Below are positions 1 to 64,000 of a stretch of DNA of 64,000 nucleotides, one piece after another. Within the stretch, counting starts at the first letter, position 1. Every line of letters begins with the position of its first letter. Below the pieces are notes generated by a model that saw only the letters and a list, made by a program, of their open reading frames with translations, did not search any database and was not told the origin of the DNA. The stretch is from Mariniflexile litorale. Its GTDB lineage: Bacteria; Bacteroidota; Bacteroidia; Flavobacteriales; Flavobacteriaceae. The DNA lies in NCBI RefSeq assembly GCF_031128465.2, contig NZ_CP155618.1:753501-817500 (forward strand), in the 5' to 3' direction. The translations under genes were made by a program, and so were the position numbers.

Positions 1-153
1 ATCTGTAACATCAAAGAGTACAATCCTGTCTGTGATAGGCTGAGCGATAATATTATCACTGGTACTTGCTGTTTGACTATATCCATCTACAAGAAGAAAT
101 AGCAAACAACTCATGGTCAAAATTAGTTGTCGATAAAATTTAGATGTAATCAT
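1..153 (-). CDS. Secreted protein, N-terminal part only (runs off the window)
   Basis: An open frame of 51 codons starts with ATG at 153 and continues past the left edge without a stop. The product begins with a basic residue cluster, a hydrophobic core (LILTMSCLLFLLV) and a likely cleavage near GYSQ, which is a typical Bacteroidetes signal peptide. It starts 42 nt after the GH31 stop on the same strand, the same spacing seen between SusD and GH31, so it is probably the next gene of the polysaccharide utilisation operon. The visible part is too short to name a family; another glycoside hydrolase or a surface glycan-binding protein would be expected from the context, which is inference. Confidence 0.7.
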   Translation of the reverse strand, partial: MITSKFYRQLILTMSCLLFLLVDGYSQTASTSDNIIAQPITDRIVLFDVTD

Positions 154-195
154 ATTTCATAGATTGGTTTTTAGTTGGTTACTAGCACTCCGCAC

Positions 196-2601
196 TTATT
201 TAATGCGTAGTGTTTTAGACTTCCCTGTATATAAGAAGTTTGTTTTGGTTGTTGAAGGATAAATACCTGAACTATTTTTATCCTGAACTTTTAAAATTTT
301 AAATTCAATATTTTTAGGTAAACCTTTAAAATCTCCTTTGCGATCGCTCACAGTTAATTTATTTTTAGAATCATCCCAAGTAAACTCAATTGTGGCATAA
401 GCACCTTCTTCATAATTATAATTATCACGCTCATCATCGTAATAAGTAAAATGAGCATCTGCACCCGGATAAATACGAATTTCTATAGGGCCTAATTTTT
501 CATTTGCGTATTGTACTTTTGGACCCAATGGAAGTATAGAACCTGCTTTTACATATAATGGCATGATGTCTATAGGCACTTCTTTTTCAATTTCCTGACC
601 CCCATTAAATTTCTCACCTGTCCAGAAATCAAACCACTCTGTTGAAGCTGGTAAATACAACTTACGGCTTCCTGTTTTATCAAATGTCGCTAAAGAATCA
701 TTTTTTCCTTCGGTATACATCGCCTCTGTAACTGGTGCTACAAGTATCGATTTTCCAAACATAAACTCATCATTTAAGTCAAGAGCTTTTGTATCTTCTG
801 AAAAGTCCATAAATAGAGGTCTCATTAATGTTGAAGCATTTGAAGTTACTTGCCAAGATTCTGAATAGATGTAAGGTAGTAACCTGTAACGTAGATTTAT
901 AAATTTTTCTACGGCATCAAAATTCCAGTCACCGCGTTCTCCTAGTTGATAAATTTCTCTTGGAGTTGTAGTTCCGTGAGAACGCATCATAGGAGTGAAT
1001 GCTCCATACTGTAGCCATCTTACGTATAATTCCTGAAAAGAAGGGTTTTTAATTCCTTCAGGGTATTCCCAAGCAAAAAAGCCACCTATATCTGTATTCC
1101 AATAGGGTATACCTGCGGAGACAAAATTTAGCCCTGCTGAAATCTGATTTTCTAAAGTTTTCCAGTTAGAAACAATATCACCAGACCACGAGTTGGCAGC
1201 ATAACGCTGTTGACCAGCAAATGCAGAACGGGTTAATATAAATACACGCTTATCTGAAGTTGTTTCCCGCTGGTGCTTATAAACACCACCCACAGTCATT
1301 AACGGAAACGCATTACGTACTTTTCTAAAAGAACCTAAATGGGTCTGGGTATCAAAATCTTTATCCTTAATATCCAAGTGATCTGGCTCTGTAGAATCTA
1401 ACCACCAGCCATCAACTCCTTTTGAAAAAATGCCTTTATTTAAATAATCCCAGTAAATATCACGCGCTTCGGGGTTATAAGCATCATATACTTTTACGCC
1501 AGCCAAGGGGTCATCTGGCTTTGCAGGCCAATAATTTACCGCACGCTCAGGATAGGTAGTAAAATCAAGCAACATATTCTTGTCCTTCAATGTTTTAAAA
1601 GGAGTTGTTTCAGGACCAAAAGAAGCCCATACCGAAATAATTATGTGTGCATTTAAATCATGTATTTCTTTAGTTAGCTTTTCAGGATCGGGGAATTCTG
1701 GATTGCCAAAGGTCATGCCATTCCAGTTGTAATTATCTCCCCAATACTGCCAATCCTGAATGACACCATCAATAGGAACACCTAGATCTCTATACTTTTT
1801 TACAACGCCTACGGTCTCTTCTTGACTTTCATAACGCTCTTTACTCTGCCAGTAACCAAAGGTCCAATAAGGCATCATAGGAGCTTCACCGGTAAGCGTG
1901 CGTATTTGCTTAACAACACCATCTGCATTTTTACCGTACATAAAATAGTAATCTATGAGTTCTCCCACTTCAGAATCAAAAGAAGTTACCTCAGGATTAT
2001 CATAGAAGGTGGTAGGCGCATAATTGTCCCAAAAAACACCATAACCTTTATTAGACTGAATAATAGGGACTACAGTTTCTTTGTTATCCTGACGCATAAA
2101 CAATTTTTGATTGCGTTGTGACATTTTACCTTCTTGAAATTGGCCTAAACCATATATAAACTCGTCTTTATCAAGTTGAAATTCTTGCTTTACGCGAAAA
2201 GATGGCTCATTTACATCCATTTTTGGATCTAAATGGCTTCCATTACTTTTTTCTTTTAAAAGAGAAGTTCCTTTTATATCTTGAAATGACACAACCCCGG
2301 AAACTAAATCTAGAGCTACTATTAAATCATCCGAAGAAATTGTAACTGTATGTGCATCTGCATCTATTATTTTAAATTCAATTTGTTTAGGTTCTGCGAT
2401 AACAGAAAGGCTATTTTTTTCAAAATCAAATCCTTTTTTAGATTTTAAAACACGCACATTTTTTGACGTATAGAATTGTAATTCGATTACAAGAGAATCT
2501 ATTTCTGCTTTAAGGCCATGTTCCGTTTTAACATACGTATTCTGCCCTTGAATAGAAAGAATTGAAAAGAAAAAAATAAATAAAAATAATTTAAAATGCA
2601 T
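196..2601 (-). CDS. GH31 family alpha-glycosidase (alpha-glucosidase or alpha-xylosidase)
   Basis: The 801-residue secreted enzyme should release alpha-linked glucose or xylose from oligosaccharides imported or bound by the adjacent SusCD pair. Residues 1-20 form a signal peptide. The N-terminal beta-sandwich (about 30-235) precedes the (beta/alpha)8 barrel. The GH31 nucleophile motif is visible as WWLDSTEPD with Asp402, and the acid/base motif as SWSGD with Asp475. The C-terminal beta domains contain the DUF5110-like segment. Length is normal for the family and no PA14 insert is present. It lies 42 nt downstream of susD in the same operon. The fold and catalytic residues are secure; the exact substrate (alpha-glucan versus xyloglucan side chains) is not decided by the sequence as read here. 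Confidence 0.92.
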   Translation of the reverse strand: MHFKLFLFIFFFSILSIQGQNTYVKTEHGLKAEIDSLVIELQFYTSKNVRVLKSKKGFDFEKNSLSVIAEPKQIEFKIIDADAHTVTISSDDLIVALDLVSGVVSFQDIKGTSLLKEKSNGSHLDPKMDVNEPSFRVKQEFQLDKDEFIYGLGQFQEGKMSQRNQKLFMRQDNKETVVPIIQSNKGYGVFWDNYAPTTFYDNPEVTSFDSEVGELIDYYFMYGKNADGVVKQIRTLTGEAPMMPYWTFGYWQSKERYESQEETVGVVKKYRDLGVPIDGVIQDWQYWGDNYNWNGMTFGNPEFPDPEKLTKEIHDLNAHIIISVWASFGPETTPFKTLKDKNMLLDFTTYPERAVNYWPAKPDDPLAGVKVYDAYNPEARDIYWDYLNKGIFSKGVDGWWLDSTEPDHLDIKDKDFDTQTHLGSFRKVRNAFPLMTVGGVYKHQRETTSDKRVFILTRSAFAGQQRYAANSWSGDIVSNWKTLENQISAGLNFVSAGIPYWNTDIGGFFAWEYPEGIKNPSFQELYVRWLQYGAFTPMMRSHGTTTPREIYQLGERGDWNFDAVEKFINLRYRLLPYIYSESWQVTSNASTLMRPLFMDFSEDTKALDLNDEFMFGKSILVAPVTEAMYTEGKNDSLATFDKTGSRKLYLPASTEWFDFWTGEKFNGGQEIEKEVPIDIMPLYVKAGSILPLGPKVQYANEKLGPIEIRIYPGADAHFTYYDDERDNYNYEEGAYATIEFTWDDSKNKLTVSDRKGDFKGLPKNIEFKILKVQDKNSSGIYPSTTKTNFLYTGKSKTLRIK

Positions 2602-2643
2602 AATTTTTTAGTTAATGATTAATTTGAACTGCTTATTTATAAA

Positions 2644-4278
2644 TCAGTTTGGATATCCAGGGTTTTGATCTAGATTCGTATTATTATTTAAGGCTTGTTG
2701 CGGAATAGGGAAAAGGATTCTGTGATTTCCTGTAGGAGCATGAGAAAACCAAGATTTAGTTGTAAACACGCCAAATCGAATCATATCTTGTCTACGATGG
2801 CCTTCTTGATTAAACTCCCATGCCAGTTCGTCAAGAAAACGACCAAAAGGAATATCGTTCCCGCCTTCATTTGTGGTATTGTTTTCGTCTCTTAAACCAT
2901 AATCATAGACAGCTCCTCCTAAAAGTTCTGCTCCAGTAACAATTGCTTTACTAGGGTTAGATTTAAAAGCTCTTTCTCTAACTTGTGTAACAATAGTTGC
3001 TGCCTCAGCCTCGCGTTGTGTTCTTAGCAAACTTTCTGCTTTCATCATTAGCACATCTGCATATCTAAACACAGGAAAATCATTATTTAAAATATTAGAA
3101 CTTCCCTTTTCAATTTCAAATTTCCCAAAACGATATCCATGAATTGATTCTGACCTATCAATACTTGGAATTTCATTTATATAATTAAGAGGGTCTCCAT
3201 TAAGTGAACCTAATTGAACTTCTAGCATTTCACCAGAAGACGCATATTGCTGCCCATAAATAAAATTATTAGTTAACCTACTGTCTTCCGAATCAAACGA
3301 ACTAATAAATTGCGGAATCGCAGCCATACCTCCCCAAGGCGTTAATTCTAAATCATAAGTCGCTTGATTTGCAGGCTGTAGGGTCTGCAAATGAAGATCA
3401 AATGTATTCCACTCTGTCGTATAATTATCATCAATAGCTAAAGCAAAAATAATTTCTTTAGAGTTTTGATTTTCTGTAACAAATACATTTTTCTGATTAG
3501 GTTCAAGAATATAGTTTCCTGAGTTTATTACTTCCTGACATGCATCTATACAGTTTTGCCATTGTGGAGTACCACTAAAAATTTCTGCATTTAAATACAC
3601 TTTAGCCAATAAAGAATATCCTGCCCACTTATTAAATCTTCCATACATTTCTGCACTCGAATTCTCAACAAGATCATCTAGGCTTTCCGTAATTTCAGAA
3701 ACTACGAAGTTATAAACTTCACTACGCGTAGATTGCTCAGGCAAAAACCCTTCAGGAACATCAAATTGTGTAACGATAGGTACATTACCATATAAATCTA
3801 ATAATAAGTAATAGTAAGATGCACGTAACACGCGTAATTCTGCTATTGAAGAGGCTAACTGTTCTTCCTTGAGTGGCACATACCCAGACTCAATCTGAAA
3901 TATAATTTTATTACAATTAGTAATTCCATTATAAGTTCTTGACCAACCTTGATTTACAGGATCATCGTCAGCTGTCCATCTGTGTTGTTGTAAACGTTTG
4001 TAAACTCCACCATCAACCCATCCATTAGGACGTGCTGGAATAACAACCTCATCAGCCGTTACTTCTTGAGATCTCCATATACCATTCCATAGTAAAATTG
4101 TATTTCTCCAATCTACATAAGCAGAACTAACTAAGGCTGCTATATCACTTGACGTAGGTGTAAACTCATCAGCTATCAGATCTTTATAATTTGTATCTTC
4201 AAGACTTGTACAAGATGCTATTAGTAATAATACTGACAACATCGTAATTTTATATAAATTCTTAATATTTTTCATCAC
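2644..4278 (-). CDS. SusD/RagB family surface glycan-binding lipoprotein
   Basis: This 544-residue lipoprotein captures glycan at the outer membrane and acts as the lid of the SusC transporter encoded 9 nt upstream. The signal peptide ends in a lipobox (LLIASC, Cys23), followed by the extended N-terminal region seen in SusD proteins (conserved start near EDTNYKDL). The middle holds TPR-like helices (YYYLLLDLYGNVPIV is the usual SusD signature area), and the C-terminus carries the typical WEFNQEGHRRQDMIRFG segment and an IPxxxLNNNxxLxQNPGYPN ending. Start: the second Met is an equally good choice. Family assignment is firm; ligand unknown beyond the GH31 neighbour. Confidence 0.95.
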   Translation of the reverse strand: MMKNIKNLYKITMLSVLLLIASCTSLEDTNYKDLIADEFTPTSSDIAALVSSAYVDWRNTILLWNGIWRSQEVTADEVVIPARPNGWVDGGVYKRLQQHRWTADDDPVNQGWSRTYNGITNCNKIIFQIESGYVPLKEEQLASSIAELRVLRASYYYLLLDLYGNVPIVTQFDVPEGFLPEQSTRSEVYNFVVSEITESLDDLVENSSAEMYGRFNKWAGYSLLAKVYLNAEIFSGTPQWQNCIDACQEVINSGNYILEPNQKNVFVTENQNSKEIIFALAIDDNYTTEWNTFDLHLQTLQPANQATYDLELTPWGGMAAIPQFISSFDSEDSRLTNNFIYGQQYASSGEMLEVQLGSLNGDPLNYINEIPSIDRSESIHGYRFGKFEIEKGSSNILNNDFPVFRYADVLMMKAESLLRTQREAEAATIVTQVRERAFKSNPSKAIVTGAELLGGAVYDYGLRDENNTTNEGGNDIPFGRFLDELAWEFNQEGHRRQDMIRFGVFTTKSWFSHAPTGNHRILFPIPQQALNNNTNLDQNPGYPN

Positions 4279-4287
4279 AGTTATTTT

Positions 4288-7266
4288 TTAAAAAGAAACA
4301 TTTAATCCCAAAGTATATGTTCTTGTTGTTGGGTATTTATCACGACCATCATTCCCAGGGGCTAGCCCTCCTCTATTTACTTCAGGATCTATACCTGAAT
4401 ATTTGGTAAATGTAAAAGTGTTTAATGTTGAAAAAGACAACCTAGCTGATTTAATATGCTTTCCAATCTTATCGAAATTATAACCTATAGTAATATTGTC
4501 TATCTTCCAGAAATCTCCGTCTTCTATATAATGACTGGTAAACTCTTCTGGAGCGTTTAATGCTACATCTTTACCAAAAATCGGATCTTCAGACGAGGTT
4601 AGCCTGTTATACTGCTGAATGGAAGGGTTTTCAAAATACATACGTTCAAAATTTAAGATTTGATAATCAAATGCACCACGCATTGCAACTGTTAAATCAA
4701 ACTGTTTATACTTGAATGAGTTATTCCAATTAGCATAATATTTTGGAAGGCCATTACCTAAAACCTGCTTATCTTCAAAACTATGATTAAACTCATCATA
4801 ACTTTGCGTTTCCCCTTCTGGGGTTTCATAAATCCATAAACCGTCGTCATCAATACCTGTTACTTTGAAACCATAAAAATTACCAACAGCTTCTCCTACT
4901 TTAACAAGATGGGTAAAGGTTGTTATTGGTGAGCCAGTACCACCTGCTGTAAAAAAATCGTTGGTTGATTGATATAAATCGTTAGAAATACTTACCAGCT
5001 TATTTGAGTTTGTAGAAAAATTTAAATTTGATGTCCATTCAAAATTTTCATTCTGTACTGGAATAAAATTTAAAGCAATCTCTAAACCTTTATTTTTCAT
5101 TTTCCCAACATTGGCACGAGTTGTAGGATAAAGATTTGGAGGCACAGGAACCGAGTAATCATATAGTAAATCGTTTATATCACGTTCATAATAATCTACA
5201 CTTCCACTAATTCTATTATCAATAAACCCAAAATCGAGCCCTAAATTAGTTTCACGTTTTTCCTCCCATTTCAAATCAGGATTTGCATTCTGTGAGGGAA
5301 CCAATGTTCTTATCCATTCGCCGTTGTAGTAGAAATACGAGCCAAACCCTAGTAACGGAACCGCACCAAAGGCACTCCCATTAGGTGTACCCGTAACACC
5401 AAAACCCGCTCTTAATTTAAGGTTGTAAATAAAATCAACATCTTTTAAAAACGATTCTTCTGAAATTCTCCATCCTGCCGAAACAGCTGGAAAAGTCCCC
5501 CATGGTTTTTCAGTACGATATAATTGACTAGCAGCTTCATGACGTACACTAGCCATAAATAAATATCTATTATCAAAATTATAATTTAACCTATTAAAAA
5601 ATCCTATTAAATTTGATTTGGATGTTTCGCCTCCTACTGAAGCATCACCTTCATTTATGCCATTACCTAACCCAATATTATGATATGAGAACTCATCAGT
5701 TGGAAAATCTCTATTTGTCATTGAATAATCCCGATAGTAACTTTCTTGATGACTATATCCCGTTAAAAATGTAAAAGCGTGTTTATTTATAGATGCGGAA
5801 TATTGTGCAGTTAACTCGAGTAATTTCTCCTGAGTTTCTCTGGTTCCATTATAAACAAATCCATTCAAACCGTTTTTTACATTAGATATATGATTTTTAG
5901 TTTCAGCATAACCTCGCGTTTGATAATAACGACCTAAAGAACCTAATGCATTAAGCTTTAAACCTTTTACAGGTTCATAAGTTATTTTCGTATTATACCT
6001 ACTAAATAAAGACCGTTCCTCTCCATCAGATTCATAAATACGAGCCAAAGGGTTTTCATAATCAAAATTCCCTGGGCGTTCAAACCAGTTTCCTTCTGCA
6101 TCATAAATAGGCTCTGTTGGATTTCTGATTAATGCTTGCCTGTAAGTATAGTTTTGATCTGTAGTCGTTGTGTTATTTTGCGAACGACTTATCATTCCAA
6201 AATTAAATTTCAATTTATCATCAAGCATATTGTGATTGATGTCTATACGTCCTGAGAATGTTTTATTATTTGATTTTAAAAACACCCCTTCTAAACCTCT
6301 GTAATTAATATTAGCTATATAATTTGTTTTGCTATTGCCGCCTCTTAAAGTTAAATTATGTACTTGGCTAAATGGTGTGCGTGTCATTTCGTTTAACCAA
6401 TTTGTTGAGCTTCCAAAATCCTGACTAGGATCTCTTTCTCCTTGTTCAATCTGACGTCTATAATCATCAGCAGATAAAACATCCAATCGGTTTGCAATTT
6501 CCTGTGTACTTACACTTACCGAATAATCTACTCGGTTTGTATAAGACCCACTAGCTCTTCTAGTTGTTATTAATATTACCCCATTTGTACCTCTGGTACC
6601 ATAAATGGCAGCAGCCGACCCGTCTTTTAAAACATCAATAGACTCTATATCTTCAGGAGCTACCGTTTGAAAATCTCCTGGAATTCCATCAATAAGAATA
6701 AGAGGGCTACTAGAACCTATTATGGAGTTAGTACCTCTCAAACGTATTTGAGAACCTGCACGAGGATCTCCACTATTCATAGAAACCGATAAACCTGCCA
6801 CTTTTCCCTGAAGTAACTGGCCTATATCATTGACATTACCTTTTACAAATTCATCTGACTTTACTGAAGACACAGCACTTGTTACATCTTCTTTTCTTTG
6901 AGTACCATACCCCACTACTACCACGTCATCAAGAGATTCTACATCTTCAATTAACGCAATATCAATTTTGCTTTGACTGCTTACCTTAATCTCTTGTGTT
7001 TTAAACCCAATATAGGAATAAACAAGAACTGCTTCTGAAGATGCTTTGATGGAATAACTTCCATCAAAATTTGTTATATTACCATTGGATGTGCCTTTTT
7101 CTATAACATTAACACCGGGTAACGGCATGTTATCTATAGCACTGGTAACCAGTCCAGATATCTTAATTTCCTGAGCATATCCTGATAATACAAGAAAAAA
7201 AGTGAAGATTAAAAACGAACAAAATCGATTTCGTTTTAGCTTAATAATTGTTGTTATTTGCTGCAT
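4288..7266 (-). CDS. SusC/RagA family TonB-dependent outer-membrane transporter
   Basis: The 992-residue protein is the first gene of the utilisation operon and imports oligosaccharide in a TonB-dependent way together with SusD. Order of parts: signal peptide (cleavage near GYAQ, about residue 31), carboxypeptidase-D-like beta-sandwich with the LPGVNV/GSYSI pattern (about 33-115), plug domain with VVVGYGTQRKEDVTSAVS and GKVAGLSV, the SusC signature LRGTNSI...PLILIDGIPGDF, then the beta-barrel ending in an aromatic C-terminus (TLGLNVSF). SusC and SusD genes are 9 nt apart. A 470-bp gap upstream separates it from the regulator on the same strand, where its promoter should lie. Confidence 0.96.
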   Translation of the reverse strand: MQQITTIIKLKRNRFCSFLIFTFFLVLSGYAQEIKISGLVTSAIDNMPLPGVNVIEKGTSNGNITNFDGSYSIKASSEAVLVYSYIGFKTQEIKVSSQSKIDIALIEDVESLDDVVVVGYGTQRKEDVTSAVSSVKSDEFVKGNVNDIGQLLQGKVAGLSVSMNSGDPRAGSQIRLRGTNSIIGSSSPLILIDGIPGDFQTVAPEDIESIDVLKDGSAAAIYGTRGTNGVILITTRRASGSYTNRVDYSVSVSTQEIANRLDVLSADDYRRQIEQGERDPSQDFGSSTNWLNEMTRTPFSQVHNLTLRGGNSKTNYIANINYRGLEGVFLKSNNKTFSGRIDINHNMLDDKLKFNFGMISRSQNNTTTTDQNYTYRQALIRNPTEPIYDAEGNWFERPGNFDYENPLARIYESDGEERSLFSRYNTKITYEPVKGLKLNALGSLGRYYQTRGYAETKNHISNVKNGLNGFVYNGTRETQEKLLELTAQYSASINKHAFTFLTGYSHQESYYRDYSMTNRDFPTDEFSYHNIGLGNGINEGDASVGGETSKSNLIGFFNRLNYNFDNRYLFMASVRHEAASQLYRTEKPWGTFPAVSAGWRISEESFLKDVDFIYNLKLRAGFGVTGTPNGSAFGAVPLLGFGSYFYYNGEWIRTLVPSQNANPDLKWEEKRETNLGLDFGFIDNRISGSVDYYERDINDLLYDYSVPVPPNLYPTTRANVGKMKNKGLEIALNFIPVQNENFEWTSNLNFSTNSNKLVSISNDLYQSTNDFFTAGGTGSPITTFTHLVKVGEAVGNFYGFKVTGIDDDGLWIYETPEGETQSYDEFNHSFEDKQVLGNGLPKYYANWNNSFKYKQFDLTVAMRGAFDYQILNFERMYFENPSIQQYNRLTSSEDPIFGKDVALNAPEEFTSHYIEDGDFWKIDNITIGYNFDKIGKHIKSARLSFSTLNTFTFTKYSGIDPEVNRGGLAPGNDGRDKYPTTRTYTLGLNVSF

Positions 7267-7735
7267 TCTTATATAGTATTTAAAGTTGACATTTTTGAAT
7301 ATAAAACCTCCATAATCAATTATAGATGCTCTATACTTTTGAGGTTGAATTATAGGTATTGGTTAAGTACCCCTTTTAAAATAATCTACACCTCTTTATA
7401 TTATAGTCTAATTCATTTATGATTAAACTATAATTTTGGCTCTTCATATAATTATTACCAAATACCTCATAACTATTATACTGGTACTTATTCAATAAAA
7501 TTATAGATCCGAAACTATATGAAATTTGATTTAGTTAAGATTTATATTTTCTCAATACTTAAGACAATTATATGTTCCATTTTTAATAAAAATCAACATA
7601 TACTCGTTAAATAGAACAACATTAAAACTAAAGTTGAAAAATTTTAAGATGATGAAATAAAACGTTAACTAATTAGGACAAATATCTATAAATCAACAAG
7701 TAAAGAAGTAATAACTATGTTGAAACAAATAACAC
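7267..7735. other. Intergenic region between the sensor-regulator and susC (presumed control region)
   Basis: There is no open frame of note in these 469 bases. Both flanking genes read leftward, so the region holds the 3' untranslated end of the regulator gene and the promoter/operator of susC. I looked for the Bacteroidetes -7 box (TAnnTTTG) on the minus strand and found no convincing copy. A box-like TACTTTTG occurs near 7334 but on the plus strand. No binding site is assigned. Confidence 0.4.
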
Positions 7736-10306
7736 TCAGGTTGATTTCTTTGCGTTTTCAGTGTACTTTGAAGGATTATACCCATAAACTTCACGAAAAC
7801 ATTTACTTAAATAGCTAGAACTACTAAACCCTACTCGATCTGCAATTTCGGCAATGGTTAAATCGCCTTCAAGTAATAATTGCTCAGCTTTTTTTAATCT
7901 TAAGTTTCTTATAAATAGACTGGGTGATTCTTCTAGTAGTTTTGTCAATTTTTTATATAGCCCAGTTCGTTCCATATTTAAATCGCTACTAAGCTCTTCA
8001 ACAGTATATCCTGGAATATTTATATTCTTCTCAACAAATTCAATAGCCTTGTTAAGAAAAGCAATATCGGCAGGCTTTTGAAATTGCTCTTCTGCAGTAG
8101 AATCACCTATTTCTTCCTGTTTCTCTTGGATGTCTTCAAAAGCTTTGCGCTGATCAATTAAATTACGTATTCTTAATAAAAGAATTTCCTCCCTATGATG
8201 CTGCTCTATTTTCTCTTTAGTATACCTAAGATAGAAATATAATGTTCCTGAAGTTATTAGAATAAAGGCTATTAAATAGCTAATATAAGCAGCTGTACTT
8301 TTCCACCATGGTGGCTGTATAGTAATATCAATTTTATGGGCTTTTCCTTGCCATACATCTACTTTGTTTGATGACATAACATTTAAAGAATACGCTCCTG
8401 GTTCTAAATTTGTATAGCTAATAGTTAAGAGTTTCCCAGATGCATGACCTGGTTGCAGGGCAACCCAATCTTCATCTACGCCTTCCATCTGATAACGATA
8501 ATAAGTTTTTTCTGGATTAATGTAATTAAGGGATGCAAAGTCGAATGCTAAAAAGTTATCATTGTAGTTAAGTGTAATATCCTTAACAAAAGGAGTCGCC
8601 TGTGATAAAAGAACTTTTTTTCCATATATACGTTGATGCTCTATTTTATTTCCATGGACTCTAATAGATCTCAAAAGAGGTTTAAAGGGCAAATCTGGTA
8701 CAGAAATATGATTTGGAGATAAGGTATTAAACCCATCAATTCCTCCAAAAAACAAAGTCCCATCTTTAGATTCAAGGGCGGAAGAATTTAAATATTCCCC
8801 AGAGAGCGTTCCATCAAAATAATTAAAATTAGTAAAGTAGATTTCTTGAGAATTTGTATCAACATTAATTTTAGAAATACCATTACTTGTGGTAACCCAT
8901 AATTGCTTATGCTTATCTTCAATTATTGCGTATACAGAGTTATTGACAAGGCCATCTTCTACATGAAAAGTTTTTCCTGTTTGATCTTCAGGTGTAAAAA
9001 GTTTTAACCCATCCGATGTTCCAGCCCAAACCCAATTGCGACTATCTGAAAATAAAGTGTTGTAAGTTTTATTCTTATAAATATTGTTTTCACTTCTATT
9101 TAATTGTTCAATAACTTCCCTAGACAAATTTTCTACATATATAGAGGTTAAATAGGTACTGTCTTTGGATGTGGTATGATATTGATAATAACCTGAATTT
9201 GATTTCAGGTATATTTTACCAAACTCATCTTCTGCAAAAGACCAAATACTTAAATCTTTTGAAGTTAAATTAGGAAAATAAGAGGTTCCAATTTTTTGAA
9301 AACTAAATCGGGAAGGATGGTAATATAATAATCCTCGATTATTAGTGCCAATCCATAAGGCCCCTTGCTGATCAAAAAACAAGGTGCTGATATCTGTATC
9401 TACAACCTCTTCATCAATGGTCTTTAGCGATGGAAAATAATTCTTAACACCTCTTTTATCATCAATTTCCCAAATCCCTTTTAAACTACTCACGTAAGCC
9501 TTCTCATCATTTGTAATTACCAGTGTATTTAAAGTATAAGAGGTTTCTAGTATAGTTTTCCAATTCTTCGTTTTTGGATTAAAGTAGAAAAAACCGCCCT
9601 TGTATCCATTTCGAAGCTGATAAAATCCCTCTTTGCCTTTAACAACCATAGAGGTTCTATCAAAATATTGTACTTCACTTAGAGCGTAAGGACTTGCACC
9701 ATAAACTTTTTCTTGTGTATTAAGATCGTAGCAAATAACTTCTCCCGTATGATAAAAAAGATACAAGAAATTCTTATCGCTACCCAAATCCTGAAGTCTT
9801 CCCCCATCAGATATATTTTTAATTAAAGTATTGGTTTCAGGTTGTATTAGTCCATTTTCAGTCAGTAACCACATCCTCTTATAGTCATCCAAAAAGAAAT
9901 CTAGAATCGTAGAAGTCACACCCTTACTTCTAAAAATTTTATTAGGCTCGGGTATATATTGTTCTATCTTTAAATCAATACACATTAATTTGTATTGATC
10001 TTTTATCCACAGTAAGGAGTCTTTACTTTGATAAACACGATAATGCCCATCATATTTTTTTAGGGTTGTTATATCCTTATCACTACGATGTATGTATTGG
10101 AATTTAAAACCATCATAAATATTAAGATTTCCGTTTGTAGTAAAAACCATTCGACCATCAACAAGCTGAAGAATAAATCTCACCTGATTATCACTAAGAC
10201 CATGAGTGGCATTTAAACGAGAAAACGTAAAATTTGAATTCTGGCCTACCACTACGTTTGATAGTAATAGGATTAAAAGAAGTATGTTTTTTAATTTTTT
10301 GCTCAT
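7736..10306 (-). CDS. Membrane sensor with propeller/YYY periplasmic part fused directly to an AraC-type DNA-binding domain
   Basis: This probably senses glycan breakdown products in the periplasm and switches on the adjacent susCD operon. The start at 10306 (MSKKLKNILLLILLL) is preferred to the longer frame because it gives a clean signal peptide or first membrane segment (cleavage near VVGQ). Then follow two-component-regulator propeller repeats (for example DGRMVFTTNGNLNIYDG and GALWIGTNNRGLLYY), a Y_Y_Y domain (TYYRYQMEGVDEDW...LEPGAYSLNV), one membrane helix (AAYISYLIAFILITSGTLYFYL), a short coiled coil, and a C-terminal AraC helix-turn-helix (TIAEIADRVGFSSSSYLSKCFREVYGYNPSKY). There is no histidine kinase or receiver domain between the membrane helix and the HTH, unlike the full hybrid two-component systems of this phylum. 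Confidence 0.9.
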   Translation of the reverse strand: MSKKLKNILLLILLLSNVVVGQNSNFTFSRLNATHGLSDNQVRFILQLVDGRMVFTTNGNLNIYDGFKFQYIHRSDKDITTLKKYDGHYRVYQSKDSLLWIKDQYKLMCIDLKIEQYIPEPNKIFRSKGVTSTILDFFLDDYKRMWLLTENGLIQPETNTLIKNISDGGRLQDLGSDKNFLYLFYHTGEVICYDLNTQEKVYGASPYALSEVQYFDRTSMVVKGKEGFYQLRNGYKGGFFYFNPKTKNWKTILETSYTLNTLVITNDEKAYVSSLKGIWEIDDKRGVKNYFPSLKTIDEEVVDTDISTLFFDQQGALWIGTNNRGLLYYHPSRFSFQKIGTSYFPNLTSKDLSIWSFAEDEFGKIYLKSNSGYYQYHTTSKDSTYLTSIYVENLSREVIEQLNRSENNIYKNKTYNTLFSDSRNWVWAGTSDGLKLFTPEDQTGKTFHVEDGLVNNSVYAIIEDKHKQLWVTTSNGISKINVDTNSQEIYFTNFNYFDGTLSGEYLNSSALESKDGTLFFGGIDGFNTLSPNHISVPDLPFKPLLRSIRVHGNKIEHQRIYGKKVLLSQATPFVKDITLNYNDNFLAFDFASLNYINPEKTYYRYQMEGVDEDWVALQPGHASGKLLTISYTNLEPGAYSLNVMSSNKVDVWQGKAHKIDITIQPPWWKSTAAYISYLIAFILITSGTLYFYLRYTKEKIEQHHREEILLLRIRNLIDQRKAFEDIQEKQEEIGDSTAEEQFQKPADIAFLNKAIEFVEKNINIPGYTVEELSSDLNMERTGLYKKLTKLLEESPSLFIRNLRLKKAEQLLLEGDLTIAEIADRVGFSSSSYLSKCFREVYGYNPSKYTENAKKST

Positions 10307-10740
10307 TCTAATATAATGAAGTGATTTAAACTTTTTATAAAAAAAATAAAAGGGTTGCCGATAATTAGTGTTACCACACGTATAAATACTCAAAAAACAC
10401 CCCATTATGTACACAGTATTACAAGTACATTATAGAATTTGAAATTATCCCATACGACCATTACCAAAACGAGGGTTTCCTACAAAAGCCCCTTTGGTTG
10501 AGATCGTCAATGCATGTTGTTGTTATATAAAACTTAAAAACAAATAATCGCCACCCCATAAAGCTCTAAGCTTTGTTTCTGTACTGGCAATTTAATGAAA
10601 ATCTGTATTGGATTTGCTTATTCCCATAAGTTATCTTGGGCAATCGTTTGCATTTTCACTTTCAAAGATAATTTAATCCATTTAAAGTAGATATAAAAAA
10701 AGTTTAGGAAAACTAAATCATTTATTTTAGAGGATTCTCT
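10307..10740. other. Non-coding stretch upstream of the regulator, junction with island scar
   Basis: The stretch contains the upstream extension of the regulator frame (108 nt, judged untranslated) and then about 300 bases without a supportable gene. Short palindromic bits exist but none has a clear role. The right side grades into the decayed integration remains that begin at 10745. Confidence 0.4.
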
Positions 10741-10744
10741 TCTT

Positions 10745-10789
10745 GTAGCGGGAACTGGACTCGAAATAGTGCCCTTCGGGTTATGAAGC
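10745..10789 (-). pseudogene. Decayed 3' part of a tRNA-Met-like gene
   Basis: On the minus strand this reads as the anticodon-to-acceptor part of a flavobacterial tRNA-Met: anticodon-loop-like CATAACCCG, then a T-arm-like stretch with TTCGAGTCCAGT, and an acceptor end TTCCCGCTA. The pairing of the T stem is broken (the partner of actgg reads atagt), and the 5' half is missing: past the anticodon the match stops. It therefore cannot be a working tRNA. It sits 18 nt from an integrase C-terminal fragment, so it may be an old attachment-site copy or a dragged-along tRNA end. Identification rests on my memory of the tRNA-Met consensus. Confidence 0.6.
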
Positions 10790-10807
10790 TTAATCCCTTA
10801 TCTTATT

Positions 10808-10927
10808 CTAAATATAAATGGCTTTTAAAGCTTCCATATCGTCACTAACCTTTCTTTCTACCTCTTTTGAATAAATTTGAGTAGTTGTTATTCTGGTGTG
10901 CCCTAATAATTTTGATACAGTAATGAA
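10808..10927 (-). pseudogene. C-terminal remnant of a tyrosine integrase
   Basis: About 39 codons ending in TAG at 10808 encode TVSKLLGHTRITTTQIYSKE followed by VERKVSDDMEALKAIYI. This is the box II region of a tyrosine recombinase with the GH motif and catalytic Tyr (QIY), closely matching the end of the intact integrase at 25405-26637. Everything upstream of the TVSK segment is gone and is replaced by unrelated AT-rich sequence leading to an att-type hairpin at 10941. It is best read as the last trace of a third element once integrated at the same tRNA-Pro site, on the far side of island A. Confidence 0.85.
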
Positions 10928-10940
10928 ATTATAAAAAATC

Positions 10941-10976
10941 AAAACACTGAAAACTGTACACAGTTAACAGTGTTTT
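10941..10976 (-). terminator. Att-associated hairpin (copy 1)
   Basis: The outer arms are aaaacactg (10941-10949) and cagtgtttt (10968-10976); the inner arms are aactg and cagtt, around a 4-nt loop. It lies 22 nt from the 14-bp tRNA-Pro repeat at 10999. Hairpins of the same plan, with different but still complementary arms, sit 23 nt from the other two copies (26831-26864 and 50964-50997). At the intact tRNA it is placed to be the tRNA-Pro terminator; here it is a leftover of that arrangement. Confidence 0.6.
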
Positions 10977-10998
10977 TATATAACCTAAGACTAGGTTC

Positions 10999-11012
10999 GT
11001 CGGGGTGGCAGG
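10999..11012. repeat. att core copy 1 (left end of island A)
   Basis: The 14 bases gtcggggtggcagg are identical to the 3' end of tRNA-Pro (51021-51034) and to the copy at 26888-26901. Outside the 14 bases the tRNA sequence stops: ggcagg is followed by cttaaa instead of attcga. It is the expected direct repeat left by a tyrosine integrase that inserts into the tRNA-Pro 3' end. Confidence 0.9.
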
Positions 11013-11240
11013 CTTAAATTGAAACTGCCTTTTCCTCTATTATTACTGTTATTCTGTAATTTTCATTTATTCATGCACACCTAATTGCACTCTAAAACCA
11101 AGAAAAGAACTTTGTACATATAATTTGCTCTCTTTTGATATCATAAAAATATGAAAAATATTGAATATTAACTTTTAAGGACGAGACTGGTGTGAAAAAA
11201 CAGCACTCATTGTGTGATATATAAATCACCGTATACTATA

Positions 11241-14204
11241 CTAAATTATCTCTTCTAATACAGATTTCCATATTATAAATCCTTTTTTGTTATCTGAATA
11301 ATCGTGCATAATTCTAGCAAAGTTTTCTGGACTATTTTCTAAAAATGCTTGTCTTCCTTTTTCTCTAATAACGGTTAACTGGTTGTCAATTTGTTTTACT
11401 TCATCTATTAATGATGATTTATTTTTCGGGCTATGCCAAATGTAAGTTGCTTCTTCTGTGTCCAAAGTCTCCAAAACAACAAAATAACTTTGCTCTCCTG
11501 CAAGCAGAAATACGAATGAAAATGGATTGAGGACAAAACGAATTTTCATTATTGACCTTTCATGTCTTTCTGCTAAATATTGAATGTGTTCTGAATGTTT
11601 GTATAGCTTATTTTTCAGAATTTCATTTAACAACTCTTCTGCATTTGAATAAATTTTATCCTGCTCTTGTAATTCATCAGAAGTCAGAATGTTTTGATTT
11701 TTGGGACTGAATTGTTTGAGCAATCTTTTATTTAGAAACTGAAATTTCACGCCCTCAACCACTTCTTTATTGATGCGGTCAATAGTAGTTGATAGTGCCA
11801 ATTGAGAAACCAATTTCCCGTTTTCAAATTCAGCAAACAATTCTACAACAACACTTTTTGACTTTAGAGTTTTGATAAAATAGGGTTTAAGCACCTCAAA
11901 TTCTGGTCTAATTTCATTATTTTCAACCTGAAATTGAAGTTCGGTATTCATCTCTACAACTGAATATTTGAACGCTACACTTCCGTAATGAAACTCCAAT
12001 TCCTCAATTGGAACTTTGATTTTCTTTTCTATGGTTATAACGTGGTTTGAAGTTGTGATTTCGTCCTTTGGTTCATCAAACAAAGTTGCCTGCTTGTCAA
12101 TTTTTCGATAATACGTATTTCGCTTTAAGTAAAGTTTGTTGAGATAACCAATCTTATAATCTCGATAATCATAAATGGTCGGATTTATTTCCGAGCGTTG
12201 CACCCTGCCGATATATTGGATTAGTTTGCCTTCAAAAGAAAAGGGATAGACCAAAAACAAACAGCTAATATTTTGCAAATCTGTTCCTTCTCCAAAATAT
12301 TGTCCTGTTGTAATTAAAACCTGAAAATTCCCTTCTTGTAATGTTTTCCATTTGGCTTTTTTAGAAGTTTCTGAGTCTTCTCCACTGAGTGTAACGGATT
12401 CATACGAATGTTTTAAAAACAAATAGAGCGTATCAATATGCTCTTTTCGTTCGGTGATGATAACCGCTTTCTTACCTTGATTCAGTTCTGTTTTTACATC
12501 TTCAAATATCAGTTTGTTTCGGGCAGTATCGTGAACTAAAATTTTTGACAATGTTTCAAAACTATCTGTCTTAGAATTATATGGAACATTTAATTCCGAG
12601 TTGCGGATGATGATTTTCGCCTGTTTATAATTTTCAATTTCAGTGGGTTGAATATTGGCAATGATTTTTCCCAAATGGGTGAAAATCATTTTGCCATCAC
12701 TGTATTTTCGGAAAGGGGTAGCGGTTAATCCATACAGATAATAAGCTTGTAATTTTTCAATCGTATTTCTGAAAGTTTCGGCAGGAACGTGGTGGCATTC
12801 GTCCACAATGATAGTTCCAAATTGATTTTGTACAGATTCTATTTGCTTTGGTAAACTCTGAATAGTTGCCACGGTAATTTGTTTACCAATTTTTGACTTC
12901 CCTTGACCGAAAATACCAATATCTCTTTTGGGAATACCCAAAAATGCTTCAATCCGTTCTGTCCATTGTTCCAATAATTGTTTTCGGTGAACAATAATGA
13001 GTGCAGGTTGTCTTTTATCCGCAATTATTTTCAACCCAATAACTGTTTTTCCTGAACCTGGCGGTGCAACTATTACTCCATAATCCTTTTTTGAAACCGT
13101 TTCAATTACACATAGTTGATGATTTCGCAAAGCAGCATTGAACGCTAAAGGAATAGATGGTTTTAGCTTTCTTTCATTTAGAAAATCAAATTCAATTTGT
13201 GATTCCTTACAAAATCGTAAAAGCTTGCCGATAAATCCCCGAGGAATGAAAATTTCACTTTCTGATTCCTCAATCAGTTTAAAATAACGGACTGTTTCAA
13301 AGGTGTTTCTTCCTGATTTCTTTTTGATGAAAAATTCAGAGTTTGCAAAATTTAATTCTTCTTTCAGAAAATGAGTAAGTGATGGCGTTAATCCATTTCT
13401 GCTGATTCGTATCGTATTGTTTAAAGAAATGCTAAGTTTTCCATTTGTTGGTTGCGGTATTATTATCGGAACATCAGGCGATAATGATTTGTACAGTTCG
13501 TCTAAATAATCCGTAGAAACCTTTTGAACATTTTTCAGAAAATCCCATTGGTCAGTGAATGGCTCAAATGATTCGGGATTGACAAAACAGCTATTTCCTT
13601 TTTCAAAAGTTGGTTTAAAAAATGGCAATGCAATCAAGTTCCCAAAGCCTTTACCTGAAAGAAAATCCTGATTGGGAAACAATCTATCAAAACTGGAGCT
13701 TTTATCAAACATTGAAAACGCTCCCGATTGTTCTAAAATTGAAATGAATATTTTGCGACTTCTTATGGCGGGATATGGTTTATCAAAAAATATCCAAACG
13801 TGTCCGCCATTTCCTGAACGAGAACGCTCCAAGTAGGCTGGAATTTCTTTTTCTTTACAAGCATTAAGAAAAATAACGGCTTCATTTTGCCAATTCGCTT
13901 TATCAAAATCTGCTACTAAAAACCAAGTGGTATTGTCTTGTAATAGAGGATAAATTCCAATATGATGAAAACCCTCCAAATGCTTTTGGATCTGTTCATC
14001 TGTATATTTCAGATAAGACTTTTCGGTGAAATTCTGAAATGTCCCACCATTCATTTTATGAACCCGAAGACGATATGGATCATAAAAATAGGCTGGCATA
14101 TAACCCGATTTGTTTCCTTTCTCCCAACGAACAGCAAACACATCTTCACGACCTTTGAAAAGGAAGCGGAAAAATTGAATTTGAGGTAAAGGGGAGACAT
14201 TCAT
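11241..14204 (-). CDS. TOTE-type primase plus superfamily II helicase protein
   Basis: The 987-residue protein joins an archaeo-eukaryotic-type primase module to a helicase. In the N-terminal part the metal-binding motif is VADFD (Asp99, Asp101), and the SxH-like motif is SGNGGHVWIFF with His135; a third element LIALPFF follows near 190. This pattern matches the primase domain that Pfam calls the TOTE conflict-system domain. The helicase has Walker A APPGSGKT (380-387), DECH (468-471), TATP (494-497) and the motif VI segment QYIGRVQR. The last ~250 residues are not recognised. It is the last gene of a minus-strand run, 11 nt after the nuclease-like gene. Role in defence is inferred from family and context. 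Confidence 0.85.
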   Translation of the reverse strand: MNVSPLPQIQFFRFLFKGREDVFAVRWEKGNKSGYMPAYFYDPYRLRVHKMNGGTFQNFTEKSYLKYTDEQIQKHLEGFHHIGIYPLLQDNTTWFLVADFDKANWQNEAVIFLNACKEKEIPAYLERSRSGNGGHVWIFFDKPYPAIRSRKIFISILEQSGAFSMFDKSSSFDRLFPNQDFLSGKGFGNLIALPFFKPTFEKGNSCFVNPESFEPFTDQWDFLKNVQKVSTDYLDELYKSLSPDVPIIIPQPTNGKLSISLNNTIRISRNGLTPSLTHFLKEELNFANSEFFIKKKSGRNTFETVRYFKLIEESESEIFIPRGFIGKLLRFCKESQIEFDFLNERKLKPSIPLAFNAALRNHQLCVIETVSKKDYGVIVAPPGSGKTVIGLKIIADKRQPALIIVHRKQLLEQWTERIEAFLGIPKRDIGIFGQGKSKIGKQITVATIQSLPKQIESVQNQFGTIIVDECHHVPAETFRNTIEKLQAYYLYGLTATPFRKYSDGKMIFTHLGKIIANIQPTEIENYKQAKIIIRNSELNVPYNSKTDSFETLSKILVHDTARNKLIFEDVKTELNQGKKAVIITERKEHIDTLYLFLKHSYESVTLSGEDSETSKKAKWKTLQEGNFQVLITTGQYFGEGTDLQNISCLFLVYPFSFEGKLIQYIGRVQRSEINPTIYDYRDYKIGYLNKLYLKRNTYYRKIDKQATLFDEPKDEITTSNHVITIEKKIKVPIEELEFHYGSVAFKYSVVEMNTELQFQVENNEIRPEFEVLKPYFIKTLKSKSVVVELFAEFENGKLVSQLALSTTIDRINKEVVEGVKFQFLNKRLLKQFSPKNQNILTSDELQEQDKIYSNAEELLNEILKNKLYKHSEHIQYLAERHERSIMKIRFVLNPFSFVFLLAGEQSYFVVLETLDTEEATYIWHSPKNKSSLIDEVKQIDNQLTVIREKGRQAFLENSPENFARIMHDYSDNKKGFIIWKSVLEEII

Positions 14205-14215
14205 TGAAAGGAAGT

Positions 14216-15247
14216 TTATAATTCATTAATTTCCTTTTCAATTAATCGGTATTTATCCTTCACATCTTCTCCTGAATAAAAGTCGAGCAAGTCTTTTTTA
14301 GTTAATGTTCCTTGACTTAAAAAGCGTTTCAAATATTCTTGGTTGAACTCCATTAAAAGGATGGATTTTTCCAATTGCTTTAAAATCGCTTTGTTATTGT
14401 CAATGTTATTCTGAACGAGTGATTTTATGATCAATACTTCGTTGATATCTTTGATAATACGATTTACCATCATTGCCAAAATATCTTTATCGAGTTCGAC
14501 TTCCTTGGCATTTAAAGCAATATCACGAGCCAACATATAGGCAATGACTAAATTACTGTAATCTCCCTTTTGTGAATTGATAATGGCAACAAATCCAACT
14601 CCAGGAATGTAGCCTACATTTTCAAAGCTCTTTAAAACGGAGTTTTCAACTAATGAAATATCAAATACAATCAAACTCACTTTGCTGTCTCTGTTGGCTT
14701 GTGTTTCTATTAACTGACTCCAAGCCGTATCGGATTTACGAGTAAAAATGTCTTTGCTTTCAATGTCGCCTAAACGAACGCTTTTATCAAATTTACATTC
14801 AATAGCTATTTTTAAATCGGGTGTTCCGTTGACTTCACAGATAATATCACCAGTTTTATTTCTAGGCAAATTACCTGCTGTATTGCCAGTTATAAATGCA
14901 CGGTCTTTCAATCGCTTATCTAGAAAATATTGATTTAAGAATTCTGCGACTTCATCCTCTGCTAATGTTCCTTTGATTGTTGATTTATAGAAAAGTTCTT
15001 TCTTCATTTCAAAAATCATCTTTAAACTTTCGAGTTCTGTTCCCAACTCATTAGATGTTTTTGAAAGAAAAGATGAAATACGGTCTTCCATTAAAGCCAA
15101 TACACCAATGTAAATGGCTCTTAACAATTTTTCATCTCTTTCGCTTGCAGGAAGATTGTCGAAGTAATTGAAAACGATTTGATTTTCGATTTCAAATTCT
15201 TTGATTTCTATACGTTTGAGTTGTTGATTTATTTTTATTGTTGCCAT
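14216..15247 (-). CDS. Putative PD-(D/E)XK nuclease-fold protein
   Basis: The 343-residue protein carries what looks like a restriction-endonuclease core at 95-155: a helix with acidic residues (LAEDEVAEFLNQYF), then TGDIICEV with Asp134, then KIAIECKF with Glu150 and Lys152, the D...ExK pattern of the fold. The C-terminal half is helical with coiled-coil character (about 240-330) and may hold a partner. The gene starts 2 nt after the OLD-type gene and ends 11 nt before the primase-helicase gene, so the three are likely translated together. Whether it cuts DNA, and where, cannot be read from the sequence. Confidence 0.7.
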   Translation of the reverse strand: MATIKINQQLKRIEIKEFEIENQIVFNYFDNLPASERDEKLLRAIYIGVLALMEDRISSFLSKTSNELGTELESLKMIFEMKKELFYKSTIKGTLAEDEVAEFLNQYFLDKRLKDRAFITGNTAGNLPRNKTGDIICEVNGTPDLKIAIECKFDKSVRLGDIESKDIFTRKSDTAWSQLIETQANRDSKVSLIVFDISLVENSVLKSFENVGYIPGVGFVAIINSQKGDYSNLVIAYMLARDIALNAKEVELDKDILAMMVNRIIKDINEVLIIKSLVQNNIDNNKAILKQLEKSILLMEFNQEYLKRFLSQGTLTKKDLLDFYSGEDVKDKYRLIEKEINEL

Positions 15248-15249
15248 TA

Positions 15250-17034
15250 TTACTCACTAAATATTTCTATAATTTTTTGTCTAAAAGTATCAGTTAACAC
15301 GAAGTTTTCATCAGATACAAAACTAATAGCTTTATAGGCTTTTCCGCTTGATACTTTTTCAGTCATTCCAAGTTCTTCTTCTATATCATTAATTAATATA
15401 TGTGTTTTACCTAAAGAAATTTCTATACTTTCTTCAATTATTTTTGAAGATTTATCTGCGGTTGCCAATCCATCAGGATTTTTATTAACTTGATGGTCTT
15501 TGTCATAAACAGCCGAATATTTTATTCCAAATTTATTAAGTAAATTAATATAGAAAGGAATATTACTCTTACTTCCACAATCAATTATAGTAAAATCATA
15601 TCTAAAAACACCTAATAATTTAGCAATCATTGGTATAACTGTCTTATCAGTTTGTCCTTCTACTAGAATGACTTTTTTAGCAAAGAACAATTCGCCTCTT
15701 TCAGGATTTATCCAATAACTTAAATTAAACTTCTTCTTTTCATCAACTTCTATAAAAATGTCATTGACATATTGTAAAATTTTTGTTCCATTTGTTATAT
15801 TTTCTTTCTTGACTATACATATAGATTTATGATATTCTAAATCTAAAAATGAACTTGAATGTGTACATAAGATAACCTGACTTTCATCTTTTGACAAGTT
15901 GACTAGTGATGAAAATAATTCTCTTTGTGCTTGTGGATGCAAAAATAATTCTGGTTCTTCAAAAATGAAATATGTTGATTTTGAAGATTTTCGAGTAGAA
16001 ACTTCCGAATCTTTATCATTTAATAAGGCTTCCCTATCTTGCTTCATGACCTTAGACCATGCTTTAATTAAAGCAAAAATTAAAGCTCTTTGTAAACCGT
16101 GACCTTTTCTTGAAATATCAGTTTTAATTCCATCATCAATTGAAACATTTGCACCAACTCTGAATATATCATCAACATTTGGTGTTGAAATTTGAATATC
16201 TATTTTGGTGTTCCAACTTATTAATTCCTCATCTAATAAATTTTCCAAAGACGCCAAATCTTTTGGTCTATCTTCGTTGATTTCACCATCATCATTTGTC
16301 TTATTAAGAATTTTGGTTAATTGAATAATTTTCTCTTTAGCTTCTTTAAATTGTGGATTATGTTCAGAAATTTTATTGATGACTCTAGAATAAAGCTGGC
16401 TAAATAAAGTATTTCCTCTAGGGTTTAATTCATCGGAAGCATTTTTTACAGAGGGAATGAAAAACAAATCACCAAAACTTCCTTTTGCAACATTTTTTAA
16501 TCCCAAGAAATTGGATTCTTCAAGAACATGGTTAAAACTTATATCATCAATATTTGTAATTATATATTCATTCTGTGCTGTTTTAAATTGTTCAATTGTA
16601 ATTGCACCTTTTATAGGCAAAAAACTGACTAATGGAAGAGTTTCTGCAACTTCTCTTTTTTTGAAGTCAGAAATCTTAGATTCTTTTAACCAATCTTCAG
16701 TAGCTTCTTCAATGTAACCATTATATGAAAAGCTTCCATTTTTTAGAGCTGTCTTTCTAACTTTGATTTTATTACTTGATGAAACATATTTTTTGAAAGT
16801 CGTATTTTCATATTCTGAAATTTCAGAAAATTCAATTTCGACCCACAATTCTTCAGCATCACCATTGAAATCAAGATAATGATGATTTATTTCACCAAAA
16901 AAGAACAATATAGAACTCAAAACATTTGACTTGCCATGATTATTTTGTCCAATAAAAATCATTAAATCTTGAAAAAATATTTCTTCATATACTATTGAAC
17001 GCCAATTCGAAATTTTTAAATTACTTATTTTCAT
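15250..17034 (-). CDS. OLD-family ATP-dependent nuclease (ABC-type ATPase + TOPRIM)
   Basis: The 594-residue protein has an N-terminal ABC-type ATPase: Walker A GQNNHGKSN (29-37), a signature-like RKGHGLQRA (309-317), Walker B FIFEEPELF (357-365) and an H-loop CTHSS (390-394). The C-terminal TOPRIM nuclease domain shows VEGQTDK with Glu459 and the acidic pair YDKDH (Asp511, Asp513). This is the domain order of OLD-family overcoming-lysogenisation-defect nucleases, also used in Gabija-type and retron-linked defence. No UvrD-type partner (as in Gabija) is next to it; instead a PD-(D/E)XK protein and a primase-helicase follow. It starts 3 nt after the upstream KTSC-like small gene. Confidence 0.9.
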   Translation of the reverse strand: MKISNLKISNWRSIVYEEIFFQDLMIFIGQNNHGKSNVLSSILFFFGEINHHYLDFNGDAEELWVEIEFSEISEYENTTFKKYVSSSNKIKVRKTALKNGSFSYNGYIEEATEDWLKESKISDFKKREVAETLPLVSFLPIKGAITIEQFKTAQNEYIITNIDDISFNHVLEESNFLGLKNVAKGSFGDLFFIPSVKNASDELNPRGNTLFSQLYSRVINKISEHNPQFKEAKEKIIQLTKILNKTNDDGEINEDRPKDLASLENLLDEELISWNTKIDIQISTPNVDDIFRVGANVSIDDGIKTDISRKGHGLQRALIFALIKAWSKVMKQDREALLNDKDSEVSTRKSSKSTYFIFEEPELFLHPQAQRELFSSLVNLSKDESQVILCTHSSSFLDLEYHKSICIVKKENITNGTKILQYVNDIFIEVDEKKKFNLSYWINPERGELFFAKKVILVEGQTDKTVIPMIAKLLGVFRYDFTIIDCGSKSNIPFYINLLNKFGIKYSAVYDKDHQVNKNPDGLATADKSSKIIEESIEISLGKTHILINDIEEELGMTEKVSSGKAYKAISFVSDENFVLTDTFRQKIIEIFSE

Positions 17035-17037
17035 ATG

Positions 17038-17256
17038 TTAATCATACTTAAACTTAACAAATTGGTTTATGTATGAATTCAAACCACTACCGTTCTGTGC
17101 AAGTCGTTTTAAATTCTCTACGTGATTTTGCCCAGCTTTTCGATGACTATATCTATATGTTCTAGCTGTTCCTGAAAATTTTACAATGATATAATCGGAA
17201 CCTATTTCATAGAAGGAGACACCTGAATCTCCTCCTGAATTTCTGTATCTTTCCAT
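17038..17256 (-). CDS. Small KTSC-like protein (72 aa)
   Basis: The product is a 72-residue soluble protein without signal peptide. Its plan is strand (FYEIGSDYIIVKF), strand with a central YRY, a helix (ENLKRLAQNG) and a final SGLNSYINQFVKFKY. This follows the layout of KTSC domains (two strands, YxY in the middle, helix, then S.G.Y...I...Y) although identity to the neighbour at 17265-17474 is low. I infer a diverged KTSC-like domain; Pfam describes KTSC as possibly RNA binding. It lies 8 nt after the canonical KTSC gene and 3 nt before the OLD-type gene, so it is inside the operon. Confidence 0.65.
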   Translation of the reverse strand: MERYRNSGGDSGVSFYEIGSDYIIVKFSGTARTYRYSHRKAGQNHVENLKRLAQNGSGLNSYINQFVKFKYD

Positions 17257-17264
17257 TGTAAATA

Positions 17265-17474
17265 TTAAACTCTAGAGTAGCGATATACTCCTTTAATATT
17301 CTGGGCTAGATACTGCCCATGCGAATCAGCACTCATTATCCCATCATAAACATGTTGAGGCACATCAAAATACTGATAGATTGTATTATTCAAAAATTCA
17401 ATCTCTAATGTCGAAGTGTTTTCATCATATCCAATTGAGGCAATATTTGATGATGTTACAGGTTTTCTTTCCAT
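17265..17474 (-). CDS. KTSC domain protein (69 aa)
   Basis: The whole protein is one KTSC domain: VTSSNIASIGYDENTSTLEI, a strand with the YQYF (YxY) motif, VPQHVYDGIM, and the closing SHGQYLAQNIKGVYRY. Function of this domain is not established; it is found at the end of some lysyl-tRNA synthetases and as single-domain proteins. It sits 7 nt downstream of the HerA gene. The C-terminal domain of the AlbA_2 protein at 20611-22461 is clearly the same domain (SSNIASVGYDAEKKVLEIEF, YQYFDVP), which ties the two operons of this island together. Confidence 0.85.
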   Translation of the reverse strand: MERKPVTSSNIASIGYDENTSTLEIEFLNNTIYQYFDVPQHVYDGIMSADSHGQYLAQNIKGVYRYSRV

Positions 17475-17481
17475 TTTATAT

Positions 17482-19359
17482 TTATTTAATTATACGTTCA
17501 ATTTTCGGGTTTTGAGCTCTCCAAGTTTCAATAAACTCTTCATAATTTGGATCTTCTTCCATTTTATTACCCCATCCGCCAGGGCGAAGTGAATCTTTAG
17601 ATTCAATTTCATCAAAAACAATTGGGTCTTGGCTATCTGGTCGTCTATCTTTTGAAGGAGCTCTAATTATTGTTCTCATAGGTAGTTTTACTGCTTCACC
17701 CAAAATTATTGCTTCACCAGTTTTTAAAATCGGCAACATACTTGTAAGTCCTTCAAGGTTATCAGAAACAGCACTTGTAATATGACTTCTGTCAGTAGAG
17801 TTTGAAAGTCTTAAAGCGAAGAAAGTACCACATTGAGAAAGAATTGTAGAATTTATTTCTGATGGTCTTTGGCTTACTATCATTGTTCCAATACCATATT
17901 TTCTACCCTCTTTTACTATTTTTTGGACAATTGTAAGAGCACTTCCTTCAGAGTTTAAATAATTGTGAGCTTCTTCCATTAACAATAATAGTGGTCTTTC
18001 CTTTCCTCCTTGAGATAGGTTTCGAGACCAAAATAAGCCATCGTAGATAATCCTTAATAAAACTCCAATTATCGTATTCAAGATTGTAATTGGAACACCT
18101 GATAAATCTAAAATTGTAATCGGTTTATTACTTCCAATCCAGCCTTTCATTAATGAGTCTATGTCTTGAGTGGTTTTACCATCTGCTTCAGGAGTCCACT
18201 CTTTTCCAGGCTTAAATATAAAGTCATATCTTGGGATTCTTAATTTTGACCCCAAAGAATGTAATTGCTGACTGCTATTTAAAACTGTATCTGAGAGCTG
18301 TTGAACCCTTTCACCATTTGCATTATTCTGATTTAATTTTTTAAAAATTGGGGGAATTGCTTCTTTGCCACTTCCTCTTAATTCATCACCACTAGCATCA
18401 GTTTCAAAGGCAAGATTTTCTAATTGTGAACCTTCTCGATCTCTATAAAATCTACCTAATGTTTCTGTATACAAATCATACCACAACTCATTTAAGTTAA
18501 AAGGTACTGGAGAATCTATATTAACAGTGTCTTTGTTAATGCCCTTACACGGATATTTTTCAATTGTTTTGATTTTTTCTTGTAAAATTCTCTCTAGAAT
18601 AACATTTTGATCTTTTTCATTATTGAATTTACCAAAACTAATTTCACATAATTCTTCAAAACTTAAAGCCCAAAACGGAAGTAAAAGTTCTTTTTCAAGA
18701 CTTCCTGCACTTTTATCAGCATTTATCTTATAAATATTGGCTTTGTCTTTTAATGCCTGACCATATTCACCGTGAATATCAAAAACTAAAATTCGAGAAG
18801 ACGGATATTTCTTTGTATCTGATAAAGCATTTAATAAGCTTGCAACAGTTGTAGATTTCCCCGAACCTGTTGTTCCAACAACCGCAGAATGCCTTGTTAT
18901 TAGTTTGTTTACATCAATTAATGCTGGAATAGATTCGGCACCTGCTATATGCCCAACATTCACAAAATAAGGTTTATCAGGTTGTCCGTATATCCTTTTT
19001 AAATCTTCCTCTGAAACTAAATGAACTTCGTCACTTATAGTTGGGTATTGGGAAATACCTCTTTGAAATTCGCCTGCTCTTTGTCCTTCACCAACTAATT
19101 GAATCGTAATCCATCTATTGCCATAAGGTTGATTTTCAATTTGATTTTCAGGTACAGCTCCTGCACCGACTTGTGTAATAATCCCAAATAAATAATTATA
19201 TCCTATAGGTATTTTCACAAAGCTCCCAATTTGTCCAATTCGATAACCCTCTCCGTTGACATAAGTCAAACCTGATAGTGAATCATTAACCATTGCTACC
19301 CTTATGGTTGTACCAGTTACATCTTGAACTGTTCCTAAATATGTAGAATTATTTTTCAT
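17482..19359 (-). CDS. HerA-family ATPase (SIR2-HerA pair)
   Basis: The 625-residue protein is a HerA/DUF87-type hexameric ATPase: N-terminal HAS-barrel-like strands (about 1-125), Walker A VGTTGSGKST (161-170), Walker B with PLLLLMEEAH (456-465), the sensor VSQRPSEI (495-502), and a C-terminal helical tail. It overlaps the SIR2 gene by 11 nt, so the two are translationally coupled. SIR2-HerA pairs are described anti-phage systems (also called Nezha) in which the ATPase assembles with the SIR2 subunit and the complex degrades NAD and/or nucleic acid. The unusual point is the attached KTSC genes downstream. Confidence 0.92.
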   Translation of the reverse strand: MKNNSTYLGTVQDVTGTTIRVAMVNDSLSGLTYVNGEGYRIGQIGSFVKIPIGYNYLFGIITQVGAGAVPENQIENQPYGNRWITIQLVGEGQRAGEFQRGISQYPTISDEVHLVSEEDLKRIYGQPDKPYFVNVGHIAGAESIPALIDVNKLITRHSAVVGTTGSGKSTTVASLLNALSDTKKYPSSRILVFDIHGEYGQALKDKANIYKINADKSAGSLEKELLLPFWALSFEELCEISFGKFNNEKDQNVILERILQEKIKTIEKYPCKGINKDTVNIDSPVPFNLNELWYDLYTETLGRFYRDREGSQLENLAFETDASGDELRGSGKEAIPPIFKKLNQNNANGERVQQLSDTVLNSSQQLHSLGSKLRIPRYDFIFKPGKEWTPEADGKTTQDIDSLMKGWIGSNKPITILDLSGVPITILNTIIGVLLRIIYDGLFWSRNLSQGGKERPLLLLMEEAHNYLNSEGSALTIVQKIVKEGRKYGIGTMIVSQRPSEINSTILSQCGTFFALRLSNSTDRSHITSAVSDNLEGLTSMLPILKTGEAIILGEAVKLPMRTIIRAPSKDRRPDSQDPIVFDEIESKDSLRPGGWGNKMEEDPNYEEFIETWRAQNPKIERIIK

Positions 19360-20545
19360 CTAAATTAGTTTGCTTGTCGCCAATAAGTGCTTGAAGGAAA
19401 TCGCCTAGCTTTGAAAAATTGCCTAATTTTAACTGATGAACTTTTTTATCATAACACTCTGCTAAGTTATCTTCGTCTTCAATATCATCTGATATTTTCC
19501 ATTTACCTCTAACAGTTCCAATCATTGCTTCATCATAGCTCCACAAAGCAAGATTGTTTCTCCTTTTTGCTCTTTCAATTGCCTCTGGATATCTTTCAAT
19601 TATTTCTCCTCCTTTTTCGTAGGTCATAGTATCAAACATTAAGGCTATAGCCATTGAATTCGGGTTAGATTTTAGAGCATTTATTATTGTATCGTTTAAA
19701 TGTTGATCATTAAAAGAATATCCACTAATAATTAGTAATGAGTTAGGTAGCCTAATAAATCGATTTAATTGATCAATTAAAGCGAGATATGGCATTTTTC
19801 TGCTTTGCTCATATTTCAAATGAGAAGGATATATCAAATATGAATCACCATTAGCCTTTGTTAAACTCGACCTATAAACCTCTTTGTTTTCCTTTTGAAA
19901 CCAATTTATAGAGCCATGAATTTTCCATAATCTTGTCCAATGTTTAGGAATTAAATTGTCCTCTACTGCACGCAAATCGAAAAAAGATTGTCTTGAACCT
20001 ACAAATCCATCAAAATAGGGAATAGATAAATCTTCAAAAGCTTCTTCAAGAAGCAAATCATAATTTGTAGTAAATACCTCAATTGGTTTTTCTCTATCAA
20101 TTGAAATCCATTGGGCAAGTTTATGGTAGGGCGTATCTTTATCAGGGAGATTTACTTCAAGTTTTTCGACAATTTTATCGCAAATATTTTTTTCAAGTTC
20201 AACCAAGTTTTCTTTTGTAAATCCCCTGACAGAATTTCCAACAGAGACTTCCTTTAACCCGCGAAGGAAGCTCAGTATATCTTCAATATTATTTGATTTT
20301 AAATTTGATAAGATTACTTCATCAATTAATTTATCAAAATTATTTTTTTCTTCCGTTTTAGATTTTAGCTCATCTGTAACAAACTGAGTTAGTTTTGCTA
20401 CATCAGGTATTAAAGGCCATTTATCATCTGGCATATTTACTGCAAGAGGACAACCTGCTGAAATAAAAAAACCTAATGGTTTCTTGTCCTGTGATAGTGT
20501 TTGTCTTAAAAACTTTATATGTTTTATTGGGTCGTGTGTTGTCAT
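19349..20545 (-). CDS. SIR2-like NAD-hydrolase domain protein (SIR2-HerA pair)
   Basis: The 398-residue protein has the SIR2 nucleotide-binding pattern: FFISAGCP (26-33), the NAD-site motif FTTNYDLL (158-165), a conserved KIHGSINW with His210, and a Rossmann segment LLIISGYSFNDQHL (270-283). These are the motifs of defence SIR2 enzymes that destroy NAD upon infection. It is the first gene of the run of seven minus-strand genes ending at 11241 and its 3' end overlaps HerA by 11 nt. The start codon follows a 65-nt gap after the AlbA_2 gene, so a promoter for the run may lie between them or the whole set may be read through. Confidence 0.9.
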   Translation of the reverse strand: MTTHDPIKHIKFLRQTLSQDKKPLGFFISAGCPLAVNMPDDKWPLIPDVAKLTQFVTDELKSKTEEKNNFDKLIDEVILSNLKSNNIEDILSFLRGLKEVSVGNSVRGFTKENLVELEKNICDKIVEKLEVNLPDKDTPYHKLAQWISIDREKPIEVFTTNYDLLLEEAFEDLSIPYFDGFVGSRQSFFDLRAVEDNLIPKHWTRLWKIHGSINWFQKENKEVYRSSLTKANGDSYLIYPSHLKYEQSRKMPYLALIDQLNRFIRLPNSLLIISGYSFNDQHLNDTIINALKSNPNSMAIALMFDTMTYEKGGEIIERYPEAIERAKRRNNLALWSYDEAMIGTVRGKWKISDDIEDEDNLAECYDKKVHQLKLGNFSKLGDFLQALIGDKQTNLDEK

Positions 20546-20610
20546 ACTACATTATTTATTTCTATTTAATCTCCTCGCCGACAACTTCTTCCAAATACTA
20601 TCCGCAAGTT

Positions 20611-22461
20611 TCATTTCTTTTGATAATTAAATTTATCCTTTAGTTCATTCATAAAATAAGCGCCAAGAGAAGGTGACCCCATTAAATCTTCATACACCTT
20701 TTTCGGCACATCAAAATACTGATAAACAGCTCCGTGGTGAAATTCTATTTCCAATACCTTCTTTTCTGCATCATAGCCTACTGAGGCAATATTGGAAGAC
20801 ACTACGGGAATGCGTTCTGATTTTCCTATGTGACCTTCTTTTAAAATTGATAGTAATTGTTTGCCAAGGGCAGTGCTAAGATATTTTTGATCTCTACTCG
20901 TGGGTGTATCAGGAAGCGTGAGTTGAAGCCAACCTGCATCAATTAATGGTTTGAGATGGCTTCTGAAATTTTTGGTGTTATTGTATAATCCAATTTTATC
21001 GAAAATAGCCTCCCTAGATTTAGGCTCTATGCAATATTGGAGTAACTGTTTGGCTTTTGGTGTAATGCTATCTCGAATGGCTTCTTTGTCTCTGTCTCCA
21101 ATTTCAGAGACAGAGAGCCTAAGATAAGGATTAATATCGCTTAAACTTTTGAATTCAAGTACTTTATCATAGTCTCTTCTAAGTTCCTTTTCCTGACCTA
21201 AGATGGAATTCGTAAGCGGATGTACAGGCAGAATACACAAAAAGTAAGCATTGTTTTCGTCTGTTTCAAAAACAGGTGGAGGCGAACCATTTTCGGCTAA
21301 GCTTTTGTGAATAATAGGCAATCCTGTTCCTCTGCCTTCCGTGAGTTTCAGCTCTTTTAAAAATCCACCTAGTTTACGATTTCTATAATCCCGAGTGACC
21401 ACTCTTTGTTTATTCAGCATCGCTTGGTTGATAGGTGGCATAGGGCCCGGAAAACTCAATATTTCAATTTTATCTTTATGAATTTGAATCTCAACAGGGT
21501 TTTGTCGCTCATAGCTTTTATGATAAACGGCATTGACCACCGCCTCCTCTATGGCTTGAAAAGGATAGTTGAAGAAACGTATCGATTCCGCTTGCTTAGC
21601 TGATTTAACCACCAATTCTTCGACAATAGTTGATTTAAAATACTGCAAAACATCTCTAATCTGCTGGATGATAGATCCCATAAATAACTTTTCGGTATAA
21701 TCTTTTCCAACTTCATTTTTATGAAAAACTAGATCGATTTTTGCTTCAGAAAAGAATTTTTCAGGGTGCTCATTAAACAAAAGTAATCCGGCATTTGTAG
21801 GACGTAGTAGCTCGTCTGAACCTTTGGCTATCATTAGAAGTCTGCATAATTCAGAGAATGGCATTTTTGTACTCTCTTCATATAAGGAGCTCATCACTTC
21901 TTTTAAATAGTTTTGAATCAAACGCAAATTCAAATCATCTAAGGTAGCGGTTTGGTTTATTCGGTCATCAAATGGGATGCGTGCCGTGAGTTCAATAAGC
22001 CTTCTTTCATCATCGGAACCATCTTTTACTTTTATCGTTTTTGAACCACGTTTAATATACATGGCTCTTTCTGTTCTTTTTTCGCTTAAACTAATGGGAG
22101 CTTTGTAGGGTCTGTTATCTCCAGCGGGAGCAAAAACAACCAGTATATACCTCTCGTTCATCAAATAAGGCTGAAAAACAGGTATATAAACCGGACTTAA
22201 TTTATGAGACAGTTCAATCAGTTTTTTTTGGATAGCATCCAATTCTTGAACCTGTAAACCAATAGGTGGTAACTTGGCTTTCCCATTTTCTTCTTCAACT
22301 CCAATGATGACATAACCTCCATCCCAATTGTTGATATCATTGGCGTATGCACATAAAGAGTGAATGACATCCTCTGGATTCCATCCTTTCTTTAACTCAA
22401 TCCGATCCCATTCAACCGTATTGCCGTGAAGTAATTCATCTATGTTTATGGGTAATGCCAT
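20611..22461 (-). CDS. AlbA_2 (Schlafen-type) / GHKL ATPase-like protein with C-terminal KTSC domain
   Basis: The 616-residue protein has, in order, an AlbA_2 putative nucleic-acid-binding domain (about 15-150; VEWDRIELKKG...GGYVIIGVEE), a HATPase_c_4 domain (about 290-405; EEAVVNAVYHKSYE, GRGTGLPII), a winged-helix region (about 455-540) and a KTSC domain (about 552-616). AlbA_2-HATPase proteins are common as transcriptional regulators or defence components, and the KTSC tail is the unusual part, because a free-standing KTSC protein is encoded in the next operon. It lies 65 nt before the SIR2 start. It may act with or regulate the SIR2-HerA set; this is inference from fusion and position. 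Confidence 0.85.
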   Translation of the reverse strand: MALPINIDELLHGNTVEWDRIELKKGWNPEDVIHSLCAYANDINNWDGGYVIIGVEEENGKAKLPPIGLQVQELDAIQKKLIELSHKLSPVYIPVFQPYLMNERYILVVFAPAGDNRPYKAPISLSEKRTERAMYIKRGSKTIKVKDGSDDERRLIELTARIPFDDRINQTATLDDLNLRLIQNYLKEVMSSLYEESTKMPFSELCRLLMIAKGSDELLRPTNAGLLLFNEHPEKFFSEAKIDLVFHKNEVGKDYTEKLFMGSIIQQIRDVLQYFKSTIVEELVVKSAKQAESIRFFNYPFQAIEEAVVNAVYHKSYERQNPVEIQIHKDKIEILSFPGPMPPINQAMLNKQRVVTRDYRNRKLGGFLKELKLTEGRGTGLPIIHKSLAENGSPPPVFETDENNAYFLCILPVHPLTNSILGQEKELRRDYDKVLEFKSLSDINPYLRLSVSEIGDRDKEAIRDSITPKAKQLLQYCIEPKSREAIFDKIGLYNNTKNFRSHLKPLIDAGWLQLTLPDTPTSRDQKYLSTALGKQLLSILKEGHIGKSERIPVVSSNIASVGYDAEKKVLEIEFHHGAVYQYFDVPKKVYEDLMGSPSLGAYFMNELKDKFNYQKK

Positions 22462-22467
22462 TATTTA

Positions 22468-22647
22468 TTAAATCATATTAAAATCTTTCACTATTCTGTT
22501 TGGTAAATTCTGATCAAACCAATGCCAAATATCAAAACGATATGTTCCCTTTTCCCAACAGTAAAAATCCGACTCAATTTCATCATCTAAATTAAATGGA
22601 ATATCAGCAAATGCTGACCACATTTTTTCTAAATCAGGGATATTCAT
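22468..22647 (-). CDS. Small acidic/aromatic hypothetical protein (59 aa), coupled to the Xre gene
   Basis: The ATG at 22647 overlaps the TGA of the Xre regulator gene (ATGA), so translation is almost certainly coupled, and the frame runs 59 codons to TAA at 22468. The product is rich in Asp/Glu, Trp and Phe (EIESDFYCWEKGTYRFDIWH, WFDQNLPN) and has no signal peptide or membrane segment. It ends 6 nt before the ATG of the AlbA_2 gene, which links regulator, small protein and AlbA_2 protein in one transcript. I do not recognise a family; a partner of the regulator is a reasonable guess. Confidence 0.7.
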   Translation of the reverse strand: MNIPDLEKMWSAFADIPFNLDDEIESDFYCWEKGTYRFDIWHWFDQNLPNRIVKDFNMI

Positions 22648-22955
22648 TTCTTCTTATTCGCTTTTAAACATTTTGCTCTTTCCTCTGCTATTTTCAGTGC
22701 TTCTATTCCTAAATCTTCACCTTGAATTTCATTCAAAATTTTATCGCTTAGGAACGAAACCAAAAGTTCGTCTGCGTTGTAGTCATATATGTCCGCAAGT
22801 TTCAGAACTACCTCTTTTGTAATTTTTCGTTCACCACGCTCCATTTTGCTTAAGATTGCTACATCAATGTCGAGCAACGCAGCAACTTTCCTTAATGGAA
22901 GCTCTTTTTCTTCTCGAATACATCTTAACTTTTCACCTATTGTTTTTGTTGACAT
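22644..22955 (-). CDS. Xre-family HTH regulator (103 aa)
   Basis: The product starts with a standard Xre/Cro helix-turn-helix (IGEKLRCIREEKELPLRKVA, then LDIDVAILSKMERGERKITK, residues 5-62) followed by a short helical tail (LADIYDYNADELLV...). It heads the group Xre - 59-aa protein - AlbA_2/KTSC protein, with an ATGA overlap to the second gene. Proteins of this type usually repress their own operon in defence and restriction cassettes. An imperfect inverted repeat overlaps its start region (22960-22990). Confidence 0.85.
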   Translation of the reverse strand: MSTKTIGEKLRCIREEKELPLRKVAALLDIDVAILSKMERGERKITKEVVLKLADIYDYNADELLVSFLSDKILNEIQGEDLGIEALKIAEERAKCLKANKKK

Positions 22956-22959
22956 ACTG

Positions 22960-22990
22960 TGTCAAATTAAAAAATATTTTTGATTTGTCA
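22960..22990. promoter_or_regulatory. Possible operator of the Xre operon
   Basis: The arms tgtcaaat (22960-22967) and atttgtca (22983-22990) are inverted copies with one mismatch, separated by 15 AT-rich bases, just upstream of the regulator ATG at 22955. Position fits autorepression. The match is short and could be chance. Confidence 0.25.
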
Positions 22991-23478
22991 TCACTTATTT
23001 GCGAATTCTTTTCAGCATCTTGCAGTGGGTCTGGAAATTGGCAATTTTGCTAAACTTTAGTTGTTGGTCTGCTTATATGGTTTTGCTGGATAGGTTATAG
23101 CTATCTAATAATAAAAGTATTCCCTAATAATAAATTACTATCAAGTTAAATTCCACCCATAAAGTCTCCTAGAAAATTAGTAACATGGAACTAAGGGAAT
23201 AGCAAGAGGGTAACATGATAAAGCGGTGTCACGTATTTGTTTCCCCTTAGTTTTCAGTTGTTTATAGAGACTAAATGAATAGAGTTCTAATCTTTTTTCA
23301 CGGAAAAACGCTCGTAAGCCAATAAAATCAATAAATTTTTTACTAATAAATCAAATTTTAGCGCAGAATTCTCCAAAAACACTTCATAGTATTAGCTCGA
23401 TAGATGTTGGGGCTTTTAATACGCAAAACAATTGAAATGCCAACATCTATTCGGAACATTCTAAATTTAATATTTTTA
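22991..23478. other. Non-coding stretch of island A
   Basis: No supportable gene is present in these ~490 bases between the Xre operon and the hypothetical pair to the right; a 61-codon frame at 23358-23543 is only an overlap frame of the 119-aa gene. The stretch holds the 15-base element shared with island B (23201-23215) and an 11-bp inverted repeat (23400-23410 with 23440-23450) just past the stop of the 119-aa gene. Confidence 0.5.
23201..23232. repeat. 15-base element shared with island B, possible transfer-origin-like site
   Basis: The bases agcaagagggtaaca (23201-23215) recur exactly at 49048-49062 in the non-coding part of island B. In both places the gtaaca end is followed within 10-12 nt by an inverted partner: tgtcac here (imperfect, 23227-23232), tgttac there (perfect). 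Sharing of a non-coding inverted-repeat site by two otherwise different islands suggests a site used by common machinery, such as a relaxase acting in trans. This is a hypothesis. Confidence 0.45.
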
Positions 23479-23838
23479 TCACTGTCCTTTACTTTTTGAC
23501 AATAATAGTTTTTCGATTGCGTCGTAGCTAGCCAATTGTGCATCAGGCAATATACTATCCACCAAATCCAATACAGTGGCTATGGTCAGATCCTTTGAGC
23601 AATTGTTCAGTCTAGGTGAAGCAAAGTCGTTCTCACTGTCCAATGCCAAGATGCATGTCCTTAACAAGCAAGATATAATATAACGCAGTTCACCATTGTC
23701 TGATACTTCAAAGGTCACTTCCTGCATAACAGAGTTGCCCTCCCTCCTATAGTATTTGCGCTCTCTGGGGCTCAATAGCATAAAGACTCTTTCCATTGTT
23801 TTGTTGTCCTTTTTATGCTTTTTATTTTTTGTTTTCAT
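23479..23838 (-). CDS. Hypothetical protein (119 aa) paired with the HEPN-like gene
   Basis: The product is a 119-residue soluble protein, basic at the N-terminus (MKTKNKKHKKDNK) and with a helical middle (SCLLRTCILALDSENDF). A possible inner start is Met15 (MERVFMLLSPRERKYY). No family recognised. It follows the HEPN-like gene by 14 nt on the same strand, so both are likely one transcript. A similar pairing with an Xre gene and a tyrosine integrase is, to my memory, common at the integrase end of Bacteroidota elements, which would point to a module-maintenance role rather than cargo. Confidence 0.65.
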   Translation of the reverse strand: MKTKNKKHKKDNKTMERVFMLLSPRERKYYRREGNSVMQEVTFEVSDNGELRYIISCLLRTCILALDSENDFASPRLNNCSKDLTIATVLDLVDSILPDAQLASYDAIEKLLLSKSKGQ

Positions 23839-23852
23839 CAGCTAGGTTTTAA

Positions 23853-24737
23853 TTATATTGTTGCATGAGTGTCACAGTGGACTTTTTTTAAATGTTTCAG
23901 TTGTGTTTCACCTATTTGGTGAGCCTCCTTTAAAAACTGCTTACAGCGTTTCAAAACCGTGTCCACATTCTTTAACCCAAAGTCGTTTGTTCCATTTGTG
24001 CCTTTAAATCGCATGATTTCAGATACGTTACAAAGCATGTAGTACTGGCGTTGCAGGCCAAAGGTTTTTTGGGGGAATATGTTATTGGGCAGAGATGTTA
24101 AAATGCTGCACAGGTGCAATAAATAGGACAAGGCATAATGATGGGGCTTAAACTCCCAAAACACATACAACAGCCCCAAACATATTTGTTCCATCGCATT
24201 ATGGAGTACCGCAAGCTTCGATAATGGTTCTTCTTCTTCATGGATAACATCAATAATGGAAAACAAATATTTTGCCCGTTTCATACGGTGCTTCCAAATG
24301 GTTTTAATCTCTTTGTATATTGATACATGATACATCAACCCATATTGGCTATATCTTGACAACGCATTATCTTGTTTATATAAATAAGGTGTTTCTTTTA
24401 ATGTGCGTGTTAAAAAATTATCGCCAATATCAATCCTTTCCATAAGGTTAGATATGCTGCAATATATAATATAGACCTTACAGTGTTGCCCCATCTTATT
24501 GTACACTTCTTCCATAAAATCATCTAAATTTTTATGGAGTGTTTTATTGCCTACAATTAACAAAGTGTAAATTGCTTCCAGATGAATCTGTTTGCTTTGT
24601 GGTGGCAAATAAGTAACTTGTTTGTTTTTGCACTTATCCATATTGATGACATACACCGAATGTAAAGGGATCAAGCTCTTTAAAAGAAGTAAGAGTTTTT
24701 TTTGTAATGGGAATTTTGTGGGAACTTTTGTTTTCAT
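23853..24737 (-). CDS. Putative nucleotidyltransferase/HEPN-like protein
   Basis: I prefer the start at 24737 (MKTKVPTKFPLQ; GGAAAG lies upstream) to the longer frame from 24788. The N-terminal half looks like a degenerate nucleotidyltransferase-type region (EAIYTLLIVGNKTLHKNLDD, then HCKVYIIYC). The C-terminal half is helical and resembles HEPN domains (RAKYLFSIIDVIHEEEEP, AMEQICLGLLYVFWEFKPHH, and a closing NVDTVLKRCKQFLKEAHQ). The HEPN RNase motif is not clear, so activity is uncertain. It is divergent from the Xre gene at 24866 with 128 bp between starts and is followed by the 119-aa gene. The fold call is a hypothesis from pattern only. Confidence 0.55.
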   Translation of the reverse strand: MKTKVPTKFPLQKKLLLLLKSLIPLHSVYVINMDKCKNKQVTYLPPQSKQIHLEAIYTLLIVGNKTLHKNLDDFMEEVYNKMGQHCKVYIIYCSISNLMERIDIGDNFLTRTLKETPYLYKQDNALSRYSQYGLMYHVSIYKEIKTIWKHRMKRAKYLFSIIDVIHEEEEPLSKLAVLHNAMEQICLGLLYVFWEFKPHHYALSYLLHLCSILTSLPNNIFPQKTFGLQRQYYMLCNVSEIMRFKGTNGTNDFGLKNVDTVLKRCKQFLKEAHQIGETQLKHLKKVHCDTHATI

Positions 24738-24853
24738 GTTAATTTGCTTTCCATAAATTAATAGCCATTTTTCAGTGTACCAAACCAAAGCAAGTTGTTT
24801 TATACTATCCTGAATTTGTTTTTTACTAGAGTGGTAATTTTTAGAAAAAATCT

Positions 24854-24861
24854 TATATTTG
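24854..24861 (+). promoter_or_regulatory. Bacteroidetes -7 promoter box of the Xre gene, giving a near-leaderless transcript
   Basis: TATATTTG matches the Bacteroidetes consensus TAnnTTTG. It ends only 4 nt before the ATG at 24866, so transcription would begin at or next to the start codon and no ribosome-binding site would be present. A -33 TTG at the usual 19-nt spacing is not evident; the nearest (24816-24818) is too far, so strength is uncertain. Confidence 0.4.
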
Positions 24862-24865
24862 GATT

Positions 24866-25270
24866 ATGGAAACAGCAACAAAACCAAACCACATCGGTAG
24901 AAAGATTAGCCGAATCAGAGAGCTTAGAGGCATGAAACAAGAAACCTTAGCAGAGGAACTTGGAATTAGCCAACAAGCAGTCTCTAAAATTGAGCAGTCT
25001 GAAACCATTGAAGATGACAAACTGGAACAGATTGCAAATGTTTTAGGCGTTACTAAAGAAGGTATTGAAAATTTTTCGGATGAAGCCGTTTTTAATATAA
25101 TTAATAATACTTATAACAATAATAGTAGTGATAATTCTACTTTGATTTCAAGTTCCGTAAACTACCAGCCGACTTTTAATACTGTGGAGAAAATCGTTGA
25201 ACTTTATGAACGTCTAGTTCAGGCAGAAAAAGACAAAATCGAGTATTTGGAGAAACTACTTAAAAAATAA
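24866..25270 (+). CDS. Xre-family HTH regulator (134 aa) beside the integrase
   Basis: The HTH occupies residues 10-67 (IGRKISRIRELRGMKQETLA, LGISQQAVSKIEQSE). An Asn/Ser-rich linker (NNTYNNNSSDNSTL) follows, and a C-terminal coiled coil (about 105-134; KIVELYERLVQAEKDKIEYL), probably for dimerisation. It is the only plus-strand gene of island A, divergent from the HEPN-like pair and convergent with the integrase, from which it is separated by a strong bidirectional terminator. It likely controls the HEPN-like operon and/or itself. Confidence 0.88.
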   Translation: METATKPNHIGRKISRIRELRGMKQETLAEELGISQQAVSKIEQSETIEDDKLEQIANVLGVTKEGIENFSDEAVFNIINNTYNNNSSDNSTLISSSVNYQPTFNTVEKIVELYERLVQAEKDKIEYLEKLLKK

Positions 25271-25308
25271 TAACAGAAGAAAGTAATTGCTAATTATTAA
25301 AATTTCAA

Positions 25309-25367
25309 AAATTCCCTTTTTATACTTCACCTAGCTGCAATGGGTGTGTATCTAAAAGGGAATTTTA
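25309..25367. terminator. Bidirectional terminator between Xre gene and integrase
   Basis: The arms aaaattccctttt (25309-25321) and aaaagggaatttt (25355-25367) pair perfectly over 13 bp, and an inner cacc...ggtg adds to the stem. T-runs are present on both strands. It serves the convergent genes ending at 25270 and 25405. Confidence 0.8.
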
Positions 25368-25404
25368 TTATCTATTTTATGAATTTTGATAAACTGATTG
25401 TGGC

Positions 25405-26637
25405 TCATTCTTTTCGTTCAAAAACTGTTTCCCTTAACTTTTTCATATCATCGCTTACCTTACGTTCTATGACCTTGGCATAAATCTGAGTCGTCGATAT
25501 TCTGGAATGTCCCAACAATTTAGAGACTGTTTTAATTGGCATGCCATTACTCAATGTTACTGTGGTAGCAAACGTATGTCTGGCTATATGAAAGGTCAGG
25601 TTTTTTTTGATTTGGCACAAGTCTGCTATTTCCTTTAGATAGGCATTCAATTTCTGGTTTGAGATTGTTGGAAACAGATTCTCATGAAACTTTGATTTTC
25701 TGTTTGTTTTATATTTTTCAATTATTTCCAATGCTTGTGGCAACAATGGTATCCTGATGGACTTGGTCGTTTTCTCTCGTTTATAGTGAATCCATAGTTC
25801 TCCGTCGATTCCTATGTTAATGTTATCTTCCGTCAAGTTAATGACATCAATATAGCTTAGACTGGTATAGCAACTGAATACAAAAAGGTCTTTGACCAGT
25901 TGCAATCGTTCAATTGTAAATTGCTTATCCTCTACCGCTCTCAATTCTTCTAGGCTTAAAAAGCCCCGTTCCGTTTTTATGAACTGTGATTTGCAATTAA
26001 CAAAAGGGTCTCTGTCTAACCAACCCAATTTAAATGCTAGGTTTATTAGTTTCCTAAACCTTTCTATATGTTTCATCACCGTGTTGTTGCCCATTGGTTT
26101 TTGATGGTCATCGGGTAAGTGTCCTCTTAAATATTTCTCAAACTTGATAATGAAGTTATAATCCAGTTCCTTTAGGTATTTATCTGATGTTCTATAGGTT
26201 TTCACTAAAAAATCTGAAATATACTTTTGTGTGGTATAATAGTTCTTTTGAGTTCCCCACTTTAACTTCCCCTGCATATCCTCGTTATGGTACTTGATGA
26301 TATCTATTACGGAATGGTTCTCTTCATCTTCCCCCAAATATCTTGCCTTTATGGCTTGAGAGATTACGAGCTTGTGTTCCAATTTTAAATCTTGGTAGCA
26401 TTTAAAAAGGCTGCTGTTTACCTCTTCTAAATAATTGTTAAGGATTCTTGTGTTTTGGTTAGTACCTCTTGACCTTCCCTTGTGGGCATCCCAATCTGTT
26501 ACGGGAACTTTCCGCTTTAAACTGATAGTTGCTCTTTTACCATTGACCGTGATTCGTGCGTAAATAGAGGCTTGGTTTTCTTTTACTCTGGAAAAATCTG
26601 CCCAGAACAGAATACTGAAAGTTGTTGTCGTTTTCAT
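25405..26637 (-). CDS. Tyrosine recombinase (integrase) of island A, intact
   Basis: The 410-residue protein should integrate and excise island A at tRNA-Pro. It has an N-terminal arm-binding domain (about 7-95), a SAM-like core-binding domain (about 105-205) and the catalytic domain (about 225-400) with His350-xx-Arg353 (HIARHTF), GH at 376-377 and the nucleophile Tyr386 (TTQIYAKV). At the Arg I position the sequence is TSLSYIDV with Ser261 instead of Arg, as reported for the CTnDOT integrase. The gene starts 193 nt from the att hairpin and 250 nt from the 14-bp core and reads into the island. Confidence 0.95.
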   Translation of the reverse strand: MKTTTTFSILFWADFSRVKENQASIYARITVNGKRATISLKRKVPVTDWDAHKGRSRGTNQNTRILNNYLEEVNSSLFKCYQDLKLEHKLVISQAIKARYLGEDEENHSVIDIIKYHNEDMQGKLKWGTQKNYYTTQKYISDFLVKTYRTSDKYLKELDYNFIIKFEKYLRGHLPDDHQKPMGNNTVMKHIERFRKLINLAFKLGWLDRDPFVNCKSQFIKTERGFLSLEELRAVEDKQFTIERLQLVKDLFVFSCYTSLSYIDVINLTEDNINIGIDGELWIHYKREKTTKSIRIPLLPQALEIIEKYKTNRKSKFHENLFPTISNQKLNAYLKEIADLCQIKKNLTFHIARHTFATTVTLSNGMPIKTVSKLLGHSRISTTQIYAKVIERKVSDDMKKLRETVFERKE

Positions 26638-26830
26638 GATTTCATCGTTTTGTTAATAATGGTTTTATTACCAGATGAAAGTCAAATCACTTTAAAGATA
26701 CATTTAATATCACAACAAATTGCTCAATTTTAACAATTCGGTCAACACTTTTTTAAAATGGTGTTTGTTATACGATTTGTTGACCTTTTTAACAGTATTT
26801 TTTGTATTCTTATGATATTGATAAAAATGC

Positions 26831-26864
26831 AAAAACCTGTAAATCATACGATTAACAGGTTTTT
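26831..26864 (-). terminator. Att-associated hairpin (copy 2)
   Basis: The outer arms aaaaacctgt (26831-26840) and acaggttttt (26855-26864) pair over 10 bp, with further inner pairing (aatc/gatt). It sits 23 nt from the 14-bp core at 26888, the same design and spacing as at 10941-10976 and 50964-50997. Before island B inserted, it would have followed the tRNA-Pro 3' end and ended its transcript. Confidence 0.65.
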
Positions 26865-26887
26865 GATATTGATTGATATACAACTTT

Positions 26888-26901
26888 GTCGGGGTGGCAG
26901 G
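26888..26901. repeat. att core copy 2 (junction of islands A and B)
   Basis: gtcggggtggcagg is identical to the tRNA-Pro end at 51021-51034 and to copy 1 at 10999-11012. It marks the right end of island A and the left end of island B. The next ~275 bases up to the transglutaminase gene hold no supportable gene. Confidence 0.92.
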
Positions 26902-27177
26902 TAGCCTTTCCAAAACATATGTTTTTAATATTCAAATAGTTACGTGTCCATTTACTTCTTGGTAACCGAATAGGTAACTTATTTAATAAGAACTTTTGTT
27001 ATATTTTGCTCTTAATTTAAGAGCGGTGCAAATATAATTTGGTTTTAATTATAAAACAAAAACAACTTATATTAATTGCTGGATTTTCACTTTTCATCAA
27101 CAATAGTTCTTAAATAGAAAAAATCATAAGGAAAAAACCTCTATTTTTTATAAGAAATTATATAGCCGCCAAATTTA

Positions 27178-29250
27178 TTACTTCCAAACGATTTGATTAT
27201 TTTCAATAAAAAAGATTCGCTCTTCTTTACCCTCCGTATGATTTTTAAGCCATAGTAAAGCACCTTTGGGTATATTTGAATACTCAATACTATTTTTAGA
27301 CGCTGTTTTTACACCAAGTGACTTCCATTGGTTATCCCAATAAAACAATTCATATACCATACCTGGATAAACGTTGTTTTTAGGGTTTCGAGGAGCAAAA
27401 CCAACATGTGTAACTTTTTGCTTGATTCCCAAATCAAGACCTACCCATGTTAAATTCGGTGGTGCATCTGAAAATATGGCGGTTGGAACAGATGTTTCTA
27501 TTCCATTTTCGTACTTATAAACATTTACATAGGTTAATAAATCCTCATCAAACAAAATATCCATATTCTCTTTCGTAACCCCTTTTGAAAAAATGTAATC
27601 GCCTTTTAAAGTTGTTAAACCTAGTTTGTTGTTATCAGATGTATAAAACGAAAGACTTGCCAAACCATATTTACTATCATCCATTATTTTTGGATACACA
27701 AATCTTACAAACCTAAATTCTGAATCCTTAATATCAATAATATTATCATCATCTATTGGAGTTTCTTTAATCCGACAAAGTTCAACTGCATTTCTAAAAT
27801 CCCTAAAATTAGAACCTTCAAAACGACCTCCAATTAACGGCTTAGAAAGGTCTACAAACCAACTATTGTAAGGGAATTTTCTTTCAAATTCATAGAATGT
27901 ATATTCTTTTTCTGGTTCTAAATAGCGTAAGGTTCCATCGACATTGAGAACAAAAGGACTTGATATGGGAATATCTAAAATACCATTGTCATTTTCGACC
28001 ATAGCTAAATATACAACCTCTTTTCCTCCTATATTTTTAAAAGTGACATGATCCCCTTCCAATGCAGCCCCATCAATAGGAACCCATGTGTTATATGCTT
28101 TGGGATCAAAGATACATAAGTAAGCGATTTCATTATTTTTATAAATCTTTGGAGCTTTTATAGTGACATTATATACATCCGTAAACTTTTCTGTAACATC
28201 ATCCCATTCGAAATGGCTTAACTTGCTATTAATTCTTTTCTTTAGCTCTGAATTATTATTCTTTGGTATACTTGATTCTTTATATATTTTTGTTATCTGA
28301 CTTTCTGGTTCAAAATCTCCTGGGTTTTGACCACCACAATGAAACCCTTGCCATTGTCCCAAGGTATCCAAAACGGCTACTAAAAGATGATTACCTCCAC
28401 TAAAACCATCTTTATCAGTGAATAGCCTTGTTATTGGAATACCTAAAGATCGCATGACTTCAACTGTATGGCTTGTTACCATAACACAATTTCCATCTAT
28501 TCCCAATTCTGTCATAAATGGCCCAGGTATAGAATAGGTAAAAGGACTCATTTTAATATTAAAACTACCTCTAAATGGTTTATAAAGAGGTAATAATTTT
28601 TCATTAAGTATTTTACAGACAAGAACAGGGTCGCTTTCATTTGCTAAAGAATCTATGAGTGGTTTGTATTTATTGAAATAATATTTTCTCCAAGCATTTG
28701 GCTTTTGTTGACCACTTCTATATGGTAAGATATATTCACTGAATTGATCAAATGTCAAATGTCTAGCCCAAGGTAAATTCCATGCCTTAAAGGCATAATC
28801 AATGTTTTCAATTAAAAAATCAGAAGATATGTTTTCAATATCAGAATAGTTTTTAAGGTCTGCTGATAAACTTGAATAGGCATTCCTGCTTTCTAAAGAC
28901 TTTAAAAAATTAATAAACTTCTCGGTTTTAAGCATGCCGATAATCTTCTTTTCTTTAAAATTTGGTATTTTTTCATATTCGTTTTTAAGAGAGTCCTTTG
29001 CTGCCAAAATAGCTTGAAGACCTTGGCCATCTTTATAAAAATAGTAAGGCATATTAACAATTAAAAAAGAGGCTGCCTTATATTTCAAGCTATCTTTAGG
29101 TGCTTTATAATGATCTAATACTTTTTCTAATTCAACCCTGTTATCACCTGCCAATTCAAGAGCATTTTCTAAATCGGCATCCTTATTTGCACAAGAATTT
29201 AATCCAATAATTATAATTAATAAAATAAATTTTGCGGTTATTTTTTTCAT
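27178..29250 (-). CDS. Transglutaminase-like lipoprotein with C-terminal discoidin-like domain
   Basis: The 690-residue protein has a lipobox (GLNSC, Cys20), so it should be anchored to the outer membrane. The middle contains a transglutaminase-like core: GIDGNCVMVTSHTVEVMRSL with Cys255 as the candidate nucleophile, GNHLLVAVLD with His288 and Asp295. The C-terminal ~150 residues resemble a galactose-binding/F5-8C-type sandwich (LTWVGLDLGIKQKVTHVGFA). Members of this group are annotated as transglutaminase-domain proteins of unknown substrate. It is the last gene of the island B run, 103 nt after the metallopeptidase gene. It could cross-link, cleave or bind exported peptides, but that is only suggested by context. 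Confidence 0.78.
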   Translation of the reverse strand: MKKITAKFILLIIIIGLNSCANKDADLENALELAGDNRVELEKVLDHYKAPKDSLKYKAASFLIVNMPYYFYKDGQGLQAILAAKDSLKNEYEKIPNFKEKKIIGMLKTEKFINFLKSLESRNAYSSLSADLKNYSDIENISSDFLIENIDYAFKAWNLPWARHLTFDQFSEYILPYRSGQQKPNAWRKYYFNKYKPLIDSLANESDPVLVCKILNEKLLPLYKPFRGSFNIKMSPFTYSIPGPFMTELGIDGNCVMVTSHTVEVMRSLGIPITRLFTDKDGFSGGNHLLVAVLDTLGQWQGFHCGGQNPGDFEPESQITKIYKESSIPKNNNSELKKRINSKLSHFEWDDVTEKFTDVYNVTIKAPKIYKNNEIAYLCIFDPKAYNTWVPIDGAALEGDHVTFKNIGGKEVVYLAMVENDNGILDIPISSPFVLNVDGTLRYLEPEKEYTFYEFERKFPYNSWFVDLSKPLIGGRFEGSNFRDFRNAVELCRIKETPIDDDNIIDIKDSEFRFVRFVYPKIMDDSKYGLASLSFYTSDNNKLGLTTLKGDYIFSKGVTKENMDILFDEDLLTYVNVYKYENGIETSVPTAIFSDAPPNLTWVGLDLGIKQKVTHVGFAPRNPKNNVYPGMVYELFYWDNQWKSLGVKTASKNSIEYSNIPKGALLWLKNHTEGKEERIFFIENNQIVWK

Positions 29251-29353
29251 AAGTAATATTTATTAGTGTTTTAAATTAAGAATACATTATAAATTTTCAT
29301 GATACAATAAGGATAATCTATTTATTAATTATGTAATAATAATTTAGAAGAGT

Positions 29354-31264
29354 CTACCTTCCATAAATTTTAGGCAAAGGATCTTTAATTATCATTTCGG
29401 CATTGATAAATGGTGTTATCTTATTATTGACATCACTGTTTTCTGGATGATTTTCATCTCTATTATCACATTCTAGTAAATTATTTTCATAATAATTAGT
29501 CATCCTATAATATACACCATTATCACAATCTCCTTCATCATTATAAACAACGACGTTTCCTCCAATCTCAATGTTTCCTCTTAGAGTATAGTCTTTAACT
29601 TTTGCTCGCATATGGACTAAGGCCCGATCCATCATAATGTCATTTTCTAAAAAAGCTTGCCCCGCGATTTTCGCATCATTACTATAGGTTCCCCCTTTAA
29701 TAAATGCGTTATCAGTGACTATAACATGATCAGAAATAATGGCATCTTTTACCAAGGCTCTTTCTTCAATGCGTACATGACCAGTAATTTTTGAATTCCC
29801 CAAAACCATGGCATAAGGACCAACATAAACACTGTCGGCAACCAATGCAGAATTTTCAACCCAACCTCCACCATTAGAATGGGTAGTTCCATTTTTTTTT
29901 AGTTGTTTTCTAAAATTTGAAGCTTCTTGATAACCTTCAGGAACACCTCCTAGGATGTTAAGTTCATAAGGAAAATGAAAATGCTTAGGATACCCCTTCC
30001 ATGTATCGGTGGTAGTATTAGTTGTTATACTATCTTTAGGAGCTCCCATTACTACGAAATATAATTCCGTCTCATTTGAAAGCATTTGATATTCTATTTC
30101 TAATTCATTTTCATCATACATCTCACCATATCTAGTTGTTTTTCCATCTGAACTCACAAATCCATATCTCCAACCAGCATGACTATTTGCTTCAATATGA
30201 CCTTTAAACTTTATATGTATTAAATGTGAATCATCATTTGGATAAATAGGAATAATATTATAAGCAAATTCTTCTGGAGCAAGATGAATTGGTACAGAAA
30301 AGTGGGTTGACATACTTTTATCTTGATCCAGAATTGTCCAAACAGACTGCATAGACTCTAAGCTTTTTTCCAAATCAAGGTTCCTCTTTTCCCTAAAATA
30401 ATGTCCAATGTTTTTTATCGAAAAATCATATGTAGCCATTTTTTTTGCGTAAACATTGAAAAGATGATCATTGAGTTCTTTTATTGAAAAATTACTTAAC
30501 CTTTTGTATGCTTGTATAGGATACTCCTCTGCTTTAGATTCTTGCCACAAACGATTTATTATATTCATACCATCGGCTTCAACGATACCAATAAGATAAG
30601 CGAAGTTTTCATAAATATTGACCCAATTGCCAAATGTTTCTATATGATCCCAGTCTGCACCCCAAGCATTTACAAGCTCGGGATAAATTAAAGATCTCAT
30701 AAAATTAGCATGCGTTTCCCAAAATATTCCTGAATTTTTCCATGCGTCGCCTAACTCTTTCGGTTTGCGATAATCGATATTATTTTGTGCTTGAAGGCTG
30801 TGAATTATTTCATGTGCCGATGCGTGTCCGCCTTTCGCCGCTTTAGGATGTAACCACAAGGTTCCCATAATATTATCTTGGCTACCACCAAAAGCCCATC
30901 CAGTTGAACCTTCTTCACCAAAGGTATGGTTCATAACTAATGCTATTTTATATTTGGCAAGATTAGTGCCTGGTGTTTCTAGAGCAAAACCATAATCTTT
31001 ATAGATTTGATAAATAATCTCCATATTTCTAAGCACTTCCTCAGGATCAAAGGCATAATCTGGATTATCAGAATAATTTACAGGATCTGTTCCAACAGTA
31101 TTTCCCCAAATAACAATAAAATTATTGCTCTGTGCTGTTTTATCCAATGAAAACTGAGCGCCATCGTGCGTACTGGAATCTGCTAAATATTCAGGGATAT
31201 GAGCTGCTTTTTGAGCAAATAAAAACGGTGACATTAATAATAATAAATAGAAATTTAAATTCAT
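29354..31264 (-). CDS. Secreted zinc metallopeptidase-like protein with C-terminal left-handed beta-helix
   Basis: The 636-residue protein has a signal peptide (MNLNFYLLLLMSPFLFAQ). A HExxH zinc site (HEIIH, 151-155) is followed by WETHANF with Glu183 as the likely third ligand, matching DUF6055/AvrXca-type proteins. Residues about 465-575 form hexapeptide-like repeats (NSALVADSVYVGPYAMV, GHVRIEERALVKDAII, SDHVIVTDNAFIKGG), the pattern of a left-handed beta-helix as found in acyltransferases but here without a recognisable active site. Catalysis and substrate are unknown. It lies between signal peptidase and the transglutaminase-like gene on the same strand. Confidence 0.8.
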   Translation of the reverse strand: MNLNFYLLLLMSPFLFAQKAAHIPEYLADSSTHDGAQFSLDKTAQSNNFIVIWGNTVGTDPVNYSDNPDYAFDPEEVLRNMEIIYQIYKDYGFALETPGTNLAKYKIALVMNHTFGEEGSTGWAFGGSQDNIMGTLWLHPKAAKGGHASAHEIIHSLQAQNNIDYRKPKELGDAWKNSGIFWETHANFMRSLIYPELVNAWGADWDHIETFGNWVNIYENFAYLIGIVEADGMNIINRLWQESKAEEYPIQAYKRLSNFSIKELNDHLFNVYAKKMATYDFSIKNIGHYFREKRNLDLEKSLESMQSVWTILDQDKSMSTHFSVPIHLAPEEFAYNIIPIYPNDDSHLIHIKFKGHIEANSHAGWRYGFVSSDGKTTRYGEMYDENELEIEYQMLSNETELYFVVMGAPKDSITTNTTTDTWKGYPKHFHFPYELNILGGVPEGYQEASNFRKQLKKNGTTHSNGGGWVENSALVADSVYVGPYAMVLGNSKITGHVRIEERALVKDAIISDHVIVTDNAFIKGGTYSNDAKIAGQAFLENDIMMDRALVHMRAKVKDYTLRGNIEIGGNVVVYNDEGDCDNGVYYRMTNYYENNLLECDNRDENHPENSDVNNKITPFINAEMIIKDPLPKIYGR

Positions 31265-31369
31265 ATGTATAAATACTTTTTAAAGGTTCCTTTTCGTCTC
31301 AAATTTTAAATTCAAAATAATCTGTTATAAACTATTACATTTTGTTGTTACGTTTTTACCACGTTACCC

Positions 31370-32545
31370 CTATTCGATTTTTTTTAAAAACCGATCCCAC
31401 CTAAACTCATCTTGGTAGTTAGACAACAATACACACTGTACTTTACCTACTATATTCTCTTTTGGTAAAAACCCAAAAAATCTAGAATCAAAAGACTCTT
31501 TTCTGTTATCACCCATCATAAAAAAATAATCATGCTTAAAAACATAGGATAACGCAAGCTTTCCGTTAATTAAAAACAATGATTCAGATTTTTCAATATC
31601 ACCCCCTTCATATAAGTTTATAATAGTTTTATAAATTGTATAGTTTTCTTCATTCAAAATAACCTTCATTCCTTTTTTAGGAATAATTACCGTTCCTAAA
31701 TCATCAATAGTCCAATGTTTTCCTTCGGGGTTAGCAAAAAGCACCTCCTTATCATTAAATACAGCTAAGTTTAAGCCTAAAGAATCAATGCATTTTATTT
31801 GTTTCATTTTTTTAAGCTCGACATTTGTCAATTCCGCTTGCATAAAATTAGAGTCGTTTATATCTCTATTAATAATTTCATTGATTCCTAAAGAATCTAT
31901 TTTATCATAAAATGATTTTTTGTCATTTACTTTAAAACGGTATCTATTTCTCATAGTCCCTACAAACTCTTGCTTAACTTTATTTATATATACATGCCCC
32001 TTTTTTATATCTAAGGTATCTCCAGAAATACCAACAACCCTTTTTACAAAAAACACGTTTTTACTAAAATTTTCATACACAAAAACATCTCCATTCTTTA
32101 TTTTTGAAGCACCGGACCATCGCTTGTAACCCCACCAATTAACCTTAATTGAATCTCTAGCCTTTTTATTAAAATAAAAAGCAATGTTTATCCATGGAAT
32201 ATCAAAAGGCGAGCGTGGTAATCTTGGACCATATTCTAACTTATCTACTATAATAATATCATTAGGAAACAAGGTGTTTTCCATAGAAGAACTTGGGATT
32301 TTATAAATGTCGCATACGAAAAGCTTTATACTTATAGCTATTGATGCTATGAATAAAAACAAAAAAAAGCCTTTTATAAATTTCTGTAAAAAGGGAATCT
32401 TAATAAAAGCTATGAAATACATCATCCCCCAATAAACTAGTGAAAAAAGAATAATACCAAAACAAATCCATGAAACTCCAATAGAAATAACAAATAATGC
32501 TAATAAAAAAAATAACACATATTTTGTTTTTAAATATTTAATCAT
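31370..32545 (-). CDS. lepB: Signal peptidase I (S26), island copy
   Basis: This membrane peptidase removes signal peptides at A-x-A type sites. N-terminal membrane segments (two or three, within about the first 80 residues) precede the catalytic part. The Ser site is IPSSSMENTL and the Lys site FFVKRVVGISGD; the conserved end is MMGDNRKESFDSRFFGF. I use the start at 32545 (MIKYLKTK); a start 12 codons upstream at 32581 is possible. A chromosomal lepB is normally present, so an island copy suggests a special substrate, possibly the peptides at 37926 and 46377, which end their leader in ANA. A broken second copy lies at 35876-36240. Confidence 0.9.
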   Translation of the reverse strand: MIKYLKTKYVLFFLLALFVISIGVSWICFGIILFSLVYWGMMYFIAFIKIPFLQKFIKGFFLFLFIASIAISIKLFVCDIYKIPSSSMENTLFPNDIIIVDKLEYGPRLPRSPFDIPWINIAFYFNKKARDSIKVNWWGYKRWSGASKIKNGDVFVYENFSKNVFFVKRVVGISGDTLDIKKGHVYINKVKQEFVGTMRNRYRFKVNDKKSFYDKIDSLGINEIINRDINDSNFMQAELTNVELKKMKQIKCIDSLGLNLAVFNDKEVLFANPEGKHWTIDDLGTVIIPKKGMKVILNEENYTIYKTIINLYEGGDIEKSESLFLINGKLALSYVFKHDYFFMMGDNRKESFDSRFFGFLPKENIVGKVQCVLLSNYQDEFRWDRFLKKIE

Positions 32546-32679
32546 AATTCTTTTAAATAAACAGGGTTCTGTTCTTTTCAAATTAAACCTTCTAAAACAG
32601 GCATTTATTTTTACTATCCTGTCAATTTATTACACGCTTTACTTATTCCGTTTGAAAAGTGTTAAAACGATACCACATG

Positions 32680-35600
32680 TTATTTACTCTCAACTCTATA
32701 TTGATTGCTTTTTACAATAAATAAGGGCAAATAAATAAATATACCAATCAATGAAAACATTAATCCCCCTATAGAACCGACAGCAAAAGAGAACCAAAAA
32801 GCTTCATTTTGTCCACTCCAAACAAAAGGGATTAAACCAACAATAGTTGATACAATAGTTAATATTACAGGTGTTATTTTGTAATTAAATGCTTTAAAAT
32901 ATAGGGTCCCTAAATGTCTATTTGGATAATCTTTTCTCAAATTATTAAAATCGTTAAGAATGTAAAGTGCAGAATTCACACTAATACCACTTAACAAAAT
33001 AAAGGATGCATAGCCCCCTTGATCAAAATTGAAATCAAATAGATAAAACGTTAAGAACACCCCAATAAACGATATAGGAATCATACTGATTATGGCGAAG
33101 GGCTGCTTTAGAGACTCCAATAAAATGGCACATATAAAAAAGATGATGCCTATTACTATGAACAAATAGTAATACTGTGTTTCATCTTTTTTGTCCCATC
33201 TACTATATTTTTGTTCAAATACTTTATAGCCTAAAGGCAATTTAGGCTCAAAACTTTCAATGGTTCTTTCTCTTACTTTTTGAGCTAATGGTGCTGTTCC
33301 AATAAAATCGTATGCCACGGTCAAACTATATTGTTGGTTTTGCTTTTCAATAGTGTTACCTGTTTTCTTTTTTTCAATCGATGCTAATTGATTTAACTTA
33401 TATTGCTTATTCTGTATGGTAATGGGCGTATTTTTTAAATCCCATACATTAAACTTTTTATACTTATCTGACACTAGCTTGACATCTTGTAATTCATTGT
33501 TTTGGATAATGGACGTTAACGGCCCGGAGTGTAATTGATTTTTTAAGTACCCATACAACTGTATTTGTGAAACATTTGCAAATGCCAATTTATTAGCATC
33601 AAAATCTAAATAATACTCATATAAGGCATTATCCTGCCATCCCCCACTAGTTATTTCGACCTCTCTTACTCTGGAGTTTGAACTGGCTTCAAGTTGTTGT
33701 TTTAATTGTTCTGCATAACTATATAATTTATCATAATTATAACCTTCTAAAACAATTCTGTTCTGTTTATAGCCCGTGCTTAAAGCATTAGAAAACCCCC
33801 TACCAACCCCTGTAACAGACCAATCTAAACCTCCTAAGCTAATGGCCTTGGACTCTAGCAAACTTTTTAAGGTATATGGAAACCCACTAAACTCAAAATC
33901 TTCCTTAAAATAAATTGAAATGCTAGAATTTCTGTAACTGGATATTCGTGTTTCAAAAAGTGCTATTTCATCAAACTGACTTAAATAGGATTCCATTTTT
34001 GTTATCGCCTCATTAAGTTGTTCTATAGTACAACCGTCAGGCATGGACCCTGTAACTCTTAACGTTGTTCTTTCGGGTTCAGAATAATACGAATTTTCAA
34101 AAACATCTTCAGTAAAAAGTCTTAAGGCTCCTCCTATTATTTTCTCTAAGGTTGGTCTTAAATCGTTGGCAAACCATTCAGCTCCTATACTTTTGTTATA
34201 GAGATTAGCCATAAAACCGTCTCTCTCTATGTCTTTGGGCAATAGCTGAAAAGGAATTCCAAAACCTAATATAAAAATTAAAATAAAAGCCCATTTAAAA
34301 CGTGGTTTTTTCATCCAAAAAATAAGCCTTGAATATAAATTGGTAAATCGTATAATCCTTCTTTTCCGTTTCCTCGAAAAATGGACACGTTTCTTTGATA
34401 GATTCATTTTTTCTAAGAGTGCTGGTACATAAAATAACGACACCAATAAAGAAACCCCTATGTTTATGGCTATTACTAAAGCAAAATCAAATAAATCTGC
34501 TTGTTGACTTTCTTCTAATAGAAAAATAATCATCAATGCTCCAATAGTTGTTAAGGTGGCTGCTAAAATGGCTAAGAATGCTTTTTTATTGCCCTTATTC
34601 CTAATATGATCTATCATGATAATACTATTATCAATGATGATCCCGAAAGAAATGGTAATACCCGCAAATGAATATAATTGGAGTTCTACCTTGAATAAAT
34701 AATAAAAATTAATGGCTATTAGTAAATTGGTAATGATGCTTAAAAACAAAATAGCTAAATATTTAAAACTTCTATTTATAAGTAAAATCAAGATTAGCAA
34801 AATAAGAAATGAAAATAAGGTGCGTTTTTGTATTTTCTGTAATTCTTCAACCACAAATTCCGTGGTGTCTTGGGTTAATTTAATACTATATCCCGTATCT
34901 AGTTCTTTACTTAAATCATCAACTTTTTCTTTAACGCTATTTGCCAAATCAATAGTGTTTACACCTTGCTCTGCATAAACAGTCATGTTTATGATATTCA
35001 AACCATTTATCCTGTAATAACTCGTTACGTTGGCTTCTTTATAGGTAACTGTTGCAATATTTCCTAAATAAACAATTCTATTGCCAATCTTTTTTATGGG
35101 AATCTTAGCCCAGTTAATATCTGTATCAGGCTTATAAGATAGGTTTAACACTATTTCATGATCATAACCTTCCTTATTTACCCTAAACATGCCACTACCC
35201 AATTCTTGTTCATTAAGATACACATTGATAGCACTTTGTATATCGTTAACCGACATGTTAAGTTGTAAAAGGGTATTGGTATTGTATTCTATAACCCATT
35301 CAAAAGGAACTGCGCCATAAATATTAACTTGATTAACGCCTTTTAACGTTGATAATTGAGGTGAAATGTAAGTCTCTGCATATTTTTTAATGTAATATGG
35401 ATTTTCGTTGGCATGGATACTATATGATAAAATGGGGACCATATTTTCGTTGGCAGCACTTAAAGATAAACTTGGGTAACTAACACCCTCTGGAAGCTCT
35501 GGGTAAGATTGTCGAATTAAATTCGCTATTTCAAAGCGCAGGGCATCCATATTGCTATTCTTTTTAAATTGAATAGCAATATTCCCCCAACCTTTATATG

Positions 35601-35838
35601 ATGTGGAACTAATATCTTTAATGCCTTTTACAGTATTAAAAACACCTTCTAGTTTGGATGTTACCTCTTGCTCCATCACTTTAGCAGAAGCATCTTGCCA
35701 ACTAAAAGATACATGTATAGATGGTAATGTTTTTGAGGGTGCTAATTGAAGACTTAATAAAGGGATTAAGCTTGCTCCTATAATGGATAAACATATAAAA
35801 ACGGTAAGTATAGAAAAAGAAGAAAACTTAAAGTTCAT
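32680..35838 (-). CDS. RND-family efflux/transport permease without local partners
   Basis: The 1052-residue protein has the RND layout: one N-terminal membrane helix, a large periplasmic loop, six helices, a second loop and six helices. The TM4 region reads SFGIIIDNSIIMIDHI, and the N-terminal loop has the usual ASAKVMEQEVTSKLEG segment. No membrane-fusion or TolC gene is adjacent, unlike the second RND pump at 40267, so it may share the MFP/TolC at 38759-44470 or work alone. It lies between the lepB-like scar (36 nt upstream) and the intact lepB. Confidence 0.9.
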   Translation of the reverse strand: MNFKFSSFSILTVFICLSIIGASLIPLLSLQLAPSKTLPSIHVSFSWQDASAKVMEQEVTSKLEGVFNTVKGIKDISSTSYKGWGNIAIQFKKNSNMDALRFEIANLIRQSYPELPEGVSYPSLSLSAANENMVPILSYSIHANENPYYIKKYAETYISPQLSTLKGVNQVNIYGAVPFEWVIEYNTNTLLQLNMSVNDIQSAINVYLNEQELGSGMFRVNKEGYDHEIVLNLSYKPDTDINWAKIPIKKIGNRIVYLGNIATVTYKEANVTSYYRINGLNIINMTVYAEQGVNTIDLANSVKEKVDDLSKELDTGYSIKLTQDTTEFVVEELQKIQKRTLFSFLILLILILLINRSFKYLAILFLSIITNLLIAINFYYLFKVELQLYSFAGITISFGIIIDNSIIMIDHIRNKGNKKAFLAILAATLTTIGALMIIFLLEESQQADLFDFALVIAINIGVSLLVSLFYVPALLEKMNLSKKRVHFSRKRKRRIIRFTNLYSRLIFWMKKPRFKWAFILIFILGFGIPFQLLPKDIERDGFMANLYNKSIGAEWFANDLRPTLEKIIGGALRLFTEDVFENSYYSEPERTTLRVTGSMPDGCTIEQLNEAITKMESYLSQFDEIALFETRISSYRNSSISIYFKEDFEFSGFPYTLKSLLESKAISLGGLDWSVTGVGRGFSNALSTGYKQNRIVLEGYNYDKLYSYAEQLKQQLEASSNSRVREVEITSGGWQDNALYEYYLDFDANKLAFANVSQIQLYGYLKNQLHSGPLTSIIQNNELQDVKLVSDKYKKFNVWDLKNTPITIQNKQYKLNQLASIEKKKTGNTIEKQNQQYSLTVAYDFIGTAPLAQKVRERTIESFEPKLPLGYKVFEQKYSRWDKKDETQYYYLFIVIGIIFFICAILLESLKQPFAIISMIPISFIGVFLTFYLFDFNFDQGGYASFILLSGISVNSALYILNDFNNLRKDYPNRHLGTLYFKAFNYKITPVILTIVSTIVGLIPFVWSGQNEAFWFSFAVGSIGGLMFSLIGIFIYLPLFIVKSNQYRVESK

Positions 35839-35875
35839 ATTATTAATGTCTTTGTAGTGAAATCAAACAGAAATA

Positions 35876-36356
35876 CTAATTTACAGATTTTAACAGTCTA
35901 TTCCACTGAAATTCATCTTGGTAATTGGAATATAATACACATTGTACTTTACCAATAATATTTTCCTTTGGGACGAAGCCCCATATTCTAGAATCCATGG
36001 TACCTCCTCGATTATCGCCCATCATAAAATAATAATCATGCTTAAAAGTATAGTGGGTTGCTTTTTTATCATTAATATAATAAGCACCGTCTATCTCTTT
36101 AACGCTACTATTTTCTGAGCTATTAATAGCCTTTTCATAAATGGCCAGATTTTCATCATTTAGTACTATATGCATGCCTTTTTTGGGGACTATTATTGGC
36201 CCATATTGTCAAACGACCAATTATATAAAGGTCTAAAAAAGAGATTTTTTTTTTCATTTCTCCTTGTATTTCTTTAATAGCTGTAGAGGGAATTTTCACA
36301 TCTTTATTTATGAGTTTCTTAACCATAGTTATTTCCTTTTCCTCTTGTCCAGACAT
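35876..36356 (-). pseudogene. Scar: 3' end of a ligase/TPR gene fused to a truncated lepB
   Basis: Two broken genes are joined. From 36356 the minus strand encodes SGQEEKEITMVKKLINKDVK and then STAIKEIQGEMKK, which matches the C-terminal end of the ligase/TPR protein at 46874 (GQKEKAVKIAKVILGKEIKK then STAIKEIKQQMKN). Around 36240 it switches to the C-terminal third of a signal peptidase I (PLYNWSFDNMG, then after a one-base loss IIVPKKGMHIVLNDEN, and MMGDNRGGTMDSRIWGFVPKEN), which parallels the intact lepB. The catalytic Ser and Lys regions are absent. The result is a deletion junction between a former ligase/TPR gene and a former lepB. Confidence 0.85.
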
Positions 36357-36400
36357 ATCATATAATAGTTGGCGTAAATTTACTTTGAAATTATTTTGTT

Positions 36401-37492
36401 CTAATCTTTATAGGTATAAATCATTAAAATTGCATTGTCTCCTGTTTTGATATTTTTAATCTTAACATTTTTCATTAAATCTTCCTCGTTAATCAATTGT
36501 TCTGCATTCATAAATCCAACGAGACCATCATTGAACCCCCAATTTGGGATAAATGGAATTTCATTAATATCGTTTTTTGGTATACCAACGTTATGTATGT
36601 TTTTGCTTGTGTCAATCCAATCAATGCGACGAACTTTATTGTGAAAATAATCTAAAACAATGTAGTTTTTATGAAAATAAAAGTTGTTTCGTACTAGAAA
36701 TTTAAAATCTGGACTTAGCATATCATAATTGTTTACATTATCATTTTCGGGTAAACCTTTACTGCCAAAATCTAATACATACTTATGTTTGAAAGTAAAT
36801 TCTTCATCATCTAATTCATAGATAGAACTTGAAAAATTCTGCGAAAAATAGGTTTTGGAATTATTTATTGCAAAATTATTTGAGAATCCATAGTTAAATT
36901 TGAATTTCTTTGAATTTGGTTCAGAAATCGGCAAAAGTTTGTTTTTTATTTTTAAATCTTTAGATGTTGCTATAAACTGACCGGATTCGTTTTCGAATTC
37001 TAAAATTTTGAAGATAAATCCTCCTTTGGTAATCCAAAAATCTGTCGCTGTAAAATCAATTTTTATGGAGTTAACATATACATCATTTTTAAAATGGAGG
37101 ATTTTTCCAGATATATCCATTATGTATAGATTGTTATTTTCAACATCAAAGTCACTTATTGAAATATATTCATCGGGACCACTCCCCATTGAAGATAATT
37201 TTTTTTCAAATTGACCATGACTATTAAAAACAAGAATTGAATTTCCAATATTATCAAAAATATAGATTCTATTATTGATGATTTTCAATTTTTTAATAGA
37301 ACCTATTATAGACTCTTTATTTGTTTCTAAAGGTAAAAACGTTATAGTTTTAAAGTATTTAGAGAGCATAATAAAATTGTTATGAGACTCATATGGTATT
37401 TCTAAAGTTGTTTGACTAATATCATTATTCGTCTTAGAGCAACTAAAAAAAATTAATATTAAAGAAATTGATAGTATTATTCGATATTTCAT
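36401..37492 (-). CDS. 6-bladed beta-propeller lipoprotein (copy 1)
   Basis: The 363-residue protein has a lipobox ending at Cys18 (LIFFSC) followed by repeats of the 6-bladed propeller type, for example LKIINNRIYIFDNIGNSILV and DFDVENNNLYIMDISGKILH. The conserved GSGPDEYISISDFDV segment is shared with copy 2 (KGPHEYISLTDFGID). Such propellers are regularly encoded next to NVEALA peptides in Bacteroidota; their role is unknown. It lies downstream of the peptide gene at 37926-38228, with a strong hairpin in between, and upstream of the ligase-lepB scar. It is probably exposed on the outer membrane. Confidence 0.88.
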   Translation of the reverse strand: MKYRIILSISLILIFFSCSKTNNDISQTTLEIPYESHNNFIMLSKYFKTITFLPLETNKESIIGSIKKLKIINNRIYIFDNIGNSILVFNSHGQFEKKLSSMGSGPDEYISISDFDVENNNLYIMDISGKILHFKNDVYVNSIKIDFTATDFWITKGGFIFKILEFENESGQFIATSKDLKIKNKLLPISEPNSKKFKFNYGFSNNFAINNSKTYFSQNFSSSIYELDDEEFTFKHKYVLDFGSKGLPENDNVNNYDMLSPDFKFLVRNNFYFHKNYIVLDYFHNKVRRIDWIDTSKNIHNVGIPKNDINEIPFIPNWGFNDGLVGFMNAEQLINEEDLMKNVKIKNIKTGDNAILMIYTYKD

Positions 37493-37925
37493 AATGTATT
37501 GTTTTTTAAGATTGTAATACTCTATTGTTTTATGTTTTAATTGAGATTTAAAAGTCTACCGAAGTTTTTATAAGATATTTGATTTTTATGACGTTTTAAG
37601 GAATACAACTCTTTAGGTGTAGTTAGTTTTTAATGCTTATTTTTCGTTAGTTTCAGAAATTTCGGCAAAAACAATTAACCATATATTATTTTTTATGTAC
37701 CACTTTATTTGAACACAATTATAGCCGTTTTTAGTAATTGCACCAGAAAGTTGAAATATAATTTGTCGCGTGAAATAACGTTTATGTCTATATCATTTTC
37801 ATTATTCACTATCTTAATTTAAGTCTTTTTAAATTAGCAAAAACACGAAAATCATACTTGCTATTTGATTTTTCGTGTTTTTTTGTAAATGAAAGGTGAT
37901 AAATTAATTTACTGCTTTTAGATGA
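37493..37925. other. Non-coding gap between peptide 1 and propeller 1
   Basis: The 433 bases carry no supportable gene. The part next to the peptide gene holds the strong hairpin at 37839-37885; the rest is AT-rich and should include the promoter of the propeller gene. Confidence 0.5.
37839..37885. terminator. Strong hairpin terminator after peptide gene 1
   Basis: The arms aaaaacacgaaaatca (37839-37854) and tgatttttcgtgttttt (37866-37882) pair with one bulged base, with A/T runs on each side, so it can end transcription on both strands. It follows the stop of the peptide gene (37926) by about 40 nt. Confidence 0.8.
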
Positions 37926-38228
37926 CTAACAACTGCAACTTGTGGCACTGCAACTGGCTACGCCAAGATTTGGGTCGGTGGTCGTAAATGGAGTACATGA
38001 AACATATGAACAGCACGGGTTGCCCTCTTTATTAAATTTCCAAAGCGTTTGTTTTATATATCTACTGTATGTTGTTGGAGGATTACTTTCACCTCCTTGT
38101 GCATTGGCAATAGTTATACTCATTAAATTAACTGAATTGATATCTTTACTATCTTTGACGTTAGTAGTAGCAAAAAACATCGCTACAGCAATCACTGCAA
38201 CACCTAAAATCCCTATTATTCTCTTCAT
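37926..38228 (-). CDS. NVEALA-like exported peptide precursor, Cys-rich (copy 1)
   Basis: The precursor has 100 residues: MKR, one hydrophobic helix (IIGILGVAVIAVAMFFA), a polar linker (KDSKDINSVN) and then LMSITIANAQGG, which corresponds to the L-N-VEALA region of NVEALA leaders and offers an A-x-A cleavage (ANA/QG) about 43 residues in. The predicted mature part has six cysteines (PCCSYVSC, then ASC, TSC, SC at the very end) and aromatic/proline residues, so it may be a disulfide-bonded peptide. A ligase/TPR gene relic lies upstream and a propeller gene downstream. The precise function (toxin, signal or structural peptide) is not known. Confidence 0.75.
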   Translation of the reverse strand: MKRIIGILGVAVIAVAMFFATTNVKDSKDINSVNLMSITIANAQGGESNPPTTYSRYIKQTLWKFNKEGNPCCSYVSCTPFTTTDPNLGVASCSATSCSC

Positions 38229-38528
38229 TTTTTATTAATTTTAAATTATTAAATAAATATTTATTTTTTTGTAAAAGTCCTTAAGGAAATACTACTTTTA
38301 CTAAATATTAAATAGCATATTTTTAACAACTATTTAGTCAATAAAAAATTAAAGACTTCCTCTGGGTTTTATGAGTGTCTATGTCATAGGCTTTTATTTT
38401 AGTTAAACAATTTGTGATTATATTTTTTAACATGGAAATGCTCAGAGGTTTTTTTAAAGTTAATTTATCCTATTATTTATTAATTACTTCAAAGAAAACA
38501 CATGACAAGGACAAATTCTGTCACTTTG
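38229..38528. other. Upstream region of peptide gene 1
   Basis: The 300 bases hold the promoter area of peptide gene 1, an 8-bp inverted repeat (gtaaaagt 38271-38278, acttttac 38294-38301), and a relic of the end of a ligase/TPR gene at 38384-38429. No intact gene. Confidence 0.5.
38384..38429 (-). pseudogene. Relic of the 3' end of a ligase/TPR gene
   Basis: On the minus strand the bases aaaaatataatcacaaa, then ttgtttaac, then aaaataaa-gcctatga parallel the last codons of the ligase/TPR gene (46874-48790), which read aaaaatataatcacaaa, ttgtttaac, aaaaataaagagccaatga, with a 6-base deletion. Nothing else of the gene remains. It shows that peptide gene 1 also once had a ligase/TPR gene upstream, as peptide gene 2 has today. 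Confidence 0.7.
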
Positions 38529-38729
38529 CTATTTTTTTAAAAGATATTTATTACTTTTTCTGCAATACATTATGGTTTTACCTTCATTTCTAAGATTTGA
38601 AATCATTCGCTTTATAGTTCTTACACTACATTCATAATCATTGGCTACTTTTTCTAGGTCACTCAATCTTTTATGTTCTATCAAATACAACAAATGATTT
38701 TCTTTTTCTTTTCTTTCAGAGTAGGTCAT
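38529..38729 (-). CDS. Small HTH protein (66 aa)
   Basis: The product is a single winged-helix/HTH domain of the HTH_11/DeoR type: LLYLIEHKRLSDLEKVANDY, then CSVRTIKRMISNLRNEG with a basic tail. It starts 29 nt after the TolC gene stop on the same strand and thus closes the peptide 2 operon, just before the region of peptide gene 1, which it might regulate. It is shorter than usual regulators and has no effector domain. Confidence 0.7.
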   Translation of the reverse strand: MTYSERKEKENHLLYLIEHKRLSDLEKVANDYECSVRTIKRMISNLRNEGKTIMYCRKSNKYLLKK

Positions 38730-38758
38730 ATCATAATTATATTTTAAAATTTTAAAGA

Positions 38759-40270
38759 TTAATCTTCTAGTATCTCATTAAAATCTTGTACCAAAGGGGT
38801 ATTTGTTATAAAATCATACAAGGTTAATTGCTGCACGTTATAATACAATGCCCAATAGCTTTGTAAGGCTTGTATATAATTTTCGTTGGCCTGTTGCCAA
38901 GCTTTACGAGTCGAGGTTAAGTTTAGGAAATCTACACTTCCCGATAAAAAACGCTTTACGGTTAAATTATAAGACTCTTTTGAAATCTCACTGGTTTTTA
39001 AGGCTCCTAATACCAGTTCTTGTTGTAGGTTAAAGTCTAAAACTTTTAATGTAATATCCTGTTTATAGGTGTCTTCGTTTTGTTGCAACTCAATATCTGC
39101 AACATCTCTATTCATTTTAGCCGTTTTTATGTTGCCTCTGCGCTCCCCCCAATCTAAAATGGGCACATTAAGTTGTATAGCAATCATTTGTTGGTCTAAA
39201 AACCTACCATAAGCATCTACAAATGTGTTCGCTTGTTGATTTAACCCGTAACTAGCGGTTAAAGACAGATCAAAACGATTGTCTTTAATGGCTTTATCTA
39301 AATCTCTTAAAGCTTCAATTTTCCTAAGCTTTAAATCGAGTATATCTGGATTGTTTTGATATGCAAGATCAATAGCCTTATTTAAATCTATTGTTAGTGT
39401 TGGTATTAATTCTGGTAGTTCTGGAATGGCGTGCTGTGGCAATTGATCTCTTAAAAACAGCTTCAATTCGGACTCTGCTTTTTGTAAATCTTGTAAATTT
39501 TGAGTTAAGTTTGTATTTGCATTATATACATCCAATTCTAAATTTAGAAGGTCGCTACGTTCTATAGCAATCAAATCGTAACGTTTTTTGCCAATATTGA
39601 ATAATTTTTCGGCAGAAACTTTATTTTCCTTGGCTATCTCAACCTTTTTACTCGCCAACGCCCATTGGAAAAACAAATCGACTGATTTTAAATTTATGGT
39701 TTGCAATTCATATAAAAAATCCTGTTTTGCCTTTTGAAATTCCAAGGGTGCTATTTCTTTTTGCCATTTGAAGCTATTGAATGCCATAATAGGCTGCACC
39801 AAACCAATTCTAACTGGTGTGGCATTATAACTTTCGGTTTGTAAATCGCCAATATTCTCTAGCCTGTTAAAACTGGAATTGACAAATAAGCGTGTGCCTG
39901 TTACCCCTATATTTTGACTTAAAGACAGGTTGGCATAACTATTTATGGTTTGTTGTTGCCTGAACACATCTATATTCTGTTCAGAATCATAACGCTCTAT
40001 CAAGGCTCTGTTAAACGTAAAGGGTCTGGTTTCAAAATCAATTTTAGGAAGTAAACTCGATTTGAATGATCTAAATTGCCAATAGTTCACACCATATTGT
40101 CGTTTCGCCTTAAAAACATCTAACGAGTTTTTACTGGCCAGTTCTAAAATATCCTGAAGAGTGATTTTTTGACTAATAGTTGATATGGTATTGCTTTGTT
40201 GTGCTATTATATTTGTGAAACTCAATAGAACACATAGTTGAATGGTTATCTGTTTTATTTTCATACTCAT
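38759..40270 (-). CDS. TolC-family outer-membrane efflux protein
   Basis: The 503-residue protein has a signal peptide (MSMKIKQITIQLCVLLSF, cleavage near NIIAQ) and the two repeated TolC units of long helices with short strands (LQDILELASKNSLDVFKAKR and LNKAIDLAYQNNPDILDLKL are the two helix starts). It forms the exit duct for the RND-MFP pair. Its start overlaps the RND stop (ATGA, 40267-40270), so it is translationally coupled to the pump. Confidence 0.92.
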   Translation of the reverse strand: MSMKIKQITIQLCVLLSFTNIIAQQSNTISTISQKITLQDILELASKNSLDVFKAKRQYGVNYWQFRSFKSSLLPKIDFETRPFTFNRALIERYDSEQNIDVFRQQQTINSYANLSLSQNIGVTGTRLFVNSSFNRLENIGDLQTESYNATPVRIGLVQPIMAFNSFKWQKEIAPLEFQKAKQDFLYELQTINLKSVDLFFQWALASKKVEIAKENKVSAEKLFNIGKKRYDLIAIERSDLLNLELDVYNANTNLTQNLQDLQKAESELKLFLRDQLPQHAIPELPELIPTLTIDLNKAIDLAYQNNPDILDLKLRKIEALRDLDKAIKDNRFDLSLTASYGLNQQANTFVDAYGRFLDQQMIAIQLNVPILDWGERRGNIKTAKMNRDVADIELQQNEDTYKQDITLKVLDFNLQQELVLGALKTSEISKESYNLTVKRFLSGSVDFLNLTSTRKAWQQANENYIQALQSYWALYYNVQQLTLYDFITNTPLVQDFNEILED

Positions 40271-43200
40271 GATTTATGTCTTTTAGCTAAATAATAGTAA
40301 CAAAGTGGTATAAAATACAGACTGACTATAGTTCCCAAGAGCATTCCTCCAATTAGCGCAATAGCTAAAGGCGCTTGTAATTCTGCCCCCAACCCATTTA
40401 AGAACAATAAAGGTACTAAGGCTAGAATGGTTGTTAAACTTGTCATCAATATTGGCTTTAAGCGTCTTTGTCCTGCTACCAATAAGGCTTTCATTAAAGA
40501 AAAACCTTGACGCTGCAATTGAATGATGGTATCCACTTTTAAAATAGAATCATTAATAACGATCCCACACATCACCACAATACCAATCATGGACATGAGG
40601 TTAATACTCATACCAAAAAGTTTTAAAAATAAGAAGGCACCTGCTAAATCTATAGGGACTTCCAACAATATAATTAGCGGCAACACAAAAGATTCAAATT
40701 GGGATGCTAGAATAAAATAGAGCAACACTAAAGAAATTAATAACACGACTTTAAGTTCTCCCATAAGCTGTTTATTTGAAAAATAACTTCCATAAAAATT
40801 GACATCATACCATGTATTATTACTCACAACGTCTTGCACATCATTAATGATAGGTTCTACCTGTGCATCTTCAACCTGAAACTCTAAAGGATAATATTCA
40901 CCTTCTGCACCTCCTGTAATACTTTTTAAGTCTTCAGCCTTTACGATTTTAATAAAGTTTTTGATTTGAAAAACAGCACTGTCTTTAGACTTCACCGTGG
41001 TTTCATTTAAAATAGCATCGAGATGATCCGCATGATTCCCTAATATAACAGGGACAAAATTTTGGTTATCGACAACAGATAAGATTTCACGTTCGCTAAA
41101 AGCACTTTTTAGAGTGCTAAACAATGTATTGGCGTTTACATTATAGGTCATTAATTTTTCTTGATCTGCAACCAATGTGATGTGTTCTTGCCATGCTATA
41201 GGTTTTAAATCCACTCCCTCTAAGCTTTCATGAATTTGATACCATACGTTCTTTAATTGCTTATTTTGCTGGCTTCCTAAGTTTTCTATATTCCTTAATC
41301 GAGCTACTAAAGGTGTTTCCTTATTTGAAAAAATTAAACTAAAAATATTGTCAACGGCTTTATATTGATATACTATTTTTGGATACTTATTTGTTAAGAT
41401 GGCATCCAATTGCGATTTTACACGTATTAATTCGTTTTCGGTATTCGTTTGCAAGTAAATAGTGGCTTCAGAGGTTTTGGCATTGGAATCTTTATCCAAC
41501 AAAAACTGTTGGGTTCCCACTAAAGCCGTTTGATTAACCAACCTATCTTTTATTGAATTTAACAAATCCAACACTCTGCGTTTGTTTTCTTCAACATTTA
41601 TAGGCTCATTCCAATCAATCTTAATTAATGTTTCATTACTTTTTAATGTTGGCATTTGGGTTGTAGGCAACAAACTAAACAATACGACTGTTAATGTTAA
41701 AAGTACTATAACAATAGCAAAAGACATCCGTTGCTTTTTCATGACCCACCTAAACCCTTTCTCATATAAAGCTGTATAATCTAAGGTGTTTGTTTTCGCT
41801 AAAAACTGACTTATTCTTCCAACTTTAGCATGCCTTTTTAAATGAAACAAACGGTATAAAACTGGCAATAATGTTATGGAAACCAATAATGATACAAATA
41901 AACCGATACTGATGGCCATAGCCTGATCGTAAAACAGAGCTCCACTAATACCACTTAAAAAAACCAAAGGCAAAAACACCGCACAGGTGGTTAAGGCTGA
42001 ACTGAGTAAAGGTTTTAAAACCTCGTTCGTGCCCACAATACAAGCTTTAGATAATTTAAAGCCTCTTTCCCTATATTGAGTAATATTGTCGATAACAATA
42101 ATGGAGTTATCTATCATTAATCCAATACCTAAAACCAATCCAGACAGCGAAATAATATTTATTGAGATGCCAAAAAGATGAAAAAACAATAAACAAATAA
42201 TAATGGAGGTTGGTATAGTAACACCTATAAGTAGAGGTGATATAACGTTTTTCAAGAACAAAAACATAATACCAAAAGCCAAAAGCATGCCCCATAATAA
42301 ACTTTGAAACAGATTATTGATGGCATAATCCAATAACTTCGTTTGATCTCTTGTAATAGAAAAATTAATATGCGGATAGTCATTTTTTAAGGCATTTATT
42401 AATGTATCAAGCGAGGTCTTTAAATCCCCCATCCTGGCATCACTCTGTTTTATAATCGCCATTGTGACCGCTTCATTTCCATCAGATAAAACTAAACCCG
42501 TTCTTTTTTGCGGATGCTCAATAACTTCAGCCAGTTCTTTTAACTGAAATACACGGTTATTCTGATTGATATAAATGGATTCAATATCTTTTATATTATT
42601 TAATGAAGTTCCTAAGCGTACATCGTATTGATACTGATTGTCCTTAATCAATAAGCTACCTATATCTAAATCGTTTCTCTTAATATGAGATTCTAAATCT
42701 TCTAAGGTGATGCCAAGGGCATCCAATTTGTTTCGGTTGGGTATGATAAGAATTTCTGGTGACACCAAACCACTAACATCTACCATGGCGACTTCATTAA
42801 TCTGCTCTATGCGCTTGCGAATAACCTGATTTGTAAAACGGTTAAAATCCACAAATTTCTGTGATACTGGATATAAAACGTTTTTCTGGTAAGTAGAACT
42901 TTTTAGGTCTTTAGTCGGCACTTCTTTAATAGTCATGCTTAAATAAAATACAGGAATATCCGTCGCACTGGCTTTAATAACTTTTGGGCGTTTAACAGCC
43001 TTTGGGAGACCTCCCATAATTCTATCTATTTTTTCATTGACTTCAATAAATGCATAGTCAATATTGCCACCATGTGTAAAACTTAACTTAATAACACCTA
43101 TTTCGTTACTTGTTTCGCTATTGATATCTTTTAAATGGCTCACCTGCATTAAGCTAGCTCGCAATGGTTTTACAACAGCATCTTCCAATTGTCTTGCCGA

Positions 43201-43356
43201 CATATTATCTGCCTGTACCTGTACCGTAATCTCTGGGATGTCAATATCAGGCATTAAAGAAACAGGAATGAACCCAAAGGCATAAGCCCCCAAAATAAGG
43301 ATCCCCAATGCCATCATTAAAACGGCTATGGGTTTATGTATTAAAAATTTAACCAT
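40267..43356 (-). CDS. RND-family transport permease (pump of the MFP-RND-TolC set)
   Basis: The 1029-residue protein has the HAE-1/AcrB-type plan with 12 membrane helices and two periplasmic loops; N-terminal MVKFLIHKPIAVLMMALGIL and ADNMSARQLEDAVVKPL are typical, and the TM4 segment is LGIGLMIDNSIIVIDNI. It sits between the MFP gene (14 nt) and TolC (4-nt overlap), so the complete tripartite pump is encoded together with the peptide, propeller and CxxC protein genes upstream. Substrate is unknown; the position suggests that the peptide or its modified product is exported through it. Confidence 0.95.
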   Translation of the reverse strand: MVKFLIHKPIAVLMMALGILILGAYAFGFIPVSLMPDIDIPEITVQVQADNMSARQLEDAVVKPLRASLMQVSHLKDINSETSNEIGVIKLSFTHGGNIDYAFIEVNEKIDRIMGGLPKAVKRPKVIKASATDIPVFYLSMTIKEVPTKDLKSSTYQKNVLYPVSQKFVDFNRFTNQVIRKRIEQINEVAMVDVSGLVSPEILIIPNRNKLDALGITLEDLESHIKRNDLDIGSLLIKDNQYQYDVRLGTSLNNIKDIESIYINQNNRVFQLKELAEVIEHPQKRTGLVLSDGNEAVTMAIIKQSDARMGDLKTSLDTLINALKNDYPHINFSITRDQTKLLDYAINNLFQSLLWGMLLAFGIMFLFLKNVISPLLIGVTIPTSIIICLLFFHLFGISINIISLSGLVLGIGLMIDNSIIVIDNITQYRERGFKLSKACIVGTNEVLKPLLSSALTTCAVFLPLVFLSGISGALFYDQAMAISIGLFVSLLVSITLLPVLYRLFHLKRHAKVGRISQFLAKTNTLDYTALYEKGFRWVMKKQRMSFAIVIVLLTLTVVLFSLLPTTQMPTLKSNETLIKIDWNEPINVEENKRRVLDLLNSIKDRLVNQTALVGTQQFLLDKDSNAKTSEATIYLQTNTENELIRVKSQLDAILTNKYPKIVYQYKAVDNIFSLIFSNKETPLVARLRNIENLGSQQNKQLKNVWYQIHESLEGVDLKPIAWQEHITLVADQEKLMTYNVNANTLFSTLKSAFSEREILSVVDNQNFVPVILGNHADHLDAILNETTVKSKDSAVFQIKNFIKIVKAEDLKSITGGAEGEYYPLEFQVEDAQVEPIINDVQDVVSNNTWYDVNFYGSYFSNKQLMGELKVVLLISLVLLYFILASQFESFVLPLIILLEVPIDLAGAFLFLKLFGMSINLMSMIGIVVMCGIVINDSILKVDTIIQLQRQGFSLMKALLVAGQRRLKPILMTSLTTILALVPLLFLNGLGAELQAPLAIALIGGMLLGTIVSLYFIPLCYYYLAKRHKS

Positions 43357-43369
43357 AATGTCTTAATGA

Positions 43370-44470
43370 CTAATTATTAGATTTAATTAGAACCTCGCTA
43401 TCGTGAGCTAAATTTAAATTGTTGGAAACAATAATGGTATCACCAGGTTTTAACGACGCACTACTTTTATCAGGGTTTGGTATGACGGCATAGGCTTTAC
43501 TGTTTTCTAGCGTAGTAAGAATATATGTCCAATAAGCTTTTCCGTTTTTGACCATAAATAACACCTCTTGATTATCTCTTAAAACAACAGCCGGTTTAGG
43601 CACCACAAATTGATCTGGAATATCTTTTTTAATAAACACCTTTACGTTCATGCCCTCTAATAATTGACCATCATTTTTTACTCGGGCTTTTATTAAAATA
43701 GTGCCGTCTTTTTCAACCTGTGGGTTTATGGTGGTTATGTCGCCTTCGTAAGATTTACTTGTGGCAAAAGGGGCTATGGTTATGCTGTCTTTTGCTTTTA
43801 TATCTTTAAGTTCAGACTCAATTACATAAAATTCCACTTCAAAAACAGCATCGTTTATTAACGTTATAAACTCTTTACCCGAATTAATTTGGTCGTATTT
43901 CTTGCTATTAATATTGGCCACCTTACCACTAAAAGGTGCTGTGAGTTTGGTTGATTGCAAATCGAACTTTGCATTTTCTAATTGGTGCAATGCATTCTTA
44001 TAGCCAGATTTAATCGCCATCATATCATACTCTTCTTTAGGTATAGTTTCTTTGTTATTGGGGTTAAAACCACGACGTATCTGTAGATCTTTAAATTCTA
44101 AAGTAGCCTGCTTTAAATCTATTTCTGCTTTACTTACTTTTTGCTGATAAGTAAAAGCATCCAAACTAGCCAAGAGCTGTCCCTTTTTAACATAATCGCC
44201 GTCTTTAACGTGAATGTTGTTGAGTTTTTCGCTGACATTAAATTTTAGGGTGCTTTTTTCTAAAGCTACCAGTCGTCCATTACTGACTAACTCTTTTTTA
44301 AAAATACTTTTATCTAAAACCATGATATCTACCTCGTTTTTATCTGGGAGATATTGTTTTTTTGTAATGTCTTTATCTTCGTTTTTCTTGGTCTTATTGC
44401 AAGATTGAAGAAGGGATACCATAAAAATTATAAATAAAAGTTTTTTTAAAATAATTTTTGCTGTTATCAT
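43370..44470 (-). CDS. Membrane-fusion (HlyD/AcrA-type) lipoprotein
   Basis: The 366-residue adaptor protein has a lipobox (SLLQSC, Cys24), lipoyl-like halves (ALEKSTLKFNVSEKLNNIHV, KDGDYVKKGQLLASLD and LTAPFSGKVANINSK), a helical hairpin of about 45 residues, and the C-terminal barrel domains. It connects the RND pump to TolC. It is encoded 30 nt after the thioredoxin-like gene and 14 nt before the pump. Confidence 0.92.
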   Translation of the reverse strand: MITAKIILKKLLFIIFMVSLLQSCNKTKKNEDKDITKKQYLPDKNEVDIMVLDKSIFKKELVSNGRLVALEKSTLKFNVSEKLNNIHVKDGDYVKKGQLLASLDAFTYQQKVSKAEIDLKQATLEFKDLQIRRGFNPNNKETIPKEEYDMMAIKSGYKNALHQLENAKFDLQSTKLTAPFSGKVANINSKKYDQINSGKEFITLINDAVFEVEFYVIESELKDIKAKDSITIAPFATSKSYEGDITTINPQVEKDGTILIKARVKNDGQLLEGMNVKVFIKKDIPDQFVVPKPAVVLRDNQEVLFMVKNGKAYWTYILTTLENSKAYAVIPNPDKSSASLKPGDTIIVSNNLNLAHDSEVLIKSNN

Positions 44471-44500
44471 GGATTATTAATTTTAGTATTTATCTATTTT

Positions 44501-45154
44501 TCAATCAAGTTTAATGTTTTTATGAAAGTGATTTTTTAAACCAAATTTTAAATAATATTCTGAAAGCTTTGGTTTATCTTTATTTGGTATATAAAAGTTA
44601 TTCATTTTCAGATTTGAATCAATATGAAAATAATAGGGTATTTCATAATTTTCTAGTGGTATTTTTAGCCCTTTATTTGACGTTAAAAAAAATTTAACAT
44701 TAGTTGTCAATCCTTTTTTCTTTAACTCTTCATAAAAAACACTCATATCCCGTCTGTTTATATGGTAAGCTATAAGACATACTTCATTTGAAAAAGAAGA
44801 ATTATTATTTATTAAAATATTTAATTCAGCATCAATACACTCTTTACAGTTTAAAATGGAATATCGTAAAACAATATTGTCTTGTTTAAAAACTTCTTTT
44901 GCTAAAATAGTATCTCCTTTTAAGGTTATTAATTTAACATCCTTATCTAAAACCAAATCTTCACTTTCTTTGGAAATAAGAAAGTTATTCTCATCTAATT
45001 TCATTGTATGAATAAGATCGGTATTTTTGATAATTTGATTTTTCAATAATTCTTTTGTTTTAACAAAAGCTCCATTACTTAGATTTAACTTATAAATTAA
45101 TAAGCCATTAAAAACTATTAATATTAAAATGACTAAAATTTTTATGTTTTTCAT
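44501..45154 (-). CDS. Membrane-anchored thioredoxin-like protein with CxxC
   Basis: The 217-residue protein starts with one membrane helix (ILVILILIVFNGLLIY) and has a thioredoxin-like domain outside: VLRYSILNCKECIDAELNIL with Cys103 and Cys106, and EIPYYFHID where thioredoxins carry the cis-proline loop. It would act on thiols in the periplasm, which fits the cysteines of the peptide precursors. Its ATG overlaps the propeller stop by one base (TAATG). TlpA-like proteins have been noted in NVEALA loci; the disulfide role here is inference. Confidence 0.75.
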   Translation of the reverse strand: MKNIKILVILILIVFNGLLIYKLNLSNGAFVKTKELLKNQIIKNTDLIHTMKLDENNFLISKESEDLVLDKDVKLITLKGDTILAKEVFKQDNIVLRYSILNCKECIDAELNILINNNSSFSNEVCLIAYHINRRDMSVFYEELKKKGLTTNVKFFLTSNKGLKIPLENYEIPYYFHIDSNLKMNNFYIPNKDKPKLSEYYLKFGLKNHFHKNIKLD

Positions 45155-46317
45155 TAATTATTAATATTTTTGAATTGATATACAATCAATAAAGGGTTAT
45201 CATCTATATTTATATCTTCAGCTATCTTTTTAATGTTATCTGGTATTTCACTCCATTTTTTAGGGTACTTGCTTTTGCAAGTATTCATCTCATTTTTAAA
45301 TGATTCCGCAGGGAATTTTGAGATAAGCTTATTATCATTACCATCGTGAGCAAAATAATTTATAAAAGGAAGCCCTTTATGATAAAAAGAATTAATTACT
45401 TCAGACTTTTTTGTCTTTTTAGAATATATAACAAGTTTATTTAAAAGATATGAAAAAGTAATATAGTCCTTAGTTTCCCTGAAATTTGATATTCCCCAAC
45501 CATAATTATTCTCATTAGCATAATTATAAACATCAAAAATATTTACTTTTTGTTCATAAATTTTATTGGGCATTTTATTCCTCCCAAAATCAAGAGAGTA
45601 TTTAGCTGTAAACCCATTTTTATTGTATTCATAAATAATATCTGAATAAGGTAAACAAATTTTAATATTTCTATCTTTTATAATACATGGTGTTTCTAAT
45701 GCATATTCTGAATAAAATTCATCTATCTCATTACTTTCTAAAAAACTATTTTTTTTATTTGTACTTAAATCATATTCTTGTAGCATATATTCCCTATTAG
45801 TCTCATTGTTTAGCAAAACCATTTTTCCATTCATTAATGCAATATTAGAATATAATTTATCAAGCTTTTTCTCTTCAATAAATTCCCCTAATAGATCATA
45901 AACAATAACTTTGTATGGTTTATCCGCATAAACTACAATTTGTTTGTTTACCTCATCAATTCCAAAATCAGTCAAACTAATATATTCATGAGGCCCTTTA
46001 CCTATATTTTTAATTTTATAAAGAAACTTACCTTTATCACTAAAAATAAAAACACTGTTTAACTTTTTGTCGAGAATATAAATTCTATTATTGTAGAAAC
46101 TTATCCTATCTATTTTTGAAATTATAGAAAATTCATTTGTTTCTAACTGTATCAAATATGAAGAAGAAAAGTATTCATCAAAGTTTCCTTCAACAGCTTC
46201 TTCGTTAAGATCTATTTTAATTGATTTAATATTATTGTTTACCAGTGGATTTACGTCATTAGATTCTTTACAAGAAATAAGGAAAAAAACAAGTATCACA
46301 TAAAAGTTATTCTTCAT
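45154..46317 (-). CDS. 6-bladed beta-propeller lipoprotein (copy 2)
   Basis: The 387-residue protein has a lipobox (FFLISC, Cys16) and propeller blades like copy 1 (ISFYNNRIYILDKKLNSVFI, GKGPHEYISLTDFGIDEVNK, SLDFGRNKMPNKIYE). It follows the peptide 2 gene by 59 nt, with an inverted repeat just before its start codon, and overlaps the thioredoxin-like gene by one base. The peptide-propeller order is the same as in copy 1, so the two are duplicated modules that have diverged. Its ligand is unknown. Confidence 0.88.
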   Translation of the reverse strand: MKNNFYVILVFFLISCKESNDVNPLVNNNIKSIKIDLNEEAVEGNFDEYFSSSYLIQLETNEFSIISKIDRISFYNNRIYILDKKLNSVFIFSDKGKFLYKIKNIGKGPHEYISLTDFGIDEVNKQIVVYADKPYKVIVYDLLGEFIEEKKLDKLYSNIALMNGKMVLLNNETNREYMLQEYDLSTNKKNSFLESNEIDEFYSEYALETPCIIKDRNIKICLPYSDIIYEYNKNGFTAKYSLDFGRNKMPNKIYEQKVNIFDVYNYANENNYGWGISNFRETKDYITFSYLLNKLVIYSKKTKKSEVINSFYHKGLPFINYFAHDGNDNKLISKFPAESFKNEMNTCKSKYPKKWSEIPDNIKKIAEDINIDDNPLLIVYQFKNINN

Positions 46318-46330
46318 AATTTTTTTTTAA

Positions 46331-46364
46331 TGCTTCCATGAAATCATAATATTACATGGAAGCA
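46331..46364. promoter_or_regulatory. Inverted repeat at the peptide 2 / propeller 2 junction
   Basis: tgcttccatg (46331-46340) and catggaagca (46355-46364) are a perfect 10-bp stem with a 14-nt loop. In the direction of transcription it lies between the peptide stop and the propeller start (13 nt away), and what follows is an A-run rather than a T-run, so it is unlikely to be an intrinsic terminator. It may stabilise the peptide part of the message or dampen translation of the propeller gene. Confidence 0.45.
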
Positions 46365-46376
46365 AGTTAATTTTAA

Positions 46377-46736
46377 TTAAGTAGACTGACAGCCTGGTAT
46401 TGAACTTGTTACCCAACTACCCCAAGCCCCTGTTCCAGAAGTTCCAGGTGTACAAAGTGTATTTCCAGTACCAGGACAACTTACTTCTGCCGCCGCCCTA
46501 GTTCTAGTGCGCTTCTTACAATCTCCTATATTTTCTTCTTCTGATTGCGTCACTATTGTTGTAACTTTTTTCTCAGCGAAATTTCCATTTGACTCTGCAT
46601 TTGCAGTAGAAATCAAATTAATAGACAAGAGATCATTAGCACCCTCTGTATTAGACTTATCTTTTAACATATCTATATTAAGGCCTATAATAAAAACCAT
46701 TATTAATAACCCTAGAGCATTTAATGTTTTTTTCAT
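46377..46736 (-). CDS. NVEALA-like exported peptide precursor (copy 2)
   Basis: The precursor has 119 residues: MKK, hydrophobic helix (ALGLLIMVFIIGLNI), polar linker (DKSNTEGAND), then LLSINLISTANAESNG, the counterpart of the NVEALA region with a potential ANA/ES cleavage near residue 48. The mature part is basic in the middle (KKRTRTRAAAEV), rich in Gly/Thr/Ser at the end, and has four cysteines (GDCKK, VSCPG, LCTPG, PGCQ). Leader layout is shared with copy 1 (S-I-x-(L)-I-x-x-A-N-A) while the mature parts are unlike. It is the second gene after the ligase/TPR gene, followed by propeller, CxxC protein and the export pump. Confidence 0.75.
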   Translation of the reverse strand: MKKTLNALGLLIMVFIIGLNIDMLKDKSNTEGANDLLSINLISTANAESNGNFAEKKVTTIVTQSEEENIGDCKKRTRTRAAAEVSCPGTGNTLCTPGTSGTGAWGSWVTSSIPGCQST

Positions 46737-46873
46737 TTTTTTTTATTTATTACGTTTATTTTATTATTTAACTTTAAGTCTGTCAGGCACACTACTCTTT
46801 AAATGTGTTAATACTTAACTTTATCAAGTATTAATAATCTAAATTTTTAGATTTCCTTTTATTCTTTAATTCT

Positions 46874-48790
46874 CTATTTCATTGGCTCTTTATTTTTGTT
46901 AAACAATTCATTTTTTGTGATTATATTTTTCATTTGTTGTTTTATTTCCTTTATTGCTGTTGATGATTTTTTTATCTCTTTGCCTAAAATTACTTTAGCT
47001 ATTTTAACTGCTTTTTCCTTTTGCCCAATTTCATCATATAATTTTGCTAACAAATACAATGGGTAAAACCTAGTAGGTATCATATTAGAAGCATGTATAT
47101 AGGCTATTTCTGATTCCTTATATTGTTTATTATTTTTATAAGCATCGCCTAAAGCCGTTTCTATAATAGTAGTATTTAAATGTATCTTAGCTCGTTCTAA
47201 AATTTGTATCGCTTTTTCATCTTGTTTATAAATGGATAAGGTTTTGCCGTAATTCATTAAAAACTCACCATTGTCTTTCAATTCAGGAAAAGCTTCCTCG
47301 TATGCTTCTATTGCAGTTTCATAATCTCCATATTGATAACTGTTTAAAGCGAATTGCCAATTTTTAAAGCTTTCACTTAAACTATTTATATACTTAAAGC
47401 TAAAAACTGTTATTATTAAAATACAACCAACCACTAAAGTTTTTAGAGAAATTATTATAGGAACATTTACTTTAAAATTTTGAAATAGCTTTGTTTTATT
47501 TTGGTCCAACTTAGCAAGACCTGATAATAAAATAACCATGATAAGTTTAATAGGTAGAATTTCCATGGGATAAGAAAAGAAGGCAAATACACCAATAGTT
47601 AGTAAGCTTATTTTTATTATAATACCTAACTCATTCCTTTCTTTTACATCTGCCGTTTTGATTTTGATAATAAAAAACAAAACAAACAGTAATATTATGA
47701 AACCAAATACGCCTTGTTCGGTTATAAATTGAATGAATTCATTGAAGGCATAATAAGTATTATCAGCTACTAAAGTCTCTTTAGTTTCTCCATGTTGTGA
47801 AAAATAATTAGCTTGATGGTTCATATAGTGAGCCTTAAAACGATCAAGGCCTACACCACAAACAGGATTTTCTTTTATTATTTCGGTAGAGACTTTCCAA
47901 ATAAATAATCGACCATCCGAAGATCCTTGTTTAAAAAGATAAATACCTAATAGGCTTACTCCAATTATCAATATACAACCTGTGATTAAAATTGATTTTG
48001 TTAAATTGGTATATTTATTAAAAAGCCGTTTTATAACTCTATAGCGATATTCTAACAATAGGCAACTACTTATTATTACAGCTAGCCATGATCCTCTAGA
48101 TTGCGATGCTGGTATAACCAATAAAATACTTACCACGCCAAACATGGGTATATAGTTAAAAATGTATTGGAACATCTTTTTTAAAAATACAGAGCCACTT
48201 TTTGATCGCATTTGCTCTATTATGTTTGCGTTAAACAAATACATTCCCAAAGTTATTGGCCATACAGCCGAAAGAAAGCCAGCATAAGGCCCTGGGTTAA
48301 AAAAACTACCTGTCATTCTAAACCCAGAATGATTAGATGGATAGTATTCCAGCAATTGTAAATTACCATATATTGCTTGGATAATTCCTGAAACGACAAC
48401 CATCAATAGCAAACAAACATAATTTTTATTGGAAAGATTTCTTAAAACGATATACAAAACACCTAACCCCACTAATTCCATAAATCGGATTGAGAAACTT
48501 AAATTAGTTTGAATGACATATCTATTTAATGTAATAAATGTTAAAAAAATAAAAAGTACAATATCCAATTTAGAAGGTGAAAATGAAATAGCTTTAGTGA
48601 ATACTATCTTGAGACCATATAAACATAGCAACACTAAACAACTATATTGAAAGCAAATAAACTTGCTTGTAACTGTGGGTTGTACATATCCAGATAGATT
48701 AATTTGGGGTAATACCAAGAAAAGCAAAGACACAAAAACTACAATAGCGAATTTTGGCAAACTTGTTAAAACATTTGTACTTTCCTTCAT
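46874..48790 (-). CDS. O-antigen ligase-like (Wzy_C) membrane protein with C-terminal TPRs
   Basis: The 638-residue protein has about ten to twelve membrane segments in residues 1-460, a Wzy_C/O-antigen-ligase-type central stretch (PASQSRGSWLAVIISSCLLL, ENPVCGVGLDRFKAHYMNHQ), and TPR units at about 475-610 (YGDYETAIEAYEEAFPELKD, EIGQKEKAVKIAKVILG). Such proteins transfer sugar chains to acceptors; the family includes enzymes that glycosylate proteins. It lies at the head of the peptide 2 cassette, and two broken copies of its 3' end lie near peptide 1. A role in modifying the peptides is an inference; it could also serve cell-surface polysaccharide. Confidence 0.82.
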   Translation of the reverse strand: MKESTNVLTSLPKFAIVVFVSLLFLVLPQINLSGYVQPTVTSKFICFQYSCLVLLCLYGLKIVFTKAISFSPSKLDIVLFIFLTFITLNRYVIQTNLSFSIRFMELVGLGVLYIVLRNLSNKNYVCLLLMVVVSGIIQAIYGNLQLLEYYPSNHSGFRMTGSFFNPGPYAGFLSAVWPITLGMYLFNANIIEQMRSKSGSVFLKKMFQYIFNYIPMFGVVSILLVIPASQSRGSWLAVIISSCLLLEYRYRVIKRLFNKYTNLTKSILITGCILIIGVSLLGIYLFKQGSSDGRLFIWKVSTEIIKENPVCGVGLDRFKAHYMNHQANYFSQHGETKETLVADNTYYAFNEFIQFITEQGVFGFIILLFVLFFIIKIKTADVKERNELGIIIKISLLTIGVFAFFSYPMEILPIKLIMVILLSGLAKLDQNKTKLFQNFKVNVPIIISLKTLVVGCILIITVFSFKYINSLSESFKNWQFALNSYQYGDYETAIEAYEEAFPELKDNGEFLMNYGKTLSIYKQDEKAIQILERAKIHLNTTIIETALGDAYKNNKQYKESEIAYIHASNMIPTRFYPLYLLAKLYDEIGQKEKAVKIAKVILGKEIKKSSTAIKEIKQQMKNIITKNELFNKNKEPMK

Positions 48791-49562
48791 TTTGGTAAAA
48801 TATGCACTCTTAAAGTTGTAATTGTTTTAGCACAATATAAATTTATATATGCTTTTTACTACGCAATAAATTACCTAAAATTGATACTATATTACCAAAT
48901 CAATAAAAAATGTGAAACTTATAACTATTATAATTCGCTTTAGATAAATTTCATTAAACATTTAAGGATATAATTTTATAAAAAAGCCACTGATTTTTAT
49001 CAAGTTGTCTATGAAATTTGATAGGCTCTGCCTATCGGATTTTGTAGAGCAAGAGGGTAACACGCTGCGCGATGTTACATTTACACAACAATCTGTTTTT
49101 CATCAACTTATTTACTTATCGAATTATGTTTTTCCGTGAATTTTTAGTAAAAAAGCTTTGTAACCCCTATAAAACCTAGAATCTTTTAGTAAAAAATCAC
49201 GGAATTCCTAAAATTTGACCCTATTTAAGGTAATTTGATGGTATTGAACCTATGTGGTTACAAAGGCTACCGCGCTCGTTTTGGGGCGAGCTTGGTCCAT
49301 TTTTAAAGTGATGGATTCCCCTCGCTCAATGTAGAACCAATACAAAAAATCGTTTTTAAAAAGCCAGACCCTAAATCCATCCCTTTAAAAACGTATGAAC
49401 ATATATGCCGCTGAACACCTTTACCCTTGCCGACCAAGGGCAGTGCCTTGCACGGTGTCCGTTGGCATTAATCTTGTGATTTTCTCTGGGCTTTTAGGCT
49501 TTTTGTTCCTTGTTAGAATTTCTGTGATCTTAATTTAGGAGTATAATTCGAGTGAATTATTT
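48791..49562. other. Long non-coding stretch of island B next to the integrase
   Basis: No supportable gene lies in these ~770 bases. They hold the promoter area of the ligase/TPR gene, the inverted repeat at 49057-49078 inside the element shared with island A, and GC-richer sequence at 49260-49500 with short inverted repeats such as gctcg/cgagc (49273-49291). The base composition of the latter differs from the rest of the island and looks like functional DNA of a mobile element, but I cannot say which. Confidence 0.45.
49048..49078. repeat. 15-base element shared with island A plus perfect inverted repeat
   Basis: agcaagagggtaaca (49048-49062) is exact in both islands (compare 23201-23215). 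Here gtaaca (49057-49062) and tgttac (49073-49078) are perfect inverted partners 10 nt apart. The setting is non-coding and near the integrase end, as often for transfer origins. No relaxase is present in the window. Confidence 0.5.
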
Positions 49563-50817
49563 CTAAACAACACAACTATTGTTTTGATTCGCTGAAATTT
49601 TTGTAACTTCTCTTTTTTTGATCCGTTCCTGTAGATTGTTTATATCCTCGCTTATCTTGGTTTCCACTACCCTAGCATAGATTTGGGTCGTCGATAACTT
49701 TGTATGTCCCAAAAGCTTTGACACTGTTTCTATGGGTACGCCGTTAGACAGTAAAACAGTGGTTGCAAAGGCATGTCTGGCAATGTGGAAAGTCAGGTTA
49801 TTCCTTATTCCACAAACATCGGCTATATCTCCTTTAAATACGAATTCAACTTTTGGTTTGAGATTGTTGGGAATAAGTTTTGTTTTACTGTAGTGCTTGG
49901 ATTTGATTTATAAGTTTCTATAATCTTCAAGGCTTTGGTCAGTAATGGTATCTTTACTGGAACGCTCGTTTTTTCCCTTTGTGAATAGATCCATTGCTTT
50001 CCGTCTATACCTATACATAGGTTATCGGTCGTTAAATTCATGACATCGCCATAGGATAAGCCTGTATAACAACTGAACACGAACAGGTTCTTTATCAATC
50101 CCAGCCTTGGAATTGTAAATGACTTGTTCTCTATGCTTTGCAGTTCTTCCAAGGTCAGGAAGCCCCTTTCCTTCTTTTCGTATTTCGCCTCAAACTTCAT
50201 GAATGGATCCTTGTCCAACCATTCCATTTTAAAGGCAAGGCTCACCATTTTCCTTAATCTTTCAATATGTTTCATAACGGTATTGTTTCCATTTTTTCCT
50301 GGTGCCTCAAAAAACGCTCAAAGTCAATGATGAACTTATATCCTAGTTCCGAGAGGTACATGTCCGTTGTCCTGTGCTTTTGCTTTAGAAAGAGAAGGAT
50401 ATACTTGTGTGTCGTGAAATAGTTCTTTTGTGTGCCCCATCGCAGGGTGTCCTTCATGTGGGTATTGTGGTACTCTATGATATCCGAAAGTGAATGGCGG
50501 TCTTCTTCATTACCAAGGAAATGTGCCTTAATGATGTTCGAGCTTACCTGCTTGTTACCGCTTTGCAGTTTTTGATAGCATTCAAATAGCTTGGCATTGA
50601 CCTGCTCTATAAAATTGTTGAACTGTTTGTTTTCCTCGCTTAATCCTTTTAGCCTGTTCTTGTTGGTATCCCAATCTGAAATGGTTACTTTTCTTTTAAG
50701 GGAAAGTTCCGCGCGTTTGCCATTTACGGTGATTCGAGCATAGAGGGGTGCCTGTCTGTTTTTGGTATTGGCTTGCCTTAGCCAAAACAGGATACTGAAG
50801 GTGTTTGAATGTGTCAT
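49563..50817 (-). pseudogene. Tyrosine integrase of island B, inactivated by two frameshifts
   Basis: Read through in three frames, this gives a full-length relative of the island A integrase: arm-binding start (MTHSNTFSILFWLRQANTKN), core domain, CYTGLSYGDVMNL, then FHIARHAFATTV, LLGHTKL and TTQIYARV with the catalytic Tyr, ending with TAG at 49563. The first break (near 50285) is a one-base loss in an A-run where FERFLRHQEK should continue with NGNNTVMKH. The second (near 49833) is a two-base TA duplication after SYLKEI, before ADVCGIRNN. The Arg I position is Ser (TGLSY), as in island A's enzyme. A homopolymer sequencing error could explain the first break, but hardly both. Confidence 0.9.
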
Positions 50818-50963
50818 AATCTTTCATTTTTAAATTAAACATTAAAAACAAAAGTCAAATCAAGTCATTCGGTTACCTTTTTTATGGGTTTCCACGTGTG
50901 GTAACCGAATTGGTCACTTTTTTTACCAAACCAATACAAATTAAATGTGACCCTTTAAAATGC

Positions 50964-50997
50964 AAAAACTTGATAATCATTCGATTACCAAGTTTTT
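50964..50997 (-). terminator. Terminator of tRNA-Pro (att hairpin, copy 3)
   Basis: The outer arms are aaaaacttg (50964-50972) and caagttttt (50989-50997); the inner arms taatc and gatta surround a 4-nt loop. It lies 23 nt past the tRNA-Pro 3' end, reading on the tRNA strand with a run of T at its end. It matches the hairpins next to the other two core copies in plan and distance but not in arm sequence. Confidence 0.75.
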
Positions 50998-51020
50998 ATT
51001 ACTATTTGATTTCTTAAAAA

Positions 51021-51034
51021 GTCGGGGTGGCAGG
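51021..51034. repeat. att core copy 3 (right end of island B, inside tRNA-Pro)
   Basis: gtcggggtggcagg covers the last 13 bases of tRNA-Pro (acceptor and part of the T arm) plus one base outside. It is the intact chromosomal half-site from which copies 1 and 2 derive. Confidence 0.92.
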
Positions 51035-51096
51035 ATTCGAACCTGCGACCTCCTGCTCCCAAAGCAGGCGCGATAACCGGGCTACGCTACACCCCG
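51022..51096 (-). tRNA. tRNA-Pro (anticodon TGG)
   Basis: On the minus strand the acceptor stem CGGGGTG pairs with CACCCCG, the anticodon arm is CCTGC-TTTGGGA-GCAGG with TGG at 51059-51061, and the T arm contains GGTTCGAATCC. CCA is not encoded. The gene is intact; island B is inserted at its 3' end. Confidence 0.97.
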
Positions 51097-51227
51097 TAAA
51101 TATTTTCTTGTAACGGGATGCAAATATACTTTTTTATACAATAATCGCACTAAATATTCTGTTTAATTTTAAAAAAACTATTTTTAAGTTTTTTTAAACA
51201 AAATCGCTTAACCCTCTTTTTAAAATA

Positions 51228-53525
51228 ATGGCGCAACCAAATTCTTTCATTTTAAAAAAGGCATTGTTCTTTAGTTTCTTTTTGATGACTTTTTCGCACA
51301 GCTATTGCCAACAAACTCTGAAAGGGAAAATTATTGATAGTGAAAACGGAACGCCTATTGCTAGTGTAACAATTAAAAATTCTCAAAACAATAAAATTGT
51401 AATTTCAAATACTTTAGGTGAGTTTGAAGTGCAAGAATCTGGAATTTATCAATTTATAAAGATAGGTTATCAAGAAAAAAACGAACCGTTAAATTCTGGT
51501 TTTACAATTATTCAACTGGAATTAAATCCTTCAAATTTAAAAGAGATTATAGTAACCGCAAATCATATCCCTCAAAAATTAAAAAAATCAAATACAACTA
51601 TTGATATTATCACTCCTAAAGATATGGAACGTGGAAACACAACGAATGTCATGGATGTTTTAAACAGAGTTCCTAGTGTATTTATGCAATCGGGATCTTT
51701 AAATACCAATAAAATTTCCATTAGAGGTATTGGCTCAAGAAACCTATATGGAACTTCAAAAATCAGAGCCTATTTTCAAGATATCCCACTCACTTCTGGA
51801 AGCGGAGAAACAACAATTGAAGATTTTGAATTAGGTTCTATCTCTCGAATGGAAATCATCAAAGGTGCAGGTTCCAGTATTTACGGTGCAGGTTTAGGCG
51901 GCACCATCCATTTAATTCCTAAAAATGCTTCTCTAAACCAAACGGATGTTCAAAGCGATATATCTTTTGGTTCTTTTGGGCTCATGAAAGGTGTTTTAAA
52001 TATTAATTATGGTGCTACAAAAAATAGTTTTAGAGCTATTTACAGTAACACCCATAGTGATGGTTACAGGGATAATAATGAATACAACCGACAAACGTTC
52101 ACCATAAACTCTAATCACTTTTTAAATAATAAAGATGATATAACATTGTTAGCCAGCTATGTCGATTTAAAAGGATTTATTCCAAGTTCAATTAATGAAA
52201 ATGATTATTTAAATAATCCTAAATCAGCAGCTTTTACTTGGGCACAGTCTAAAGGTTATGAAGATTCGAAACGTGGTATTATTGGTGGTTCTTGGAATCA
52301 TCATTATAATAGTAACGTAAAGCAAGCAACCAGTGTTTTCGCATCTTTTAAAGAGGCTTACGAACCAAGACCTTTTGATATTTTAACAGAAAACACATCT
52401 GCTATTGGAATAAGAAGTCGAATTTTAGGTACATTCAAAAAACTAAATTGGACACTTGGCGGTGAATTATTTAAAGACTCCTATAAATCAAGAAACTTTG
52501 AAAATTTATATCAAGATTATCCCTCAGGAACTGGTAGTGTTGAAGGCGATAAATTCTCAGACTTTAAAGAAAATCGCAGTTATTATAACCTCTTTTTCGA
52601 AACCAATTACAACCTTTCGGAAAAAATGACGCTTTCGGTTGGGTTTAATTTCAATAAAACATCTTACGACTTACTTGACCGATTTGTTTCAGATGAAAAC
52701 CCAGACCAAACGGGTACTTACAAATTCAAAGGTATGCTATCTCCCAAATTTGGTGTTTCACATATATTTACCGATAACATTAGTGTTTATTCCAATATAA
52801 GTCATGGGTTTTCACCACCCACAACTGCCGAAACATTACTACCAGATGGTTTAATCAATGCAAACATAAAGCCAGAAACTGGTTGGAATTTAGAAATAGG
52901 GACACGCTCATCTTTCATTAATAATCGTCTACAAATTAACTTGGCATTATACAAATTAGACGTGCGTAATCTTTTAGTTGCCAGAAGAACCGGAGACGAC
53001 CAATTTATTGGAGTAAACGCTGGAAAGACCCAACACAATGGTTTGGAATTGGTTATAAAACACCAATGGCTACAACAGGAAACCGTATCACTAAATCAAT
53101 ATGTATCTTACACACTTAACGATTTTAAGTTTAAAGAGTTTGTTGATGATGGAAACAATTTTTCTGGAAACAAATTAACTGGTGTCCCTTCAAACCTTTT
53201 AAATACAGGCATGGATTTTGATACTCAATTAGGCATTTACACAACTATTAATTACCAGTATGTTGGACAAATTCCTATGACAGATACGAACTCGCTGTTC
53301 ACTAAAGATTATAGCTTAACAAATATAAAATTGGGCTATAAACATTTTATTAATAAATGTTTTAAGGTAAACGCCTATTTTGGTTTGGATAATATTTTTA
53401 ACACCCATTATGCATCGCAAATATTAATTAATGCAACTGGCTTTGGTGGTGCAGCTCCTAGGTATTATTACCCTGGAAATCCAACAAATTATTATACTGG
53501 GATTAACATAAGTTATATGTTTTAA
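51228..53525 (+). CDS. TonB-dependent outer-membrane receptor
   Basis: The 765-residue protein has a signal peptide (cleavage near SYCQ), a carboxypeptidase-like N-terminal domain (GKIIDSENGTPIASVTIKNS), a plug (NVMDVLNRVPSVFMQSG, ISIRGIGSRNLYGTSKIRAY, GAGSSIYGAGLGGTIHLIPK) and a 22-strand type barrel closing with GINISYMF. It is of the siderophore/vitamin-receptor size rather than SusC size and has no SusD partner. The next gene starts 24 nt downstream and encodes a PQQ-type sugar dehydrogenase, so it may import PQQ, a metal or the sugar; this is only suggested by operon position. Confidence 0.93.
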   Translation: MAQPNSFILKKALFFSFFLMTFSHSYCQQTLKGKIIDSENGTPIASVTIKNSQNNKIVISNTLGEFEVQESGIYQFIKIGYQEKNEPLNSGFTIIQLELNPSNLKEIIVTANHIPQKLKKSNTTIDIITPKDMERGNTTNVMDVLNRVPSVFMQSGSLNTNKISIRGIGSRNLYGTSKIRAYFQDIPLTSGSGETTIEDFELGSISRMEIIKGAGSSIYGAGLGGTIHLIPKNASLNQTDVQSDISFGSFGLMKGVLNINYGATKNSFRAIYSNTHSDGYRDNNEYNRQTFTINSNHFLNNKDDITLLASYVDLKGFIPSSINENDYLNNPKSAAFTWAQSKGYEDSKRGIIGGSWNHHYNSNVKQATSVFASFKEAYEPRPFDILTENTSAIGIRSRILGTFKKLNWTLGGELFKDSYKSRNFENLYQDYPSGTGSVEGDKFSDFKENRSYYNLFFETNYNLSEKMTLSVGFNFNKTSYDLLDRFVSDENPDQTGTYKFKGMLSPKFGVSHIFTDNISVYSNISHGFSPPTTAETLLPDGLINANIKPETGWNLEIGTRSSFINNRLQINLALYKLDVRNLLVARRTGDDQFIGVNAGKTQHNGLELVIKHQWLQQETVSLNQYVSYTLNDFKFKEFVDDGNNFSGNKLTGVPSNLLNTGMDFDTQLGIYTTINYQYVGQIPMTDTNSLFTKDYSLTNIKLGYKHFINKCFKVNAYFGLDNIFNTHYASQILINATGFGGAAPRYYYPGNPTNYYTGINISYMF

Positions 53526-53549
53526 CTAAATTTATATCAAAAAACAAAT

Positions 53550-54674
53550 ATGAAACAGTTACATTTTTTATTAGCAGTAGTTTTAATCTCATTAAACGCT
53601 TGTGCTCAACAATCCGAATCTGAAGTAAAAGCCCAAGATCCTGAAAACGTAAATTATACAACAGAATTAATTGTTTCAGATATAAATATACCTTGGGGCA
53701 TAGCATTTTTACCAGATAGCAGCATGCTAATAACAGAAAAAGCAGGCGAACTTATTCATTTTAAAAATGGAACAAAAACTTTAATTGAAGGGGTCCCTGA
53801 AATTTATCTACGTGGTCAAGGTGGTTTTATGGGCATCAAATTACACCCAAATTACGAAACCAATGGATGGATTTATTTCTCTTACGCTTCTGCGGAAGGT
53901 GAAGGAGAGGGTGGCAATACTGCCATTATGCGAGCCAAATTAAAAAACAACGCCTTAACTGAAAAAGAAGTGCTATACAAAGCATCACCAAACTCTAAAA
54001 AAGGACAACATTTTGGCTCTCGTATAGAATTTGATAATGATGGCTATTTATACTTCTCTATTGGAGAACGTGGTGACCGCGATGTAAACCCACAAGACAT
54101 CACGCGCGATTGTGGTAAAATTTACCGACTTCATGACGATGGACGTATCCCTACAGACAACCCTTTTGTTAATTCAGAAAACGCAAAACCCGCCATTTAT
54201 AGTTATGGACACAGAAATCCACAAGGATTAATAAAAAACCCAGAAACTGGAGCCATTTGGGAGCATGAACACGGGCCACAAGGTGGTGATGAAATCAACA
54301 TCATCCAAAAAGGAAAAAACTATGGGTGGCCTGTTATATCGTATGGTATTAACTACAGCGGAACGTCTTTTACTGATATTACTGAAAAAGAAGGCATGGA
54401 ACAACCTCTTTTTTATTGGGTACCTTCTATTGCTCCCAGCGGAATGGCATTTGTTACATCAAATAAATACCCCAATTGGAAAGGCAATTTATTAGTAGGT
54501 TCACTTAAATTTGAATATTTAGAACGTCTGGTTTTAGACAACGGAAAAGTTGTTAAACGTGAAAAACTAATAGAAAAAACAGGTCGTATTAGAGATGTTG
54601 TCCAAGGTCCAGATGGCTATATTTATGTAGCTGTTGAAGGTAAAGGCATTGTAAAAATAGTTCCTGAAAATTAA
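53550..54674 (+). CDS. PQQ-dependent sugar dehydrogenase family lipoprotein
   Basis: The 374-residue protein has a lipobox (LISLNAC, Cys18) and the six-bladed GSDH/soluble aldose dehydrogenase propeller: PWGIAFLPDSSMLITEKAG at the start, GQGGFMGIKLHPNYETNG, HFGSRIEFDNDGYLYFSIGE, YSYGHRNPQGL and EHEHGPQGGDEINI, with the conserved His of the active site area. It oxidises aldoses at the cell surface or periplasm and needs an electron acceptor; the small cytochrome c encoded 15 nt downstream is the natural candidate. Confidence 0.9.
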   Translation: MKQLHFLLAVVLISLNACAQQSESEVKAQDPENVNYTTELIVSDINIPWGIAFLPDSSMLITEKAGELIHFKNGTKTLIEGVPEIYLRGQGGFMGIKLHPNYETNGWIYFSYASAEGEGEGGNTAIMRAKLKNNALTEKEVLYKASPNSKKGQHFGSRIEFDNDGYLYFSIGERGDRDVNPQDITRDCGKIYRLHDDGRIPTDNPFVNSENAKPAIYSYGHRNPQGLIKNPETGAIWEHEHGPQGGDEINIIQKGKNYGWPVISYGINYSGTSFTDITEKEGMEQPLFYWVPSIAPSGMAFVTSNKYPNWKGNLLVGSLKFEYLERLVLDNGKVVKREKLIEKTGRIRDVVQGPDGYIYVAVEGKGIVKIVPEN

Positions 54675-54689
54675 AAATAATAATTCTTT

Positions 54690-55097
54690 ATGAAATCACT
54701 CCTATTAAGTCTATTTGTAACACTTTCAGTTATATTCTCAAGTTTTTCACAAACCAACACCAATACATTAAAATCTAGCATAGAAAGAGGTCAAGAAATC
54801 TATACCGATTTTTGTATATCATGCCATCTTCCTAATGGAAAAGGTGTTGAAAGAATTTATCCTCCACTTGCCAATTCAGATTACCTCATCAAAAACAGAG
54901 AAGCAAGTATTAAAGCTATCAAATTTGGAATGAGTGGCGACATTGTTGTTAACGGGAAAAAATACAACAGTGTTATGGCTCCTTTGGGTTTAAGTGATGA
55001 CGAAGTGGCCGATGTTATGAACTACATCAGCAATAGCTGGGGCAATAAAAATGAAAAAATGGTTACTAAAGCTGAAGTTTCAAAAATCAAAAAATAA
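54690..55097 (+). CDS. Periplasmic c-type cytochrome
   Basis: The 135-residue protein has a signal peptide (MKSLLLSLFVTLSVIFSSFSQ) and a single haem-binding site CISCH, followed by LPNGKGVERIYPPL, with Met candidates for the axial ligand in SVMAPLGLSDDEVADVMNYI. It follows the sugar dehydrogenase gene by 15 nt and should accept its electrons and hand them to the respiratory chain. Confidence 0.92.
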   Translation: MKSLLLSLFVTLSVIFSSFSQTNTNTLKSSIERGQEIYTDFCISCHLPNGKGVERIYPPLANSDYLIKNREASIKAIKFGMSGDIVVNGKKYNSVMAPLGLSDDEVADVMNYISNSWGNKNEKMVTKAEVSKIKK

Positions 55098-55163
55098 AAT
55101 AACTCACAGTATTTGATTGACATTTAACTAACTTTGTAAAAGGTTAATTAAACAAAACTATTC

Positions 55164-55769
55164 ATGCTTATTATCGGAATCGCGGGTGGAACAGGCTGCG
55201 GCAAAACAACCGTTGTAAATCAAATACTTAACGAACTCCCAGAGGGTGAAGTTGGAGTTATATCACAAGATTCTTATTATAAAGATACGACGCACTTAAG
55301 TTACGACGAACGTATTAAAATAAATTTTGACCACCCTAGATCTATCGATTTTGAGCTTTTAGAAAGTCATCTTAAAGATTTAAAAAAAGGCATTCCTATA
55401 CACCAACCCGTATATTCTTTCGTTAAGCATAATAGAACGGGAGATACCATTTTTACACATCCAAGAAAAGTAATGATTGTGGAAGGTATTTTAATTTTAA
55501 CCCATCCAGAATTACGCGATATGTTTGATATTAAAATATTTGTACATGCCGATACTGACGAGCGTTTAATAAGAAGATTAAAACGTGATATTTCTGAACG
55601 TGGTAGAGATTTAGATGAAGTTTTAACACGTTATCAAAACACGTTAAAACCCATGCACGACCAATTTATAGAACCTATGAAAGAGTATGCAGACATTATT
55701 ATACCTAACAACAAACACAATACTGTTGCCATAGATATTGTTCGCACAATAATAAACAACAAACTATAA
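55164..55769 (+). CDS. udk: Uridine kinase
   Basis: The 201-residue enzyme phosphorylates uridine/cytidine to UMP/CMP in pyrimidine salvage. Walker A is GGTGCGKTT (10-18), followed by the usual ISQDSYYKD, DHPRSIDFELL and RLIRRLKRDISERGRDL segments; normal family length. Its stop is immediately followed by the start of the FtsB/DivIC gene (no gap). Confidence 0.95.
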   Translation: MLIIGIAGGTGCGKTTVVNQILNELPEGEVGVISQDSYYKDTTHLSYDERIKINFDHPRSIDFELLESHLKDLKKGIPIHQPVYSFVKHNRTGDTIFTHPRKVMIVEGILILTHPELRDMFDIKIFVHADTDERLIRRLKRDISERGRDLDEVLTRYQNTLKPMHDQFIEPMKEYADIIIPNNKHNTVAIDIVRTIINNKL

Positions 55770-56093
55770 ATGAGCATTTTAAAGCATAAAATATTCAAAC
55801 CTTTCAAAAACATTTTCATACTTATACTAGCTGTATTTATTGTATGGATGTTGTTTTTTGATGCTAACTCGTGGTTAATTCATCATGAATTAAATACAGA
55901 TATAGATGCTTTAGAAAGTGAAAAAGAATATTATAAAAAAGAAATTGAAAAAGACAATAAAGCTATTAAAGCATTAAGTACCGAGGAAGGTTTAGAAAAA
56001 TTTGCTCGCGAAGAATACTACATGAAGCGTGACAATGAAGAAATTTACATCATAGAATACGAAGACAGTCTAAAAACTAAAAAAGATGATTAG
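55770..56093 (+). CDS. FtsB/DivIC-type septum formation initiator
   Basis: The 107-residue bitopic protein has a short cytoplasmic start, one membrane helix (IFILILAVFIVWMLFF) and a periplasmic coiled coil (DIDALESEKEYYKKEIEKDN), then the FtsB-like EEGLEKFAREEYYMKRDNEE segment. It belongs to the divisome FtsQLB complex. Its end overlaps the start of the small mutase subunit by 8 bases. Confidence 0.92.
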   Translation: MSILKHKIFKPFKNIFILILAVFIVWMLFFDANSWLIHHELNTDIDALESEKEYYKKEIEKDNKAIKALSTEEGLEKFAREEYYMKRDNEEIYIIEYEDSLKTKKDD

Positions 56094-57450
56094 TGGTTTG
56101 TTTGATGAATTCGATTCGGTTTCAGCAAAACAGTGGAAACAAAAAATCCAGTTCGATTTAAACGGCGCTGATTATAACGAAACGCTTATCTGGAAAAGCA
56201 ACGAAGACATTTCGGTTAAACCATTTTACAATTCTGAAGATTTAAAAGAGCTTCCCGAAGTTTCAAACACCAAAGCCACTCAATGGAACATTTGCCAAAC
56301 TGTTTTTGTTGCAAATATTGAAAAGTCAAACAAAAAAGCTCTCAAATCCGTTCAGCGTGGTGCCGAAAGCATCAAATTCATCATTCCAAACGAATCCATT
56401 TCTATTAAACAATTACTAGAAAACCTAGATGACATTCCTGTTTTTTTTGAACTTCAATTTCTTTCAGAAAAATTCATTGAACAAATAAATAGTATTTCCG
56501 CAAAAGCCCATATACATATTGACATAGATATTATTGGAAATTTAGCAAAAACCGGTAATTGGTTTAATAATTTAAACGACGATTTTACAAAGTTCAAAAA
56601 CATCGTAAAGCAAACCCAATCTTTTAATATTAATGTTGCCCTATATGAAAATGCTGGTGCCAATATGGTACAGCAATTAGCTTATGCCCTAGCACATGCC
56701 AATGAATACTTAAATGCCCTAGATAACGATTTTAACGCTGAAACCAAACAAACTTTACAAATAACCTTTGATGTATCTGTAGGATCAAACTACTTTTTTG
56801 AAATTGCCAAACTGCGGGCTTTACGCCTACTTTGGAGCACACTGGCTTCAGAATACCAAATAAATACCCAGTGCCATATCACTGCAACGCCTACCAAACG
56901 TAATAAAACCATATACGATTACAATACCAATTTACTACGCACTACCACTGAATGTATGAGCGCGGTACTTGGTGGCGCTAATACTATTTGCAATTTACCT
57001 TATGATGTCATTTACAAAAAAGCCAATGCGTTTAGCGAACGAATGGCTCGCAATCAGCTTTTAATTTTAAAGCATGAAAGTTATTTTGATAAGATAAACA
57101 ATCCTTCAGATGGAGCTTATTATATTGAATCTTTAACCAACCAACTTGCTGAAAAGTCTTTAGCCTTATTTAAAGATATTGAACGCAATGGCGGTTTTTT
57201 AAAACAATTAAAAGAAAATACTATTCAACGGAAAATAAAAGAAAGTGCTAATAAAGAACAGCAACAATTTGATACTGGTGAAACTATTTTACTAGGAACA
57301 AACAAACACCCAAACCCCAATGATGCTATGAAGGATGAATTAGAACTTTATCCGTTTGTAAAAACACATCAAAGAAAAACATTAATAGAGCCAATTATTG
57401 AAAAACGATTAGCCGAAACTCTAGAACAAGAACGCTTAAAAAATGAATAA
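56086..57450 (+). CDS. mutA: Methylmalonyl-CoA mutase, small (beta) subunit
   Basis: The 454-residue protein is homologous to the large subunit barrel domain but lacks the cobalamin-binding end with its DxHxxG motif, as usual for the non-catalytic subunit. Recognisable parts: FDSVSAKQWKQKIQFDLNGA, RALRLLWSTLASEY, TTECMSAVLGGANTICNLPY, ERMARNQLLIL and GAYYIESLTNQLAEKSLALF. It pairs with the subunit at 58087 to convert methylmalonyl-CoA and succinyl-CoA. It overlaps the lipoprotein gene by 8 bases. Confidence 0.93.
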   Translation: MISGLFDEFDSVSAKQWKQKIQFDLNGADYNETLIWKSNEDISVKPFYNSEDLKELPEVSNTKATQWNICQTVFVANIEKSNKKALKSVQRGAESIKFIIPNESISIKQLLENLDDIPVFFELQFLSEKFIEQINSISAKAHIHIDIDIIGNLAKTGNWFNNLNDDFTKFKNIVKQTQSFNINVALYENAGANMVQQLAYALAHANEYLNALDNDFNAETKQTLQITFDVSVGSNYFFEIAKLRALRLLWSTLASEYQINTQCHITATPTKRNKTIYDYNTNLLRTTTECMSAVLGGANTICNLPYDVIYKKANAFSERMARNQLLILKHESYFDKINNPSDGAYYIESLTNQLAEKSLALFKDIERNGGFLKQLKENTIQRKIKESANKEQQQFDTGETILLGTNKHPNPNDAMKDELELYPFVKTHQRKTLIEPIIEKRLAETLEQERLKNE

Positions 57451-58087
57451 AAGCACCTTTATATTATTTTTCCTTTTTAGTTTTTTGATACTAAGCAATA
57501 CTTCATGTTTAAGCATCGCCAAAGATGTTGAAAGCTGGATAGAAGTTAGTAATATTGAAGACGTTCAAGGCAAATATCATTTTTTAACCGAAGACCAAAT
57601 AAAAATTTATTTACCCGATACCTTTAAAAAATATTCAAGAGTTGGTTATGAAAAACTTTTAGACTCTTTAGCTAGTAAAAAAGATTACGAACTAGAAATT
57701 AAACGCTTGGAATTTTTACGTGAAATGGAAGGCAATTTTTATCTCTTTTTTGATGAAGAAACCCGTTCTACTTATACAATTAACACGATGCCTTATATGC
57801 CAATACATAAAAGTGATGCGCAATATATTTTAAGTATGATATCCATGAATAACGAAAAAATTTCAAAAAAAACCGATTTAGAATTCACTAAAATAACCGC
57901 CAAATATAACGCCAATAATAGTACTCAACTTTTCAAGGCAATTCATAAAATAGAAAACATAAAAAAACAACATACCAGTTTTAATTCCTCATATATAGTT
58001 TCGGCAAACAAAAAAACTATTTACATCCAACTCTTAACAGGTTTTGATGTGAATTTCGACCCATTTTTACAAAAAATGATTTTATAA
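57443..58087 (+). CDS. Hypothetical lipoprotein inserted between the mutase subunit genes
   Basis: The 214-residue protein has a signal peptide with a lipobox (LSNTSC, Cys22) and no domain that I recognise; the rest is mixed alpha/beta with charged helices. It overlaps mutA by 8 bases and mutB by 1 base (TAATG), so the three are translated as one unit, although a lipoprotein has no obvious role in mutase chemistry. It is probably a conserved hitchhiker in the flavobacterial mut operon; no function is offered. Confidence 0.85.
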
Positions 58088-60216
58088 TGTCTAGAAAAAA
58101 TCTTCAGCATATTAATCTGAAATCTGAAATCGGGAAACCGAATTTAGAAGCTTCTGAAACTTTTGTTACAGCTGAAGACATTACTATTCAATCAATTTAT
58201 TCTAAACAAGACATTGAAAATTTAGAACATCTCAACTTTGCCGCTGGAATAACACCAAACCTTCGGGGGCCTTACAGCACGATGTATGTTACGAAACCGT
58301 GGACCATTAGGCAATACGCAGGGTTTTCAACCGCTAAAGAGAGTAATGCCTTTTACAGACGCAATTTAGCAGCAGGACAAAAAGGACTCTCAATTGCCTT
58401 CGATTTAGCAACCCACAGAGGTTACGACAGCGACCACGAACGTGTACAAGGTGATGTTGGAAAAGCAGGAGTAGCCATCGATTCGGTGGAAGACATGAAA
58501 CTACTCTTCGACCAAATTCCACTCGATAAAATGAGTGTATCTATGACTATGAATGGAGCGGTTTTACCTATTATGGCATTTTATATTGTAGCCGCCCAAG
58601 AACAAGGTGTAAAAATAGAACAACTTTCTGGCACCATTCAAAATGATATTCTAAAAGAGTTCATGGTTCGTAACACTTATATCTACCCGCCTACGCCCTC
58701 CATGAAAATTATCTCTGATATTTTCGAATATTCTAGTAAAAACATGCCAAAATTTAATAGCATTAGCATATCTGGTTACCACATGCAAGAAGCAGGAGCC
58801 ACTTGCGATATTGAGTTAGCATACACTTTGGCAGATGGTTTAGAATACATAAGAAAAGGATTGGAGGCAGGTATGGATATAGACACATTTGCTCCACGCC
58901 TTTCTTTCTTTTGGGCTATTGGTATGAATCATTTTATGGAAATTGCCAAAATGCGAGCTGCACGTATGCTATGGGCTAAACTGGTAAAACAATTCCACCC
59001 AAAAAATAAAAAATCGCTTGTCCTTCGAACACATTGTCAAACCTCTGGTTGGAGTTTAACTGAGCAAGATCCTTTTAACAACGTGGCTAGAACTACTATT
59101 GAAGCTGCAGCAGCAGTTTTTGGCGGCACACAAAGCTTGCACACTAACGCTCTAGATGAAGCCATTGCATTACCAACCGATTTTTCGGCACGGATTGCCA
59201 GAAACACACAGCTTTTTTTAAGAGAAGAAACTAAAATAACAAAAACAGTAGATCCTTGGGCTGGTAGTTATTATATTGAAAAACTAACCCATGATATTGC
59301 GCAAAAAGCATGGGTTCTAATTGAGGAAATTGAAGCACTTGGAGGGATGACTAAGGCTATTGAAGCGGGCATCCCCAAAATGCGCATTGAACAAGCGTCC
59401 ACAAAAAAGCAGGCTCGCATCGATTCCAATCAAGATATTATTGTGGGAGTTAATAAATTTAAACTCTCCAAAGAAGACATTATAGTAACGCTTGATGTAG
59501 ATAACGAAACCGTTCGAAAACAACAAATGGAGCGCTTAAATATCATTAAAGCAGAGAGAAACTCTGAAAAAGTAAATATCGCTTTATTAAAATTAACAGA
59601 AGCTGCTCGATCTGGACAAGAAAATTTACTAGCTTTAGCTATCGAAGCCGCTCGAGAACGCGCCACCCTAGGAGAAATTAGTGACGCACTTGAAGTTGTT
59701 TTTGGACGTTATAAAGCTGAAATAAAATCGTTTACTGGTGTGTATAGTAAGGAAATAAAAAATGACGCCTCTTTTAAAAAGGCACAAGAATTAGCCGATA
59801 TTTTCGCCAATCAAGAAGGCAGAAGACCCCGTATTATGGTAGCAAAAATGGGACAAGACGGTCATGACCGCGGCGCTAAAATAGTAGCCACGGGGTATGC
59901 CGATGTCGGATTTGATGTAGATATTGGTCCTTTATTCCAAACACCACAAGAAGTAGCTAAACAAGCTATAGAAAATGACATCCATATTTTAGGGATTTCA
60001 TCACAAGCTGCTGGTCACAAAACCTTAGTACCACAAGTTATTGATGAGCTTAAAAAATATGGCCGTGGAGATATTATGGTTATTGTTGGTGGCGTTATAC
60101 CCAAACAGGACTACACATTTTTGCTAAATGCAGGTGCGACAGCTGTATTTGGTCCTGGTACTAAAATTAGTGAAGCAGCTATCAAAATTTTAGAGATTCT
60201 AATTGACAATAAATAA
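58087..60216 (+). CDS. mutB: Methylmalonyl-CoA mutase, large (alpha) subunit
   Basis: The 709-residue catalytic subunit has the substrate barrel ([55 protein letters not shown]) and the C-terminal B12-binding domain with the DGHDRG motif carrying the cobalt-ligating His, then [15 protein letters not shown]. It catalyses the B12-dependent interconversion of methylmalonyl-CoA and succinyl-CoA in propionate metabolism. It is the last gene of the udk-ftsB-mutA-lipoprotein-mutB run, ending at a strong terminator. Confidence 0.97.
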
Positions 60217-60252
60217 AATGTGGTAATTTGTTAAAATACAAATTACCACATT
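60217..60252. terminator. Bidirectional terminator between mutB and the M16 peptidase gene
   Basis: aatgtggtaatttgt (60217-60231) and acaaattaccacatt (60238-60252) form a perfect 15-bp stem with a 6-nt loop between the convergent stops at 60216 and 60272. Confidence 0.85.
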
Positions 60253-60271
60253 CAAGATATTTAGAAAAAAG

Positions 60272-63019
60272 TTAATCTACTTTTTCGTCTTTGTTTTTTA
60301 TTTCATGTTCAACAAAATCGCCAGCATTTACAACCGTCCAATTATCTAATGTTTTGAAATATTTTTTGATTACTTTGTTAACAGCATCAACCGTCAAACC
60401 TGTAACTTTATCTTCAATAGCTTTATGAAACATCATATCTCTATCATAATATAAATTATTATTAATAGTTGAAGAAAGTTCGTTGTCTTTGGCTCTAGAC
60501 ACATTTTCACCTTGTACCCAACTTGTTACGGCAACTTTTAATTCTTCTTCTGTAATACCATCTTTAATAAAACGCTCAATTTCTTCTCTAAAGCCTTGTT
60601 GCACTTTCGATGCATTTTCTGGGGCGTAAATAGCATACACTACTATCGACGAATTTTTGTCTTTGCTGTTTTCATCTACATTTACATACCCGCCTGCCCC
60701 ATAGCTTATTCCATCTTTTTGGCGCAAACGTGTTGTAATTCTTGATTTTAAAACACCGCCACCAAAAATTTCGCCAGCTATTTGTAAGGCTGCAAAATCT
60801 TCGTCGGTTTGACTTCCTTCAAAAGACAAAACACCTAAACTCATAGCGTTTTTCTTGTCGGGAGTTTTAATTTTTTCATTTGCCACCGTATTAACTTTAA
60901 ATTTATCAGCAATTGGAGTATAAGGTTTGCTGTTCTTAAAGTTTGAAAAATTAGTTTCAAAATAATTTTTAATTAATTTTTCATCAAAATTTCCAATAAC
61001 AACTAAAGTGGCATTGTCTGATATCCCATAAAAATCGTTGTAATATGCTTGAACAGATTTAATGGTGACGGAATTTATTGCCTCAACCTCTTCTTCTATG
61101 GACATATTATACAAAGGATGTCCTTTTTTATGTTTTTGGTTTAATTCGCTTAATTTTTTACTAGCTAAATACTGAGGTTCTGTTTTATTTTGCTCTATAC
61201 TTGCCAATTCTTGAGTTTTTAATTTATCCAGTTCGGCTTCATTAAATTTTGGATTTTTTAACATATCTGTCATTAAATCTAACGATGCCATTAAATTTTC
61301 TTCGGTGGTATTTATATAGACTGTAACTTTTCCATTGGAACCTCGAAAACCAATAGAAGATTTTAATTCACTCAACTTATCTTCTATAGCTTGTCTTGAA
61401 TTGTTTTTGGTACCCTTATTTAGCATGTTCGCCGTATAACCAGCTAACTTACCTTTATTCATGAGTTGATCTACATTGGCATTTCTAATAGTAAAAGAAA
61501 GTGTTACTGTTTTACCTCGATTATCTTTCTTAATAAACCCATATTCAATTGGAGTTTTTTCTAAATTTCCAAAATTGAGTCTATTTTGTATGTTTTCATA
61601 AGATACATCAAATGCTTCACCTGCACCATACCCTTCTTTCCCTTTATAATTGGAAACCAAAGCGTCTAAATTTTCGGTATGTTCTATTTCTACACGTATG
61701 GGCGTTTTTGAAGGGATAAAATTACCAACCGTTCTATTTGTGTTTATCAAATAACGTTGTACAGCATCATTTACTTTATCGACTGCCATACTTTCAATTC
61801 TATCGCGATTAATGAACATCAATCTCCAGTCTCCAGCTCCAATAAATTCGCTCATATAGGTTCCTAAATAAGATGAATTTCTACTTATTTGGTCTATTCC
61901 TTTTAATAAATTAGCCTTAGCACGTTTAACTTCCTCTTCGGTAATTGGATGATTCTTTAAACCATCTAAAGTGGATAATAAGATAGTTTCTGCTTCGGAT
62001 AGCGATTTATCAGATGGCACATCCACATTTATATAAAGAAAAGAAGGTTCTTTTGTAAATGGAGAATAAGACCAAATATTCGATGCCTTTTTACCATCAA
62101 TTAAAGCCTTATACAATCTCCCTGAAGGCTGATCTGTTAATACTTCTTCTGCAATAGCGAGTACTGCATAATCCTCATGAGAACCTGCGGGGATATGGTA
62201 CAATGCAGATAAAATTTGTAAATCGCCTACCCTACTTAAAATTACGCGTTTTTCACCGTCTTGAGCAGGTTCTACAGTGGGAATATCTCTTAAAGGTAAC
62301 TCGGGATTTTTAATTCCCGTAAACTTTTCCTCAATAAGTGCTAACGTTTTATCGGTTTCAAACTTACCTGTTATCATTAAAATCGCATTATCTGGGCGGT
62401 AATATTTTTTATAAAAAGCTTGTAAATTCTCAATAGGCACACGTTCTATATCAGAACGATTGCCAATAGTAGATTTTCCATAGTTATGCCATAAATAAGC
62501 ACTATTTATAACTTTTTGCATAAGAGTTCTTGATGGTGAATTTTCACCCATTTCAAACTCATTTCTAACTACTGAAAATTCAGATTCCAAGTCTTTTTTA
62601 GCTATAAAGGAATTCACCATTCTATCTGCCTCTAGATCTAAAGCCCAGTCTAAATTTTCCTCTGTAGCATTAAACGTTTCATAATAATTTGTTCTATCAT
62701 AATAGGTCGTTCCGTTTGGTCTAGCGCCGCGTGCTGTTAGCTCATTAGGGATATCTGGATGCTTAGGTGTTCCTTTAAAAACCATGTGTTCGAGTAAATG
62801 TGCCATTCCTTTTTCTCCGTATCCTTCATGGCGGGACCCTACTAAATAGGTTATATTTACGGTGATGGTTTGAGAAGAATTATCAGGAAATAATAATACC
62901 TTCATACCGTTATCCAGCCTATATTCTGTAATACCTTCTACACTAACCGTTTTTTCAATTTGAGCGTAAGAACTTGTTCCTAAAACAATTAGAAACACAA
63001 AAAACATTAATTTTTTCAT
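60272..63019 (-). CDS. M16-family zinc peptidase (pitrilysin-like), two tandem units
   Basis: The 915-residue secreted protein has a signal peptide (cleavage near SYAQ). The first unit carries the inverted zinc motif HLLEH (74-78) in GMAHLLEHMVFKGTPKH and the downstream acidic segment EFSVVRNEFEMGE. A second, inactive M16 unit fills residues about 470-900 (FEGSQTDEDFAALQIAGEIF, SRITTRLRQKDGISYG). It degrades peptides in the periplasm. It is divergent from parA with 234 bp between starts, where both promoters must lie. Confidence 0.93.
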   Translation of the reverse strand: MKKLMFFVFLIVLGTSSYAQIEKTVSVEGITEYRLDNGMKVLLFPDNSSQTITVNITYLVGSRHEGYGEKGMAHLLEHMVFKGTPKHPDIPNELTARGARPNGTTYYDRTNYYETFNATEENLDWALDLEADRMVNSFIAKKDLESEFSVVRNEFEMGENSPSRTLMQKVINSAYLWHNYGKSTIGNRSDIERVPIENLQAFYKKYYRPDNAILMITGKFETDKTLALIEEKFTGIKNPELPLRDIPTVEPAQDGEKRVILSRVGDLQILSALYHIPAGSHEDYAVLAIAEEVLTDQPSGRLYKALIDGKKASNIWSYSPFTKEPSFLYINVDVPSDKSLSEAETILLSTLDGLKNHPITEEEVKRAKANLLKGIDQISRNSSYLGTYMSEFIGAGDWRLMFINRDRIESMAVDKVNDAVQRYLINTNRTVGNFIPSKTPIRVEIEHTENLDALVSNYKGKEGYGAGEAFDVSYENIQNRLNFGNLEKTPIEYGFIKKDNRGKTVTLSFTIRNANVDQLMNKGKLAGYTANMLNKGTKNNSRQAIEDKLSELKSSIGFRGSNGKVTVYINTTEENLMASLDLMTDMLKNPKFNEAELDKLKTQELASIEQNKTEPQYLASKKLSELNQKHKKGHPLYNMSIEEEVEAINSVTIKSVQAYYNDFYGISDNATLVVIGNFDEKLIKNYFETNFSNFKNSKPYTPIADKFKVNTVANEKIKTPDKKNAMSLGVLSFEGSQTDEDFAALQIAGEIFGGGVLKSRITTRLRQKDGISYGAGGYVNVDENSKDKNSSIVVYAIYAPENASKVQQGFREEIERFIKDGITEEELKVAVTSWVQGENVSRAKDNELSSTINNNLYYDRDMMFHKAIEDKVTGLTVDAVNKVIKKYFKTLDNWTVVNAGDFVEHEIKNKDEKVD

Positions 63020-63253
63020 AAATAAATAATTTTTGGTTTTTGTAAATATACAATTTACAACTTTATAAAAATGTTAAATATCTAAAATTTATACGAAAAT
63101 ACTTTCGACAAATATGTGTTATGTGTTTACTAAATTTCATCTAAATAATAAAGATTTACCTTATAAACTTTCATTTCAACTAATGTTTTTATTTAGGGTT
63201 TTTATTACTCATAAATAATTGTATTTTTACCATTCACAAAACCAAATCATTTA

Positions 63254-64000
63254 ATGGGTAAAATCATTGCAATTGCAAATCAAAAGGGAGGCGTTGGAAA
63301 AACAACAACGTCCATAAATTTAGCCGCTTCACTAGGCGTTCTGGAAAAAAGAGTATTACTTATCGATGCTGACCCTCAAGCAAATGCAACTTCTGGAATA
63401 GGAATAGACGTAGACTCCATAGAGATAGGAACCTACCAACTTTTCGAGCATTCTATTTCTGCAAAAGATGCTATTATGAAAACAGAAACGCCCAATTTAG
63501 ATCTTATTCCGGCTCATATTGACTTAGTCGCTATCGAAATAGAACTCGTTGATAAAGAGGCTAGAGAATACATGCTAAAGAAAGCATTGTTAGAAATTAA
63601 AGACGATTACGATTATATTTTAATCGATTGTGCACCCTCTTTAGGACTATTAACGTTAAACGCCTTAACCGCTGCCGATGCTGTAATAATACCCATTCAA
63701 TGTGAGTATTTTGCGCTTGAAGGCTTAGGTAAGCTTTTAAATACGATAAAAAGTGTTCAAAAAATACATAATCCGGAATTAGATATAGAAGGTTTATTAC
63801 TAACTATGTACGATTCCCGTTTAAGATTGTCAAACCAAGTAGTAGAAGAGGTGCAAAAACATTTTAACGATATGGTATTTCAAACCATTATACAGCGAAA
63901 TGTAAAATTAAGTGAGGCTCCAAGTTTTGGAGAAAGCATTATTAATTACGATGCCGCTAGTAAAGGCGCTACCAATTATTTAAGTTTGGCTAAAGAAATC
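63254..64000 (+). CDS. parA: ParA/Soj chromosome-partitioning ATPase (3' end outside the window)
   Basis: The first 249 codons are visible. The deviant Walker A NQKGGVGKTT follows the start (residues 9-18), then LLIDADPQANATSG, the Walker B stretch YILIDCAPSLGLLTLNAL, and the C-terminal QRNVKLSEAPSFGESIINYD, typical of chromosomal ParA; the end is nearly reached. It should work with ParB, whose gene normally follows. Confidence 0.96.
   Translation, partial: MGKIIAIANQKGGVGKTTTSINLAASLGVLEKRVLLIDADPQANATSGIGIDVDSIEIGTYQLFEHSISAKDAIMKTETPNLDLIPAHIDLVAIEIELVDKEAREYMLKKALLEIKDDYDYILIDCAPSLGLLTLNALTAADAVIIPIQCEYFALEGLGKLLNTIKSVQKIHNPELDIEGLLLTMYDSRLRLSNQVVEEVQKHFNDMVFQTIIQRNVKLSEAPSFGESIINYDAASKGATNYLSLAKEI

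Follow-up and report, generated by a model that had tools for sequence, protein, structure and literature searches.

Double-glycine peptide bacteriocins have a conserved leader, a variable core and a dedicated protease, and are exported by peptidase-containing ABC transporters. In E. coli, MacAB-TolC, of which MacB is an ABC protein, reportedly exports a disulfide-bonded periplasmic peptide. RND pumps usually move small molecules and peptide cargo is unusual for them. We know of no job assigned to NVEALA-type peptides and the 6-bladed propeller lipoproteins.

The window analysed here, 64,000 nucleotides of the Mariniflexile litorale genome, includes a tRNA-Pro island of 24 kb (26.9-51.0 kb) which houses two peptide precursors, PepA and PepB. 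With moderate confidence, we propose that disulfide-rich, ribosomally synthesised peptides have a maturation and export pathway of their own encoded in this island. Like the double-glycine/ABC bacteriocins, the cassette combines a conserved leader, a variable core and a dedicated protease and exporter; in contrast to them, it uses a signal-peptidase-type site and an RND pump, with no GG cleavage site in the cassette leaders read and none of the island ORFs read recognisable as an ABC transporter. The steps proposed would resemble those of MacAB-TolC in Sec export and periplasmic disulfides followed by a tripartite pump with TolC, but the cassette permease is an RND protein and comes with a signal peptidase, a redox protein and propellers that belong to the cassette. 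NVEALA peptides are like the cassette peptides in length, have an N-terminal helix, a spacer, a conserved Asn ahead of A-x-A and a variable tail with Cys, and are accompanied by a propeller lipoprotein and, in a genome of another order (G620), by the gene set of the island; they differ in motif, N-V-E-A-L-A as opposed to N-x-A-N-A before E. An earlier note on this DNA had held a full pathway of this kind to be undescribed. No description was found in the open-access literature, where the words NVEALA, DUF5128, DUF4934 or DUF4221 were not found among the matches listed.

The island and its genes

The features concerned are given by window coordinates.

26888-26901, no strand: far attachment-site copy of the island, terminating a 78-bp direct repeat
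27178-29250, minus strand: TG690, transglutaminase-like lipoprotein, by a Cys/His site and a weak fold match
31370-32581, minus strand: LepB403, intact cassette signal peptidase I; PF10502 (Peptidase_S26), E 2.4e-33
32680-35838, minus strand: RND2, second RND permease, 1052 aa, by profile scan
35876-36175, minus strand: C-terminal remnant of a second LepB; of the PF10502 profile, only positions 85-167 are covered
36156-36356, minus strand: remnant resembling the LigTPR C-terminus, by eye (IPSTAIKEIQGEMKKK versus SSTAIKEIKQQMKN in LigTPR)
36401-37492, minus strand: PropA, 6-bladed propeller lipoprotein, 363 aa; PF17170 (DUF5128), E 1.9e-36
37926-38228, minus strand: PepA precursor, 100 aa; ITIANA before Q, then a 57-aa core with 6 Cys
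38529-38729, minus strand: HTH66, small helix-turn-helix protein; HTH matches below cut-off
38759-40270, minus strand: TolC-family outer-membrane channel; TIGR01844, E 3.7e-24, below the curated cut-off
40267-43356, minus strand: RND1, RND permease, 1029 aa, by profile scan
43370-44470, minus strand: MFP, periplasmic adaptor of an RND pump; TIGR01730, 154.9 bits, cut-off 94.9
44501-45154, minus strand: CxxC217, membrane-anchored CKEC protein, predicted thioredoxin fold
45154-46317, minus strand: PropB, 6-bladed propeller lipoprotein, 387 aa; PF17170 (DUF5128), E 3.8e-38
46377-46736, minus strand: PepB precursor, 119 aa; ISTANA before E, then a 72-aa core with 4 Cys
46874-48790, minus strand: LigTPR, 638-aa membrane protein, Wzy_C (O-antigen ligase-like), with TPRs at the C-terminus; PF04932, E 1.4e-17, and TPR models
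49563-50817, minus strand: broken island integrase, three ORF pieces, by ORF reading
51021-51096, minus strand: tRNA-Pro, attachment gene of the island, by ARAGORN

The 14-bp core of the tRNA-Pro attachment site recurs at 26888-26901 and 10999-11012, and the 78-bp direct repeat (76%) joins 26824-26901 to 50957-51034. The three ORF pieces at 49563-50817 we take to be those of an integrase. A second, defence-bearing island adjoins the peptide island. The precursors, propellers, CxxC protein, MFP-RND-TolC and ligase/TPR protein are all encoded on the minus strand of a single island, as the earlier note had claimed. The signal peptidase that it included exists as an intact copy but is located outside 36401-48790, at 31370-32581; the cassette reaches beyond this segment, down to 27178, which adds RND2 and TG690. 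The LepB remnant, also outside 36401-48790, is without the catalytic Ser99 and Lys180 and repeats part of LepB403 in direct orientation (75%), while the LigTPR-like remnant has no Pfam match. A defence system was considered for the island and rejected: none of ten island proteins matched PADLOC at E<=1e-3, RND1, RND2, TolC and a DUF6055 protein being left out of the comparison.

Peptide leaders, cores and the NVEALA family

PepA and PepB each have a single hydrophobic N-terminal helix and a late ANA-like segment, which bears out the two short precursors described earlier, at 37926-38228 and 46377-46736. A leader-only HMM, which includes PepA (E 3.3e-23) and PepB (E 1.5e-18) themselves, was run on 397 genomes of the family and gave 19 matches at E<=3.6e-5, 4 of them model members and 15 new. 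A lipoprotein of 344-425 aa, mostly a propeller, is encoded next on the same strand after every one of the new peptides (15/15). Close relatives of RND1 occur in 8 of 249 family genomes at E<=1e-300, all eight with small Cys-rich secreted ORFs beside them. On both counts, 15/15 leader-HMM peptides and 8/8 RND1 relatives, the linkage of these genes exceeds chance. Three loci with weaker HMM matches (E 1e-4 to 0.05) were read. One, in G565, is a further cassette, with a Cys-bearing peptide without A-x-A, then a 354-aa lipoprotein, and a LigTPR relative close by; the other two, in G075 and G476, did not prove to be cassettes. Two more weak matches, the third peptide of G560 (E 0.002) and a G131 peptide (E 0.03), also lie within cassettes that were read for other reasons.

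The 24 aligned cassette peptides have A-x-A followed by E or Q. Their leaders are conserved and their cores variable, with an even number of Cys in 22 of the 24 cores and wide core divergence even inside a single genome (five in G344).

The suggestion that the peptides are NVEALA-like stands by context, since genuine NVEALA peptides share the gene set (G620), and not by score, the window peptides being under the cut-off. Pfam NVEALA (PF14055) has no match in the M. litorale genome at E<=1e-3, and PepA and PepB scanned singly against Pfam gave no NVEALA match at E<=5. Three of the 24 cassette peptides match the profile at E<=1, the strongest at 0.013, and none attains the Pfam cut-off. When set against the NVEALA model, as the earlier note had suggested, PepA and PepB thus stay below the gathering score, which rules out their direct membership. 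The leader layout of helix, spacer, Asn and A-x-A is common to both groups in alignments. Alignment of the cassette leader with NVEALA by hhalign gave a probability of 88% (E 2.9e-6); a rerun scored 26.6 (probability 81%) versus 13.9 and 14.7 for two control N-termini; 100 full column shuffles stayed at or below 12.4, but when just the C-terminal half was shuffled, 3 runs in 100 attained 26.6. In a first phylum sample, 2 of 198 genomes had a sub-threshold NVEALA match, and both were rejected: one match lies inside a 507-aa protein, and for the other, in a lipoprotein-like ORF of 136 aa, the 3 kb examined contained no cassette gene.

Proposed maturation, propellers and the pump

In the pathway that we propose, PepA and PepB would enter the inner membrane by Sec via the N-terminal helix, and LepB403 would cut the leader some 20 residues past this helix, between A-x-A and the following E or Q. 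LepB403 is above the TIGR02227 cut-off and carries the S26 domain and Ser/Lys dyad that define signal peptidase I. Ser99 and Lys180 are retained in all 14 aligned proteins, 13 from cassette-type loci and one being the other LepB encoded elsewhere in this genome.

CxxC217 could then make or shuffle disulfides in the even-Cys core. From its CxxC and predicted fold it is predicted to be a thioredoxin-like oxidoreductase: with a best E of 5e-8 and TM about 0.4-0.6, Foldseek matches the model (pLDDT 84) to TlpA, ResA and peroxiredoxins among others. There is no Pfam thioredoxin match to CxxC217, and a Redoxin match in 2 of 18 aligned proteins of its type; CxxC is kept in all 18, which were selected for having it. 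The disulfide bonding envisaged in the earlier note fits both this predicted fold and the even Cys numbers. No CxxC gene adjoins the PepA module, and a DUF1573 protein occupies the CxxC place in L070 and L074.

The propeller lipoprotein, whose gene lies just downstream of each peptide gene, may bind or escort that peptide. A PropA relative in G534 (L082) shows 93% identity, and the lipobox Cys is invariant in 23/23 aligned cassette lipoproteins. Propeller-type Pfam families match 21 of 23 peptide-neighbour lipoproteins, PropA and PropB included (13 DUF5128, 5 DUF4221 and 3 only TolB_like); the two without such a match are those of L070 and L071. Lipoproteins beside peptides in L091 and L092 also have no Pfam propeller match. 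Of 28 DUF5128 loci from a phylum sample, 11 have a small, Cys-rich ORF next to the propeller according to a crude script, some of them doubtful, which argues that propellers also work without such peptides. Co-evolution of peptide and propeller was tried and rejected, similarity of cores and of propellers being uncorrelated (Mantel r -0.09, p 0.86). The five DUF4221-type pairs have cores that are alike and account for all seven of the closest core matches; common ancestry of neighbours would explain this.

LigTPR and TG690 may attach a sugar or a cross-link. LigTPR, whose relatives in other cassettes are about 41-83% identical, has the PF04932 domain match that serves as the Wzy_C criterion of protein O-oligosaccharyltransferases of the PglL/TfpO type. 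Cys255 and His288 of TG690 are invariant in 8 aligned proteins; its predicted model (pLDDT 74) finds mainly transglutaminases among the top Foldseek matches, weakly (TM about 0.15), and no Pfam or NCBIfam model of the transglutaminase fold matches it. TG690 relatives occur near LigTPR genes, within about 20 kb at 10 of 11 places, one of them a fragment. This proximity, the recurrence of ligase-like and transglutaminase-like genes in full cassettes and the invariant propeller lipobox Cys would also suit a different outcome, in which the matured peptides end up attached to the cell surface, joined by LigTPR and TG690 to glycan or protein and presented by the propellers, while the RND pump carries other cargo such as a lipid-linked precursor. 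We consider this unlikely: G018 and G514 have no TG690 relative at E<=1e-15, no acceptor or sugar-synthesis gene was recognised among the island ORFs read, and LigTPR and TG690 are also paired in stretches without a recognised cassette peptide.

In the secretion pathway that we prefer, MFP-RND1-TolC, possibly together with RND2, would move the peptide from periplasm to outside, where its release could serve competition or signalling. RND1 is among the best-conserved parts (66-97% across leader-HMM and named cassettes), and RND2 relatives sit in cassettes L069, L071, L074, L081, L082, L091, L092, L125 and L128. Both permeases score below the curated NCBIfam cut-offs for named drug or metal pumps of the RND type, RND1 reaching at best 495 of 1250 bits and RND2 300 of 1250. 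HTH66, with relatives beside TolC in 6 loci (56-86% identity), is likely a regulator. The conservation of RND1, the single N-terminal helix of the small proteins and the small molecules that are the usual RND cargo might also be read as signs of membrane-bound sensors or regulators of a pump exporting metals, drugs or lipids, with the propellers and CxxC proteins as envelope-stress partners. This appears improbable, more so than surface fixation, given peptide units that lie apart from the pump or lack it (L070, L072, G018, G514), the very unlike cores within G344, the even Cys counts and the A-x-A site before E or Q. If peptide export is indeed the function, RND pumps act as peptide exporters.

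Recurrence of the cassette

The earlier note had made its proposal depend on co-occurrence of the cassette genes elsewhere, and the gene set does recur in other genera and in another order. We therefore reject the idea that unrelated accessory genes came together by chance in a tRNA island, a possibility that the site itself, a tRNA-Pro island beside a second, defence-bearing one, could evoke and to which we attach almost no credence. In the other order, a 40-kb stretch of G620 encodes five genuine Pfam NVEALA peptides, each followed by a propeller, and also RND1, RND2, MFP, TolC, LigTPR, TG690, LepB, a CxxC protein and a DUF1573 protein. Among 149 genomes of that order, 8 have NVEALA matches, 22 have RND1 relatives and 6 have both (Fisher p 1.2e-4), so that 16 of the 22 RND1 genomes are without an NVEALA match. 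G018 and G514 have LigTPR, peptide, propeller, CxxC protein and LepB, but no RND, MFP or TolC in the stretches read, and a search at E<=1e-300 finds no RND1 relative in G018. The pump is therefore not obligatory, or another exporter serves; the idea of one conserved cassette holds, but these two genomes, like the window peptides that stay under the NVEALA cut-off, speak against a strict form of the earlier reading.

Since the gene set is conserved and shared with NVEALA loci, the island is one local version of a more widespread cassette, whose recurrence in more distant bacteria suggests an undescribed peptide-secretion route. A broader reading, which we advance tentatively and give slightly less than an even chance, is that Bacteroidota possess an undescribed pathway with RND machinery, possibly a two-permease RND1/RND2 type, devoted to disulfide-bonded ribosomal peptides. 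Swappable modules (peptide, propeller, redox protein and signal peptidase) would be carried on a conserved, island-mobile chassis (ligase/TPR, transglutaminase-like protein, MFP, RND1, TolC, HTH and RND2) which, by gene names, would also be present in a gut Bacteroides. NVEALA-type peptides and propellers would gain a testable job through one conserved processing and export gene set, and screening could draw on the cassettes for a variety of cysteine-rich peptides.

As far as the table in PMC10434189 goes, B. thetaiotaomicron BT0662 is an O-antigen ligase, BT0663 a hypothetical protein, BT0664 a 6-bladed propeller, BT0667 lepB and BT0669 an RND adaptor, BT0662-BT0669 being tabulated there solely for iron-dependent expression with apparent p values of 0.11 to 0.44. 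To judge by these gene names alone, BT0662-BT0669 is a likely counterpart of the cassette in a laboratory organism, which would permit genetic testing. In L003, an intact 417-aa relative of the broken island integrase lies upstream of LigTPR.

Gene content and the island at tRNA-Pro

All the parts listed in the earlier note were found, every one of them on the minus strand, including two peptide precursors (PepA and PepB), two propeller lipoproteins (PropA and PropB) and a signal peptidase. The latter exists as an intact gene (LepB) but lies outside the interval that had been proposed for the cassette. The set also includes a second RND permease and a transglutaminase-like lipoprotein:

27178-29250, transglutaminase-like lipoprotein (TG690)
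31370-32581, minus strand, intact signal peptidase (LepB)
32680-35838, second RND permease (RND2)
35876-36175, signal peptidase remnant without the catalytic Ser and Lys

Remnants of LepB and of LigTPR, the O-antigen ligase-like protein with TPRs, adjoin each other after PropA (35876-36356), which suggests that a second copy of the unit has decayed here. A DUF6055 protein (29354-31264, E 2.8e-91) also lies within the island, and G+C content falls to its minimum of 26% in 44001-48000 (PropB, PepB and the CxxC gene), other 4-kb windows having 29-35%.

The cassette occupies one 24-kb element at tRNA-Pro (51021-51096) of this 4.52 Mb genome, as judged from a 78-bp direct repeat (76% identity; copies at 26824-26901 and 50957-51034) whose terminal 14 bases fall in the end of the tRNA gene. 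The integrase adjoining tRNA-Pro in this element is broken. A third copy of the 14-base repeat end is located at 10999-11012, and a second element (11.0-26.9 kb; 10999-26901) is inserted in tandem at the same site. It carries:

11241-14204, PrimPol-helicase protein
15250-17034, Old/Gabija-like ATPase
19349-20545 and 17482-19359, SIR2-HerA pair
25405-26637, integrase-like ORF

Two genomes of the same genus (G134 and G509) gave no match to those cassette proteins searched in each.

Recurrence of the peptide and lipoprotein unit

The same gene set recurs in other genomes, as the earlier note had proposed to check. The nearest named LigTPR relatives are those of Confluentibacter sediminis, Flavivirga algicola and an uncultured Flavobacteriaceae bacterium; Flavobacteriaceae is taken as the family of the present genome. 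Since the first relatives were found through LigTPR, a profile (leader HMM) of seven peptide leaders only served as a neighbour-independent test in 397 genomes of the family. It gave 19 matches at E <= 3.6e-5 which extend to the A-x-A region; four were already in the model, and in all 15 new cases the peptide gene is directly followed, on its own strand, by one for a lipoprotein of 344-425 aa. Weak matches (E >= 1e-4) are mostly confined to the first 20-40 positions. Among three read later, two are not cassettes and one, in genome G565, is a further cassette; a third peptide of G560 (E 0.002) is also a cassette peptide. The G565 peptide (L176:9779-10009) has a 4-Cys tail and EAN in place of A-x-A, and is followed by a 354-aa lipoprotein, with a LigTPR relative (42%) 3.4 kb away.

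Together with peptides added from neighbourhood reading, these form a set of 24 peptides, which have 23 lipoproteins between them. The leaders are alike (M-K-K, a helix, about 20 residues, then D-L-x-x-L-x-x-x-N-x-A-x-A), and the cores, of 30-120 residues, have little mutual similarity. The core Cys count is even in 22 of 24 peptides. E or Q follows A-x-A in all 24, including the corrected site in L081, a result partly chosen because the site finder permitted nine residues at this position. Judged from sequence, the layout is the pattern expected of secreted disulfide peptides. A signal peptidase site 20 residues past the helix is unusual, and such a predicted site would explain why the cassette has its own peptidase. 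The LepB Ser and Lys are kept in 14/14 aligned proteins, of which 13 come from cassette-type loci and one is the LepB that this genome encodes elsewhere.

Pfam assigned DUF5128 to 13 of the lipoproteins, DUF4221 to five and only TolB_like propeller models to three, with no family match for those of L070 and L071; the lipobox Cys is invariant. The gene after the lipoprotein encodes a CxxC in the 18 aligned cases, which were selected for having it; some loci are too short to reach this gene. A DUF1573 gene takes its place in L070 and L074, and the PepA module of the window has no CxxC gene after the lipoprotein. PropA (36401-37492) is 93% identical to a G534 protein (L082:13052-14143) and the first RND permease (RND1) of that cassette only 66% identical to its counterpart, perhaps reflecting recent module transfer.

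The pump and its accompanying proteins

In the five loci examined over longer stretches (G044, G395, G436, G560 and G534), LigTPR, the pump adaptor (MFP), RND1, TolC, LepB, RND2 and TG690 are all present, together with a peptide, a lipoprotein in the propeller place and a CxxC protein; TG690 was not seen in G343. A search of 249 genomes with RND1 gave a match at E<=1e-300 in eight, and small Cys-rich secreted ORFs adjoin it in all eight. Two of these, G131 and G411, have a different peptide type, matched by the leader HMM at E 0.03 in G131 and not matched in G411. This type, CKCNxxGxCKxxG..., lies beside the same pump (L091:12357-13153 and L092:17158-18008), and the lipoproteins next to it have no Pfam match. 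The chief argument against the pump being obligatory comes from G018 and G514. Both carry LigTPR, a peptide, a propeller, a CxxC protein and LepB, while pump genes are absent from the stretches read and TG690 is unmatched genome-wide.

The CxxC protein of the window (CxxC217) gave a model of pLDDT 84, with TM-scores of about 0.4-0.6 to TlpA, ResA and peroxiredoxin structures. TG690, in which one Cys and one His are invariant, gave a poorer model (pLDDT 74) with weak Foldseek matches, mainly to transglutaminases. Relatives of LigTPR and TG690 are found together, too, at sites in which no peptide of the cassette was recognised, and they may therefore constitute a more general pair. In L025-L031 they are close together; inspection by eye placed Gly- or Cys-rich proteins beside them and, in one case, pilin-like genes nearby.

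Relation to NVEALA peptides and to known systems

The window peptides, described by the earlier note as NVEALA-like, have no match to Pfam NVEALA. Within the order of genome G620, Pfam NVEALA matches occur in 8/149 genomes at E<=1e-3, six over the cut-off. G620 has six, five of them inside one 40-kb stretch, with a Pfam propeller after every one of these five. The stretch also holds RND2, TolC, RND1, MFP, LigTPR, TG690, LepB, a CxxC protein and a DUF1573 protein. RND1 relatives (E<=1e-150) are present in 22 of the 149 genomes and in six of the eight with NVEALA matches (Fisher p 1.2e-4). Of the two others, one is 61%-complete and one has its match inside a 568-codon frame. Among eight RND1 loci read in this order (about 6 kb or less), LepB was found in two, a propeller-like gene in one, and neither in five.

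Alignment of the cassette and NVEALA leader profiles gave an hhalign probability of 88%. Two control N-termini and all of 100 full shuffles scored lower, but 3/100 shuffles of the C-terminal half reached the same level, so that sequence alone is no proof of common descent; it is the common gene set on which the link is based. The converse fails: DUF5128 propellers occur in 41/247 genomes of a phylum sample, with a small Cys-rich ORF beside them in 11 of 28 loci read (by a crude script, some being doubtful), and such a propeller does not imply such a peptide.

Most single proteins have known folds. The cassette lacks the tested defining features of known kinds of peptide export, and no account of such a system was found in the open-access literature searched. 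Every step of its proposed working beyond gene content is inferred. PMC10434189 names, in B. thetaiotaomicron, BT0662 as O-antigen ligase, BT0663 as hypothetical, BT0664 as 6-bladed propeller, BT0667 as lepB and BT0669 as RND adaptor; judged by these gene names, BT0662-BT0669 appears to be the same cassette, here in a species amenable to genetics.
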